A stretch of DNA of 64,000 nucleotides from Mesaphorura yosii (taxonomy: Eukaryota; Arthropoda; Collembola; Poduromorpha; Tullbergiidae). Shown here piece by piece: positions 1-64,000 of this stretch (position 1 is the stretch's first letter; every line of letters begins with the position of its first letter). A model generated the notes under the pieces. The model saw only the letters and a list, made by a program, of their open reading frames with translations, made no database searches and was not told the origin of the DNA. Made by a program: the position numbers and the translations under genes. The DNA is taken from positions 179,881-243,880 of the forward strand of contig WIXG01000091.1 of NCBI GenBank assembly GCA_009869945.1, written 5' to 3'.

Positions 1-2
1 TT

Positions 3-3000
3 ATCCAAATTAAGATTTCGACTGATCCATTATGGCAAAGAGAAGGTAAGAATTGTGAACGTGTCACAGGGAATGTGATTGAACTGGTTTTCCAAACTTT
101 GTAGGATTGGTGGTCATTTTAAGTGGTCATGATGTTCCTGGCGAAGGAGAGCACAAGATAATGGACTACATACGGTTTCTTCGTTCTAGTCCCGATTATA
201 ATCCTGAGACTCGTCACTGTCTGTATGGTTTGGATGCTGATCTCATGATGCTCGGGCTTTCTTGCCACGAGCTTCATTTTTCTCTATTGAGGTAAATTGA
301 ATGATAAAGTTTTTTGTATTGTTTCAATTATTTGACGCTATGTAATACGCGTATTCTTGCACGTTTAAAGGGAAGAGGTACGGTTCAACAATCGTCCAAA
401 AAAGACCAATAAGAAGAAAAAACCTGTGGGTGGGTATGCTCCAACCAACAATGGAACTACCTTCGACATGACAAATGTGTCTATTTATACTAATGACAAC
501 GGCGGACCGACGATAGTTACATTAGAACGTTCTACCGTAACTACAGTGAATCAAGACCAGACGTACGCCGCAGCAATTTCTGCTGTCAAAGTTGAAGACG
601 AGGCAGAAAAACCGTTTGACGTTGATTCTGTGCTGGCACCATCTAATTACGAAGGCCTTCGTAACAGACAATCGTTCAAACCACCAATCCCCGAGAAAAC
701 TCCATTCTTTCTTCTTCACCTTTCTCTTCTTCGTGACTATATCGACGAAGAATTCAAGGGGTTACGCGAAACTTTGAAAGACCATGAAACATTGAAGTAA
801 GTGCTAAATCTGTTAATCAAGAAAGAGCTTCGAGGTTTCGGACGAATTCGCCATAACTCATATTTAAACGAAACAGGTACGACTTGGAGAAAGTAATAGA
901 TGACTGGATTCTCCTTAGCATATTAGTGGGCAATGATTTTGTTCCCCACTTGCCAAAACTTCATATCGCGAAGGGTGCACTGCCGCTTTTATACGGCACT
1001 TATATGAGAGTTCTACCTTCATTAGACGGCTATATCAACGAAAGCGGAATCTTAAATTTACCACGGTTTGAAAAATTTCTAAGAGCCTTGAGCGTGTTTG
1101 ACATTGCTGAGTTCGAAAACGACTACGACGATATGAAATGGAAACTTTCAAAAACTAACGTTCCTGTGCACAAAGTGGTAAGATATTCTGGAGCTCCGGA
1201 ACATTCTGTTTGTGAATTCCAAGAAAAAATCATTTTATTAATCATTATTTCAGATCGAAAGTTTTGCTCTCGGGGAAGAGCAATTTGAGGAAGAAGCTCT
1301 CGAGCCAGAAGACGAATTACAACTGTTGATTCAACGCAGTGACGCGGAAATTGTGAATGGAAATGCTTGCGCTAATTTGGACAAGATATTCGGCGACTCG
1401 GATGATCTATTTGGGGAGGATCAATCACCAGAATTCAAAACTGAATTCTATCATCACAAGCGCGACTACTACAACGATAAACTGAAGATTGAGAATTTGA
1501 CGCAAGCCAAGTTGGCCGAGCTCAACGAAGATTATATCCGTGCGATATGCTGGATATTGCTCTACTACTACAAAGGCGTTTCATCCTGGGGTTGGTACTA
1601 CCCACATCATTATGCTCCCTACACATCAGATTTGAGAGATATTTCTCGCTTCCAAATCAAGTTTGACATTGGCAACCCTTTTAAGCCATTTGAGCAACTT
1701 CTTGGAGTGCTTCCAGCACAAAGCAAGAAACTCCTGCCGAGAGTTTATCATGTAAAATGCTACAATAATTGTACGGACAATCGCATCCGACACGGAATTA
1801 ATCATCTAATGTTTTCAGGATCTAATGACCGATATGAAGTCTCCAATTGTACAATACTATCCTGATCAATTTGAGCAAGATCTGAACGGGAAAAGAAATG
1901 ACTGGGAGGCAGTTGTCCTCATTCCGTTCATTGAGGAACAGCTACTGCTAAAAGCTATGAATGAAAGGGATGGACTTTTGACGAATGAAGAGAAGATGCG
2001 CAATTCAAGAGGTTTAATGTGTTGCTACAGGTAGACTGTGAAGTCCTTTGCTCTTTTGAGTCCCACGCCTACCTTTTCTTTTGATGTCACATTTTCAGAT
2101 ACTCAGAAAACCCATCCGGACCAGTTGAGGCTCCCGGGCACATCTTTCCAACGTTGAAGGCATCGCATGCTTCGGAGGAAAAGATCAAAGAAGTGACTTA
2201 CAATCCTGAAACGCTTCCAAGAGGCCTTCATCCGAGAGCCAAACGGGATATTGTGTATCAGGGTTTCCCAACTTTAAAATCCAAGCCTCATTCAGTAAGT
2301 TCTTGGAATAAATGGCGTCTGGCCCTTTCTGGACGCACTGACATTTTATTCGCATATAATCTACAGGGTGAACTCGTGTCCGGCGCTGGCATTAAAGTGT
2401 TTGATTTTGTGGCGAGAGACGATTCGTTGATATTGAGTCTGACTGCAGAAGACTTGGGATGCTCTGTCAGTGCTTTCAATGTATGCAGATTGATCGTTGG
2501 AAAAACGGTTTGGGTGAACTGGCCACATTTAACATTAGCCCTCGTCACGTCTGTTTCGGATGCCTCTTCTAAATATTGGCTTAATCCAAATACTGGTCGT
2601 CCGTGTAAAGGTACATCAACGTTACCATTTCAGTTCGCTTTTCGCTTGGTAGTTCCGGTTCCCAGAAGCACTCACCTCTGATTTCTGAACATTTTTGTAT
2701 ACAGATTTATCGTATCAAGGAGGAAGGCAACACGAGAGAACAATGAGTGATCTAGAAGAGTCGCACAAGAAGTTCAAGGGAATAACTTTTACGGAGAGAT
2801 CTGTCATCGTTTGGGCTAAGCCCATGGAAGGACGAAAAGCTCGATGCAATGACAAAGGAGAAATCTTGTACCAAATCCAGGTATAGTAGAAAATGATTTC
2901 GATGTTTCGAGTATTCTAAAAATGAAGCTTTATTTCATGCTTCTTGTTTCAGTGGGGAAAGTCAGAGCAGCCGTACCCTCTGCAAACAATTATATTTGAA

Positions 3001-5644
3001 ATGGACAAAGTTGTGTCCATTGGACAGAACCGCAGCTTGTCATACAAAGATTTCTATAAAATGGGACAACAAGTTTTTGTATTGCAAGGGCCCTACTTTG
3101 GGTTTATGGGAATGGTTGTTGGGTACGACGACAAATCAAAGAAGGTCAAACTAGAATTCAGAACTTCCAAACGAGATCCTGCAGAACAGGTTCTTAAAGT
3201 AAGTACAACTGGGAATGCCAAGACTTGGATATTTACTAAGAGTTGATGTTATTCTATTCGCAGCAAATTCGTACTTCGGAAGTGTTCAGAACTAGACGCT
3301 TTGAAACCTCGAATCGAGCCGCGATGAGATGTGGACTTCAGTCATTTGTATTTAACAAGCTGACAGGTATTTGTTTCTTCACATTATTGCTTAACAAGTT
3401 GGAACAAGTTAAAAAAAATGACTACTGACTTTGATAGGGTCAATCTACGTTTCCGTTGAAAAACAAAAGAAAATAGCATATAATAAGGCGGTGAAAGGCA
3501 AGAAAGCAAAAACAAATGAAAAGATAAGTTCATCGGATTCCGACGAAGGAACTGAAGTCGAAGTCGAAATTGAACAAAAGAAGGATAACAAATTTGACAT
3601 AGGGTTGAATTTGAAGTTTAATGTGAGAAATCAAGAAGTGAGAGGGTACACACGGAAGCAGGACGGCAACTGGCTTTACTCTATGAAGACTGTAAAACTT
3701 GTAAATGGTATGTAAATTATTTTTAACAGATAAAATCCCCGAAATATTTGCTAATATAATGTTCTCTGTCTCTAGAATACTGCGCCAAATTTACAGAAGT
3801 AGTTTCATACTTGAGTGGCAGAAATAATCATCAGGATGTTTATACTGGAACAGACATCTTCAAAGAAAACGCCTCCGAAAAAGTGAAAGAAATACTGAAT
3901 TGGAAAAATGAAAACGGAATTTCAGACCTCGAGAAAGTGCCACTTAATTCCGAAGTGCTTGATGATGAAGACATTGAAGTTATATGGAAACGGATTGTAG
4001 AACTACCGAGTTCCGAGTCAGCGCCCAAGTCCACTGCCTTTGTCCACGCATCGAAGTTGTTTAAGGTAGCTACTAGTATGAGTAATATGTTGCATATAAA
4101 GATTTCATTTATTCTCTATTTTATAGCCTGGTGTGGACACTGGATGTGTCACGGCACTTCCTGATCTTGGGCACAATCTGCTGGACAGAGTCGTCTGCGT
4201 AGATCCCAGCTCATCTATTTCTCTTGGGCAACTCGGAACTATTGTTGGAATTATGAATCCTGTGAAAACCGAGGCGGAAAACGCATTTAGCACCACAAGT
4301 GATTCAAATGTTCAAAACTTGCTCATTCTTTGTGATCCCATGAAAGAAATATTTGAGCCCGTTCCTAATCAGCATCCATCTTTGGAAGCTGCCAATTTAC
4401 TGAACATGCTTCAAATTGGATCCAAGCCCTTCAATCAGAAACCAGTAGCCGAACCTTCAGCGCCAGAGGAGCCAAAATGCACCCTTATCAAACTGTACCC
4501 ATTTCAAGTGCTGAATTTGACCAAAAATGAAGCCTTAGCTAATCAGCCAAGCGCTCCAGCACAACAACAAGAACAACTGTCAAAGTTACTCGGAGGTCTA
4601 ATCAGTTCAGGCAGCAAGCATGAACAATCAAGCACGGTTGTCCCATCACATAAGAAACCGCAACAACTAACTTCTTCCCGTAGCAACAACGGAGTAACGA
4701 AAGAATTTAGGCCCACTGCAATTCTCCAGAGAAAGGAGGCACCCACTGTCGCTGTACTGGCAAATAATACTCAAGAAGAAAATGATTATGACGAGAGTAA
4801 ATACGATGGAGTTCCACATGAAAAAATCCAGGAGGAAGTAAAGTTGATAGGCAAACAAGTGTTCCAGCTCCAGACGCAGCAGACTCGTGAAAGAGATGCG
4901 GGTAGTACAGATTATCAAAAATACACTCCAGAAATAAGTCGATTATACAACCGAATGGGTTTCTTGAAAAATATCATAACTGGAGGGCAGACCGCAAAAG
5001 ATATAGTAAAGCTACAGCATTTGTTTGCGGAAGCAGTTGCGAAGAAGGAAGCGTCAAATCAGATGAATCAACAATCATGGCCAGCTAAAGTGAGAACAGA
5101 GCCTGTGAGACAGCACACGCACACGGGAGCATCGCCTTTTCAAAATCCTGGCAGTTCTCCAAATGATCCACTTGGCCTAAAACGAATGCTTGACGAGGCA
5201 GAGGCGAGAAAACGCCCATCTCAACCTGTCCAGCCACAATCCCAACTTTCCCAGCACCAAAAAGTTAAGTCTCAAGCTGGAGAAACAGCGAACCCTAATT
5301 CGACTGAATTCAAACCGTGTAAAAAGGATCGCAAGGGAATCAACAAAAAGAAAATGACGCATCTTAATTTGAATTCGAGTGCTTCTACCTCAGCTTCAAT
5401 TTCAACTCATGGCAGCACCTCGGCTGCGCCAGCGTCGGCACATGGTCAGTCTAGAGTGACACCACCGTCTCCCGTCCCAGGGAACGACTCTTTTCGGGGA
5501 AATTTCAAGCTCCTGTCTTCAGCCGTTCAAGATATTCGACATGCAGCCCAAACCACGACTACGACTAAAGCTGCTACCGAGCCCAGCAGCAGAAAGTCTG
5601 AGCCGCGCAAAGTTACTTTAGCTGCAAATTTTCCTGTTCAGTAA
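3..5644 (+). CDS. XRN1: 5'-3' exoribonuclease 1 (XRN1/Pacman), 5' end outside window
   Basis: XRN1 degrades decapped 5'-monophosphate mRNA processively in the cytoplasm. The model has 14 exons: 3-45, 105-291, 371-796, 877-1177, 1254-1751, 1819-2030, 2099-2294, 2367-2610, 2705-2880, 2953-3198, 3264-3366, 3438-3707, 3776-4065 and 4127-5644, phases consistent throughout, giving about 1569 residues plus a missing N-terminus. The first visible exon reads KISTDPLWQ. The acidic metal-binding motifs of the XRN nuclease follow: [24 protein letters not shown] and [11 protein letters not shown]. The SH3-like and PAZ/Tudor-type middle part runs to about exon 13. The long last exon is Gln/Ser/Pro-rich and low in complexity, as expected for the XRN1 tail rather than nuclear XRN2. 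Identification is by family motifs and is firm; the missing portion is roughly the first 160 residues. Confidence 0.95.
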
Positions 5645-5669
5645 ATGGAATCCGTGGAGTAGACTCCAA

Positions 5670-5675
5670 AATAAA
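5670..5675 (+). terminator. poly(A) signal of XRN1
   Basis: A canonical AATAAA lies 26 bases after the XRN1 stop codon. Confidence 0.7.
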
Positions 5676-6144
5676 GATAAGGACATTAAGGATCAGTACT
5701 TAAGATTTATTAACGTAGTTACATTTACTTTAGTAACTTATAGTTAATTAATTGACTTCTGAGTAAAAATGACTGCAACTGCCAATTAATTGTTGCTGAA
5801 TTAGTTCACGTGTAATAAATTATGAAATTATGGACTCATCTTGACGTCGCGTCGCGTCGTTTCCTTTCATTTCATTTCACGCGTTGTAAATATAAAGGCG
5901 TGCTGAAATGCAAGCCGTCGAATAAAACGAAGTGCCGGGAGTTTCGCATTCAAAAGTCGCTTTCATTTCAAGCTTGCCTAGTCGGCTTTATCATCGTTTA
6001 TTGGATCCGAGCATTTGTTGGAGTGTAATTAGTATATTATTGGATTGATTTCAAGACGCAAGGTCTTAAGGAATCAGAATTAGGCAAGCAGCAAGCTTTT
6101 TTTTTAGCGGTCAATTATACTTCTATTCCTCTGGAAGTTTGAAG
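5676..6144 (+). other. XRN1-SNRPF interval with probable SNRPF 5' UTR exon
   Basis: No coding signal stands out; the open frame near 5822-6028 looks spurious. A GC-rich CGTCG run and a TTTCA run occur at about 5845-5880. The segment ends at a good donor, gaag/gtatgt, which pairs with the acceptor tttag at 6267. This suggests a noncoding first exon of SNRPF ending at 6144 and a 123-base 5' UTR intron. Confidence 0.4.
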
Positions 6145-6284
6145 GTATGTTAAGTTTTGGTTTCCCATCTTCACAATCGAGTTAAATATTGTGAAATATG
6201 TTTTGTCGGATCGCCGCATTCCATATTTAGTTAGCTATCGTATAAGTTATTGCTGCCATTGTTTTAGACCAGAAAACCGGCAAG

Positions 6285-6554
6285 ATGCAGATGCCAATGA
6301 ATCCAAAGCCATTTCTCAACTCCCTGACTGGGAAGTCCGTTGGTGTCAAGCTGAAATGGGGGCCTGAGTACAAAGGGTATCTGGTTTCTGTGGATGGATA
6401 CATGAATCTGCAGTTGGCACAAACTGAAGAAATTGTGGATGGAGTGGTGCAGGGTTCACTGGGAGAAGTTTTGATCCGTTGCAACAATGTACTCTACATC
6501 CGAATGTACGACGAAGACGAGGCTGGGGGAGGTGGCGACACAATGGATCAGTGA
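6285..6554 (+). CDS. SNRPF: Small nuclear ribonucleoprotein F (Sm-F)
   Basis: Sm-F is one of the seven proteins of the heteroheptameric ring on U1, U2, U4 and U5 snRNAs. The single-exon 89-residue frame starts [14 protein letters not shown], matching the conserved N-terminus of Sm-F. The Sm1 motif ([20 protein letters not shown]) and the Sm2 motif ([10 protein letters not shown]) are both complete, and the acidic tail is family-typical. The first ATG was chosen because the family begins at this point. A 5' UTR intron at 6145-6267 is likely. The gene lies head to tail behind XRN1 and is convergent with ELYS. Length and motifs fit LSm/Sm-F rather than LSm6. Confidence 0.95.
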
Positions 6555-6601
6555 CCAACTCAACTTTCTTGTTACTTATGCTTTGTAATTTAATCTCATT
6601 C

Positions 6602-6607
6602 AATAAA
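6602..6607 (+). terminator. poly(A) signal of SNRPF
   Basis: AATAAA lies 48 bases after the SNRPF stop codon. Confidence 0.7.
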
Positions 6608-6714
6608 AGTATGCAGTACTTTTGTTTATCTTGTGAGTTCTGAGCATTGTCCGCTCTTATTCCGCTTGTTTTATTACTTATTCACTGTGAAATCAATAAG
6701 GTAAAATCAAGAAA

Positions 6715-6720
6715 TTTATT
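6715..6720 (-). terminator. poly(A) signal of ELYS
   Basis: TTTATT on the + strand reads AATAAA on the - strand, 87 bases past the ELYS stop; a second copy is at 6670-6675. The SNRPF and ELYS 3' ends converge here. Confidence 0.6.
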
Positions 6721-6806
6721 GACAAAAATATGGAAGTTTGAATAAAGGGGTAAAACGTGAAAAAGTGGATTAAACTAATGGCAGATTCGTGTTTCCACCC
6801 TCTCCC

Positions 6807-9800
6807 TTACTTGGACGACGTAGACTTGGATCTTGTCAACATCCTAGTGGATGGCCCTGAGCGTGTACTTCTGTCTGACATCGTACTGCCTGTAGTAGAT
6901 TTTGAATCGTCCTCCTCTTTAGGTTCTTTTTTCACTCTCGCACGTTTCTTTGGTTTTTCCTCGATTATGGTTGCTGCCAGAATGGATGGTTCCGGCTTGG
7001 TCTCTTCCTCCTCCACGACTTCGTCCTTCACTGTTGAGGTCAGGGAATCCGATGTTTCGACTACAATTGATAAATTGGGGGCATATCCAAACACTCGCTT
7101 CTGGCTTCGTGTTTTGCTCGGTGAAGCTGGTGATTTGGACCGCTCCTTTCTTAAATCGTACTGCTTCACTGCTTCAGAAATGCTGACGCCAGCTGGAGAT
7201 GTTTCTGTATTTCAAAGAAGTTTCAAGTTAATAAATGCGACATTATCACCCGGAAAAATAGACAAATACCGGATTCTTTCGTTTCTGATCTGGCCCACAT
7301 CTTAGGAGTGTGGGACGCGGACAACTCCAAGTGATCTGTTTGGCAAGGAAAATACAAACTTAAGAGGAATGTTGGGTACTGATAATCATGAAATCAACAG
7401 AACAACCCCTGCACATAACTCTGTTGCACGCACGCACAACACAACTTCATACAGAGGCAATGGGAGTGAGTGTTTGGTCGTATGCCATGTTATTGAGCAT
7501 GCACGTCGTGACTTTTCAACATCGCCTGGATTGTACTGACAGGATTTGCACAAAAAGTCTTTAAATGGACCGATTTAGGGGTTTGATGCTGTTTCTTAAC
7601 TTTTCATGATTATGAGTACCCAACCTTTCCCATCTAAACACGCTCGGTACTTTGGCGTTTTCTTACCGAGGTAGTCGGAAGTTTCTAATTTCAAAGTGCT
7701 TTTCGTTTTTGATTTTTTTGATGATCGCCCGGTAGGGACATCTTAAAGACAATTAAGGAAATGATTAGCAAGCTGCATTATTTATCTCTGCCATTGTACT
7801 AACGCACCTGCTTCAAATGTATCGAAAATAGTTGCGTACGGTTCCTCCAACTTGGCTTTTGATGTGCGTTTGGAAATCGACGAAGAAGTGTCTACATTCA
7901 TAAGATTGAATAGAGCTAATCAATGCCACTCCATTGACCGTGTAGTATCGCAGTCAACCACTTACCAGGCGCTTCCGACCGTGCTCTTGTTTTGCGTGGT
8001 TGTGGTGGAGGAGAAGTAGACGCATTATCTATGAAAAAAATACACAGTTCATGGAAAGTTCTTGACCAGTTCTTGTTAAGTCCACTAACCAGGCTCTTCA
8101 GATCTCGCTCTGGTACTTCTCTTTCTTTCGCGAGAAGCGAGTACTGAGGTCTCCAAGCTCATGTTGTGAATGCTTTCATCCAGGCCTAATTTCTTAGACA
8201 AACTTCTGGTGAGACGTCTCTTTTCACCCTCCTCGATGTCCTCGCCTCTCTTCGAGTCAGGTGTCGCGCTCTTGGATTTATGGCGACTTCTGCTACTACT
8301 GCTCCTTTTTGATGGAGAAGTTGTTCGGCTACTACTGTTCCAAGGTTCGGACATGTTTGACAGATTCAAATCATCTGCAATTGAAAGACACGCTTCTTCT
8401 AGATTGTCCTCCGTACTTTGGATGGAGGCAGGAGCATCTAAAAAATTCCAGAAAATAAGCGATGCGGGTGACATGATCAAAATGAGATACTGGGCACGTT
8501 AACCTTACCTTCAGCTTCAGGCACGGTCCTAGACTTCTTTGCACGTGATGGGGTTGAAGTCACAGCTAGAAGTACCAGAATTACTGATAACCTTCATCAG
8601 AAACTTCAATTCAACTCCTTCCTTTCCTGTACCTGCACACGGTTCTCCGGACCTCGACCTGGACCTTGTACTGGCACTTCTTGTTCGTCCGACAGAAGGG
8701 GAGGGTGTCTTCAAGCTTGCATCGAGTTCTAGCCCTTCCGCCAAGGTTTCCTTGTTCTCCTTAGCTTCAGGAGTCTTACTCTTAGACTTGCTCCTGCTCC
8801 CCCTATCGACGTCGACTTTTTTTAGACGAGGAGTTACATCACTAATGTCTTGAATGCGTGGTGCAGCCACACTCGTGAGACTCGAATCGAACTCAAGTGA
8901 TGTATTCTTCTCCTTAGGTACACTTGATCTCGGGGTAACCGCTCGTTTGGGTGTGGTGCGAATATCTGAGTATAACGAAAAAAAGTAGTCTGAAAAATAC
9001 ATGCTATTAGCAATGAGGTGACATGTGACGTGTTGTTTGAATAGTTACCTGGAACTTCCGACGCAGCTCTTGTCCGTCTTTTGGACAGTGTACTTGAACT
9101 GGTGCTCGCACCTGAAACAATAATTTTAAGCCTGTTACAAAACTCTAATTTAAAGATGCCTTAATGTCTTTTGATCGAATTCTAACCCGGTTCTTCAGAT
9201 CTTGCCCTAGTTCTGATGCTGGCTCTTTTGCCAGATTGAAGGACTGAGCTTTCATTCAATGATACTTCGGTGCCAAGGTGCAAGCCGCTCTCAATCTCGT
9301 CGTTCTTAGGTTTTAGTTCTGGTGTGAAACTTTTCCTCCTTGGGCGCTTTCTTTCGCCAGTGCCCAATAGCAAGCTGCTTTTATTCTCGGCGTCGTCCTT
9401 AGGTTTTGGCTCCGGCGTGATACTCTTCGATTTTTTTCGCTTTCTGTCGACAACTATCTTCGGCGGCGACGGCGTAGGTTTGCTTGCACGAGGACTGTGT
9501 GGTTCGGTATAGGCGAGGTGCAAGTCTTCGATATCTTGTACAATTGGTTCCGCCGGCGTCACATTCATAGTAGGGTTTGATGTGGCAATACCTACATAAT
9601 ATTTGTAACAAATCATATCATATGTGACAGTGTTACTTTTCCAACAACGTATAGTAAGCAAGTACGCAATCTTACTCACCCATCTCTTCTTCAAAACTTG
9701 CTGCAGCGATAGCCACTGGACTCGTACTTTTCTTTCCTTCTTCAGGCACAGGTTCAGGTTCAGCAAGTGAATTTTCCACATCTTCATTTCGTGTGCTGAC

Positions 9801-12800
9801 TTCCATCTCTTCTGACACTTCAGCAATTACTCCAAGCTCCCTTTCCTCATCCACCTCCACCACCGGCTCTGGCGTTTTACTCGTCGATTTACGCCAACTG
9901 TCATTCTCAGCCTCAGCCATCGTTGATGGTGGAGTGGCATCCGCTGTACCTTCGCTGCTTGCTTCGGACGTGTCGTCGGAGAAGTTCAACTCGCTGCTTT
10001 GATCCCCCACGAATACAACACCTTTGTCCGTTGCAAAACGTACTGAAAAATCGGCGTCTTCGACCTGAGAATCAATTAGCTGAACTTGTGCGAAAACACG
10101 AAGGAGTTTCATACATAAAATATGATAAAATATACCAACCTTTGAAGTTAACGCATTTCTTAATCTTAATATGCTATGAACCCCAGTCGGAGTAGAAAAT
10201 TCCTCAGTATCCTCCGCCTGCCGGCTACTTCTTGGTTGGTTAATTTTCGGGGTCCTTAATAAAACGTCTAAGTCGACAAAGCTTTTGCTGGTGGCAGCAG
10301 GTGGGCTACGAAAGCTAGCATCCTTCTTTGGCGAATAATGGCTTAGGGGACTATTAGGTCCGAGGTTCCAGTTCTCGTGCGCATCCTCAATAACTAATCG
10401 TTTCAGATGTGGAGGAATGTTTCGTACGGGGGTTGAGGGCATGATTTTGGTCTCAAGTTTCAATGGTGGTCTGATGGCCTTTTCGGGCTCTTGTTCATAT
10501 CCCAGGAAGTTCCTTATAAAATTTCCCCTCCGGCCAGATAAGTACGTTTCCATTTGTGATTTTATTCTTGTCCAGTCTTCATGGTCCCTTCTGAGCAAAC
10601 CTCTGGAATCACTCCATTGTACTTTCATTCGTTCGAAATGGTCCTCGGCGCTTTTGTCGTCTCTTTGCGTCATGTAGCATAGAAGAAGCTGACTATCATT
10701 GATAAAGGAATTCGGCTTGCTTCGAAGATAAGCTGTGAGACCCTCCTGAAGTCGGGCTGTCGCGTGATGCGATTTAGTGACAATGAAGTCGTGTAGAAGG
10801 CCTCTTGCTTCCAGCACTGTGAGTGGACATAATTGATATCTTCAGAACATAATTAATTGCAGCAGTTTGAATTTTTACCTTCCAAGCAGTGAAATAGTAC
10901 ATCTTGGTCTTGGGAGAAAAGGTCAGATAAAAGAATATCTACCAGCGTGGTCGGCAAAGTTTTTTCGTTCAAGCCCAATAAATTGACGTATAACCTAATT
11001 GCGCAGAATAAATTGATGAGGGTATGGGCTACAGAAACAGAATAAACTTCCTTAATGTCTTGTAAGTTCTTACTTTCCAGCTTTCGGGAAGCAGAAGTGC
11101 TTGAGAATGTGTAGCACTGGCTCTTCACAACCTTGAGCGGCCAGAAGAATGCAAGCGTTGGCCCAGGGAAGTTCTCCATTATTTCGTATTCGGTCGCCAT
11201 TGCACAGAAACATAAGTGACTTTTCAAACTCTCCGTGATCAATATACCACAAATGAAGAACTTCGTTTTGCTCTTCCAACGTCAACTTCAGCATGGAACT
11301 AAAATCGCCGCGAAGAGCCGACCTAAAATAATAATTATGATTACACGATCTGGAATATGAAACTCAAAGATCGAAGCAGTAAAAGTGGTCCATTACTGTG
11401 GCGTGGTGAGATCGGACATATCTAGTAGATGGGTTATGTCAAGAATGAAGTAAAAAATAACACGCGATATAATTTTCATCTCGGAGGGAGTCCATTTCCC
11501 CAACAGCATGTTGAAAATAAAGATAGGATGAGAAGGCGGGTAAAGGAACTCTTCTTGATCAAATTTTGAACCCGTCTGAACGCACATGTCTTGAAATTCT
11601 CGCAAGAGCGAGTCAATTAATAATTGGGGAACCTGCAAATTAATTACAACATAATCACGACCATTCTAAATAACAAAGAAATTAGATTCACTTGACTCAC
11701 GCATTTATGTTCGGATTCTAAGAACTGGCAATCAAGTAACGCAGCACGCACATTATTGCGTCGCTCAATGCATATTTTCTGCAACAGTATCATAACATCA
11801 AAACTATTTGTTGCAGGTAGAATTCCGGCCCTGTGTAGCATGAGAAGTGCCGCTGAGTATGGAACAAGTTTGTCCAGTGCAAATTGCAGGTATTCAACTT
11901 CATCACTTCGGATCATGTCTATTCAAAATTTAAAGCAAATGGACGAATCTTAGATTTGGAAAAAAACGAAAGTCAGATCATCTTATTGAAAGCTTACTGT
12001 CATAAACTTGTTCGTGTCGAGCCAACGTCATAAGGAGTCCATTAATTTGATTCCATATAAAGTTTGAGTAGTTCAAACAATGAGTTGTCTCGGGTGGCAG
12101 GTCTCCTCGGATTGACAATAATGCTGCCCAGTGATCCTCCACGTAAAGTCTTAGTGTATGATTGTAACCTTTAATCCATTTTAAGATGAGATCTAATGTA
12201 CACCCAAGATTTGCAAATGCTCCATCAATCCAACGATTGGCAATCTGAATTATCAATGATGGTCTTCGACTTTCCAGGAGGGCCGTAAATATGAAGAATC
12301 GATCAACATCCTGTTAAATCGGGAAAGTCTTCCATTGTAATTCCATCGCCAACCACATTTTTGAACCTTACGTTTTCATTCAAATCTTCTCCGGATCCAT
12401 ACAAAAGAAAAGGCATAAGGCCGTAGGAGTCGCATAGCTGTCTAAGCATGGCTGGTTCGGCTAACAAGTGATAGCCGTCCTTTTGAATAAGTCGTAGGAG
12501 CTTCTCTTGAATACCGAAATGTTCAAATATGAAAGTACCGATCGAAGACACACAGCAAGCCTCTGAGAAGAAAAATTTTTGCCCATGATGATGGTCTTCA
12601 ACAGTTTTTCAAACAATTATTGCTTACGAAACGTAATCGAGGAAGGGTACAAATGAACATCTTGTCTGTTGTGGGGGTTTTCCCACCTTTCCAATGTCTT
12701 AGGAAGAACTTGCACATCATAAATTATTGGGAAATGTCCTCGTTCGACAGCAACTGCACAAATGAGTATTACATGACATACCCGTTCAAGAATTTTATCT

Positions 12801-14668
12801 ACAGTGAGTGACTAACATGGAATCGTAAAACTGATTGCAGTCCAGAACGGATTAAGTTGATTTTCTGGAACACAATTAAGCTTCACCGGTGTCTGCGCTG
12901 AGTACCATTGGTTCAGATCAAAGATTCCCAGCATATATACATCATTTCGAGTGCACTCCCAGGTGAAGAAGATGAGGTTATCTGTTTGCGCCCACATTCT
13001 CAGAGGTCGAACAGCAAAGCGTTGAATGGCTGAAGCGTCGAGTAAGCTCTCATCTCCTTCCGAACTTGCGCTTTCGTTCTCTTCGACAGGAAGATAAAAG
13101 TCTTGCAGATCGAACAAAAGGCGAGGCACACAACTTTGCAGAGTCTAAGATTTCAAAATTGACGGGTCGATTCATGAAAATCGATTGGTTACTTCCAGGC
13201 AAATTATAACATGGCGGACGACTTACATGAAAAGTTGGCCCAAACTGCTCGCTCTCTTCTTTCTCCTCATAAAATAGAGCGTAAAATGTAGCCTTCGCTA
13301 CTTGCATCTCGGTTATCGCAGTTCCATACAAAACCCAAAGGTAACAGAAGTTCTTTGGATCATCAACAGGTAACTGGTAGCAGATGGAGTGCACAGGAGT
13401 TCTTGTAGGACTTAAGGCAGATGTGTATCTGAAACATCAGAATCAAATGTTCCATTGCTGAAGCTATAAGTCTTGCTAATAGCGGACAGTAATAAAACCT
13501 TACTCCAGACTGATGTTATCAACACGCCAAATTTGAAATCCACCAAAATTAAATCCTAGCACTAGCGATCCAATAGCAGGAACATACTCCATACAAGCGA
13601 TACAAACACGTTCCTTAGAAATCTTCACTACTTCTTCGCCAACCGAGTAGTAAAATGTGTTTGGGTCGTAGTCCTCGAGTTCGGAATATTCCTCTTGGTC
13701 TGTGATTTAAAGATTTTGTTAAAGTTAAAACTGGTTTAAAGTCAACTATTCATGGAGGGACTCGACAAGCCTCACTCTTAAAATCCACACCAATCAGAAG
13801 CTTCTTCGAGGCTGCAGCCCTTCGTTTAGGAGCGATATACTGTTCATGTGGTTCCACGAAAGTCAGTTTATGAATTTTGCTTTCCTCAAGGTAGAACTGG
13901 CAACTTGGTGTGAGATCTATGTCGTCCAATCCCAAGTCAATAAGATAAAGCTGACCGCCGTAACAACCTACAGCGGCGATTCCAACCATCGCGACCATTG
14001 CTTCACTGTAGAAAGGACGAGTGTAGCCACTTTCCTCAGAATTACTTAAAACGAGAACGCTGGAAACCTGAAAATACGAATTCATGCTATTACCATGAGT
14101 TCTGTTTACGTATAAGCTACAATCGACAATCCGTGCCATACTGGAGCTGGAGTGGCAATCCATTTGACAGGTCGGCCGATGATAGAATCGTAAATGACTA
14201 CGGCGCCGCCAGCAACTCCACAATTCAACCCTACGAGTAACTTCGTGATTCCATTTGCCCTTGAGCTGGCTAACGCTAGCTCAGTCACGCAAGTGATTAT
14301 GGAATGTTGAAAACTGTAAGTTCCGGTATTCAAAACGAGCTGACTTTGACTTCTCGGGCTCCTTGATTCGCTTGACTGAGGAATTATGGGGAAACACTTC
14401 AAGGTCGGTCCGTTGTACATATATCCCCATCTGGTATCTGTACAAATTATTGTAGCTTAATTACTCGGTAGCGATGAGTTCATGTCCAGCAAATTGAAAT
14501 TGTAATTTCATTACCTTTCGATATGTATGAACGAAACGTTAGAGTCCTCGCTAGGCCAGGCTCGCCTGGATCTCTGGGAGCTATCGGCTTCAAGTTGTTG
14601 TAGTACAGAGGACTCAGCAAATCTGATAAGGCATGGAACGTCCTTAGACTTAAGTCCGACATTTGCAT
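6807..14668 (-). CDS. AHCTF1: ELYS / MEL-28 nucleoporin (AHCTF1 homologue)
   Basis: ELYS binds chromatin and seeds nuclear pore assembly by recruiting the Nup107-160 complex. I assembled 24 exons: 14668-14515, 14437-14121, 14067-13776, 13699-13504, 13428-13227, 13144-12817, 12753-12628, 12562-12372, 12310-11998, 11918-11701, 11632-11397, 11322-11074, 10994-10879, 10816-10140, 10064-9680, 9591-9187, 9111-9049, 8965-8633, 8565-8509, 8437-8090, 8028-7966, 7891-7808, 7741-7667 and 7204-6807. The product is about 1941 residues. The N-terminal beta-propeller (to about 530) carries ELYS-like stretches such as GQLYLIDLGLDDIDL, DPKNFCYLWVLYG and MLGIFDLNQWYSAQ. The helical ELYS domain runs to about 980 (EEQNEVLHLWYIDHGEFEKS). 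A long disordered Ser/Arg/Lys-rich tail follows. No clear AT-hook was seen. The start MQMSDLSLR aligns with the vertebrate N-terminus. Confidence 0.9.
7808..9591 (-). repeat. Exon-encoded degenerate repeats in the ELYS tail
   Basis: Seven successive exons of the ELYS tail (16 to 22) have lengths divisible by three (405, 63, 333, 57, 348, 63 and 84) and share phase 1 at both ends. Many end with variants of RTRARSEEPG: TRARSEEPG, TRAASEVPG, RSRSRSGEPC, STRARSEEPG and TRARSEAPG. The larger exons also share a KSKS-TPE motif followed by acidic Lys/Glu-rich sequence. This pattern indicates duplicated symmetric exons that could be skipped or included without changing the frame. Confidence 0.7.
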
Positions 14669-14711
14669 CTTGAAGTGAACCTCGTATCTGTGGAGCTTAG
14701 TGTTGGAAGAA

Positions 14712-15573
14712 TTAATTACGCTGGCAGTATAGCAGCATTTCGTCCAGTTTAATGATCGTGGCAATGTTGTCAGACTTTAATTCGAAGGACACGGATTCAA
14801 GCTGTATTAAAATTTACAATTAGTAAAGTAGCTTGGGCGGGTTAATGTACTTAATTGTTTGTGAGAATACAGACCAGTTAACATGCATACCCGGAATTCA
14901 AGTTTGGAAGATCCTAGTGTACCCGTTCTCTCCTTGACCTTGGCTGTTCTATCGAAATTGGCTGAAAGCAATAAATTGTCACCATTTAATATTTAACTTA
15001 ATTGGGATTAATTCTAGTTCATCTAAAAATACCTGACACTTTTCAGTAATTTTGTAGTTATGTACACAAAAAATTCCTTCAAGTTCTCGTTTGGTGAGAA
15101 TCCTGAATTTATTGCTTTGGTGTGATTTTGTAAATTCTTGTGGTACAATTAACAATCTGAGGCTTCGGAGAGCGATGAATACAGAATCTACAAATTCCAC
15201 CAAAGTAGTTTATTTATTTGATAATTAGAGAATTAAAAACTGCTCACCGGCGAAACAAAACAGTGGAGCACTGACGACACTTCCACTTCGTAACGTGTTG
15301 GTCTTATAGCTTACGGTTTTGTACGGTTTCCCGCGGTAAACTTCTTGGGCTGCATTCGGTTAACGAAACCCAAAAGTCTCAATTTCAGAATGTGTAAGAA
15401 GCTAAACCTCGAGTTATTTGTCATTTATACTATTTCTACCCGTAATTAAGCAGTGGATGAAGGTCAGCAGCATTTTTCGACATTTCGACAAGATGAGATT
15501 GAATTAATACCAGACAATTTTCCGGCATGCTTCGTTCAAACAAATTGAACAGTTTCCGCTCATCATTAAACAT
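14712..15573 (-). CDS. Unrecognised small protein, five-exon model
   Basis: I do not recognise this protein. The proposed exons are 15573-15440, 15349-15315, 15187-15033, 14961-14923 and 14801-14712, all with GT-AG boundaries and continuous phase, giving about 150 residues. The start reads MFNDERKLFNLFERSMPENC, the middle contains LRSLRLLIVPQEFTK and KFRILTKRELEGIFC, and the end contains SFELKSDNIATIIKLDEMLL. The protein looks soluble, with alternating hydrophobic positions and no signal peptide or membrane segment. The small second exon (35 bases) and the fourth exon (39 bases) are the weakest parts; other splicing is possible. The stop codon lies only 43 bases before the ELYS start on the same strand, so the pair could be expressed together or overlap in their UTRs. 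Confidence 0.4.
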
Positions 15574-16501
15574 TGTATTTCAGTTTCAGTTTGATAAGTC
15601 GTAAGCCGCAATCCGCTTCGAATCGGAATTCCACAATTTTATTCATATTGAATCGCATACAAATCTGGAAGCGTATGCAACTTGCAGCATTCCTTAATGT
15701 CGAGACAAAAATTGAAGGTCAGCTCGGAATTATAAAACTTTGTTCAGCGCTTCTCGTGGGAGTGTCGACTGTCTGGTGACATTGAGTTGAACGCGTACTA
15801 GGCTACTTAGGTCTTTTTCCATAACCCCGTACAAAATGTTCTCAATCTTTTATGGATTGAGAATTCGATCTTTAATTTGCTGTAAATTGGAATTTGCACG
15901 AGATTCTATTTCAATGCATGTGAAGTGAATGTGAACCGGTAGAAGTATGCAATTCGCGATTCGTCGTGAGAACAGTGAGAGTTTTATACTTTTTACAACA
16001 AAGAACTTGGCGCACGTGTGATAACTTGTTTAGATTCTCACAAAGGTCATTAATATTTTGGCTTAGTGCAGGCACGCTGCCTGGCATGCGTGTGTGAGAG
16101 CGTCATAAGGGCAAAAAGGAAAGAAGACGCTGAATGCTGAAGCTGTCATGTGAGAACAGAAAATGAAGGTAAAAAACAAAGAGTTGGTCCTTAACTATTA
16201 ATTATGTAATAGTAACCGCTTCATTATTGCACCAGCAGGTGAAGCGTACAGTGCAGTACTTTGTCGTACTCGTACTTGTACAAGATTTGCAATTGACCCT
16301 GTCAAAACTCAAAACGAGCTGGCAGTGACCTAAATAATTAGCAAGACTAATTTGCAATTCACATTCGTTCTGTGTGTTCCTGTGGTTGAGGGCCGGCGTG
16401 GCTGAAAGTTGGTATCGATCCGGACAGTCTGAAAGCAGAGGTGGTCTAAGCCATTAGTGATCCATGTAGTGACAAGCGTCAACCATTTTCGCCCGGGCAA
16501 G
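15574..16501. other. Divergent intergenic region, no gene seen
   Basis: This stretch separates the minus-strand small gene and ELYS from the plus-strand lipase, so it should contain both promoters. I see no TATA box, repeat or RNA gene that I can support. The open frame at 15573-15779 on the + strand has no family resemblance. Confidence 0.4.
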
Positions 16502-18198
16502 ATGAGACAAACGCACACGGGAATTTATACTTCCTCTTCCGTGCTTGTCTTCTTAGCTTGTGTGGTGTTGAGGTGCTGTAGCATGGAACAAACCACCTGC
16601 AAAACGACAAGGCGGCTTGTTGCGCCAACGCCCCCATTTCGGATATCGACACCACAACCGCCTTACGGCTGCTCACAGGTGAATCCGGTCAGTGCAAAGG
16701 ACGCACTCACCTGCTTCTCGGAACAGGCTCAAAGAAGCCGACGAAGAAATAGACAACTTCGCAATCCCGATCTAGGAGTTTCTACAGTAAGCGTAGCATA
16801 AGGTTTTAAAGCAAATATATCGTGGAATACCATCTCACACGCGAAATTCTTCCAAAGGCGCAAGTGATTAAAAATCGCGGTTACGATGTCGAAACGCATC
16901 GTGTCAAAACCAAAGATGGCTACATATTAACCATGTTCAGAATTCCACACGGAAAATATCGAAATTCAATCAAAGGTCCAGTGTTATTGACGCATGGACT
17001 CATGGCGTCATCAGCGCAGTGGGTTTTGAACACGCCGAACGAAAAGTCTCTGGGTAAGTTTTTTGCTGCGACTTTGACAGACGTAAACAAAGTTAACCGG
17101 GTCTTTTCCTCCTTCTCTTTCGCACGTAGCTTTCCTGCTCGCGGACAATGGCTACGACGTTTGGCTGGGAAATAATCGTGGCTCGCAATACTCTCAAGGT
17201 CACACCAATCTGAGCACAAGCAGTGCAGAGTACTGGGAATTTAGTTGGCATGAAATGGGGAAATATGACGTTCCAGCCACAATTGATTACATTCTCACAA
17301 ACTACACAGACAAACGCTTGTTTTATATTGGCCATTCAATGGGCACAACAATGCTCTTCACGGCCCTGTCAATCGATCCAAGCTACAATGAAAAGATCAA
17401 AGTCGCGTACCTCTTGGCGCCCATTGCCTTCCTTGGAAATTCGACGAACATTATCCACTGGAGTGGAGTTCCGGGCTACTTCGCGCAGGTACGATGAAAG
17501 CCATGAACGTAGCTTGATAATTATTTCAATAATTTTGTGAATTTGGTAATACAATTCATATCGTGTCATACAATTTAGCCTTTCTTCAGAGGACGCAATC
17601 GAGTTTCAGTTTTGCCTCAAGGCTGGACGGATACAGTTCAAAATAGGCTGTATCCAATGTGTGAATCTAGTGCCCTCTTCTGCACATTATGTCTGAACAC
17701 AATCTTTGGATTCTTCGGATATGACTATGAGCAGGTCAACCTTGTAAGTAACCCACGCGAAATATTTGGCCTGCAGCTACAGTGAAAGCCTTGCCTTTGG
17801 CATTCTTTCAGGATCAACTCCCTGTGTTGGTTTCTCATTTCCCAGACTACAGTTCGACACGAAGTTTAATCCACTACGCTCAGTCCATGGTCACTGGAGA
17901 ATTCCGCGAATTTGACTACGGTTCAGAAGAAAACCCTAAGCGATACAATGGAAGGTGTTTTCCGCCCAAGTACAACCTTTCCAACGTGAAGGCGAAGACG
18001 GTCACGGTTTGGAGTTGGAATGACAACTTTTCAACTCCCAGCGATGCAGCGAAAACTAGAGCTCAATTGAAAAATGTGATAAAAGATATTGAAGTGCCGC
18101 ACTGTGCGTTTAATCATATCGACTTTGCAATTGCCAAAGATGCTGATAAATTAGTGTACAGAAAGATTTTAAGGTCTATGAACGAATTCTCAGATTGA
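16502..18198 (+). CDS. Secreted acid-lipase-like alpha/beta hydrolase (lipase 3 / lysosomal acid lipase family)
   Basis: Members hydrolyse triglycerides or cholesteryl esters in the gut, secretions or lysosomes. Exons are 16502-16786, 16858-17053, 17130-17488, 17579-17743 and 17812-18198, giving 463 residues. A hydrophobic stretch near residues 10-25 (SSSVLVFLACVVL) suggests a signal peptide or anchor, followed by a Cys/Pro-rich segment of about 50 residues that is longer than usual. The domain starts at the exon 1/2 junction with the family pattern RNPDLGVST then GYDVETHRVKTKDGYIL. The oxyanion motif LLTHGLMAS, the nucleophile elbow GHSMG (Ser near 230), an acid in WNDNF (about 405) and the His in FNHIDF (about 435) give a complete triad. 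The first intron is taken as 16787-16857 because only this joins the two frames. An in-frame ATG at 16457 is an alternative start. Confidence 0.88.
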
Positions 18199-18212
18199 GC
18201 CGAATTCAGTGC

Positions 18213-18218
18213 AATAAA
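18213..18218 (+). terminator. poly(A) signal of the lipase gene
   Basis: AATAAA lies 15 bases after the lipase stop. The stop codon of the convergent GMC gene is only about 40 bases further on, so the two transcripts must overlap or end very close together. Confidence 0.7.
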
Positions 18219-18259
18219 AGTGACATTTTTCTCAAGTAAATCGCACGAGCGCAATAAGG

Positions 18260-20863
18260 TTAAGATGATTCCCAGGTTTCTGAAATCATTGCGGATCCCT
18301 TCTCTCCAATCATTGTGATTGGAGCCGCGGTATTTGCATTCGGAGTTAGAGGCATTATTGAGCCATCAATGACTCGTAGGTTTGTTACTTCAAGAACCCT
18401 TTAAAACAAACGGCACATGGCATTTGCTCAAGAATGATGGCATTGGAATTCAAAACCGTGAGTGTATTCACCTTAACTTTGAATCGACCACTGCAAACTT
18501 GTCTCTTGGCCCGTATCCCATCCGACACGACCCAGCCAAGTGAAACCAAGGCGCGCCAAGTTGCCCCACAAGACATCTCCAGTATTCATCAGATCTGAAT
18601 TTGTGACGGACGCAGTTTTTGTGTTGCTCAACAGTGTACCGAGTTCCTATGCGCTGAAATGCTGTTGTATTCTCGGCAATTTTCAGTGCCATCTTAATTC
18701 CTAAATGTTTTAGAGTACGAATCCAACTTTTCTCCCTGATAAAGATATGATTGAGGTCAGATTGCAGGCAGGATACCTTCGATTAGTACATCAATATCTG
18801 TTTCATCTTCTAGCAACCGATAGTCGATCACTGACAACTTCTCAGCATCCCGCTCTCCATCCAGATACGCGCTCGTGTTGAGAGAAATATACCCTCGGCT
18901 TTTCGGCCTTCCTAGCACAACGTCAAAGAAAATTTCTTGCGGAGTCTCCGGCTGGGGGTTGAAAACATCTGGTTTGAGTAAGATGTGTATGTCGGGCCAA
19001 TTCGGCTGGAGATCTCGCTTCGCTCTTGAGGAAGCCATGAACATTTGTCCTCCAAGTGCAGCATTCAGAATTCCAGTACCGTTCTTGTTTAAATAGTGAT
19101 CAATTGAAGAACTCGTCCAGCTTGAACCGATTGTAGGAAACAAGGAGGTGTCGTTGATACGAAAGCCACGCAGCCGTACCGTCGCATGATCTTGGAGTCC
19201 AATGCCAACGGGAAGATCAGCTACAACCGGAATCTGTTCGCGGTTGAGAGCAAGGCATTAAAACATGAAAGTGATGCGTGTCATGCGTGTCATTTTTCGA
19301 CACCTTCGCCTCGTTCAACAAATCCTTCGGCCCGATTCCGGACATCATTAACAATAATGGCGATGCAAATGCTCCTGCGCTAATGATGACTTCCTTTGTT
19401 GCATGTGCAATCTGAGGAATTCCATGTCTGTAGTATCGTACGCCAAATGCCTTCTTCTGCTCGTCTACCAAAATCTGTAGCCACAAATTCCTGATCAAAT
19501 TCAACCCATAAATTGCAGGTTCGTGAAACGATTGAAGAACTCACATTTGAAGCGGTAGCGTATCGAATTATCTTCAGTTTAACCCTACTTTTTTCTATTG
19601 GCAGAATGAATGCAGTGTACGAGCTGACGCGTCTTCCATTCGCTTTTGTTTCAGCCAAAGCAGCAAAGCCTGGAGTCAAAATACACGCGGCAAAGTAGCA
19701 CTCCAGCCAGGATTCAGATAGCACATGATTAATTTTTTACTTTCTGTTTGAGGTCCATTCGGATCTGCATTTCGAAATCCGAGCTCAGATCCAGCTTGAA
19801 GCCAAAGAGCTGTGCTCGGGCCCACACCATCGGCAACAGCCATTGGTCCGTTTGTTCCATGCTGATCTAAAAATAAAGAAATTCGCGAAGAAATTAGGTC
19901 ACCAGTTTGAATGCATGTCTAACAATGTGCTCGAAGCACTTCTCGGAAACAATTCTCCTTGAACAATTCTGGTGAGACAATTCCCCTGAAACAATGCTCA
20001 GAATACCTAGATGAATTTCGTAAGAATTATTCTAACTAAATGACCTGCCGCTCTTGTTTTATCCGAACTCGTGGCCAATTCGCCCTGAAGGTACTTCGAA
20101 CTCATGACACTGGAACTGCTGGTTGATGTGACACAGGAGTAGAAACGAAATGACAACTTCATCACCCTGAAACTATTTACTCACCACCCGCATACATTGT
20201 TCCGATGTATTTCTCCGACACCTTAAAGTATCTGAGAACATTTTCATATCTCCAGCTGGAGTCGTTTGCACGCGCCGCCCAATTGTCAAAGTCCGACGGA
20301 TTTCCGCGGTTGTACGCGAATGAATGATGCGATGTGGATCCTCCCAGCATCTTCCCGCCACGTCTTATCACAACCTTGAATTCAAAGACCAATTGGAACC
20401 AAATTAGGCTTAAATTAATTCAGCTGTAATCATACGCCTCCAATCGCTAGCGAAGCCTTCTTCTGCGGTAGGGAGACATATTCATAGTGAAGTTCTGGCA
20501 CTTTTACTATATTTGTCACAAAAGCAGGAACATTTGTTGGAGGCGGAGGAGTTCCACCTGCTTCCAGCAGCAGCACGCGATACTTCTCCGAAAGTCGGTT
20601 GGCCACCACACATCCTGCAGCTCCTGCTCCAACTGTGGAATGATAAGGACGGATAGTCGACGAGAACTTTACTTTACATGCCACTTTTCCAAATTTGATT
20701 GAGTCTTCCTACCGACAATGAAATCGTACTCTTCGGCGACGGGCAGTCCGAGATTCCCTTCCAGTTCATCCAATGTTTGCTCGAAATCAACTTGTCGATA
20801 CCTTTCAACGTAATAGCTGATTGTGAGCACAACGGAGCTCAGAACAAATGTGGACAGATGCAT
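18260..20863 (-). CDS. GMC oxidoreductase, glucose dehydrogenase-like (copy A)
   Basis: GMC enzymes are FAD-dependent alcohol or sugar oxidoreductases, often secreted in arthropods. Nine exons: 20863-20713, 20632-20436, 20374-20185, 19866-19741, 19669-19545, 19474-19304, 19233-18777, 18700-18472 and 18398-18260; 594 residues. The N-terminus has a hydrophobic segment (TFVLSSVVLTISYYV). The ADP-binding motif VGAGAAGCVVANRLSE crosses the first intron. GMC signature 1 appears as GGKMLGGSTSHHSFAYNRGN and signature 2 as GAFASPLLLMMSGIGP. The C-terminal domain contains LAGSCRMG and LRVIDGSIMPLTPNANTAAP. It is a tandem relative of copy B upstream, sharing most intron positions but with two extra introns, after GPQTES and after DSKLR. 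Substrate cannot be inferred. Confidence 0.9.
19944..20000. repeat. Degenerate short tandem repeat, GAAACAATT type
   Basis: About four imperfect units of 12-16 bases follow one another within an intron of GMC copy A, each built on (G)GAAACAATTC or GACAATTC. A similar array occurs at 62351-62440. Confidence 0.5.
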
Positions 20864-21144
20864 TTTCAATTGTACAGCAGACAAGCAGAACGAATGAAGT
20901 GTTGGAACAAGATGACCTGCGCTTTACCTCGACTCGACATATTTAATGTCTCCGTCTCGAACCTCTGATGATAAGATTAGTTTATAAATAACGAAGGTGA
21001 GTCAAATATCTGCGGCCTTTCCTTGTCTGGCTTGGGATTAGCACACGTTTTTAATCTTTAAGTTAGTCACACGCGTATCATTAACAATTCATTTCATACA
21101 CTACTTAATTATAATTATAAAACCCATAAGTCAAAGATTGTCAT

Positions 21145-23381
21145 TCAATTACGCGTAACGACATAAGTGTTATGCATCATCTGCGAAGGTTGCACAGTAC
21201 GTGTTACGTTCCACGCTTTCAGTATCATCGCTGACACGTTCTCACCAATCATTGTGATGGGCGCCGCAGTGTTGGAGTTCGGAGGCCTTGGCATCACTGA
21301 GCCGTCAGCAACCCTCAAATTCGAAACTCCAAGAACCCTCAATTTAGAGTCAACCACTGCGTCTTTATCTTCTGGTCCATGCCCCATCCTGCAAGGACCT
21401 GCCATATGAAATTCTGGGCCACTGACTTGAGTGATGAGACACCTCCAGTAATCATCCGATCGAAATTCGTGCTGTTTGCAATTTCTGTTTGGTACATCGC
21501 TGAATGTCGCGTTAATTCTTCGAAACGCCGTCGTATTCTCCACGATATTCATAACCACTTTGATTCCTAAACCGAAGAAATGCTGTTAGCGGCAGAATAA
21601 TGTATCACAATTTAATGTTTAATTGATGAAGTTGACTGAATCAACCTTCAAGCAAAACGGTGGCGTCGCTTTCATCACACAGCAATTTATAATCCAGTAT
21701 CGCCAGTTGCTCATCGTTTCGAATTCCTTCCAAATACCGGGTCGTATTCAAGGAAATAAACCCAAAACTTTTCGGCCTACCCAGTACAACGTCGAAGGAG
21801 ATTTCATGGGAATTCTTGAGCTGATTGAAGAAACCAGGCTTGAAAATTATTTGCAAGTCCGGCCACTGGGTCTCTCCTTCTAGCTTGGCTCTCGAAGACG
21901 CCCTGAACATTTGTGAGCCTTGATACCAGTACAACAGTCCAGCACCATTGTGCGTCAGATAATCCTCGATTGTATCTTTTGTCCAATTGAGAAAAAGTGA
22001 TGGAAATAGCGAAGTGTCGTTGATGTAGAATGGCTCCAGTCTTACCGAAACATGATCTTGTAACGTTTGACCAACCGGAAGATCAACGATAACAGGAATC
22101 TAATTATGAATGATCACTTGTTTCTTTTGTGTGTGGTTTTGTATTATTCTCGTGTTACCCGAGCTTGTTCCAACACAGCTTTGGGCCCAATTCCAGACTT
22201 GATTAGCAGCAAAGGCGACGCGAAAGCTCCAGCGCTTATTATCACCTCTTTTGATGCGTGAGCAATTTGTGGAATTCCGTGCCGGTAATATCTTACTCCG
22301 AAAGCAGTCTTTCGCTCATCGAAAAGAATCTGACTGACCGCATATGCTTGTTAATTCGTTAATTTCATTGGCATTTCGCATTTTAACTGCTGCCCTCGCA
22401 CGATTGATGTGCTCATACCTGCGAAACTTCTGCGTACCGGATTATCTTGAGATTCTTTCGTAGCTTCTCAATTGGTTCCAGAAAAGCTGTGTAGGCGCTG
22501 ACTCGTCTTCCATTCTCCTTCATTACAGATGTGGCCGTGAAACTTTCCATTTGAGGACCGTTCGGATCACAACTTGAATATCCCAGTTCGTGCCCCGCTT
22601 CAAACCACAGTGATGTGCTAGGACTGATTCCATCGTCAACCGCCATTGGTCCATTCTTTCCGTGCTGACCTTGAACACAAGAGCTCTGAGCAGATAAGCA
22701 CCAACAACCCACATTCCATTTCATTGTTTCCTTACTTTCACGGTACAAAGTTCCGATGTATTTCTCAGACGCCTTGAAAAATGGTAGGACATTCTTATAA
22801 TTCCAACTAGGATCATTTGTTAACTTGGCCCAGTTATTGTAATCCGAAGGGTTTCCGCGGTTGTAAGCCATTCCATGGTGCGAGGTTGAGCCTCCAAGCA
22901 TCTTGGCAGGACGCCTTGTGATGATCTGAACGTTCCAGATAAAATTAGATGCTGGGTGGACCAGAGTCTATAATTTCTTACTCCACCAGTTGACAAGGAC
23001 GCACTGGCTTGAGGAACTGATTGATACACATAATGGAGACACGGCACTTCAGCTACGTATTTAGCGAAAGTGGGCACCATCGTAGCCGGTGGCGGCGTGC
23101 CACCTGCCTCTAGCAAGAGCACACTGAATTGCTCCGACAATCGATTGGCAACAACCGAGCCGGCTGCGCCAGCGCCAACTGCAAGTGGAAGTTGTAAATT
23201 ACTTCGGGGACTTGATTCTCAGATCCTTACCGACAATGAAGTCAAAGTTTTGAGTCACGGGTAATCCGAGATCTGGCTCCAACTCCTTCAGTGTCTGCTC
23301 GAAATCAGCTTTTCGATGCTTTTCAGCGTAGTAACTGATTGTGAGCACAATGGAACTTAAAACAAAGTTGGAAATATGCAT
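21145..23381 (-). CDS. GMC oxidoreductase, glucose dehydrogenase-like (copy B)
   Basis: Same family and likely role as copy A. Seven exons: 23381-23231, 23178-22982, 22925-22736, 22669-22419, 22329-22159, 22099-21646 and 21566-21145; 611 residues. The first exon is the same length as that of copy A (151 bases) and encodes a similar hydrophobic N-terminus (NFVLSSIVLTISYYAEKH). Visible motifs are VGAGAAGSVVANRLSE, KMLGGSTSHHGMAYNRGN, GAFASPLLLIKSGIGP and LRVADGSVMPRPPNSNTAAP. The last exon is continuous where copy A has an intron, and it extends about 17 residues further at the C-terminus. Copy B lies upstream of copy A in the same orientation with 281 bases between coding regions, so the pair is a local duplication. 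Confidence 0.9.
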
Positions 23382-24906
23382 TTTCGCTTCGGTAGAGTTA
23401 ACGATTTGCAGATTCAGCAGCGAATGACGCTTGATTCACAAAAAACAGGCCTAAAATGATGAATGCGGGTAAAGGTTAGGGTAAGCTTCGTGGAGGCACA
23501 TATGGGTTCAAGCAACGCTTTAGTGCGTTTATTGTCAATCTGTCCGCTGTCCATCGGTACGGATAAAAATATCATATTTAATTGTACTAAATATGAACAG
23601 ATTAGCTTGCTTGGAATGTGTCTTCTCATGGTGGTAAATAAAAGACACACATGACATATACAGACATAACCGTTGACAGCATTGAAGCAGTTTGCTTTGA
23701 TTTGGAAGGAAGGATGCAAAGTTTTACTGCACTGCAATTATGACCATACACTCATCTGTTTCATTTCATCTGTCTTCAGACAGAAGACGGAGGCAATTAA
23801 ATATCGAGATGAGCTACATTCAGGAAGATTTCGTCCCACCAAAGGGTGGGTTTGGATTACACTAGTACGCCTGGAGACCCTGTGAAAATGATTCTCTGTA
23901 GATTTTCAGTCTGCCTGCTTTGATCTATCATTGGTGCGTTGTAGAAAAGTATTTTTCATTCCTAAATTACCGAATTACGTCGAAGTGATGGAAAAGCGAT
24001 GCATTCATTTATTTTTCGCACGCGAAAAAATGAAGGCGTAAACACAAACAAGAAGGTAAGACTGACCATCCGCATGGCTAGACTCTAGACTCTACGAATT
24101 TGGTGATGCGATTTGTTTTTTCAACTTCATCGCCTTCATCTTCGCCCCGTCTGTCAAAGTCCAAATAATGAAATCAGAACTTGACAAATATTAGGCTTGG
24201 TTATGAATTCGTCTTATTATCATCATTCTCGTGTACTCGTGCTCGACTATGAGTTCATGTTTGACAAAGTTCAACTGGTTTCTCAATTAATCCAGAAATA
24301 ACCAAACCTGCTGCTCTGTTTGTATATGATGGCTGGGACCTGGGTTTATTACAGAAGTTTCTCATAAGAAATTTTTTCCTTCTTGAAGTCACACTCTAGC
24401 CAAAAGACGTAATTTCTTTGTATAGATTTTTTCGTATTGGTTTTATTCCTCACATGCTGAACTGCGCTCATTAAGACATAAGACTCATTATGAATTGAAT
24501 TGTACTTGTAAACTAAAAACCTAAGAACTACAAGCTAAGGTAAGATAAAAGCTTAAGACGAAGTAATACACGTGTAGAGTATCTAAAATTAGTAAAGTGT
24601 TGACAATTTTGACACAATGAGAAAGATGAACACACTTCAACTCTCCACAGAATCTTGATAATTATAAGCTCCGCGTGCGCATTCGGGGCAAGGTTCAGAT
24701 CAACAGTTCATTCAAGCCAGAGAGGAAGTTCATAATACTACGTATTTATTTATACAATATTAAGTGGCAGACAGACTTTTGATTCAGTATCAAAATATAA
24801 ATTACATCATAATTAAAATTAAAGGCCTAAACTTAGCAAACATGAGGAATTCGATAAAACCGTGGCATGTGGCACAAGAACACACGCAGATAGACGCGAG
24901 TCCATG
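23382..24906. other. Intergenic region upstream of GMC copy B, no gene seen
   Basis: I see no family-like reading frame or RNA gene here. A minus-strand poly(A) signal for isocitrate lyase is at 24745-24750 (TTTATT on the + strand). Confidence 0.4.
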
Positions 24907-26585
24907 TTAATGCTGCGCAAGTGCAGATTTCTTATCAGAAGCGGAGCCTTCATCGAATTGCGCCTCCTCAGTGGATCCTTTCAGTGCTGTAATCGATGAC
25001 TGACCTTGCTGAATGACATTCGTGACTGCATCAAAGTAGCCTGTGCCCACTTCGCGCTGATGTTTAACTGCAGTGAAGCCGTACTCGCCTGCTGCAAACT
25101 CCTTCTGCTGTAGGTCGACAAAGGCTGGCATGCCAGTTGCGACGTAATTAAGGGCGAGGTCAAACATCGAGTAGTTGAGAGCGTGGAACCCGGCCAGCGT
25201 GATGAATTGGAACTTGTAACCCATTTGACCAAGTGCTTCTTGGAATGTAGCGATGTCGGCGTCACTCAGCTTGGCCTTCCAGTTGAAACTGGGCGAGCAA
25301 TTGTACGCGAGAAGCTTTCCAGGATAATGAGCATGGACTGCCTGGGCGAATGCTTTCGCGTATTGCAAGTTGGGCTACAAAGATTAGAGCGTGCCATTAA
25401 TTGTGTGTCATATTATAATTAATTAGTACATGTTCAGTTGTTATTCAACTTACTGTTGCCGTTTCACACCACAAAAGATCAGCGTAGGGCGCGTACGCGA
25501 TGGCGCGACTGATTGACTGCTGAAGACCAGGCTTGGTGCAGAAGAATCCTTCTGGTGTTCGCTTGCCAGTGCAGAACTGGCGATCATTCGCATCAACATC
25601 AGATGTAATGAGACTGGCTGCTTCACCATCAGTCCTGGCTATGATGACCGTTGGGACTCCCATTGTGTCGGCGGCCAGACGAGCTGCGGCCAGTTTGTCG
25701 ATAGCCTCTGAGGTGGGAACAAGGACTTTGCCACCTGAAAGGTCAGGAATGCAAGACAATTAGGCCTTGAGGCAAAATGAGACTTTCCGTGGACTTTGCC
25801 CGTGTAAAAGTAGACCAGTAGGTCGGATTGAGCTAAAAATAGGCAATTCTATTCATACTGGTCAAGACATGAATGCACTCACCCATATGCCCACATTTCT
25901 TCGCGGAAGCCAATTGATCTTCAAAATGCACGGCTGCGGCTCCTGCATCAATCATCCCCTTTGTGATTTCGAATGCATTCAGCACACCTCCGAAACCTGC
26001 CTCGGCGTCAGCGACGAGTGGGACGAACCAGTCCTCCACGCTGTAGTCGCCTTCTGAATGGTGAATCTGATCAGCACGCTGGAGGGTTTTGTTAATGCTG
26101 CGGACAAGCGCTGGAACGGAGTTGGCAGGGTAGAGTGACTGATCCGGGTACATTTCTCCTGAAAGATTTGCGTCAGCAGCCACTTGCCACCCTGAGATGT
26201 AAATAGCTTGCATTCCAGCCTTGACTTGTTGCATGGCCTGATTTCCTGTCAGGGCTCCCAATGCTTTCACGTATGGAGTATCGTTCACGAGGTTCCACAG
26301 CTTCTGTGCCCCATGCCTGGCGATACTATGTTCGATGGGCATGCTGCCCTGCAACGCTTCGACTTCAGCAGCAGTGTAACGACGCTTGATTCCTTTCCAC
26401 CTGGGATTTTCCTTCCATTCATGTTCAATTCTTGCGATGCGTTGTTGCCGGAGTTGTTGAACTGTCGGATTCTGCGTCGCCTGAGTCTTGCTGAAGAATC
26501 GTTGCTGAATTATGGAGAAAATCGGTACCGTTGAGGGGTTTGCAGCAATCAACTGGTTTTTTAATACTTGGGCGTGAAGTGCCAT
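24907..26585 (-). CDS. icl: Isocitrate lyase, bacterial AceA type with presequence
   Basis: Isocitrate lyase cleaves isocitrate to succinate and glyoxylate, the first committed step of the glyoxylate shunt. Exons are 26585-25883, 25734-25454 and 25374-24907; 483 residues. The catalytic signature [17 protein letters not shown] spans intron 1, with the active-site Cys near residue 231. [47 protein letters not shown] and STEEAQF follow as in the short bacterial enzymes. The length and lack of the large insertion seen in plant and fungal ICL place it near the AceA group; this is a family-level judgement. The first 38 residues are basic and Ser/Gln-rich (ending near QQRFFSKTQ) and resemble a mitochondrial presequence. 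The C-terminus is AQH, not an SKL-type peroxisomal signal. Introns exclude bacterial contamination. Confidence 0.95.
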
Positions 26586-29511
26586 TTTCGATCGTTAATT
26601 AGGTCAGAGTTGCGTGGTTATTAAAATGTCAAGTTGAGAAGAATGCTAAAATGCGTTTGTGACTCGTGTCAAGAGAGAGACTGGTGAAGGTTTGAGCTTT
26701 TCTTTGTGATTGAAGTAGGAACGTTGTGACTTGGTTTCCAAAAAGTATTTGGTTATCTATCCGAAATTAGCAATTTGTTTTTATACTAAAAGTTGGGAGT
26801 CTCACCACCACCAGGCAATCGGACCATCATCACCAAGAAGTACAGGGCCGGTCTTTCAGCATTCTACTTGTTTCCTATTCTTTCTACCGAAGTAGACTTT
26901 GAACAGTCGTATACCGATCGTCGCAATAATGCTGAACATTGAACGGAACTCTAAGAAAGGCAGTCAAGCAAACTCATGCGAGTTTGCATTGACTACATGT
27001 TAATGGCATTGATGAATGGAATTATTCTCGTTTCAAGTAAAGCAAAGTGTGTGTTTACGTGCGGCTATGGGCTTAGAAGAACCATCCCGTATACAAATCA
27101 AGTTAATATGAATCGAACTTATATGCAGTATGGGCTGACGAAACAAACCCAACGACTCAAAGGGTTCAATTTCTCTGACAAAGTCCAATCAACCAGCCAC
27201 GACTCGATGGAATATAACCCATCACGTAGACCAGACATAAAAACATTTCATCATTAAATCACGTCATTTGATTCGAGTCCACATGACGTTGGAACAGAAT
27301 GTAAACACACCACAAACACAAGCCACAGGAAAAAAATAGGAAGACCATCCCGTCACATCTCGTATCACGTCGGCAAACGACTTTATAATAAACTACCTTG
27401 CTTAAAATTGTATTTGTAAATAATTCCATGTGCTACAGGAAAACACGACAGAATTATCTTACGGACTTTATGACTGACCATTGCGTGTTACATAAGGGAA
27501 CACCCCATCATGGGGCAAGGAAAGGACAGGGTTCATGCCTCGCATCACGTCCTACGTCGTAGCTGGAGATAGAATGTTTATTTTTGTTTTGGTACCCAAT
27601 CCCAATTCACTTCCGAGAGTCGAAACTCGAAGTATTGACCAACTAATTTCGTAGATGTTAGTGACTCGAAAAGCTGAAGTCCAAAATTCAGACGTTCCAA
27701 AAATAAAATCTCATGAAGGCTTGAGACTCTTTGTTAACATTCCAGATTTAACCAGATCGACGTTATGAAGGATGGGCCCGGTAATCCCCAAATCTGACCA
27801 ATGAGAGTGGACTGTCAAGGAGGCGGAGGGTCAAATTCCATTCGAAATCAAGCTGCACTGTCTAAGTGACGAGGACGCGTCGGGGTTGGGGTAACATGGA
27901 GCATGCATTCTCATTTTCCCATTTTCATTGTTGATTTTCATTTCAGAGCAACAAGAACGACAGGTGATCGTTGCGAAATGCATAAGAAGAATTGTTTTGT
28001 TAAGACAAATACTCTATTATTGTAACCTCATTACCTAACTGATGAACGATTTAACATGCCAAACCTCGTGACACGGTCTTTGTACCCTCCTTATCAGGAC
28101 TGCAAATAAAGACAGATGGGCATGCAATATGGCCAGACGTCATCATATTTCATATTTGTGCAAATTCGAATTTTGCTCGCCCATCCAACCCGGCTCTCTT
28201 CCAAAGTTGTCGATAAATTATGTAAATCATTCATTCGTGGATCAGCGACATGAACTTTGTCCACACGTCACAAGCCAATAGTCCAAAGTCGTTTGAGCAC
28301 TGGTTACGCGAACACCTTGCACCCTGAACGCAAGCACGCATCATTAAACAAGATGTAAACAACAGAGCTAATACTGCGCGTATGAATGATGACCACACTA
28401 ATAGAATGCTTTAATCATAATTTCATGTTTGTGCTGCACTTGAGGTTTTGGGTTGTCACTTGTTTACAAACAGCTTCACACGAAAACCAGCATCGGTCGT
28501 TGGGACAGTTCACAATAAAGCCAAGCCGCTGGCATAGGATTTTTCCATTCTGTTTAAAAAAGTACTGCAAGACAATTGTCAAGAAGGAAACAAGAAGCCA
28601 AGGCAAAGAGGAATTTTCTGGTAAGTTTTCATATCATTTCCCCTGTACGCTTGCTTTGTTGAACTTTTGGACTCATCTTATACGGAAAGGTCGTTTTCAT
28701 GGTTTGGTTTTTGCCATTGGCTGTCTTGTCATGAAAGTAAGTAATCAGTTGTAAGGTATTACTTTGCATGGAAAAAGACTGCAGTTGATGAGAAATTTGA
28801 ACTCTGTGGTCTATCTTTAATATGCCAGTCTATGTTGCGTACCACTCCTCTGCCTAGTTTCCATACAAGATCGAAACAGCAATAATGACCAAATCAACTT
28901 ATTTTTATCACCCATGTTTACTTCTTCGCTGACATTTGTATTTAGAATTGTCCGCATTTGCATTATGGAAATATAGCTGGACGACATCACAAGTGCACTC
29001 ATTCATCTTGCTGTTAAGCCAGTAGCACAAGAATAAAAAATCCAGAATCCGTGAATCCGAATTCGTAACGTAGCGTTGTCTCACTCTGAACAAGAGCGCA
29101 GAAAGGTACGAACTTTGCATTATTGATCATGTCTCATCTGAAGGACGCCGCATAATCAAGTGCATTGTTAACATTTCAGATTAAATTGATACTCCTCCAA
29201 AGTTCCAGATCATCTCCCACGTCACCCCGATACTCCGACTCCATGATTTGATTCGATGCAGTAAGTTCAATAAGATAAGCCGATTACTGTGAGATTGATA
29301 CAGCTGGCCTTGTGCTTGAAATCGCTTCCCGTTGGGTTTATTCCTTCCTGGAATTCTGAGTGAACTTACTTGTGGACCTTGCTTTAACGTGGACGTGACA
29401 AGGCAATAAAATTTATTTGTACAATTGTTATGTAATGCATGCCTTCCAGCCACAAACCAGACACAAAAAGAAGTTAACCATGCCTTGTTTACGATTTCGT
29501 TTATGCAGATT
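26586..29511. other. Shared 5' region between isocitrate lyase and malate synthase
   Basis: The two glyoxylate-shunt genes diverge from this 2.9 kb stretch, so it must hold both promoters and any 5' UTR exons. A plausible acceptor (TTTATGCAG) ends at 29508-29509, just before the malate synthase ATG, which suggests a 5' UTR intron. Open frames at 26976-27257, 28386-28754 and others show no family resemblance. No repeat was recognised. Confidence 0.5.
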
Positions 29512-31652
29512 ATGTTGCTGAAACTCGCCGCATTAAGCCACAAGCCCAGCCTCAGTCTCTGTTTGCGCTCCATCGTCTTCACAATGAGTACTAAATCCTA
29601 TTCTTCGGCGACCACGCTCAAAATCGTGCCAGCTGTTGACGCAAAGTATAAAGATGTCCTGACACCGGACAGTTTGGAATTCCTGAAGAAGTTGCACTGC
29701 AATTTTGAAGACAGGCGTCAGGCATTGTTGGCACAGAGAGTTGTGCGCTACGACGAGCTGAAATCCGGTAAGACAAGCTTGCAGTTCTTGGAATCAACGA
29801 AACACATTCGCGATGATCCAAGCTGGAAGGTGGCACCGCTGCCACCGGCTCTTCAAAGGCGTCATGTGGAAATCACGGGACCAGTGGACAGAAAAATGGT
29901 CATCAACGCGCTGAACTCCGGTTCAGATTGTTATATGGCTGATTTTGAAGATTCAAACACGCCAACATGGACAAATCAGTGCAATGGGCAAGTTAACCTG
30001 AAGGATGCCATTCGAAGGCAAATTGATAGTGAAATCGGTGGGAAGCAGTACAAGTTGAAGCCCAAGGTGGCTACTCTGCTTGTTCGGCCCAGAGGTAAAT
30101 TCAGTCTTGCATTGGGGCATGCAATTAGCCATGTGACGTGGCCAATTTGATAGCATTTTGATCCGTTGCATGGAGGCTGGCATTTGGACGAAAAGCACAT
30201 TCTCGTGGATAACAAGCGTCTCTCCGGGAGCCTGTTTGATTTTGGTCTGTATTTCTACCACAACGCCAAAGAACTACTCAAGAATGGCCTCGGTCCATAC
30301 TTTTACTTGCCCAAGCTTGAAAGTCATCAGGAGGCAAGACTTTGGAATGACGTCTTCACATTTGCGCAGAAGGAAGTTGGAATTCCAGAAGGCACAATCA
30401 AAGCAACCGTGTTGATTGAAACAATTCCAGCAGCTTTCGAAATGGAAGAAATCCTGTACGAATTGCGTCAGCATTCGGCCGGATTAAATGCTGGTCGATG
30501 GGATTATATTTTTAGGTAATTTTTTGCACAACAAAATAATGGCACCAAGACTAATGTCCTGCATAAGGACTATACGCGCCCTCACGGATATATTTCAAAG
30601 ATATATTCCAAAGCAGTTCTGTTTTCTCTTTAGCTGTATCAAGAAATTCCGACATCGCGATGACCTTTGTTTCTCAAACCGGAGTTACGTAACGATGACC
30701 ACTGCATTCATGAGAGCGTATGCTCTTCTTCTGATCAAAACATGTCACAAGAGGAATGCTCCGGCCATAGGCGGAATGAGGTATGACCATGTTTTTCATG
30801 AAATCATGAGTCATATGTTATGTCACTTGAGGATATTTTAGCATAAGTTCGTCTTTCCAGTGCCTTGATTCCAATCAAAGACGATCCGGCTGCAAATGAG
30901 AAGGCGCTTGCTGGTGTCCGTGAAGACAAGGCTCGTGACGCAAGAGACGGTTATGATGGAGGTTGGGTTGCACATCCAGGACTGGTCGAATTGGCCGCAA
31001 CCGAATTTAGTGAGTATATACTTTGTCAGTGACATAACGCAGACTAAATGATTTCCTACTGATGCAACGTATCGAATCAGTTGTGTAAATGCTGAATCAG
31101 AATCTCTAATGAGTCTAATGCAACTTTAGAAAAAGTGCTTGGTGATAAACCAAATCAAATTGAGAAGCAACTGCCGGAGTTAATCGTGGAAGGGAAAGAT
31201 TTGGTAAACTTCCAGCCGGACAAGCTCATTATCACTGAGGATGGTCTGAGGCAGAACATTACAATCGGCCTTCAGTACTTGGCAAACTGGTTGGTTGGAA
31301 CGGGTTGCGTCCCCATCTTTAATTTGATGGAAGATGTAAATAACTACAACTTATGCATTAATTCTTCCAATAATGGATTTGACTGTTGGGCTGTAAATTT
31401 TAGGCCGCCACCGCTGAAATTTCTCGCAGCATGGTGTGGCAGTGGATTCATTCGTCAAAGGGAATTCTTGCTGACGGTCGAAAAGTCACCGTGGAATTGG
31501 TCAATTCAATTGTCGCAGAGGAACTGAATAAATTGAAGGTGTCAAACTCAAAGGGACTGCCGTTTGACAAAGCAGCTGAAGTATTCACGAAAATTGCAAT
31601 TAGCGATAAGTACGAAGATTTCTTGACCCTCCCTCTTTACGAAACATTTTAA
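29512..31652 (+). CDS. ms: Malate synthase (A type) with presequence
   Basis: Malate synthase condenses glyoxylate with acetyl-CoA to malate, completing the glyoxylate shunt. Exons are 29512-30094, 30176-30515, 30634-30780, 30861-31009, 31130-31335 and 31404-31652; 557 residues. Family motifs include [17 protein letters not shown], the signature [14 protein letters not shown] (about residue 300), [39 protein letters not shown], and the catalytic-base motif MED followed by [14 protein letters not shown]. The start was set at the ATG three bases after a likely 5' UTR acceptor; an in-frame ATG lies nine bases upstream. The N-terminal 32 residues are basic and Ser/Leu-rich, like a mitochondrial presequence. 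The C-terminus is YETF, without a peroxisomal signal. It is separate from isocitrate lyase, unlike the fused bifunctional protein of nematodes. Confidence 0.95.
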
Positions 31653-32173
31653 GTTTCTCTTGTTTCAATGATAAGAATTTAAGGAAATCGCCTGGAATAA
31701 AAGAGCAAATTAGTTTCCGTTTTCCGCTTGGCTCAACTTCATCGACGGTATTTGTTTCCCATCCAAATTCCGGATTTTCCGAATTTTGCAAAAGGGCACG
31801 AGAAGATGAGAGTACGACGCATTCATTCAATGCATCTCGCAATGTCAGTCATCGGTGTAAATTAACTCATCTCAGCTAAAGCACCTGAATTACTGGTCAC
31901 GTGGACGGTTCCGGCAAATCAAGCCATATGAAATTCTTTTTATCGTCAAAGTTGGCAGTCTTGATAGTGATTTTTTGGAACCGGTCGGGCGAGTCGTAGA
32001 TCGAGTTTCTTCAAGTTTCTTGTCTTTGTTCTACCAAAAAAGTATAGTCGGCGCATTTTCCAAATGAGACAACGTCCCAATTTTTGCAGTTTTAAGTTAA
32101 CAGCCTCAACTTAGCAAAATTTGTTCGAGTCGAGTGGACGAGTGAAGTCGGAGTGATTTCCCAAAGGAGGACA
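31653..32173. other. Malate synthase to ARL2 interval
   Basis: This holds the malate synthase 3' UTR, with AATAAAA at about 31697, and the ARL2 5' UTR. No gene was seen. Confidence 0.4.
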
Positions 32174-33033
32174 ATGGTTTTGCTCACAATTCTAAGGAAG
32201 CTGAGGGAGAAGGAAAGGGAGGTGCGAGTACTGATGCTGTAGGTCCAAGTGTCAACGATTTTAATTTGCAAAGGGAGATTGTCATCTAATTAACACTCCT
32301 TTCCATTTTTAGAGGGTTAGATAATGCGGGGAAAACCACAATCTGGAAGAAATTCACTGGACAAGATATAAACACCATTTCACCGACGCTGGGGTTCCAT
32401 ATTCAAACTTTGGAACACAATGGGTAAGTCCGCCATGCTGGTCATGCTCATGCCGAGTACAAGCTAAAACTAAAATTACTTTAATTGTGTATCTGGTGTT
32501 AGATTTCAGCTAAACATTTGGGACGTTGGTGGACAGAAGAGCTTAAGATCTTATTGGAAAAATTATTTTGAAAGCACCGACGGTCTCATCTGGGTCGTGG
32601 ACAGCGCGGACAAAATGCGTCTCAATGATTGCAAATTGGAGTTGCAAGGGTTGATACAAGAAGAGGTAATTAATTGATCCATTGACAAATTGGTTAGCTG
32701 TTTAGTCAGTATTCTCATACGCATGATTGCTTATGTGATACGATGTTTTCAGAGATTGTCTAGTGTCTCATTGTTGGTGTTTGCAAACAAAGCTGACCTG
32801 CCAGGTGCCTTAACCTGTGACGAAATCCGAGACGTAAGACAATATTACACTTATTGTTCACCGCTCCATTCGATTGAACAACTCATGTGTTCATGATGTA
32901 GACTCTTGGCTTGGATAAAATCAAAGATCAGCATTGGCAAATATTTAGCTGCAGTGCAATCACTGGTGATAATTTGGCTGAAGGAATGGATTGGATTACA
33001 AGTGATATTTCAACGAGAATAATTCTAGAATAG
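32174..33033 (+). CDS. ARL2: ADP-ribosylation factor-like GTPase ARL2
   Basis: ARL2 is a small GTPase that acts with tubulin cofactors and with PDE-delta/BART effectors. Exons are 32174-32238, 32313-32423, 32503-32665, 32753-32833 and 32902-33033; 183 residues, the usual ARL2 length. The start [20 protein letters not shown] matches ARL2 rather than ARL3. The P-loop [14 protein letters not shown], switch [19 protein letters not shown] (NKxD guanine motif) and SCSA are all intact. Gly2 is replaced by Val, which fits the lack of N-myristoylation of ARL2. Confidence 0.95.
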
Positions 33034-33253
33034 TCTCCTTCAAACACTTCCTCTAACCATTGATAACTGATAACCTCCAATCATCGGATCCATCGCACGT
33101 ACAATTAAAAACCCATCAACATTGATTGACACGCGTTGTGGGGTTTTGGCATTGATGGTTGACCTCGCATAAATGGTTCTCATATTACCTTCATACAACA
33201 ACTTAACCCTTACTTGTGGTGTTTTGCACATGTATTTTTACACGGGGCTCTAA

Positions 33254-33259
33254 AATAAA
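33254..33259 (+). terminator. poly(A) signal of ARL2
   Basis: AATAAA lies 220 bases after the ARL2 stop. The opposing signal of the next gene starts 36 bases further on. Confidence 0.65.
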
Positions 33260-33294
33260 CACAAATCACACAACAGTGAAGAATCAACAATTTG

Positions 33295-33300
33295 TTTATT
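33295..33300 (-). terminator. poly(A) signal of the SPTSS-type gene
   Basis: TTTATT on the + strand reads AATAAA on the - strand, about 195 bases past the stop codon. Confidence 0.6.
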
Positions 33301-33495
33301 CACAGGATTCTCTGCTTGTTTGTACAAAGTGTAAAAGCACGAATACTTAAGTGGCTAAACAGTATAAAGGAAGAAGCCTGACTTGGTGGTATGTTTTCGA
33401 CTTGGTCTTGTATGTAGGAGACACGAAACTAGCTTAGGTTGTCTCCTAATGTATCGTATGGACATATCGTGGTATGTTCGATTGTGTCGGGCAAG

Positions 33496-33880
33496 CTACA
33501 TATTCACTCCAATGGGCGTGCTGTCGTCATATATCGAATTTTCGCCTATCGTGGAGGCAGGGCTGTTTCCAGTTGATATGATTCCGATAAATCCGAGCAT
33601 TTTGAGCGTGTAATGTGGGAGGTACACCCAAGACGAGTACAGAATTGTTGCGAGCATCACAATCACAATGCTGTCTGCAATTCACATACACAATACATTA
33701 ATCATCCCTTGTCGTGCCCCTCGATTTAACTTTAATGCAATAACTACTACAACTACAAGCATGTGGTTGCTTACTGATAATCGTTTTCTCCCAAGGTTCC
33801 ATCATGTACAGGGCAGTGACAAGAGAGTAGTTTAAATAGAATTTCTTGCATTTTGCTACGATCGTTGAAATAAACCCCAT
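33496..33880 (-). CDS. SPTSSA: Serine palmitoyltransferase small subunit (SPTSSA/ghiberti type)
   Basis: Small SPT subunits activate the SPTLC1-SPTLC2 heterodimer in the ER, the first step of sphingolipid synthesis. Exons are 33880-33775 and 33674-33496; 94 residues. The diagnostic segment FYLNYSLVTALYMMEPWEKT closely matches the vertebrate core and is followed by a hydrophobic helix (VIVMLATILYSSWVYLP). The C-terminal 40 residues are polar and longer than in vertebrate SPTSSA. The gene is convergent with ARL2. Confidence 0.9.
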
Positions 33881-34601
33881 GTTGACTTTCAGTTAAAAAT
33901 ATTGACAAGAGTCACCCTTAAATTTTGACTCAAACTGAGTTCTAGCACAACTTATAGTTCAAAAATAAATGATAAATGAATTTAATTAAGGAGAATTAGG
34001 TCCCCTCCTGCTCTACTCTTTCGTTCCTGTTTGCCGTCTTCTATGAACGAAAAGAGCGAAAACGAGTGACTCATGTTCGTGATTCAATTTTACGCAACTG
34101 TGAGTCTCAACTGAACTGCGACGTCTCATGTGAAAAGCGATGAGAACGCCAATATGAAGTAACAATCTATGCCCAGTTTGTCTCAATTTCGGACGTTCAG
34201 ATGCATTCATACTTCAAAGGAAGAAACGGCATATTGAAATTCTCCATTTACAGATTTATTGAAGCTTGTGTAAGGCTCACATAATTCACAAATTTGATTT
34301 TCTGGAATAGTAACTAACATCCAAGAGGGCCAAGAGCTGGGTTGAAGAGGTATGAATTCTAAATGGAAGAAATCTATATTCTAAGGTTAAGGTTAGCGTA
34401 GTAAAAGTAAAGACAGAAGACACAAACTCACACTTGTAATAGTTCAATAGCTCAAAACTATTCACAATATTATTAGTTTCCTCGGATAGGATGCAGCCGA
34501 TTTATCCTATTTGTGCAAGAAATTATATAAAAGTATACAAGCTAACAGCAATCTTCGAAATGTTCTAAACCTAAAATTACGTTTCTAAAAGTGGTATCTA
34601 T
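33881..34601. other. SPTSS promoter and PRPF39 3' region
   Basis: No gene was seen. A minus-strand AATAAA at 34255-34260 (TTTATT on the + strand) is a reasonable poly(A) signal for PRPF39. Confidence 0.45.
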
Positions 34602-37600
34602 CTACCCGTAGTATCCCTGATAAGAGCCCCACTGTTGCTGCTGTGAGTAGTACGTCGAACTACCATTAGCTGGGCCCGTGTAACTGGGTGGAGGTTGCGA
34701 CTGATCCCAACCAGCATACGACTGCTGTCCGTATTGGTTGTAGGCTGCTCCATTGTAGCCTTCCGGTGTCCCCGTGGCCGTGGAGCCCGTAGTTACCGCA
34801 CCCTGGACTGGAACTGGATCGACCTTCATCTTGTCTTCATTGAGCGGTCTGCAAAAGGGTAAACATTTTTAGAAAGACGGAATAAGATGCATAGACTCAC
34901 ATCTATTAATTGGATTTCAACTTACACTGTGGCCGCATGCGCGTCCTCGGTTCGCTTTTGCTGTATCAACTTCGACAGAGTCTGAAGTTGATTGTGGGCC
35001 TTTAAGATGCTGTAAGATAATAATTAGGCAATACAAATTAAGAAGTATTATTCAACCTTAACTATCTTTACTGCTGCACCTATGCTTACTTCTTAATATC
35101 GCCCGTGGTTTCTTCGAGGAACTCAATTTGACGATGGGCAAAGTTCATCTTGACCTCATTTGATACATCACTGTCCAGTATTTTCTGAAACGCTGATTCA
35201 ATAATATTTGAATCACGCTGTCGGAATCCCAAGTCAATGACAGCCATTAGTACGGTGGCTTGAAGTTGCTATAATAATTTTATATTAGCATTAGTTTCGT
35301 AGTGCTACGAATGAATTCATTAGAACAAGCATTGAGACAAATCCATACCTCATCCTCGGTTTCAATGTTTTGAAGGAGTTCCCTTGATTTGTTAATATCG
35401 TGTAAATTCTGCGAATGCAAAATATATTTTCATAAATATTCTTGCACACCGATACAGCGAACCAATTTATTGATTTGATTAACTTACGTAATGAATGAAG
35501 TAGGCATATTTGATAGTTAGATAAGTAGATGTGATTTTCCCTTTGGTTGCCTCAATATATTTTTCAAACAACTCTGTACATCTATCTAAATTTCCACGTC
35601 GCCTTTCAAAATGAATCCTCTTATAGTAAGCATGGAGTGAGTTTGGAATGTTCTTCTCCAGGTGATCGAACAGTTCATTGACTTTGTCAAAGTTACCTGT
35701 GTTGTAACACACGGTAATCAAGACCTGCACACACCACCCACATGGCTGCCATACGATTAGAGTATGAATTGGGACTCACCCTGTGACTCTTCGAAGGCAC
35801 ACCAGTACAAATTGATCCACAGCTTGTCCTGATGGTAGACGGAACATCCCCGGATGAATAAATCGCGAATTGCCTCAGGATTCTTGTCAGGGTGCGATAG
35901 TAAATACGTAAGATACTTTATCCAATACTCTTCATAAAGTGCACATGCAATCAAACATCTTTCAAACAAAATGTTAATTCTCCTTTCGTCTCCTTGCTCA
36001 ATCTCAAAATCCAAATATTCTTTCCATGTTCTCAGCTGTCCCTTTTCCAATGGTTTGACATGAAAATATGGTCGTTTAATCTGTACATAAAATATCATAG
36101 TGGTATTATATATTATTACATGAAGTACCAAGAGTTAACTATCACAATGGAGAGAGAAACTTACGCCTTCTTCATAATGCCATCTTGCATTTACTTCTGC
36201 CTCGTTCTTCTTGTAAATCTCGGTTCGTTTTTCCAGTAATTTCTCTCTCAGCCGGGTCGTTTCGCTTTGCTTTTCGCACAAAAAGTAAAAATCATGAGAA
36301 CTGTCCGTTATCAATATCATATATCTTAATACAATTGCAATGTAAGTAATGTTACCTCATCGGAAGTAGAATCACGGGATTCTAGGTCTGCCTTCAATTC
36401 GTTAAGTTCTTCTTCGCTCAAGATGTCCTCCGGAGCATTCTCGTCAATAAAAGTCTTCATACTACATTAAAGGAACTCTATAACTTTTCATTCAAGTTGC
36501 CGAAGCTTAAAAATTAACTTACTTTTGAAAATGTGTTGCGTGAGATTGAGTAGGTGTTGAAATCACAACATCGTAAATCGCCAGCACATTTTTTAATGCA
36601 TTTACCTCCCTCTCCCAATGAATATAGTGTTCCCATAATTTATCCGACCTGGCATTGATTCATTGATAAAGAAATATATAACCGAACAAAATTTCATACT
36701 TAACTTCAAAGCAACTTACCGAAACTCGAGTCCGCACGTGGCCAAGCTTTCTTTAAACTTGCCTCGAATAAAATCATGGTCGTTCTCATGGGTTGATTTG
36801 ATGTGGTTCAAGTAATGAATCCAAAGATCAATGCTCAAGGGAATTGCCTTCAATCCTTGCTGAAATACCTAAACCCCAAACATTTGGGAAAGAGAAGGAA
36901 AGCCGGCATTAATTATTTGGTAAGGATTTGGCCTTAAGTAGCGCTATCATATGCTTAGTTGTAGAGCTTAATTAGAAGTATATAGGTACAGTCCATTTTT
37001 CTTTTGTGTATCATACCTTTCCATTTGTCGATCATTACAAACTTCTCATCTCACAAAGCTGTAATAAATAAGTTTCCAAGTTTCATGACAATTGAACAAA
37101 GCTCATGTTCTGATTTATGACACTTTTGCCCAAGGAATGTTTTGATTCTCTTTTATCTGAAGATAGTAACGTTAAGATGTTAATTATACAACATTGACAT
37201 AGGCGAACGAGCAAAAAATATCAATCAGAATATGGGCTTTAACAAAGCAGAATTATAAATTGATATTAATAATGTGTACACTAAAGTAATTGTATAATTT
37301 AGAATTAGAAAACAAGCTAACAATAGGTTTGATAATGTATTGTAGAATTCGATGCTTTCTAGGTGGAACAGGCGCCATACGCATGAGTGCTGATTTCACA
37401 TCGGCAGGGCAAGGAGAGGAATAAGATTTTCTGTTTATGGACCATCGTCCCCAAATTTCTCCTAATTCTCAAACACATAATTTTTCATGTATCGCAAGTG
37501 AGCATTCAAAATCGTAAAACTGAATATACTTTGTTTTGATTATAATATACCCATCTCGCAATGCAAAAGTCTTGAGTTTATGATCATCCTCATCGTGTCA

Positions 37601-38344
37601 ACAATAAAACTGGGACACAGGACACTGGGAGTTACAAGCATCCTTTCGTGTGAAGAAACGCAATCATTATTAAAAAATTATTAAAATGTTAATAATAATG
37701 TTGTATTGTGTCAAGTTACCACGGAGGAGTAAGCTAGCAAGCTTGCAATCAGTCATTAATGCAGCATCTGAAGTTCTGAACTTAACTTAATTGGAAGGTA
37801 ACGAAATAAAAATGTGTACCTTTTCGCAATCCTCTGGAGTTCCATTCCGTTTTTCGAAATCAGCAAACTTCTTCCAATAGCCGTAGCAGTATGTATAACG
37901 CCCCAAAAATTGATTGTACGCTACCCGAGCCGGGACTAACTCGTTCTGGAAGAAAAGAACGTGTGAACAGATTTCCTACCCCAATAGTCGATAGAACAGA
38001 AATGAACTTACCTCTTGATCAACATATTGAAGCAGGAAGGTCCACGCGTTGAAGTCAGTTGGATTTTCCTCGACTGGTTTCCAATGTTTGTCCAAATCCG
38101 GAAGAAGTTTACGCGTGTCTTTATCCATCATCGGCTTCTTCGCTGGGCTTTCCGACTCAATTTCCATTCCAACACCATCTTCCTCGACATCCAGCTTTCT
38201 TTTCACACTCCCCTCTTCATTTTCGTGGTCATGAATATGATTAGTAGTTTCAGTTTCCATTGAAGAATGATCAATGACTTCAGAAATATTACTGTGCTTT
38301 TGAATACCGTCACCAATTGTTGCAGAATCACTCGTTCCGACCAT
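34602..38344 (-). CDS. PRPF39: Pre-mRNA processing factor 39 (PRPF39)
   Basis: PRPF39 is a HAT-repeat protein of the U1 snRNP that helps 5' splice-site recognition. Twelve exons: 38344-38012, 37945-37820, 36868-36720, 36648-36523, 36461-36356, 36269-36165, 36080-35780, 35696-35488, 35408-35349, 35268-35090, 35009-34926 and 34848-34602; 674 residues, close to the vertebrate length. An acidic N-terminal region of about 85 residues precedes the HAT repeats, which include [52 protein letters not shown] and [12 protein letters not shown]. The C-terminus is Gln/Tyr/Gly-rich with several YY and QQ motifs. Intron 2 (36869-37819) is 951 bases, against 60-110 for most others. Confidence 0.93.
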
Positions 38345-39024
38345 TTGCCAATTCTGGTACTGAAGTTAATGATATCACCGTACCAGCTTCGAAGATAGAC
38401 AATCCACTTCGGTTGTACCTACGCAGAAGATAGGCTGGGCTGCACCACGAACAAAACAAATCAACAGCTGTCAGTGTAGTGATTACCAATTCACGCTTTA
38501 ATTTAACATTAATTCAGCTTACAGACTTACAGCTTGTGCGATAATTGCTATTATTGGCAATTTGCAAAATTGAAGCAGAGCCAGAAGACTATGTAATAGA
38601 CTACACAGAAGCAGGACGACGCGAGGACAAAATTCAAATCTCTCAAATAATAGCGTTGCGTGAGCTGCGGTGTGTTGTGAGTGAATACTGCTAAAAGGTG
38701 GCACGGCGTAAAGCACCAAACAGAAAGTTTCGCATAGGAATTGAACAGGATGAAAATCACATCAAACGACGAAAACCACCTTTGCAGATGCGACCCATAA
38801 TTTTCTTTGATAGACTAGAGAAGTGGGCACATTTATTCAAGAATTTCAGCTTGAGACATTAAAAAACCTGGAGACCTCTTTGATTGTCACAAAAATATAG
38901 ATTTGCATTTCTAAATTGAGAAAATAACAGCTTCTTCGAAGTCAGATCTATAACATCTCATAGTTGAACGCTTTCATTTGCTTTAGATTTACACGGATTC
39001 CGCAATTTCCCAATTCCAGTCTGT
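38345..39024. other. PRPF39 promoter and ALDH6A1 3' region
   Basis: No gene was seen. A minus-strand AATAAA (TTTATT on +, 38832-38837) lies about 190 bases past the ALDH6A1 stop. Confidence 0.45.
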
Positions 39025-41468
39025 TTAGCGCATGACGGGCATTGAAACAGTTGGCCGTGAGATGCTTGCATCGCTGTCTCGCCACATTTGAGTTACAGTC
39101 TTAAGTTGTGTGTAGAAATTGACTCCCTGGAAAGAAAACATGTTAGCGTACGGCTAAGGAAAGTTGTACCAAAAATCTTGCGCAAACTTACGGCTTTCCC
39201 GTAAAAGTTCGAATCACCCAAGAAGCTACCACGAGAACCAGTGAACGAGAACATGGGTAATGGGACTGTAGAAAGTAGAATTAAGTACGAATGATAACTA
39301 CTCGCCGCCATAAAAGTGTTCGGAATGCTTTACGCAACATATAATGATTTACCTGGGATTGGTACATTAATTCCAACTTGCCCAACATCTATTTCATGTG
39401 CTGCAGAAAGTCCAAGAGTTGTAACACGCCGCCGCATTAATTAAAACTTACAGGTCTCGGGCACTTACTGAATTTTCGTGCTACGGCTCCATTTGTTGTG
39501 AATATTGCAGTGCCGTTTCCATACGGGTTTTCATTGATTAGCTTTATTGCATCTTCCAATGTGTCCACATTCAACGTGATCAAGACTGGTCCGAAAATTT
39601 CCTCAGTGTAGCATTTCATATTTGGCTACGGAAAATGACACCGTACCATTTAAATTACTTGCACTTCACTATTATCAGCAGCGACTGCGACCAGCAAGAT
39701 TATTTTCTACCAACCTTAACCTCAGTGAGTACGGTAGGACCAACAAAATTCCCTTTCTCATAGCCGGGCACAGTAATGTTTCTCCCATCAAGGATACATT
39801 TTGCTCCTGAAAAGTGCCCAACTTGAATTTCGTTCCGTTGTCAGTATTTTCAGAATTGCATTACCTTGTTGGATTCCAGACTCCACTAAATCTAAAATTC
39901 GCTTCTTCGACTGTGGAGAAATAACCGGACCTAAGTCTGCATCTGGTTCATGACCTTTTGTTCAAAAGGATGCGATAAAAGCATAATCAATGATGAATTT
40001 AATCGAAATACTGATAACAAGTGCTTGTGAATTAACTTACCAGCATTTACTTTCAATTTCTTAGCCTTTTCAACAAGATCAGGAATCCATTGCTTAGCTT
40101 CGCCTACAAATACTGCAGTTGAGAGGGCCATGCACCTTTGGCCAGCTGCTCCAAAAGCCGCACCAACTAACTGATTGAGAGTGTTTTCCTTATTTGCATC
40201 GGGCATGATCACACCATGATTCTTCGCACCCATGTTGCTCTGAACACGTTTTCCGTTCTTCGAACCACGCTCATAAATGTATTTTCCCTAATTTATTACC
40301 ACACAATTGCATAATTCGATTGAAAACTACATTTGATTTATGTACTCACCGCTTGATCTGATCCGACGAAAGAAATTGCCCTGATGTCCTTATGATCACA
40401 AATGAAGTTCACTGCCTCATGACCTCCATGAATAACCTGCGCCAGAAAACAATAGCTGGAATTAATCCAATGCATTGGAAGCATTTATCGTTGATTCGCG
40501 TGACGCTTACATTTACAACACCATTTGGTGCACCGGCTTCCTTAAACATTTCCATTAGGAGCATACATGCGCCAGGGTCTCTTTCAGATGGCTTGATCAC
40601 GTACGTGTTTCCACACACAAGAGCCAAAGGAAACATCTACAAGGAGGAAGATTAATCAGACCGCAGATTCAGCGTGGGTGCGTGGGATCTTACCCAAAGA
40701 GGAATCATGGCTGGAAAATTAAATGGTGTAATTCCAGCACAGACGCCCAGAGGGATTCTGAACGAAAGTGTGTCCATATCCTTCGCAATTCCAGACAGCG
40801 TCTCACCAAGTTGCAATGAAGGAACGCCGCAACAGTGCTCAACAACCTCTGATCAAATTGAATTAGTGCTTTATCAGAAATAAGTTATTGACGATCAACG
40901 GAGTGAAGTGATTGACGAAACTTACGCAGTCCTCGCATCACATCTCCTTCGGCATCAGCGGTGGTTTTGCCTTGCTCCAAAGTAATACTGTGCGCCAATT
41001 CTTTCTGTGGAAAGGTCAGACCATGAGACCAAACCCCAAAATGAGAATCATGACGACACCTACCATATTCCCCTTAATAATGTTTTGAAACTTGAACATG
41101 ATTTGCTGCCTCGTCAAGATTGATGTCTTTGACCAAGTTTGAAATGCAGCCTTTGCTGCTTCAGTTGCGTCCTCCATCTCTGCTTTTGTTGACTTCGGGA
41201 CTCTTGTGACCAGTTCGTTGGTTGCCGGATTATGGAGATCGATCCATTCTGACGTCTTGGACTCGACAAACTTCCCATTTATAAATAATTTGGTGTTCGA
41301 CACGCTGGCTGCGGGAGAATAGAATCGACACCCTTGGTTCACTGCGCTCTGCTGAGCCTGAATGTCACAAAATATTGAGAGGCATTAATTAGATAGCTTC
41401 CATTTCGTACATATGAAAACATTCGAGAAACTTACCAACGCAGGAAGTTTTGCTAAGAATCGTTGCAT
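39025..41468 (-). CDS. ALDH6A1: Methylmalonate-semialdehyde dehydrogenase, acylating (ALDH6A1)
   Basis: This mitochondrial enzyme converts methylmalonate and malonate semialdehydes to propionyl- and acetyl-CoA in valine and pyrimidine catabolism. Thirteen exons: 41468-41436, 41357-41064, 41004-40926, 40848-40694, 40636-40511, 40436-40350, 40287-40041, 39954-39865, 39806-39715, 39625-39469, 39400-39353, 39265-39192 and 39126-39025; 527 residues. The N-terminus [14 protein letters not shown] is presequence-like. Conserved stretches are [31 protein letters not shown], the catalytic Cys in [16 protein letters not shown] (about residue 310), [16 protein letters not shown] and [14 protein letters not shown]. 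The final [10 protein letters not shown] resembles the vertebrate terminus. Confidence 0.96.
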
Positions 41469-42220
41469 TTCTGAAATTGCGAATGTTGACAGGTAGTACA
41501 CGAAGAATTCGGGATCAGCTCAGCTGATGAGAATAAATCCAAGAAGACAATGAGACAGTTGCGTCCTTACTGGCAAATTAAAATGGTGGTACTTCTGACG
41601 CGTTGCAAGAGTAATATTTTAAATTAAATGACAAGGTCACTCGAGGGCAAAGCCGGATTCCACGAATTATGTAATAGAGAAAGCTTGAGCTGGCGACTTG
41701 GAGTGCGAGCATGTGGAGGAGCTCGAGGAACATCTGACATGCCTGTAACACCACAACAGTTTCATGAATATACAGATTTGTTATGTAATTTCGAGAACTT
41801 TATATCTTCAGCTTCGCATGGGTGCTGAGGCGTTGTTTGCTGCACTTGGAGACAAAGAAGCAGTCGATCATTCATGCAGCGGATTGAAGTAGCAAAATAG
41901 CTTCACGCTTCGTCTGTATCATCCAGTAATAATGTCAAATGTCAATGTTAATGTATGAACAAAATGATGAGGTCAAGCCCATGAAGTACGACTTACGACT
42001 CTAACTATATCATTTCAGATTCTGTCTAGTAGCATTGTTCTAGTTTCCCAAAATAAAGAGATTCACCTATTTCAAAAAAATCTCGCCGCACCGGCTACAC
42101 AGTGAAACTGAAACTTGGACATCAGAAAATTCCACCCAGCATTTGGCACTACTGTCGTGACTTCAAAGTTCGAATCGAACTCTTCGACGTGGGCGTGTTT
42201 GACTGGAGTGCAGTAGGAAG
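41469..42220. other. Divergent interval between ALDH6A1 and the small membrane-protein gene
   Basis: The interval should contain both promoters. The open frame at 41628-41828 (+) is not recognisable. A noncoding first exon of the downstream gene is possible but unproven. Confidence 0.35.
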
Positions 42221-42654
42221 ATGAACACCGTCACCGTACCCAAAACAATGTTCTCACACTATTGCGTCAATATCACAAGTTGTGTGGAGTGTCTCGAAAA
42301 GACCTGCTATTACCAACAGCAAACTGGATGCTCGGATCTTGTTGACTTGTCTAAGCGGTTTATCGCTCACAGTGACCTATGCCCACCTGAAGAGTCCAAT
42401 GAAATACTTCTCGTAGGGGTTGCGGTCGGGGTTGGAGTCTGTGTTTTTGCCCTGGTACTATTAGGCTTCTTTTTGTACAGGAGACTTACAAATCGGAAAC
42501 GAACGCTGGCAATTCGAGGTACAGAAAAATGGTGGAAGTAATTCGGGAAGGTAACTTTAATTCAATGATTACAGGTTCGACGACTTCAACAGGTTGGCAG
42601 CTCGAAGACCCCAACGCGGGTGCACAGTCGAGAAGCATCGAGACAGAACTTTGA
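42221..42654 (+). CDS. Small single-pass membrane protein with Cys-rich ectodomain
   Basis: I do not recognise an orthologue. Exons are 42221-42518 and 42575-42654; 125 residues. The N-terminal part contains seven Cys in about 45 residues (HYCVNITSCVECLEKTCYY), a spacing reminiscent of a PSI-type module such as that in PTTG1IP; this is only a resemblance. One strong transmembrane segment follows (ILLVGVAVGVGVCVFALVLL), then a basic stretch (YRRLTNRKR) and a short Ser/Thr-rich tail ending SIETEL. There is no signal peptide at this start; a stop codon lies in frame 21 bases upstream, so a signal could only come from an unseen upstream exon. Confidence 0.55.
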
Positions 42655-42925
42655 CCCTCCTGGTGGAGCTAGGCTAGAACACATGGGACTGCATGGGTTA
42701 GGTTGCGTTCGCCAACACAACCAACTTTGTGCTATGCGGCGCACTATGGGCTGGCTACCCTTTACTCCAATTCAACCGAAAAGTGCCAATCTACCTTCTC
42801 ACACAGCTTGATTTTGTCTTACAATGAACATTTATTCAACATTTAAAACAAATGTTTCACCGAAGTTTTTAAAATAACATACGATCTTTAACCTTACATA
42901 AATTCAATACAATTAAGTGAGGAAT

Positions 42926-43838
42926 TTATTTTTTTTCTGCCGCAGCCGCCTTTCTCATTTGGGCCAAGGTGTTGGTAAGTTCCTCTCGCTTCCTCTTAGC
43001 ACGAATGTGTGTTCCAAGCTGGAATAAAACAAATGTTAGTTAGCCAATAGTACAGACAGATGTGGAGGTTGCAATTTGGCAACCGCCACAAGACCTCGAA
43101 TATCAAACAAACGTCGTATTTAACTAATGGACATTGGGGGCAAAGTACAGTAAAGGCGTAAGCACGTAAAGCTTTCCTGGTTTACATCCATTTATTTGAA
43201 CGCACTTTCGTTATTATAATCGCGTAAAAGAGTAAATGGATTCTTTGAACCAATCGTTGCTCTTAGCGACCAATGCTGAGTCAGAGATCAAGCTGAGAAA
43301 TATCAAACTGACTGGCTTTACTTTTTCACTTTACTCCTTTACCTAACTCTTTGGCAGATAAAGAAGTAAGAGAAAAAGTAAAGGAATTTCCTAAGGAAAC
43401 TGCCGATTCTTTACAAATTTGCTTTGCCCGCAGGTAAAGCTTTACTTCTTTACCGACTGATTATTTGAAGACCCCCATTTTTAAAGGTCTGTTTATTCTT
43501 GCAAACGTACCCGTCTTTTCAGAAACTTGAGGGCTCGCTTATCTTTTGACACCTTCAGCAATTCCATCGCCCTCTTTTCATAAGGTGCATGACCACAAAC
43601 TTCACGGACAATGTCACGAACGAATTTGTTGTGCTTCGTTTGTTTCTATATGGGAGTAATTCAGTGAATGATAGCATTAATCATTGTGCCCAACAATAAA
43701 CCAAGTATAATTAGCTTAGAGGTTTAGTAACAAGCTAATACTTACCCCTTTGCGGCTTGCTGGTCGTGTCCTCAACTTGTTCTTAATTGTTGGATGACCC
43801 CGCTTCAAGCCAACAGCGATCTCCTGGCGTGGTGCCAT
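42926..43838 (-). CDS. RPL36: 60S ribosomal protein L36 (eL36)
   Basis: eL36 is a small basic protein of the large ribosomal subunit. Exons are 43838-43746, 43645-43511 and 43018-42926; 106 residues, the usual length. Conserved stretches are [54 protein letters not shown] and [21 protein letters not shown] minus-strand AATAAA at 42831-42836 (TTTATT on +) fits as its poly(A) signal. The second intron (43019-43510, 492 bases) is unusually long for this gene set and carries an inverted-repeat cluster. Confidence 0.97.
43149..43464. repeat. GTAAAG/CTTTAC inverted-repeat cluster in RPL36 intron 2
   Basis: The hexamer GTAAAG and its complement CTTTAC recur about eight times. A perfect 12-base inverted pair lies at 43316-43327 (CTTTACTTTTTC) and 43372-43383, extendable to about 19 bases with few mismatches, leaving a loop of roughly 30 bases. 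GTAAAGCTTT occurs at 43166-43175 and again at 43434-43443 inside the palindrome GTAAAGCTTTAC. This could be a foldback or MITE-like insertion or an RNA structure; no snoRNA boxes were found. Confidence 0.45.
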
Positions 43839-44251
43839 TTTAACTGATGGTAATTACCTAGCGCCTAATTGTAAATCACAAATTAACTAATCGAATACGT
43901 CGGCAATCAGTACTTCTATAAAGCCTTTCCGTTCTTCCGTATGCGAAAGCCGACTCACTATTCACTATTGCATAGGCACACGAGGCATTTCAAATGCTTG
44001 GTAAGTGCAGAACATGGCAGCATGTCTCATGGACCAAGAGTTGTACGGCGCAAGTTGAAAGATGGCACCAACATCCAAAGCTTGCAGTTGTGGCCTGGAC
44101 TGGTCTCTTCTTGAAGAGCGAAAGCCGTACTTGAATTATTGAATGCATCGAGCGGGTGACGATCGGACAACCTTTTAAGAGGCGAACGGAAATTACCAAC
44201 TTTTTAAGGTTAATCTAATCACTATTAAGCTGATCATTGATCGAATACACA
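43839..44251. promoter_or_regulatory. Bidirectional promoter region of RPL36 and LIN52
   Basis: RPL36 and LIN52 diverge with 413 bases between their start codons, so both promoters must lie here. No specific element was identified. Confidence 0.45.
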
Positions 44252-45128
44252 ATGGAGACCGAAGGGACAGAATTCTTTGACGGAGACATATCGCAGGTGT
44301 TTCAAACGGAGGAAACTGCACAGCAAGTTGTGGGTAAGTCTGGCATTTAATTGTAGAATTAGTGGAATGTCCGTGTGTGCTCGCCGAGGTGCTGTCACTT
44401 ATCAGCTAATGTAATAAAGTATGTTTATTCTTGCCTGCAGAGGGATTCCAGCCGATTCAATCCGGAGTGGAGGTGGAACAGGATCTCGTCGCCGGCATTT
44501 CCCTGGGTGGGGAAATGGATGTCCAAGAGGAACAAGAATTTAGTACAGCAGAAGTAATGATAGACCAGGAGTTACAATATTTGACGACCCCGCAGCCTAT
44601 TTTCAATCAACCCGAGGTAGAGATTTCATTAGAAGATCAGCTAAAGAGCCAAGAACGACTGGACAGATCGTCGCCTGATCTGTGGCCACAAAATAGTAAG
44701 TAAACTTTGTAAGATCGCCGTGTAATACTGCTAACCAATAAAAATTTTGTAGTGCCAACTTCTGCTCAGCAAGTATTTAGCAAGAACAACATTAAAGCTT
44801 CTCATTTGGATAATGTTGGTAGTTGGGCGCAGGGGCTGGACCCAGAAGACATCAACCTCCTACATCGTAAGTCGAGATTCCTCTTTAGCTACTTTCATGA
44901 GTAGACCAAAGAGCATCGTATTTGTAAGCATTTTGTTACTAATTTTCAGAGTTTGGAAGCTTAACATCATCCAGTCTGGTGGAGGAAGTTAAGAAGTTGC
45001 AAAATATTGCGTACCAATTAGACCTGGAAGAGAAAAAAGAACTAACTCGTGGAAGGTTGCTACATGTGCTGGATAGTGAAAATGACAAGGAGAACGGGCG
45101 AAGAACCAAGACCAAACTTTGGAAATAA
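44252..45128 (+). CDS. LIN52: LIN52, DREAM/MuvB core subunit
   Basis: LIN52 is a core MuvB subunit that links pocket proteins or MYB to cell-cycle gene promoters. Exons are 44252-44333, 44441-44695, 44753-44866 and 44950-45128; 209 residues. The signature around the DYRK1A-site region, ERLDRSSPDLWP, matches the vertebrate sequence including the phospho-acceptor Ser. The C-terminal MYB/LIN9-binding helices are clear: DPEDINLLHQFGSLTSSSLV and VKKLQNIAYQLDLEEKKEL. The protein is much longer than the vertebrate form of about 116 residues because of an acidic N-terminal extension of about 90 residues and an internal insertion after DLWPQN. Confidence 0.88.
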
Positions 45129-45720
45129 TCTTTTCGCAGTGTTTTAAGTATGCGTGTTCATTTTATTGTTAAACATTTCTAAAATATTACTAACTACGTC
45201 TGAAGATAAAATAACCATTTTTAGGAAGAAGTATTATATTTAGCTTCAGCTAAATTTTTCTAAGGCTATTGTAAAGCACAAGATATTTGTTAGTTAATAA
45301 TACGTCAATACGTGTCCTTCCAATCGCAAGTGTTATTTAAATGTTTCTTAATTCTGTTAAACTATCCCTTGTACAATCTAAACTATAAAGAGTAAACATT
45401 AAACTCGACTTCCTCGGACAATTTCAGCATGGAACTTGGCATATAACTTCAAATTAAGCAGTGCTCAAGCCCAAGTCTAGAAGTGTTAAAAAAAGTACTT
45501 AGGCACACCATTTTCTAAAAGTAATACTAACGGTACAAATGCGTACGTAAACCAGGAACCCGTTAATCGAAGAAAAAGAAAGTAAGTACTTGGCCAGAAT
45601 GGAAAAATAAAGTCTGCCTCCGCCGAAGGGTATCTTAAGGAAACGGAAAGTGTAGCCTCGGAAAATCGGCCTTATCAATTAAAAATATAATTAGTGGAAG
45701 AATTCTTGGCCTCGTCGATT
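45129..45720. other. Convergent 3' region of LIN52 and EML
   Basis: No gene was seen. Both 3' UTRs must lie here. A possible minus-strand AATAAA is at 45162-45167, more than 550 bases past the EML stop. Confidence 0.35.
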
Positions 45721-48700
45721 TCAGCAGATGACCCACTGCATGACGCTCGAGTCACGGCCTCCAGAGCTGACGAGTCTGGTATCATCTTGCAAGAATGACA
45801 CGTTTGTTACATGGCTGCTATGTCCTCCATACGCGTGGCAAAGAGTCTGCATAAAAGTGTAGAATTTGGACCTGATATCAGTGCAAAAATTAACTGTCAT
45901 ATTACCTTAGGCTGGGTGACCGGATGTGCATATAACTTGACACGACCGAAATCATCTCCGGTAGCGGTCAACTTCTTGTCGTGAGACCTATCGCATGCGT
46001 TGACATCAGTCCCGTCCGCGTTCTCAGGCCAGATGCCAAGTGTGGTGGAGGTTAGAGTGCAAGTTGAAGTAGCCCATTCAGTGTCTCGAAGTTGCGAGCT
46101 CTGTGGAATTTGTCGGCAGACGCTAGCATTCCCTGAATTTTAAGACAATGGCATTAGTGTGGCAGTTGATAGTTTTAAAGTGTTGAAGTTGAGACTTACA
46201 AAACAGGAGTTCATAATCACCAGAGTTGCTCTGAATGAAAGTGCTATCACTGGACCAGTCCAAATGTGTGATATAGCTTGAATGGCCCTGCAAACCCCAT
46301 GCGGACATTAGAATGAATCTCGTCACGCGTATTTCTATTGTCGAAGGCAGAGTTCGAAATTCCTGTGAGCTATTGAGCTGTAGCAACTTACCGTGCATCT
46401 CCCAATTCGATTGTACTTGTGGTATGATTCTGAGACTTGGTAAATATAAATGACGTTATCACGCGAGCCAATGGCCAGCATTTTCCCATCCGGTGAGAAT
46501 CGCACAACCTGTTGAATAGTGGCTAATTAATTGCTGAACTTCAACATAAAAACTTACAAAAGTATTAGTCGCAATCTGAAGCGAAACAATAAGCGATACA
46601 TCTCGCAAACAATGAGAACGATTAGAGGCGAACATGAGAGTTAAATGCCCTTGTCACGAAATCATAGCGGAACCTGTCTTCAACCCATTAAAACAGATTT
46701 GTCAGACTCAACGTTTTTATGGGTATCCGCTTAGCATCAGCAAGTAGTTTTTCACCTAACTCGGACTCATCACGCACGCAAAGGAAGACAATTGCGACTT
46801 ACTTGAATGGGTTCAGAACCGTCGTTATGATGTGATAAAATTTCTCTCGTCGCAGAAGAGATTGCAAACCAATGACCCAGAACCGTTCCCACAATGATAG
46901 CCGAACCATCTGGAGAGAATGCTGCAGACTGAATTTGCTCCTGTAGAATTTCATGGCGTGAACACATTAACACTTCCAACACGCTGAGCTTCCCGAGAGA
47001 AATACTTTTATAGTTTAATTACATCGAAATCCATTGACCAGACAGCTGTGTGAGACAAACTATCCCATAGAATAAGGACTTTATCGAAGCCACCCGTTAA
47101 GAATTGTTGCTGTTCTGGGTGCGATGCAAGTCCCCACAGTTCATCGGTGTGACCCTGCACAACTTGCTGAAATGGTAACTGGAAACTTCCAGCGAGGATG
47201 CAATTTTTGGTCGTGCCCACGATAAGTTGGCTTCCACGACCCTCGGTGATGGTTCTCACGGGACCATACTGCTCTGGGATCTGAATGAAAGATGCATTTC
47301 AGCTTATCGTTTCTGTTCACAGTTCTGATACTCCCGTCTTACCACTGTTTCCAACTCCACTTTGTTTAATTCACCATCCCACTGCACAACTCGACAATCT
47401 TTTCCACCACCAGTAAGTATTTCTCCATCCTTCATCGCAAAGATGCTGAATATTGGACCTTCATGTGCTCCACGCACCTGTAAATTCAGTTATGCTTGAA
47501 CGACTATTCAAATGACGCTGTGCTTCATAATTTTATTACCGATTTGGCCACAACATTAGTTCCTCTTGCCCAAACAAGAAGATTGCCACTTGAATCGCCG
47601 GAAACGACATCACCATTTCCTAAGACACGAAAAAGGAGATAAGACATTTGCTACATTCTTTGGGGCAAGCTGAGAAATTGCCATCGAATGGCCACCTTCA
47701 CGCTAGTGAACTGGAGAATAAGAGTAAACTTGAATCAGGGTCTTTGATGTATTTAGGACAAGGGAGAGGCGGCCTGAACAAACATGGCAATGTCTAATTT
47801 ATGTAATGTATGTAAAAAATCATCCATAAACTAATACTAATAAATTAATAATGTGAATAAAGTCAAAAATTAACCTTACCAGTGAAAGCAAGGCACGTAA
47901 CGTATTTGGGTTTGTCCCGGCTCTCAAAAATTCCCAACTTCTTGTACAAGACGCAGTTCTCAAACGACCAAAAGGCGATGTGGCTTTTCCCACATGAAAT
48001 TATGGCGTTTCTGTCAAGTGGATGGAATTCCATTGCTACCACCGTGTCTCCCGAACACTACGGAAGTGAAAATGAGAAACCACTGTTACATGACAAATTG
48101 CATGGTTCACTTTTCATGCATGCATAAATTAGTAAGGTGTCATAAAACATGGTTTTAAATATGATTGGAAAGTATTGAAATCTTGTTTGCAACAAAATGG
48201 GCCGGACAGATTAATTCTCCTTAAAAGGTCAAGTTCAATCCTGTCAAGTCTACCATATTTAGGCTGGACTTAACACTTGAGATTTTGCAGTATACGAGAA
48301 AGTGTATTTTTCTCAAAACGGGAAATCACAATTATTTATGCAGTTTATGAGCGATGCTATTGTGATGCCATTAAAAAGAAGTAAAATGAACCCTGAAGCA
48401 CGAAAGAACACACAAACTCGACATTCTTGTCTTTCTAATGACTATGAATGTGGTTACCTTATTCTCTGCCAATTTCTGTCCTTTGTCACCTTTCTGCCAA
48501 TCCCAGACGGAGATGTTATGATCCGAAGACTCGTCAATCACGCACAGTAAGGCACCTCCATCCTGCAAAGCGAAGACAAGCAAATCGTGGTTAGGATTAT
48601 TTACTAAAGTCATCGCCCAAAAACGTGTCAGCATCAATCATTTCATCGACAAACTCAAGTACACAAATCTGTTTCATAGAGATTCGATTCGCCGTTCAGC

Positions 48701-51700
48701 GAGCAAGATTTTATGAACTATCTCGTTCGCTTTTGTCTCACGCACAACACATTCCGGCGTGATTGCATTCTTTGACACTGAAGTGCATCACTTCCTTTGT
48801 TTGGATGTCTTGTTAAGGTTTTGTCAATAAAATCCTTTTCGCTTTGTGCTTTCTCATAATTTAGGCATACTTGACAGTGACAGCACACCTTTTTGAGCGA
48901 ATATGAACTCAGGACAATGACAAATGCAAATTCACGTACCGCTTTGGAGAAAGACAGACAGCAGATTGAACGTTCAAAGTCTCCAATTCCAATTACATGA
49001 AGGGTGTGGAGACTCACGCTGTTCCAAATCCTTACGTGGGCCTGCAGTGCATGCAAAATTAAGTAATACCATTTAAGCAGGGGTTCACATGAACTTGTTT
49101 GTGATTTTGGCGCTTACGCGTGGCATATGGCAGATAACCTCGTTATTATTTTTGTTATGCTCAAAATACGCCTAATTTGAAATTAATTAAAGTTTATTCG
49201 CATGCATGAAAATTTCCGCCGCACCGACACTGCAGAAATAATTGTGGCTTACCTTCCCATCTTTCCTGTCCTGACCAGCACACTGCCCGGTGGCAACAAT
49301 CAGTTTGTTCGGATGAATGGCTAGGCTGTAGAAAAAGAGAATAAATCAGTTTCAGTAGAAAGGTTTTGTGTTCTAACTTTTCCGATTTATCTGTGCTACA
49401 TCAAGAATCACGAAAGGTAAAGCATTTTAATTTGAGAAAAGTGCAGCAGATGCACAATACACGAATCAATATTCAATTTCAAATCTCGAACTCATCTTAA
49501 CTTCCCAATTGCCTACTTAACTGTTCAACTACTTGAATTTGCACAAAATCGTGCAGTGATCAGACAGAAAGAAGGCCGCCAATGGCAGATGCCATTATTT
49601 ATGCACTTGACACAATAACCACAAAACAAAAATGCATCACAGATTCACAGGGCTTGTTTGCAATCTAAAAATAGATTCTCATCCTATAAATAATCCTGCC
49701 CTGTCTTTGTTGCATTTGTAGTTTTTACTGTGAAGGTTTTTACTAACGTGCACAACAATAACAAAAGTGAACCGTACTGAATCGAGGTTTGTGCAGCGTG
49801 AAATTATCTTTTAATTGTTATTGGAAGAATGAAGATCGTGAGGAAGGTGTACATGGCTCTCAACAAAATAACCACAACCACTACGAATAAAGTACAAATT
49901 GGTGAACTTGTGCTTACCATTTCACATCGTCGTTGTGCCCCAAATAATGTCGCTGCTGTTGTTCTTCAATGTTGTACAAGACTACGACGGCTGCCATGAA
50001 ATAGACTAGCTCACCGGTAGGAAGATAGTACAGGTTGGATCTGCAGTCACGACCTCGATAGCCGTACCTGAAGGATGCATTGAAAGAAAACAATCTGAGT
50101 GCAGTCATTCATTCGTTAAAACAAAACATTCAAGCTGAAAAGTTAACCACTCCAATTGACAACTGTTATAAAAGTCAAATCAGCATTGACAAATTGACAC
50201 CACGTTTATACATTACGGTTTTGAACTGTCTAGATTGCTGTGATGTGTACTTACACCCATTCGAGTCTCAGCTTGGCTGTTGGAGCGACGGATACTCGCG
50301 ACAAACTGTAGTTGGCGATCAGCGCATTTGGTAAATACAAGTTGATTGGACGTCCGCGGAGAAAGATGCGAATGGTTCCTTCTTCTGTGTTGAAAGTCGC
50401 GTCTTTGGTGCTGGAAGTAAATAGACTAGCATAAGAATGGAAACCTGGCATTCTCGGCTTGGCATCGACAATATTTAAAGTGGTTGCGGATCTCTCAGAT
50501 CCTTTCAGTGTCAGTTCCAATTAATTAGATGAAAGTATCTTGACTTTACAAAGAAATACAAACTATACACAAAACAGTGTGAATAAAGTGAGATTGAATT
50601 CTTGAATCATACCCATGTCTCGTATGTGGCGATTTCACATGCAAATTCAACAGGGAACGTGCCGTTGCATTGTTTCTGTGAGTTTTATGAGGAACATAGA
50701 AAAGAAAATGCATATTTATTAGTTACAAAGCAGTAAAAAAAATTAGCAATTGTATACTGAAGCAATGTATGCTGCATAAAATGATAAATTCGTCAATTAG
50801 CTACAGCGCGAAGCCAACAAGTGCGAAAAAGTATCTGAGACGATGATAGCAAAGAATCGAAGAGCAAAGTAACATCAAAATCTAAATTCAATTCTGAATC
50901 TAGAGTAAATTTCAAAAACGTGCGTGAATACAAGCAAAATTCTGAGCCTCAAGCCGCAGCTATATTGAATTTCTGTGCAGGCACGATGCGGACTCTAATT
51001 GGATAATAATTCATATGCGAAACGCATATTTTGCTCGAAGCCTCGGCTTGAAACTGCAACATTTTTCAGCCGGGAGCGGCAACAGGTTGCTAATTGTCAT
51101 CGTCTTAAATCCACTAACGAGCTGCTCGCATATTAACAATGGCAGATCGCTGTTGCTCTACAGCTCAATCGCCTCACGATTTCATTGTACAAATTAATTT
51201 GTAAAATGTGCCACACGTAAACCAGAACGAGTTCGCGATCATGGTCAAGATAAAATTACACAAATTTGTGTAAGTGCTCGTAATTGAACCTTTCAATCTT
51301 GAATTTCGGGTATTCGTTGCAACTTGCAGCGAGTATTGGTAAACAATTATTTGCATTTGCGCATTGCAACGTGCACTCTCAAGTTTTTTGACCGGTAATA
51401 AAAAAACTGCGAGGCATGACAGGTAGTTGCTTTCGGAAATTTATACGTTAGCGCTGTGAGAGATGTAATGTATGTCCGAAGGTGTGAAGAAGAACCACAC
51501 ACATGACAGACATACTTCATAGAGAAATACGAGGCATTATTCCATGATATTTTGTAACAATGAAAATATTAATGGACAATAACTCTAATCTTCTCTAAAA
51601 GGGATTTTCTTAATAACAAGTTTTTACGATGAGCTACCATTACTACTACTACACGAGAGTTGTAAGTAGTCCCGGTCATTGTAATTCCATTATGCACTTT

Positions 51701-54700
51701 GTGCTTGTAATCTGGGAGGACAACGATCTCTTCTGCAACAAGCATACCACCAGCCACTTAGTATAAACACGAGCTGAGCGTCTTCTGAACTTGGAAGTAG
51801 TGTTGCCTTTGCTCGTGTTCATTTTACTTCCTAATGGCTATAAAGCTCATTCTCACAACAGTGAATTCTTGAATTATTGTCGTTGCATTAATATTACAAT
51901 CATCTCATCTCACCTCACAGCAAAATACAGAATATTTACACTAATCTCATTGCGTTCTTACCAGTTTACTGAGCGTGACGATAAACTCATTTACCAGATT
52001 ATCAGCTGCTTTGAATTAGTGTAAATTTTCCTTAACATTTTTGAAGAGATAATCTGTCACGAAAGCAGTAGTATGGAAAATTGTGCATTATTAAGCCAAA
52101 GAAGGAAGATGACAGCAATTAGCATAAATACAGGGCTGAGACCTCTATTTGGCTCATTTATTTTAATCAAATTAGATCGTACAAACGACCCTTGTGAATA
52201 TGTTTAGTTTGTTCAACATGATATAATAAAAGTGTACACTGTCCTGTGTGATTGCGCGGACAAAGACAACATTATGGACTCATACAAGACGCGGAATGAA
52301 CTCGAATTGCCAATAACGAATTGATCGATTTCTGGACTTTGTTTCACATTCCTCGGACTCGGACACTCATTAATGATGATTTATTGAATTTCACTAAATT
52401 ACCGACCCCTGACTACTCTGCTGCTTCGCTTCTTCCTGACTGACTGACTCTTTTCCTCTTTCTTGACTCTCTTCTCTTTTCCTATTCGACTCGCATCAGG
52501 ACAGTGACACAACCCGGACTCAATTTAAATATACAATCATCTCGCTCGTTGCATATGTTGATGCAACAATGCCCTTCACCCTTCTGGGCTACCATGCGTA
52601 GACGTCTTTTCCATGACTCGAGCACGCTTTGAATTGTTTCGACGGATGAGTTCCACTGCTGTTGCAAGACTTTCCACAATCCTCGAAACGACTTGACATA
52701 GTGCGAGATGAGTTTCTGCTTGAGGTATCCAAACCCGAAAAAATCAAGAGGGCTGATATCTGGGGACTTGACAGGGATGTCTTGCTTCGGGATTATTCTA
52801 ATCCCGAACTCTGACTCCAGCTCGGCAATATCGGTTTGAAGCACTCCTCGATATAGAAGGTGGAACTAATCTTCACCCTTTCGGGGACCTGAATCAGTCC
52901 CAGTACGCCAGGACCACTTATTGCAGCCACGGTCATGAACTTTTTATTGTTGTTGGAGTAGCGATACTTCTCGTACACGAACTCGTCCGTTATGGCTCAT
53001 GAACTAATCGTTGATCCAAGTGCCTCGACCCGCTTTTTGATGATCTTTTGACCCACACCTGCCTTGGAAAGTTCTCTCACTACCACCTCGACTTCCCTCG
53101 AATATTTCTTTGGCACTTTAGGCCAATACTCGACGAAGTCGCACTTGTTTTAATCAGGAGGGTCTAAATAATGTGTAACACAAGTTTCACGGCTTAATTC
53201 GAAAGTATGAGCGAGTTATGAGTGATTTCAACATCAGTCAAATAGAGGTCGCAGTCCTGTATTATCTTCAGTCTCAACTCCGTCATTTATGTGAACAAAT
53301 GACCATGGAAAATGACTGGCTTAAAATTGAAAAATGGAGAAGGCCAAGCGAGATAGTTTACAAAATTATGTGTCCACGCCCTACGCCTGCAGTGGTAGAA
53401 AAGGTTACGCCAAAAATCCGTGAAAGAACTCGAGCACTCGCGTTTTCAAGTTATTGTTTCTCGACAGCTACTAGCAATTCTTGCAATTTCATATTACGGA
53501 GATCAATGACTTGGCTGCCTAGTTCCGAGAAAGCAATTATCTGGTTTAACGACTGAAACTTTGTGCAACAAGCTAAATGCTGGCTCTGAAGCGGTGTATC
53601 TTTATTTAGCAGATCAGTATCGAAGTCAAAGCACTTTACACAGTATGCAGTAATATGATAATATGAAGATCAGTCTCTTACCTGACCGCCATTGCACTAT
53701 TCTGTGTAAACAAGGAAGGGTTACTTGTAAAGTCACTTGTCGAATTCCAACGTTTTGAACCGAGCTGCGTGTTGGTGTTGGCGTTTGTTGGGGAATTTTC
53801 ACCACTGCCGGCGCCGTTCTTTAGTATGGGATGAGGTCCGCTTCCTGCTTGTTGCTGACCCGGACCGCCACGAGCCGGTGGGTGTTGTGATAACGGTGAA
53901 GTTCGATTATATGGAGAAGGCGACGGCGAAGGTGAAAATCCGTTGGAGCTGTTGCTTTCACCGGAATGCAGCGAACCCGTCGATTGGTGATGGTGTGCTC
54001 TTCGACTCCTAGAGGACGAAATAATATTCCTTTCGGGTTAAATTCTGGCTTACCACTTTGTACAATGCGCTTAGTGTTACGCAAAACGCATGAAAAGTGG
54101 CCATTAGCGTAGATTGAATTTTAACGACCGAAGTGAGTCACGACTGATGGCTATTATTGCGGATAATGATAATACTGAATAAGTATTCCTCGTCACAAGC
54201 GCCCAGCGCTTCGTTTCTCAGAGTTATTACAGGTGGCTCGTGGCAAGCTTAATAAATTGTGAAAACAATTAAGCGTGATATTTAAATTAGTCGTTCCGAA
54301 CACGCTTTTTGCGTCAAGTCGGGTCAGGCCAGCTCCACTAACCACTTGCCATTTGCTTATCTAAACTGGCTCCTCTTTTTTCGTTGCCCACTCGGACAGG
54401 CCAGTGTAAAACATGACCTCATGCCGGCATTTAGAACCAACAGTCAAAGGAAAGCTTTCATCGAAAGTGCTTCTATTTGATCCATTGTTGATTCAAAATA
54501 CTCGAATGATTAATAAATCATTTTTATCGAAGCTTTGTGAAATAATGAATTAAGCCTGAGTCGGTTCCGATGAAGAAATCTTACCCGTTTATTTGCTGTG
54601 GATGCTGACCACCGTTGTGAGTGCGTCTCCAGTCACTACGCGAGTCTGAATTTGTGGCGTAAACTCGTAGGCGTCCATTCACCGGAGTCTCTTTCCCACG

Positions 54701-57700
54701 ACCGTTTGGAAACTCCCGTCCGATCGGCACAGGCGTATTTGTGACACTGGCGTAACCTTTTAAGCACAAGAAAAATTGAAGGGCAACTGCAATTAGTGGA
54801 CAAGTTCTAGTGTACCAAGTAAATGTGTAATTGTAACTCGGGTTCACCACAAATTGCAATCAGGAGCATAGAAGAACCTAAGCTAAGACATGTCAGTACG
54901 AGTGGAGATTTTCAGGAAAGCAATTGACGCTCAACTTGACCGCAGAAAATGTTGGTGTATACAGAAATAATTTATGATTTCTGGAAATGGAGCAAGTTAA
55001 CCACATCATCAGACTAATGCTCAATGCTAATGCATTTCAGGGTGAGGTTCCTCACATGACCGACTAGGATAATCAATTCTTCAATTCCAAACATGCATAA
55101 TGCACAATGCGCGAGTGCGAAACCCACTTGGCATGAAGTACTGCAGCAAGGCAAGATTTCCGTCAATCAAATTACACGCAAGCATGCGGGTTCAAGCTGT
55201 TTATCAATTAAGTAAACATAAACTAAACTCAGCTTACTCCGTCGATAATATAGCTGTAAATTGCAAACGCTCAAGTCGCGAGCAAGCACATGTCACAATG
55301 GACTCATGCTGTCTGCCATAAATGTGTCAAACTGTCTACTTCACGACGCAGTCGTTTACGTTTAGCATGTCAGCATCATCCATACAAAGGCAGAAGACAT
55401 TAAAGAATGACAAATTGAACTACATCGTATCATCATCGCAGTAAGTGGACATGTGCTCTTGATGAAACTCGTCCGTCCTGCACTTTTACATACATACTTG
55501 TGCTTGTAGTAATAAAAATGATAACATCTTATAGCAGAACGGTACACCAATTAGACTTGTATTTTATTGTTGCATGCGCATGCTTCAGAGCACAGACTAG
55601 ACTAGACTGCAAGAGTGGGTCAGCGCGAATGCGAATTCAAGCCTCGATCAAACTTCGTTTAATATAAATACGCGAGACGCTAATGGCGAATAAAATAGAA
55701 AGCCGGCATCTTGGCGTACGCGTACGTATGCAAAGTAGAATAGGTTAATTGAAAACTACATTGTCCACATGTTTCATGATTTGCTCGCATGTGCAGATTT
55801 TTCTCGAGGCAGTAGCAACGCAGCAAGTACAAGATCTTCATTTCAGAGACAGATGCAGCATTCAGCACGCACCAATATCATAATTTATACGCAATGCAAA
55901 CAAACCGACTTAAACATGCTCATCAAATTCATAATTACAGCAATCAATACAAGACTCAACTCGTGTTCGTGCTCAACAAACTGGCTTCGAATGCACCTCA
56001 GTCACGCCAGACGCCACGCTTCTTCGATGCCAAAACATGAACTTCAGCTTTAGTATCAGGATTGGTGAAAATGTTGTCAATGAATTGAGTGCATTGATGT
56101 TATTCAAATATTGTACGAAAAAAGATTGCGTTGCAGTTAAGTTGGAGCTATGATATCGATATTTCTGTTGAATTTGTGTCGTGACATTGACATAAAGCAT
56201 TATTCTACTTTAATTTCTACTTCAGATTAAATGAAAAAAACTGAATTACATGAATGAGTCAAATGTGAATCCTCGCTTAGAATTGTAATCATAATTGCTT
56301 CCTTTTGAATACCTTCCCATATTTACTTACAGTTCATTGGCATTGCAAATGCAATGAACGAAATGTCTGCTCTGGCTGCATTCTGGAGCTCCCATTCTCA
56401 ACTAAAAGCAATCTGCCATGTCACTTACAGCAATCGTATGCTTTTTTGTCAGTTTTAAGAATGTTTGAAGATGTTTCAATTGCGCTTATGTGCCTGGCCG
56501 TTTTTGATCGGCTAGTTCAATGTAGGGCTCATGTTTATTCAAGTCATCAACGATGCGTTAAAGACACATCTCATTTTATTCGCATCCTTCCTTCGCCTTC
56601 GCACGTTATGACCGTCATCATCTCATTAAAGCAAAATCAGTCTTCCAAAACATTGCTGCTGGGAGCAGTAGATGCTCGTCCTTTTGTAGGAAAATCTGTC
56701 ATAGCTTTGCAATGAAAAGTCCAAGACTGTTTTTAAGGACTTTTTTTTCATAAATCACTGCCTGTCCTTGAGAGGTGTCTTCGTCTTTTCATCTCCTCTT
56801 CCCTGATTCGTGATTCAGAATGCACATGATGGTCAAAGTCTGCTCGCTCAACAGCATTCGCTCTATCCTAGTTTGTTTATGACACTCAATGACAGCTTTA
56901 TCTCCCCTGCCTTGCAATTTACTATCTTCAATCCAAAGAATCGCTTGACACGTTCCAATAAATTACAGTTCCAAGGCATTGCTCCATATTCGGAACGCCA
57001 CTGCAAGGAGAATTTTGCAGGTGTGGAATAATTATAGAAATTCAGAGCTATTAATTTAGGAACGAAGGCAGACTTTTCGCTAAATTAAGTCGAGCGTCTC
57101 AAATTAATCCATATTTGGCAATTTTTTCCAAGCGTAATTCGCAAATTATACTCTGCATAAAAAGATAAATTTAAACTTCAAAGTTAACAAATGTCCTGAC
57201 GAATTATGACAGCGTGATGGCTCAGTGTGAATGATGAGTTGTTGTGTTCCTCAAACTGTGTGCAGTGAACCTGTCATTATTACACGGTACGAGAGAAGAG
57301 CGATGTACGTTTCTTACCTCTGGCACCTTCAAGGTTGGTGATTCGACGCAGCACATCTGCAAGAGTTGCACGAAGGCACAAGATCTCATCTCGCTGCTCG
57401 TAAACTTTCTTCTCCAAATCACCGACGCGTTCGCGAAGAGTTTCATTCTCGTTGGCCAGCATCTCGTCTGGAAAACAAACAGATTACCATGAAACAAACG
57501 TCTCGAAAACAAGCTTCAAGCTTTTCTTTTCCTTGTGCTAGAATTGCACATGCATTCGTGTCATCATTGCGCAACCTTCGAAACTCATTAGGAACCAATA
57601 CATTAGTAATTTACGAAGCTGCTTAATTCATTTAGCTTAATCTGTGAAAACATTTCTATTGCACCAAACGCAGTTGAAACGAACCAGGTTAACATACTAC

Positions 57701-60700
57701 AAGCATGCGAATCGAATTTTCGACGAATCCTTGCATGAATTCCGCTTCGCACTGAACTCAATCACATTAAGCCAGAAATATGATACATGTCCTCAAAGAT
57801 AAGTAATGACTACGCTGACTGAGTATTTACATGCAATCTGTAAAGAATAAGCTACGAATGTGCAAAAACAACACAAATGTAATTCCATACTCTAACTTTG
57901 TGCACAACCTTTTGACCTTTGCCGTACGTAATTATGGTCAAGACCACAAATTTCACTTCACTCAATACTTTCAATACTTACTCCACACTGTCCTGATGTG
58001 GTCTTCTCTTTTGGTGCCAGCGTCTCCTTCACTCACATTTCCATTGCAAGCTTTTACTGAATTATCATAATCATGAAGAACATGAGGAGATTCAGAATCT
58101 CCCATTATGAGATGACTCCACGACACTTTTTGCCTCAAATTTTAACTAATTTTTTGTGCATGCACGTTTTCTTCATAACGACATAATTGTTCATCTTGCC
58201 TGCCTGCACTCGCACTCATCCGTGCGTGGCTTGGCTTTGGTTTACGATTTGCGGTAAAATAATTGCATTGTTACAACACCCGCATAGACCAGCTATCCTC
58301 ACAAAAAATACAAAATGTAATCCAAATGTACACAAAGAGATTGGATTGTCATCCACAAAATAGCATGACGATGAAGGCGATGGTGTCTGGAGGTGGCAAG
58401 GCACAAGAAGTTAGCACTTATTCTCACACGTTGTGCACATTCTGAATCTCAGGTGACGAATCTTCGCACTAGCAATGGCAATGACAATGACCGAGGGACA
58501 AAATAACTTATTTATTGCTACACCGTAGAGATGATACACTAGCAAGTCAGTGCACATTTAATAATTTTATTCCATTAGGAAATTATTTCGTTGCACAGAT
58601 ATTATAGTTTCGGTTTCGGCTCTCGGGACAAGCATATGTCAGACTCACGTTTTATGCTCTTCATTTCTACAAGAATTGCTTTGTGTACTAATGTAACTTG
58701 TGTTATTGAGATATTAATCATTTAGCTGTTGCCTCTAAAATTCCAAGAATTTTGACATACGAAAAAGGACACTTTTACGGAGGGAAATATTTCGCTGTCC
58801 GTCCACAGTCGAACTTTGAGCTCACATGCACATTACGACCAACCGCTGACTAACTGATCATTATCACTGTCCAATAGATACTGGAGAGCTGCACAAACTC
58901 ACTACCGCACGTATCAAATTTCAGTGGTGTCAGTGTCAGTGCGCATTACCAAGAAAAGAGTGAAGGACAATAGGCTATGTAAACTTTTATGAGACTTTAA
59001 ATTGGATTTTTTCGCTTAGCTATCTGCATCTGGGATGCTAAAGGCGAGATACAAACTCATGAATGAAAAGCAGGCGTAATCGCTCTCTCGTACGCGCACG
59101 ACCTCAGTTTCCACAGAGCATATTTAGCTCTGTATGCGAACTGCAAACCATTATCGCAGACCATCTAGTCCAGACTGCTGCTATAATTGCACAAGATGAT
59201 TTGAAAAATATTACACGAACGTAACCTCGCGTATTATGAATAGAATAAAAATACTTGGCTATGGTTTCAGATATGCATTTGCCATTTGCTTGCACGTTGG
59301 CTTGGGCCAAAAATGTCAATACCGCTTGGATGCTTGCATAAAGAGAATTCTGTGGTTCTCCATGTAGATTCAGATTTTGTTCAAAGCCGACATGCACACC
59401 TTTCTGACACATTTTCATTCAAATCTCTTGTGATTGCCATTTTACATGGTACTGGTGGCACTCGTGCTGGCACTCATTTCCTATGCAAACGCAAAGTGAG
59501 CGCACCTTTCTATGGTATTTAACCCTGCAGTTCGTGAAGTTCCTTCCACTTTTGGCTGAGCTCGCTCAGAACTGTTAATTACGTTAATACTAATGCATGA
59601 AAGGAATTTCTGCTCAACCGAGTTCACGTTTTGTTAGATAATCAGACAATTTGCTACAAATCCGTCATCCGGTCCAATCACTCTTTGCTTTCAACTCGTT
59701 GAGTGCATTCAGATAACTTCGACCCATTTGAAGACGAATCTCTTTCCCAGGCAAGCCCGTGCCCATTGCCCTTTCTGCAAAGTTGGAACCAAGCCAACTC
59801 GTGATAGTAAATGGTAGTAAAAGTTATGGTGCAATAACAATAATGCAATGCGGGAAAAGTCTGCATTCAACAGCTTTACTGTGCCCTGTGCTAGGATGGA
59901 CCGGCATGAGTTCGCACTTGTTCTCGGTTTACTTCCAGAAGAGCCCAGCCAAGCGTTAAACTTAAGTTCATCGTCTGTTATGACCAAGCCTAGATGTCCC
60001 AAGAAGTTAAACTTTTAATTCATACTTCGTACAATAAATTCCCTTATATTAAAAAGCTGTACCTGGAGATAAGAAGCCACTCAAGTTTCAAGCTAGGGCT
60101 TCCCAAATGTTGCGCTATTTTGCTATTTCGTTCTGCTCGATTAAAACTCAGCTATGCTTCGTAGATCTCCAGAACACATCTCTTGAAGCTGACGCGTGCG
60201 GACAAAGACGAGTAATAGTAATAATCAAAGTGCCTTTGCAGCGTCTACTTTTACTCGATTGCTTAAAGCTATCACAATCCACAAATTACTTCTCAGAATC
60301 CACGGCGAGTTGGAGAAAACAGCAGCTGCGGGCAATGCTCAACCACAAACTGAACTTCATGCTGAGAGAAATACGCGTCAAATTAGAGACCAGAGACATT
60401 TCCTTTCAAGAAGCATGTGTTAAATTAAATCAGTAAAAATTGAAAAGTAAATAATAAAAGTATCTCCTTCAGTTATTCAAATCATATTAAGTTAAAGCTA
60501 GAAAAATACTTTCTTAACCACGACATGAGTCTCAAGTCGCGACGAGATGAAAAGAATATCGTTTTCTGTTTATTTTCATGACTGTGGAGAAGTCTTTTTA
60601 ATGACAGTTTCGTGCTGAGCGTCGAAATGCGAAAGGACAAAAATAGAATGCACGAAACATAAAAATGTATTATGATTGGAAACCTTCTTCAAGCGTTTCG

Positions 60701-62706
60701 CATCAAAGAGAAAGTTTGTCGTACGCGGCCACGTCTGCTTTGAACTTAATTCTATTAATATTTGTTGTGTAAACACAACCACAATGGCGTAATGTGAAAT
60801 AACCTCAATTGTCACAAATAATGCAACCATTCAAATTTCATGACTCAATTTGATAATGAAGCCGTCAAACTCGCACTCTTTAATCATATTATAATGCCAT
60901 TCTAATCAAAGCGGAAAGTTTGCTCAGAAATTTTCCATGGCCACTGAACTGTCACCGAGACTGAAATCAAAAACACACAGAAAACTCCAGCAGATGAAGT
61001 AAAGCGAAGAGCAGATACAAGAATACGAACTTGTCAAAGGCTGTGTTAAAGCGTTAGTAATTATACTTGAGTTTACTTTGGCAACGTGAGATATTCAGAG
61101 TTGCAATTAAGTATTGGCGTAGATCAAATGCAGAATGCACGAAAGTATGCTGAATGTACATTTAGCTTTGACAATTAGACACTGATATCTCCCAGACAAT
61201 GTTCAATTTCGCTGAAAGAAACTCACTGAAAACCCCTATTTCTTCCGATTTACTAAACTGTTTCAGGTGAGCAACATCTTAAATTAATCACGAAATCCTA
61301 CTCTCCTTGGAATGGCTTAGTACAGTATGTATTTCACTACTGGTTAGCAGTAATCGGTGAAAACACGTAAAAATTGAATTTACGGGCTGGTTTAGCAGGT
61401 CCGAAGAAATTGAGTCACAGTTGTTTCGTATTGGTCTTCAAGCAGGCGAAGTTCAAGTTGCCACGCCGCGAAAGTCACGTTTGCTTCAGTCCCTCTTAAC
61501 GCGACAAAATTGTCTCGCTTTTCTTTCACAACTTCACGCTTCGAGGCAAACTTCAATACTGAAAGCTATTTGAAGCAAAGTACTCAGCCTGATGAACTTC
61601 GTCGCAAACAACGTACGGAAAAGAAAGGCAAAAATACTCAAGACTACTTGTACGCCAACGCGAAACCGGAAGGAAGAGCCAAGATCGTATCTTTAGTTGA
61701 TTCTAACGCAAACTTTTCCCAGCAGCTAGAGTCGAACTCGAACAAGAGAGCGAAACTCATCTACCATATAAACTGGACGTTGCTTTGAAGCCAGCAGAAC
61801 AATACTAGAATAGATCCCACTGGTCAATCGAGACCGAGATCTTTCCAATAATACCTCGTTCATTATATTTGGCGAGTGGGACATATTCTAGGATTAAGCC
61901 AAGCCAGCAAGCCTGAGCTCGCTTGACACGCCTGGCCAAATGGGTTTATACTTGCTTGTTTACTATAGTCCAGCCCCAATGCGTACGCTATGTTTGCCCA
62001 ATTTGTACGCGTGCTAAGAAAGTTCATGAGCCCAGTAACCTTTCTCCTGCTTTTCTAATCATAATCAGCAGACACCTGTATTTGCATATGTGATGAAAGG
62101 GAAAGTGATTGTGGGCGCTCCACTCGTAAATACTTCCCTTCCTGACTCGCAGGTAATAAAACCCGAATTATGATTCATAGGATCGATTTACCATGACTCA
62201 TGGCAGTCACATCATAGCGTCTTGTGGTGGGATTGTATACATAGCACGCATAATATGTAAGTCGTACGATGGCATGGCCTAAACTTTTGTTATGACTGAG
62301 AATGCACATTGAACTTGCCGGCTCGTCAAGTCTGAGAATTTTTTTGGGATAACAAATTGTTGGAAATTGAAAATAATATATGGAAACAATTTCTCTGGCA
62401 ACAATTATCTGGAAACAATATTGTCTCGAAACAATTTCTACGACCACGCCATATCATTTATTCGCAGAGGTGTTTTCCTTTTTCATTACCTTCTAAACCA
62501 ACCGACGAGTTTCCACTGCTACTATTTTCTTGATGCGCTGTTGAAAAGCACGTTGACAGTGTTTTCTTAAAGTAAGATGACACGTGATTATCGCGTTTCT
62601 TGAAATACACGTTGCTGTTGCTTCCAGTGTGCAGTGCGTGCGGTGGAATCGGTGTGGATCTATTACTAGCTAGCAACAACAGTTCTGTCTCTGTGGAGTC
62701 ACTCAT
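45721..62706 (-). CDS. EML: Echinoderm microtubule-associated protein-like (EML1-4 type)
   Basis: EML proteins bind microtubules through a trimerising coiled coil and a HELP/tandem beta-propeller (TAPE) domain. Nineteen exons: 62706-62490, 57467-57318, 54756-54585, 54008-53682, 50675-50613, 50491-50255, 50067-49918, 49325-49253, 49041-48940, 48562-48458, 48057-47880, 47619-47540, 47477-47343, 47280-47023, 46940-46803, 46508-46392, 46287-46200, 46132-45906 and 45846-45721; about 980 residues, the length of EML4. Residues 73-122 are the coiled coil (VGDLEKKVYEQRDEILCLRA), 123-310 a Ser/Pro linker, then the HELP motif (IFLRGRPINLYLP) and EML-type WD repeats (YGYRGRDCRSNLYYLPTGE, GHSSYITHLDWSSDSTF) ending GGRDSSVMQWVIC. 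The first exon and the 63-base exon 50675-50613 are assigned by phase and context and are the least certain parts. The acceptor at 50492-50493 has a poor pyrimidine tract. Confidence 0.88.
50676..53681 (-). other. Long EML intron (3.0 kb)
   Basis: Apart from the transposase remnant I see no coding signal. A CT-rich run with TGACTGACTGACT lies around 52425-52480. The region is AT-rich. Confidence 0.4.
52482..53150 (-). pseudogene. Decayed Tc1/mariner-superfamily transposase in an EML intron
   Basis: On the minus strand two overlapping frames (52978-52793 and 52844-52482) carry the C-terminal part of an IS630/Tc1/mariner-type DDE transposase. Recognisable pieces are KKFMTVAAISGPGVLGLIQV, then DIPVKSPDISPLDFFGFGYL followed by KQKL, and a WKRRLRM segment near the end. 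A stop at about 53000 and a frameshift near 52840 break the frame, and the N-terminal helix-turn-helix part is largely missing (only KAGVGQKIIKKRVEALG-like sequence upstream). A CAGTGACACAACCCGG stretch at about 52500 may be one terminal repeat; the other end was not found. It is not functional. Confidence 0.65.
54757..57317 (-). other. Long EML intron (2.6 kb)
   Basis: This intron separates the coiled-coil exon from the linker exons. I see no coding sequence, repeat or RNA gene in it that I can support. Confidence 0.35.
57468..62489 (-). other. First EML intron (5.0 kb)
   Basis: This is the longest gene-free stretch in the window. Short open frames on both strands (for example 59709-60002, 60107-60436 and 61510-61788) show no family resemblance and have no splice context. 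A degenerate repeat lies next to its 5' end. Alternative EML first exons could be hidden here, but none was identified. Confidence 0.4.
62351..62440. repeat. Degenerate short tandem repeat, GAAACAATT type (second array)
   Basis: About five imperfect units of 12-16 bases built on TGGAAACAAT / GGCAACAATT occur just inside the first EML intron. The unit resembles the array at 19944-20000, about 42 kb away. Confidence 0.5.
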
Positions 62707-63845
62707 ACATGAACGTGCTCAATGATCCGCTGCACTCTCTGAAAATGGTTTGTTTTGACTGCCGCTTTGCTTCACAATCGCACTGCGGCTCCAGAGTTTC
62801 GAGTTTCGACACGTTGTAATTCAATAGTTCATTTTTCTCACTTCAAATCTTGACAAGAGTAAAGATTCTCCAGTCTGGATTTCGTTAATATGTTTTTCTT
62901 GAAAATACCCCACAAGAGTGCTATTTTAAACGTTCACTGCTATGATAAATTCTCACATTTCTCAGAGACGCTATTCGCGGCAGTTTCAACCAGTGTTTAG
63001 GATATATGCCTAATGTTACCCTTCAATCTCAACTTTGTTACTGGCAGCATGACACTTCCAGTCCCGTGCTCTTATTTCCTAAATTTCAACTTGACTATTT
63101 CCCTAAGACAAACTACACCACGAGACTGCACACACTTATTACGTAATCCGAATCAGAACATATGCAAAGCAAGCCAACGTGATGGGGTTGATTTTGTATT
63201 GCCAATGTGAGGGTGTATTTTCGTGTATAATATTAGAATTTCTTCCAGTGTACTTGAAGTAGGTATTACTGGCTTTTGATTCCTCCCCACAACAGTGCAT
63301 TCGTGCACCTGAACTACGAACATGAACAAGGGAAATTACTATTGTTATGAAAATGTAATAGGAGTATCCATTTTTGTACAGATATACTGCATGACTGTGC
63401 ACAGGTGTGCACACAAACACAGGCCGCCGATCAATACTGCAAAAATATCAACAAAACGTCTACAATAACGAATTTGCGGTGTTATTTTCACTTTATGCAT
63501 TGCTATAAGTTTTTGGGCGGATCTTGCCTTGATTCAGGATGATCCGTAACGAGCAAATTAGAGCAAACATATAAACCATTGAACTGAAAGGATATGACAT
63601 ATGACCAAATGACCACCATAACCTGAACAGTGGACGGACGTCGATGGAGGAAGCACGGTTTAATTGGCAGCGTAACTCAAACGACGAATACTGATTGACA
63701 TTCCTGAACGTGAGTATTTAAAAAAGAGATAGATATTAAAACGTCAATTAATTATAATCGCCTGGTCTTCCATTAACCTTCAAAACACACTGAATGAGTA
63801 TCAGTTACGGTCTCGAGTCCGTGGTCTCAACCGTAGCACGTCAAA
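62707..63845. other. Region upstream of EML, no gene seen
   Basis: The EML promoter should lie here. Open frames at 63013-63210 and 63139-63420 are not recognisable, and no repeat was seen until the C-rich array. Confidence 0.35.
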
Positions 63846-63960
63846 ATCCCCTTTCCAACTGCCCCTACGACAACTGCCCCCTCCCAATTCCCCCGTCAAC
63901 TGGCCCCCGTCATTTGCCCCTAGTCAACTGCCCCCTGCCTCAACTGCTACTGAACTGCAG
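63846..63960. repeat. C-rich degenerate tandem array (CAACTGCCCC)
   Basis: Six or seven imperfect units of about 14-17 bases contain CAACTGCCCC, CAATTCCCCC, CAACTGGCCCC or CATTTGCCCC. Strand asymmetry is extreme: almost no G runs on the + strand. The array resembles a decayed minisatellite. Confidence 0.6.
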
Positions 63961-64000
63961 TCCAGTTCTGGCAAAGAAGTCCTTTAAAGTTGTATTTACT

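What the first reader, a model, noticed from the sequence alone, without database searches (positions are those of the whole stretch)
24907..31652. A complete animal glyoxylate shunt: bacterial-type isocitrate lyase head to head with a separate malate synthase
Both enzymes needed to bypass the CO2-releasing steps of the citrate cycle are present as intact, intron-containing genes. They are transcribed divergently from a 2.9 kb region. Isocitrate lyase is absent from most animals; nematodes carry it fused to malate synthase. Here the two are unfused, and the isocitrate lyase motifs ([34 protein letters not shown]) are those of the short bacterial AceA form rather than the plant/fungal form. This could be ancient retention or horizontal acquisition followed by intron gain. 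The head-to-head layout suggests co-regulation.
Basis: partly seen in the sequence, partly recalled or inferred. Interest (0 to 1): 0.82.

Follow-up and report, generated by a model that had tools for sequence, protein, structure and literature searches.

The report
Springtail fat-to-sugar shunt from bacteria
A genome that is very probably a springtail's carries both enzymes that let a cell turn stored fat into sugar, something most animals cannot do, and both genes appear to come from the same class of bacteria, probably as one captured operon, and to have since become ordinary animal genes with introns.

Summary
In detail: intact, intron-bearing isocitrate lyase (ICL; minus strand, 3 exons, 483 aa) and malate synthase (MS; plus strand, 6 exons, 557 aa), head to head across 2,926 bp, the only ICL found in a 93-Mb genome. 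The genome is very probably a springtail's (TTAGG arrays; isopenicillin N synthase on one contig with a 3,156-aa peptide-synthetase frame). Both enzymes, not only ICL, are foreign. ICL groups with Chitinibacteraceae (98/92); MS falls among Betaproteobacteria (100/99). In 11 of 80 fetched bacterial ICL loci an MS of this type follows ICL on the same strand, a combination like the 'hybrid ace operon' that Kondrashov et al. (2006) proposed as the nematode source. Best reading: capture of a betaproteobacterial ICL-MS pair, inversion, intron gain, N-terminal extensions; the animal's own MS sits on another contig. Ancient retention is disfavoured. Co-regulation is unproven, but the shared upstream region holds six FoxO-type GTAAACA sites (0.5 expected). 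In print, an ICL from the springtail Megaphorura arctica was listed among dehydration-induced clones and dismissed as bacterial contamination; this locus argues for re-examining that. No transcript, enzyme or other animal sequence could be tested here.

The parts
25883..26585 (-). ICL exon 1 (start codon at 26585; about 40-residue N-terminal extension over bacterial ICLs)
   Evidence: splice sites and translation; bacterial starts of seven loci
25454..25734 (-). ICL exon 2
24907..25374 (-). ICL exon 3 with stop codon
26586..29511 (.). 2,926-bp region between the two start codons; six GTAAACA/TGTTTAC (FoxO-type) sites at 27052, 27301, 28355, 28461, 28915, 29486
29512..30094 (+). MS exon 1 (about 25-30-residue N-terminal extension; an alternative in-frame ATG lies at 29503, and an AG at 29507-29508 could be the acceptor of a 5' UTR intron)
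   Evidence: sequence; bacterial starts
30176..30515 (+). MS exon 2
30634..30780 (+). MS exon 3
30861..31009 (+). MS exon 4
31130..31335 (+). MS exon 5
31404..31652 (+). MS exon 6 with stop codon
21145..23218 (-). flanking GMC oxidoreductase exons (context)
   Evidence: Pfam PF05199 and PF00732 on two of its frames
32174..33033 (+). flanking small GTPase gene, ARL2-like (context; named from its reading frames, recall)
   Evidence: translation

Best explanation
A springtail ancestor took up betaproteobacterial DNA carrying aceA (ICL) and aceB (MS) as neighbours. One gene was inverted, so that they now stand head to head; both gained introns and N-terminal extensions and drifted towards host composition. 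ICL splits isocitrate into succinate and glyoxylate, and MS joins glyoxylate to acetyl-CoA to make malate (established enzymology). This bypasses the two CO2-releasing steps, so acetyl-CoA from fat can become oxaloacetate and then sugar. Most likely both enzymes work in mitochondria (N-terminal extensions without acidic residues, no peroxisomal C-terminal signal), as the nematode enzyme does, and feed trehalose synthesis in starvation, cold or drying. Shown here: intact genes, families, gene order in bacteria, bacterial placement of both trees. Inferred: single transfer event, mitochondrial site, expression, regulation and physiological use.
For: Intact spliced frames and families. In eight comparisons the third codon positions match bacterial relatives at 34-40% while second positions match at 79-88%, the mark of long purifying selection. 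ICL tree (85 rows): window with five Chitinibacteraceae, 98/92; union with the two alphaproteobacteria rejected (p-AU 0.001), union with six alpha, actinobacterial and PDB rows less firmly (0.019). MS tree (73 rows): inside a 21-row set whose named members are betaproteobacterial, 100/99; union with PDB 3cux (a Bacillus enzyme, recalled) rejected (p-AU 0.0005). In the 80 bacterial ICL loci, 31 have an MS in the stored flank, all 31 on the same strand as ICL; 11 are ICL-then-MS with MS 57-64% identical (gaps 66-2,866 bp), 20 are MS-then-ICL with MS 45-50% identical. Best identities elsewhere: MS 66% and ICL 75% among 398 Pseudomonadota genomes; Mycetohabitans MS 63.5-65.7% and ICL 68-70%, neighbours on its plasmid. 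Springtail identity: IPNS in three exons at 54-70% and a 3,156-aa frame with three condensation-domain matches on the same contig, TTAGG pattern 40 overlapping matches on 12 contigs against 0 for the reversed control. First acidic residue at position 54 (ICL) and 43 (MS), C-termini SALAQH and PLYETF.
Against: In the ICL tree gammaproteobacteria are mixed into the wider betaproteobacterial set. Both window branches are long (0.49, 0.65). 49 of the 80 bacterial loci show no MS in the stored flank, so adjacency is common but not the rule. No nematode, cnidarian, algal or amoeba short-form sequence was available, so sharing with other eukaryotes is untested. Helical amphipathy of the N-termini is not remarkable (12% and 33% of other stretches reach it). 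GC3 of ICL (0.53) and MS (0.51) is slightly above seven neighbouring exons (0.39-0.49), though like the native MS exon (0.52). No transcript or activity data.
Confidence: 0.8

Rival explanations
1. Two separate transfers: ICL and MS came at different times from related bacteria and happen to lie together.
For: The ICL and MS trees give different nearest rows; other animals hold ICL and MS that looked to come from different bacterial groups (PMC1630690, section 5 read).
Against: Both genes place in the same bacterial class, in which they lie within 3 kb of each other in 11 of 80 fetched loci, and they are neighbours here; chance adjacency in 93 Mb is improbable (inference).
Confidence: 0.15
2. 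Ancient retention: the pair descends from an early animal or eukaryote ancestor and was lost elsewhere; the head-to-head pair of Nematostella is the same thing.
For: Nematostella ICL and MS are reported adjacent on opposite strands, 5'-5' (its authors left open an assembly artefact; PMC1630690).
Against: Both genes nest among Betaproteobacteria with good support; published nematode ICL is alphaproteobacterial-like at over 70% identity, whereas here three alphaproteobacterial rows of the plasmid listing reach 61-64% and union with two of them is rejected; another MS, probably the inherited one, is a different gene.
Confidence: 0.08
3. Assembly contamination by a bacterium.
For: High identity to bacterial proteins (up to 76%); earlier springtail and mosquito ICLs were dismissed this way (PMC2726227, PMC1630690).
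Against: Seven GT-AG introns, animal genes on both sides in one 244-kb contig, near-host base composition, best identity 76%.
Confidence: 0.01
4. The genes are intact but have a different role, for example glyoxylate detoxification by MS and a promiscuous lyase, with no net fat-to-sugar flux.
For: Many animals keep MS without ICL (PMC1630690), so MS alone may be useful; no flux data for springtails were seen.
Against: ICL is conserved over its whole length at 66-76% to the 80 bacterial loci, has the KKCGH signature, and scores 765 bits to the ICL model against 99 or less to methylisocitrate lyase models; both steps of the shunt are paired; a second MS is present for MS-only duties.
Confidence: 0.12

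Closest known systems
Nematode bifunctional ICL-MS (C. elegans ICL-1)
   Same: Short bacterial-type ICL plus MS in an animal, reported as acquired from bacteria; mitochondrial; raised in starvation in a FoxO-dependent way; needed for desiccation tolerance (PMC1630690 section 5; PMC5655125 and PMC4880444, passages and abstracts).
   Different: Nematodes have one fused protein and an alphaproteobacterial-like ICL; here two genes, head to head, with betaproteobacterial placement.
Cnidarian (Nematostella) ICL and MS
   Same: Two genes on opposite strands, 5'-5', of bacterial type; ICL with introns (PMC1630690).
   Different: Reported to cluster in different bacterial sets; sequences not available here, so no direct comparison.
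Betaproteobacterial aceA-aceB (Chitinibacteraceae, Cupriavidus, Mycetohabitans plasmid pBRH01 and others)
   Same: Same ICL type (69-76%) and same MS type (57-66%), neighbours.
   Different: Same strand, no introns, no such N-terminal extension; MS follows ICL.
ICLs already reported from springtails: Folsomia candida foreign-gene list; Megaphorura arctica EST contig
   Same: Bacterial-like ICL in a springtail: named in passing as one of the top three reciprocal hits among F. candida transferred genes (PMC6513849, section 11 read); M. arctica clones 71% identical to a bacterial ICL, marked in Additional files 1-4, of which files 2-4 are described as the Top 20 up-regulated clones of dehydration experiments (PMC2726227, passages; the files themselves not seen).
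   Different: No partner MS, locus, introns or donor described in the passages seen; the M. arctica clones were called bacterial contamination because an 800-bp product had one size in DNA and cDNA.

Membership tests
Short-form bacterial isocitrate lyase (AceA) | Full-length match to the ICL model with the KKCGH signature (signature recalled) | tested here: met
   PRK15063 765 bits, cut-off 562, residues 44-468; signature in the protein
Short-form bacterial isocitrate lyase (AceA) | No plant/fungal insert | tested here: met
   Pfam positions 258-352 unmatched; 428-450-aa solved chains score 568-680 bits, 538-563-aa chains 268-291 (that the latter are long forms is judged from length)
Plant/fungal long-form isocitrate lyase | Insert of about 100 residues; closer to fungal ICLs | tested here: not met
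Malate synthase A | Full-length match to the isoform A model | tested here: met
   TIGR01344 733 bits, cut-off 594.5; isoform G only 19.6 bits
Betaproteobacterial aceA-aceB descendants | Both genes place among Betaproteobacteria | tested here: met
   98/92 with Chitinibacteraceae and 100/99 with betaproteobacterial MS; named alternatives rejected; eukaryotic short forms not included
Betaproteobacterial aceA-aceB descendants | Same donor for both genes | tested here: inconclusive
   ICL with Chitinibacteraceae; MS with that family's Silvimonas/Chitiniphilus not rejected, p-AU 0.243, but not favoured
Nematode fused ICL-MS | One reading frame, ICL then MS | tested here: not met
   separate genes on opposite strands
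Mitochondrial protein pair | Import into mitochondria | not testable with these tools
   only N-terminal composition examined; hydrophobic moment unremarkable
FoxO-regulated shunt | FoxO binding and dependence | not testable with these tools
   six GTAAACA sites against 0.48 expected, other stretches of that size in the window hold at most 2; some 7-letter word reached six copies in 121 of 200 random sequences
Working glyoxylate shunt | Spliced transcripts and both activities | not testable with these tools
   no RNA or protein data

The most novel reading that the evidence does not exclude
An entire bacterial metabolic operon was captured once by an ancestor of springtails and rebuilt into a divergent, FoxO-controlled, mitochondrial pair. 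It gives these hexapods net conversion of fat to trehalose and underlies their drought and cold tolerance; the induced 'contaminant' of the Arctic springtail is this gene. Nematodes, cnidarians and springtails then reached the same solution by separate captures of ICL-MS pairs, and springtails even the same control (FoxO) as nematodes.
Probability: 0.25. Interest if true: 0.85.

Novelty: new variant of a known kind. Interest (0 to 1): 0.7.

Why it matters
Most animals are held to lack net conversion of fat to sugar. A complete shunt in a hexapod, with both enzymes from one bacterial class, would show that a two-step pathway can be captured together and turned into animal genes. It points to living bacteria with an ICL plus MS combination of the kind proposed in 2006 as the source of an animal shunt and not then known. 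It also makes a discarded result testable: dehydration-induced clones of an Arctic springtail may be an animal gene that feeds cryoprotective trehalose.

Tried and rejected
Contamination: rejected (introns, flanks). Long-form ICL: rejected. Animal origin of the window MS: rejected; the other MS, on C118, is taken as the animal's own by exclusion and general resemblance, since no annotated animal MS was at hand. Ten other motif patterns in the shared region: only the looser FoxO variants were in excess; nuclear-receptor, GATA, E-box, CRE, C/EBP-type and TATA patterns were not. Repeats in that region: only short, weak pairs. Mitochondrial COX1 to name the animal: no match in the assembly.

Primer test: the M. 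arctica primers encode ERRYTA and LAYAPY, like window KRRYTAA and IAYAPY, but match window DNA at only 15 and 12 of 20 bases, no better than eight bacterial loci (13-15 and 12-18), so they do not decide whether that clone is animal or bacterial. In the window the amplicon would be 757 bp of coding sequence plus a 148-bp intron, against one 800-bp size in M. arctica, so an intron difference or real contamination remains possible there.

Papers: no springtail MS partner or ICL locus was seen in the searches. This is an open-licence library; two searches listed only 20 of 684 and 10 of 636 papers, and supplements could not be opened. The F. candida genome paper, its drought proteome paper and the springtail transcriptome paper gave no hit for ICL, MS or glyoxylate terms in the main text. 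The Orchesella cincta genome paper, asked for by a recalled DOI, is not held.

Rows dropped: the ICL tree used 82 of the 129 bacterial frames, the MS tree 71 of 91. Left out were ten loci judged duplicates of a kept locus, 37 of the 80 loci to keep the trees small, and too-short frames L037, L056 (ICL), L140, L076 (MS). Genome G132 is present twice in each tree. Unnamed G genomes could not be given names. 592 stretches encoded an ICL relative and only the best 80 were kept, so the sample leans to close relatives.
Full report
What is there. ICL is encoded on the minus strand in three exons (26585-24907) and MS on the plus strand in six (29512-31652); all seven introns are GT-AG and 68-148 bp long. 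NCBIfam calls them isocitrate lyase (765 bits, cut-off 562) and malate synthase A (733 bits, cut-off 594.5). In the whole 93.0-Mb genome the ICL family matches only here, in four exon pieces; MS has a second place on contig C118. The window is the last 64 kb of a 243,880-bp contig.

Whose genome. The assembly is unnamed. The same contig carries a 3,156-aa open frame with three condensation-domain matches, about 18 kb away. A cluster of isopenicillin N synthase and ACV synthetase is a reported springtail trait, though some springtails lack it (PMC8138834, passages), and the abstract of an annelid genome paper also highlights isopenicillin (PMC8460440, search listing). TTAGG, the arthropod telomere repeat (recall), gives 40 overlapping matches on 12 contigs against none for the reversed pattern. 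I take the animal to be a springtail with high, not full, confidence.

The ICL is the short bacterial form. The Pfam profile is unmatched between positions 257 and 353; a distinctive insert in plant and fungal enzymes is described in PMC1630690. The best solved relatives are 428-450-aa chains at 568-680 bits, while 538-563-aa chains reach 268-291 bits. In genome records the best 80 loci, by title Beta- and Gammaproteobacteria or Proteobacteria, are 66-76% identical; three alphaproteobacterial rows in a spread listing of 40 of 297 plasmid records reach 61-64%.

The MS is foreign too. Its best plasmid matches are nine Mycetohabitans records at 63.5-65.7%, of 81 records with a match; among 398 Pseudomonadota genomes, 110 of which had any match, the best are 65-66%; of 18 genomes that gave ICL loci, 16 have an MS match. 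PDB 3cux, recalled to be a Bacillus enzyme, is the best of three solved relatives. The MS exons on C118 are 43% identical to the window MS over the best stretch and are interrupted by introns; this is presumably the animal's inherited MS, a gene that Kondrashov et al. found in many animals.

Trees. ICL, 85 rows, 431 columns: the window protein joins five Chitinibacteraceae (98/92); the wider set around them holds the other Betaproteobacteria with gammaproteobacterial groups mixed in. Holding it with two alphaproteobacteria costs 62 log units (p-AU 0.001); holding it with six alpha, actinobacterial and PDB rows costs 30 (p-AU 0.019). MS, 73 rows, 531 columns: the window protein lies in a 21-row set whose named members are Betaproteobacteria (100/99), which in turn lies on the side of the Bacillus, Deinococcus and actinobacterial MS, with weak support (89/73). 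Union with 3cux is rejected (p-AU 0.0005); union with Silvimonas, Chitiniphilus and Casimicrobiaceae is not (0.243); the nearest row, unnamed G368, has support of only 49/30. Both window rows have long branches, so the exact sister is unsure. No short-form ICL of other eukaryotes could be included, which is the main gap.

The operon. In 2006 Kondrashov et al. noted that nematode ICL looks proteobacterial while its MS looks like that of Bacillus, and proposed an undiscovered bacterium with a 'hybrid' ace operon. In 31 of the 80 fetched bacterial ICL loci an MS lies in the stored flank, in all 31 on the same strand. In 11 (Silvimonas, Chitiniphilus, Chitinibacter, two Deefgea, Cupriavidus, and five MAGs) MS follows ICL, 66 to 2,866 bp away, and is 57-64% identical to the window MS. 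In 20, chiefly Xanthomonadales relatives, MS precedes ICL and is 45-50% identical. The other 49 show none within the stored flank. Mycetohabitans rhizoxinica has the same ICL-then-MS pair on plasmid pBRH01. So a proteobacterial ICL joined to this MS type exists, in the class to which both window genes belong. This does not identify the nematode donor, whose ICL is of alphaproteobacterial type. For the springtail, a single capture followed by inversion of one gene is the simplest history; it is inferred, not shown.

Naturalised and under selection. Against bacterial relatives the second codon positions agree at 79-88% and the third at 34-40% over 419-530 codons, in eight comparisons. GC3 is 0.53 and 0.51, against 0.39-0.49 in seven neighbouring exons and 0.52 in a native MS exon. 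ICL starts about 40 residues and MS about 25-30 residues before the bacterial starts; neither extension holds an acidic residue and neither protein ends in a peroxisomal signal of the SKL type. In C. elegans the shunt enzyme is mitochondrial (PMC4880444, passages), so mitochondria are the likely site; the amphipathy score adds no support.

Regulation. The 2,926 bp between the genes hold six GTAAACA/TGTTTAC sites against 0.48 expected from the rest of the window; ten further sites are spread over the other 61 kb, at most two in any stretch of that size. I noticed the motif by eye before counting. It ranks second of 2,277 seven-letter words in that region; in 121 of 200 random sequences some word reached six copies, while this word did in none of 2,000. 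GTAAACA as the FoxO core is recalled; the review searched for it does not print it. In C. elegans, icl-1 rises in starvation in a daf-16/FoxO-dependent way, and flux goes to trehalose (PMC5655125, passages). The lead is good but untested.

Link to a discarded result. [quoted passage not shown] the reasons given were the match and an 800-bp product of the same size from DNA and cDNA (PMC2726227, passages; files not seen). In Folsomia candida an ICL was named in passing among transferred genes (PMC6513849, section 11), and the term 'glyoxylate cycle' stands in an enrichment table of stress-exposed F. candida, gene not named (PMC3060125, passage). The present locus, with introns and animal neighbours, makes an animal origin of the M. 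arctica clones plausible; the primer comparison made here cannot decide it.

Verdict. Real, well formed, and probably a working glyoxylate shunt in a hexapod, captured from Betaproteobacteria. Animal shunts of bacterial origin are known in nematodes and cnidarians, and springtail ICL had been glimpsed, so this is a new variant of a known kind. The paired foreign MS, the common bacterial class, the existing bacterial gene pair and the head-to-head layout in a hexapod are what is new, as far as the searches named in Tried and rejected show.

Noticed in passing
G000:C420:5766-6945 (-) and 24688-32376 (+): Isopenicillin N synthase-like exons and a 3,156-aa frame with three condensation-domain matches on one contig: a probable beta-lactam cluster.
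   Followed up: partly
L090 (G000:C118:45500-53500), minus strand about 5691-2950: A second, intron-bearing malate synthase, 43% identical to the window MS over the best stretch: probably the animal's inherited gene, so the animal has two MS genes of different origin.
   Followed up: partly
window 26586-29511: Six GTAAACA/TGTTTAC sites in the shared upstream region.
   Followed up: partly
window 18757-23218, minus strand: Two neighbouring sets of GMC-oxidoreductase-like exons that look like tandem copies by eye; Pfam matched frames of the 21145-23218 set, not the one frame tried of the other.
   Followed up: no
G000 contigs C668 to C1114 (12 contigs): TTAGG arrays; several of these contigs hold more than one array, up to kilobases apart. 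Contig lengths were not seen.
   Followed up: no
L162 (Mycetohabitans rhizoxinica pBRH01, 4199-7596): The aceA-aceB pair of this bacterium, listed with the fungus Rhizopus microsporus as host for sister strains, sits on a megaplasmid; a conceivable but not tree-favoured route into fungus-eating springtails.
   Followed up: no
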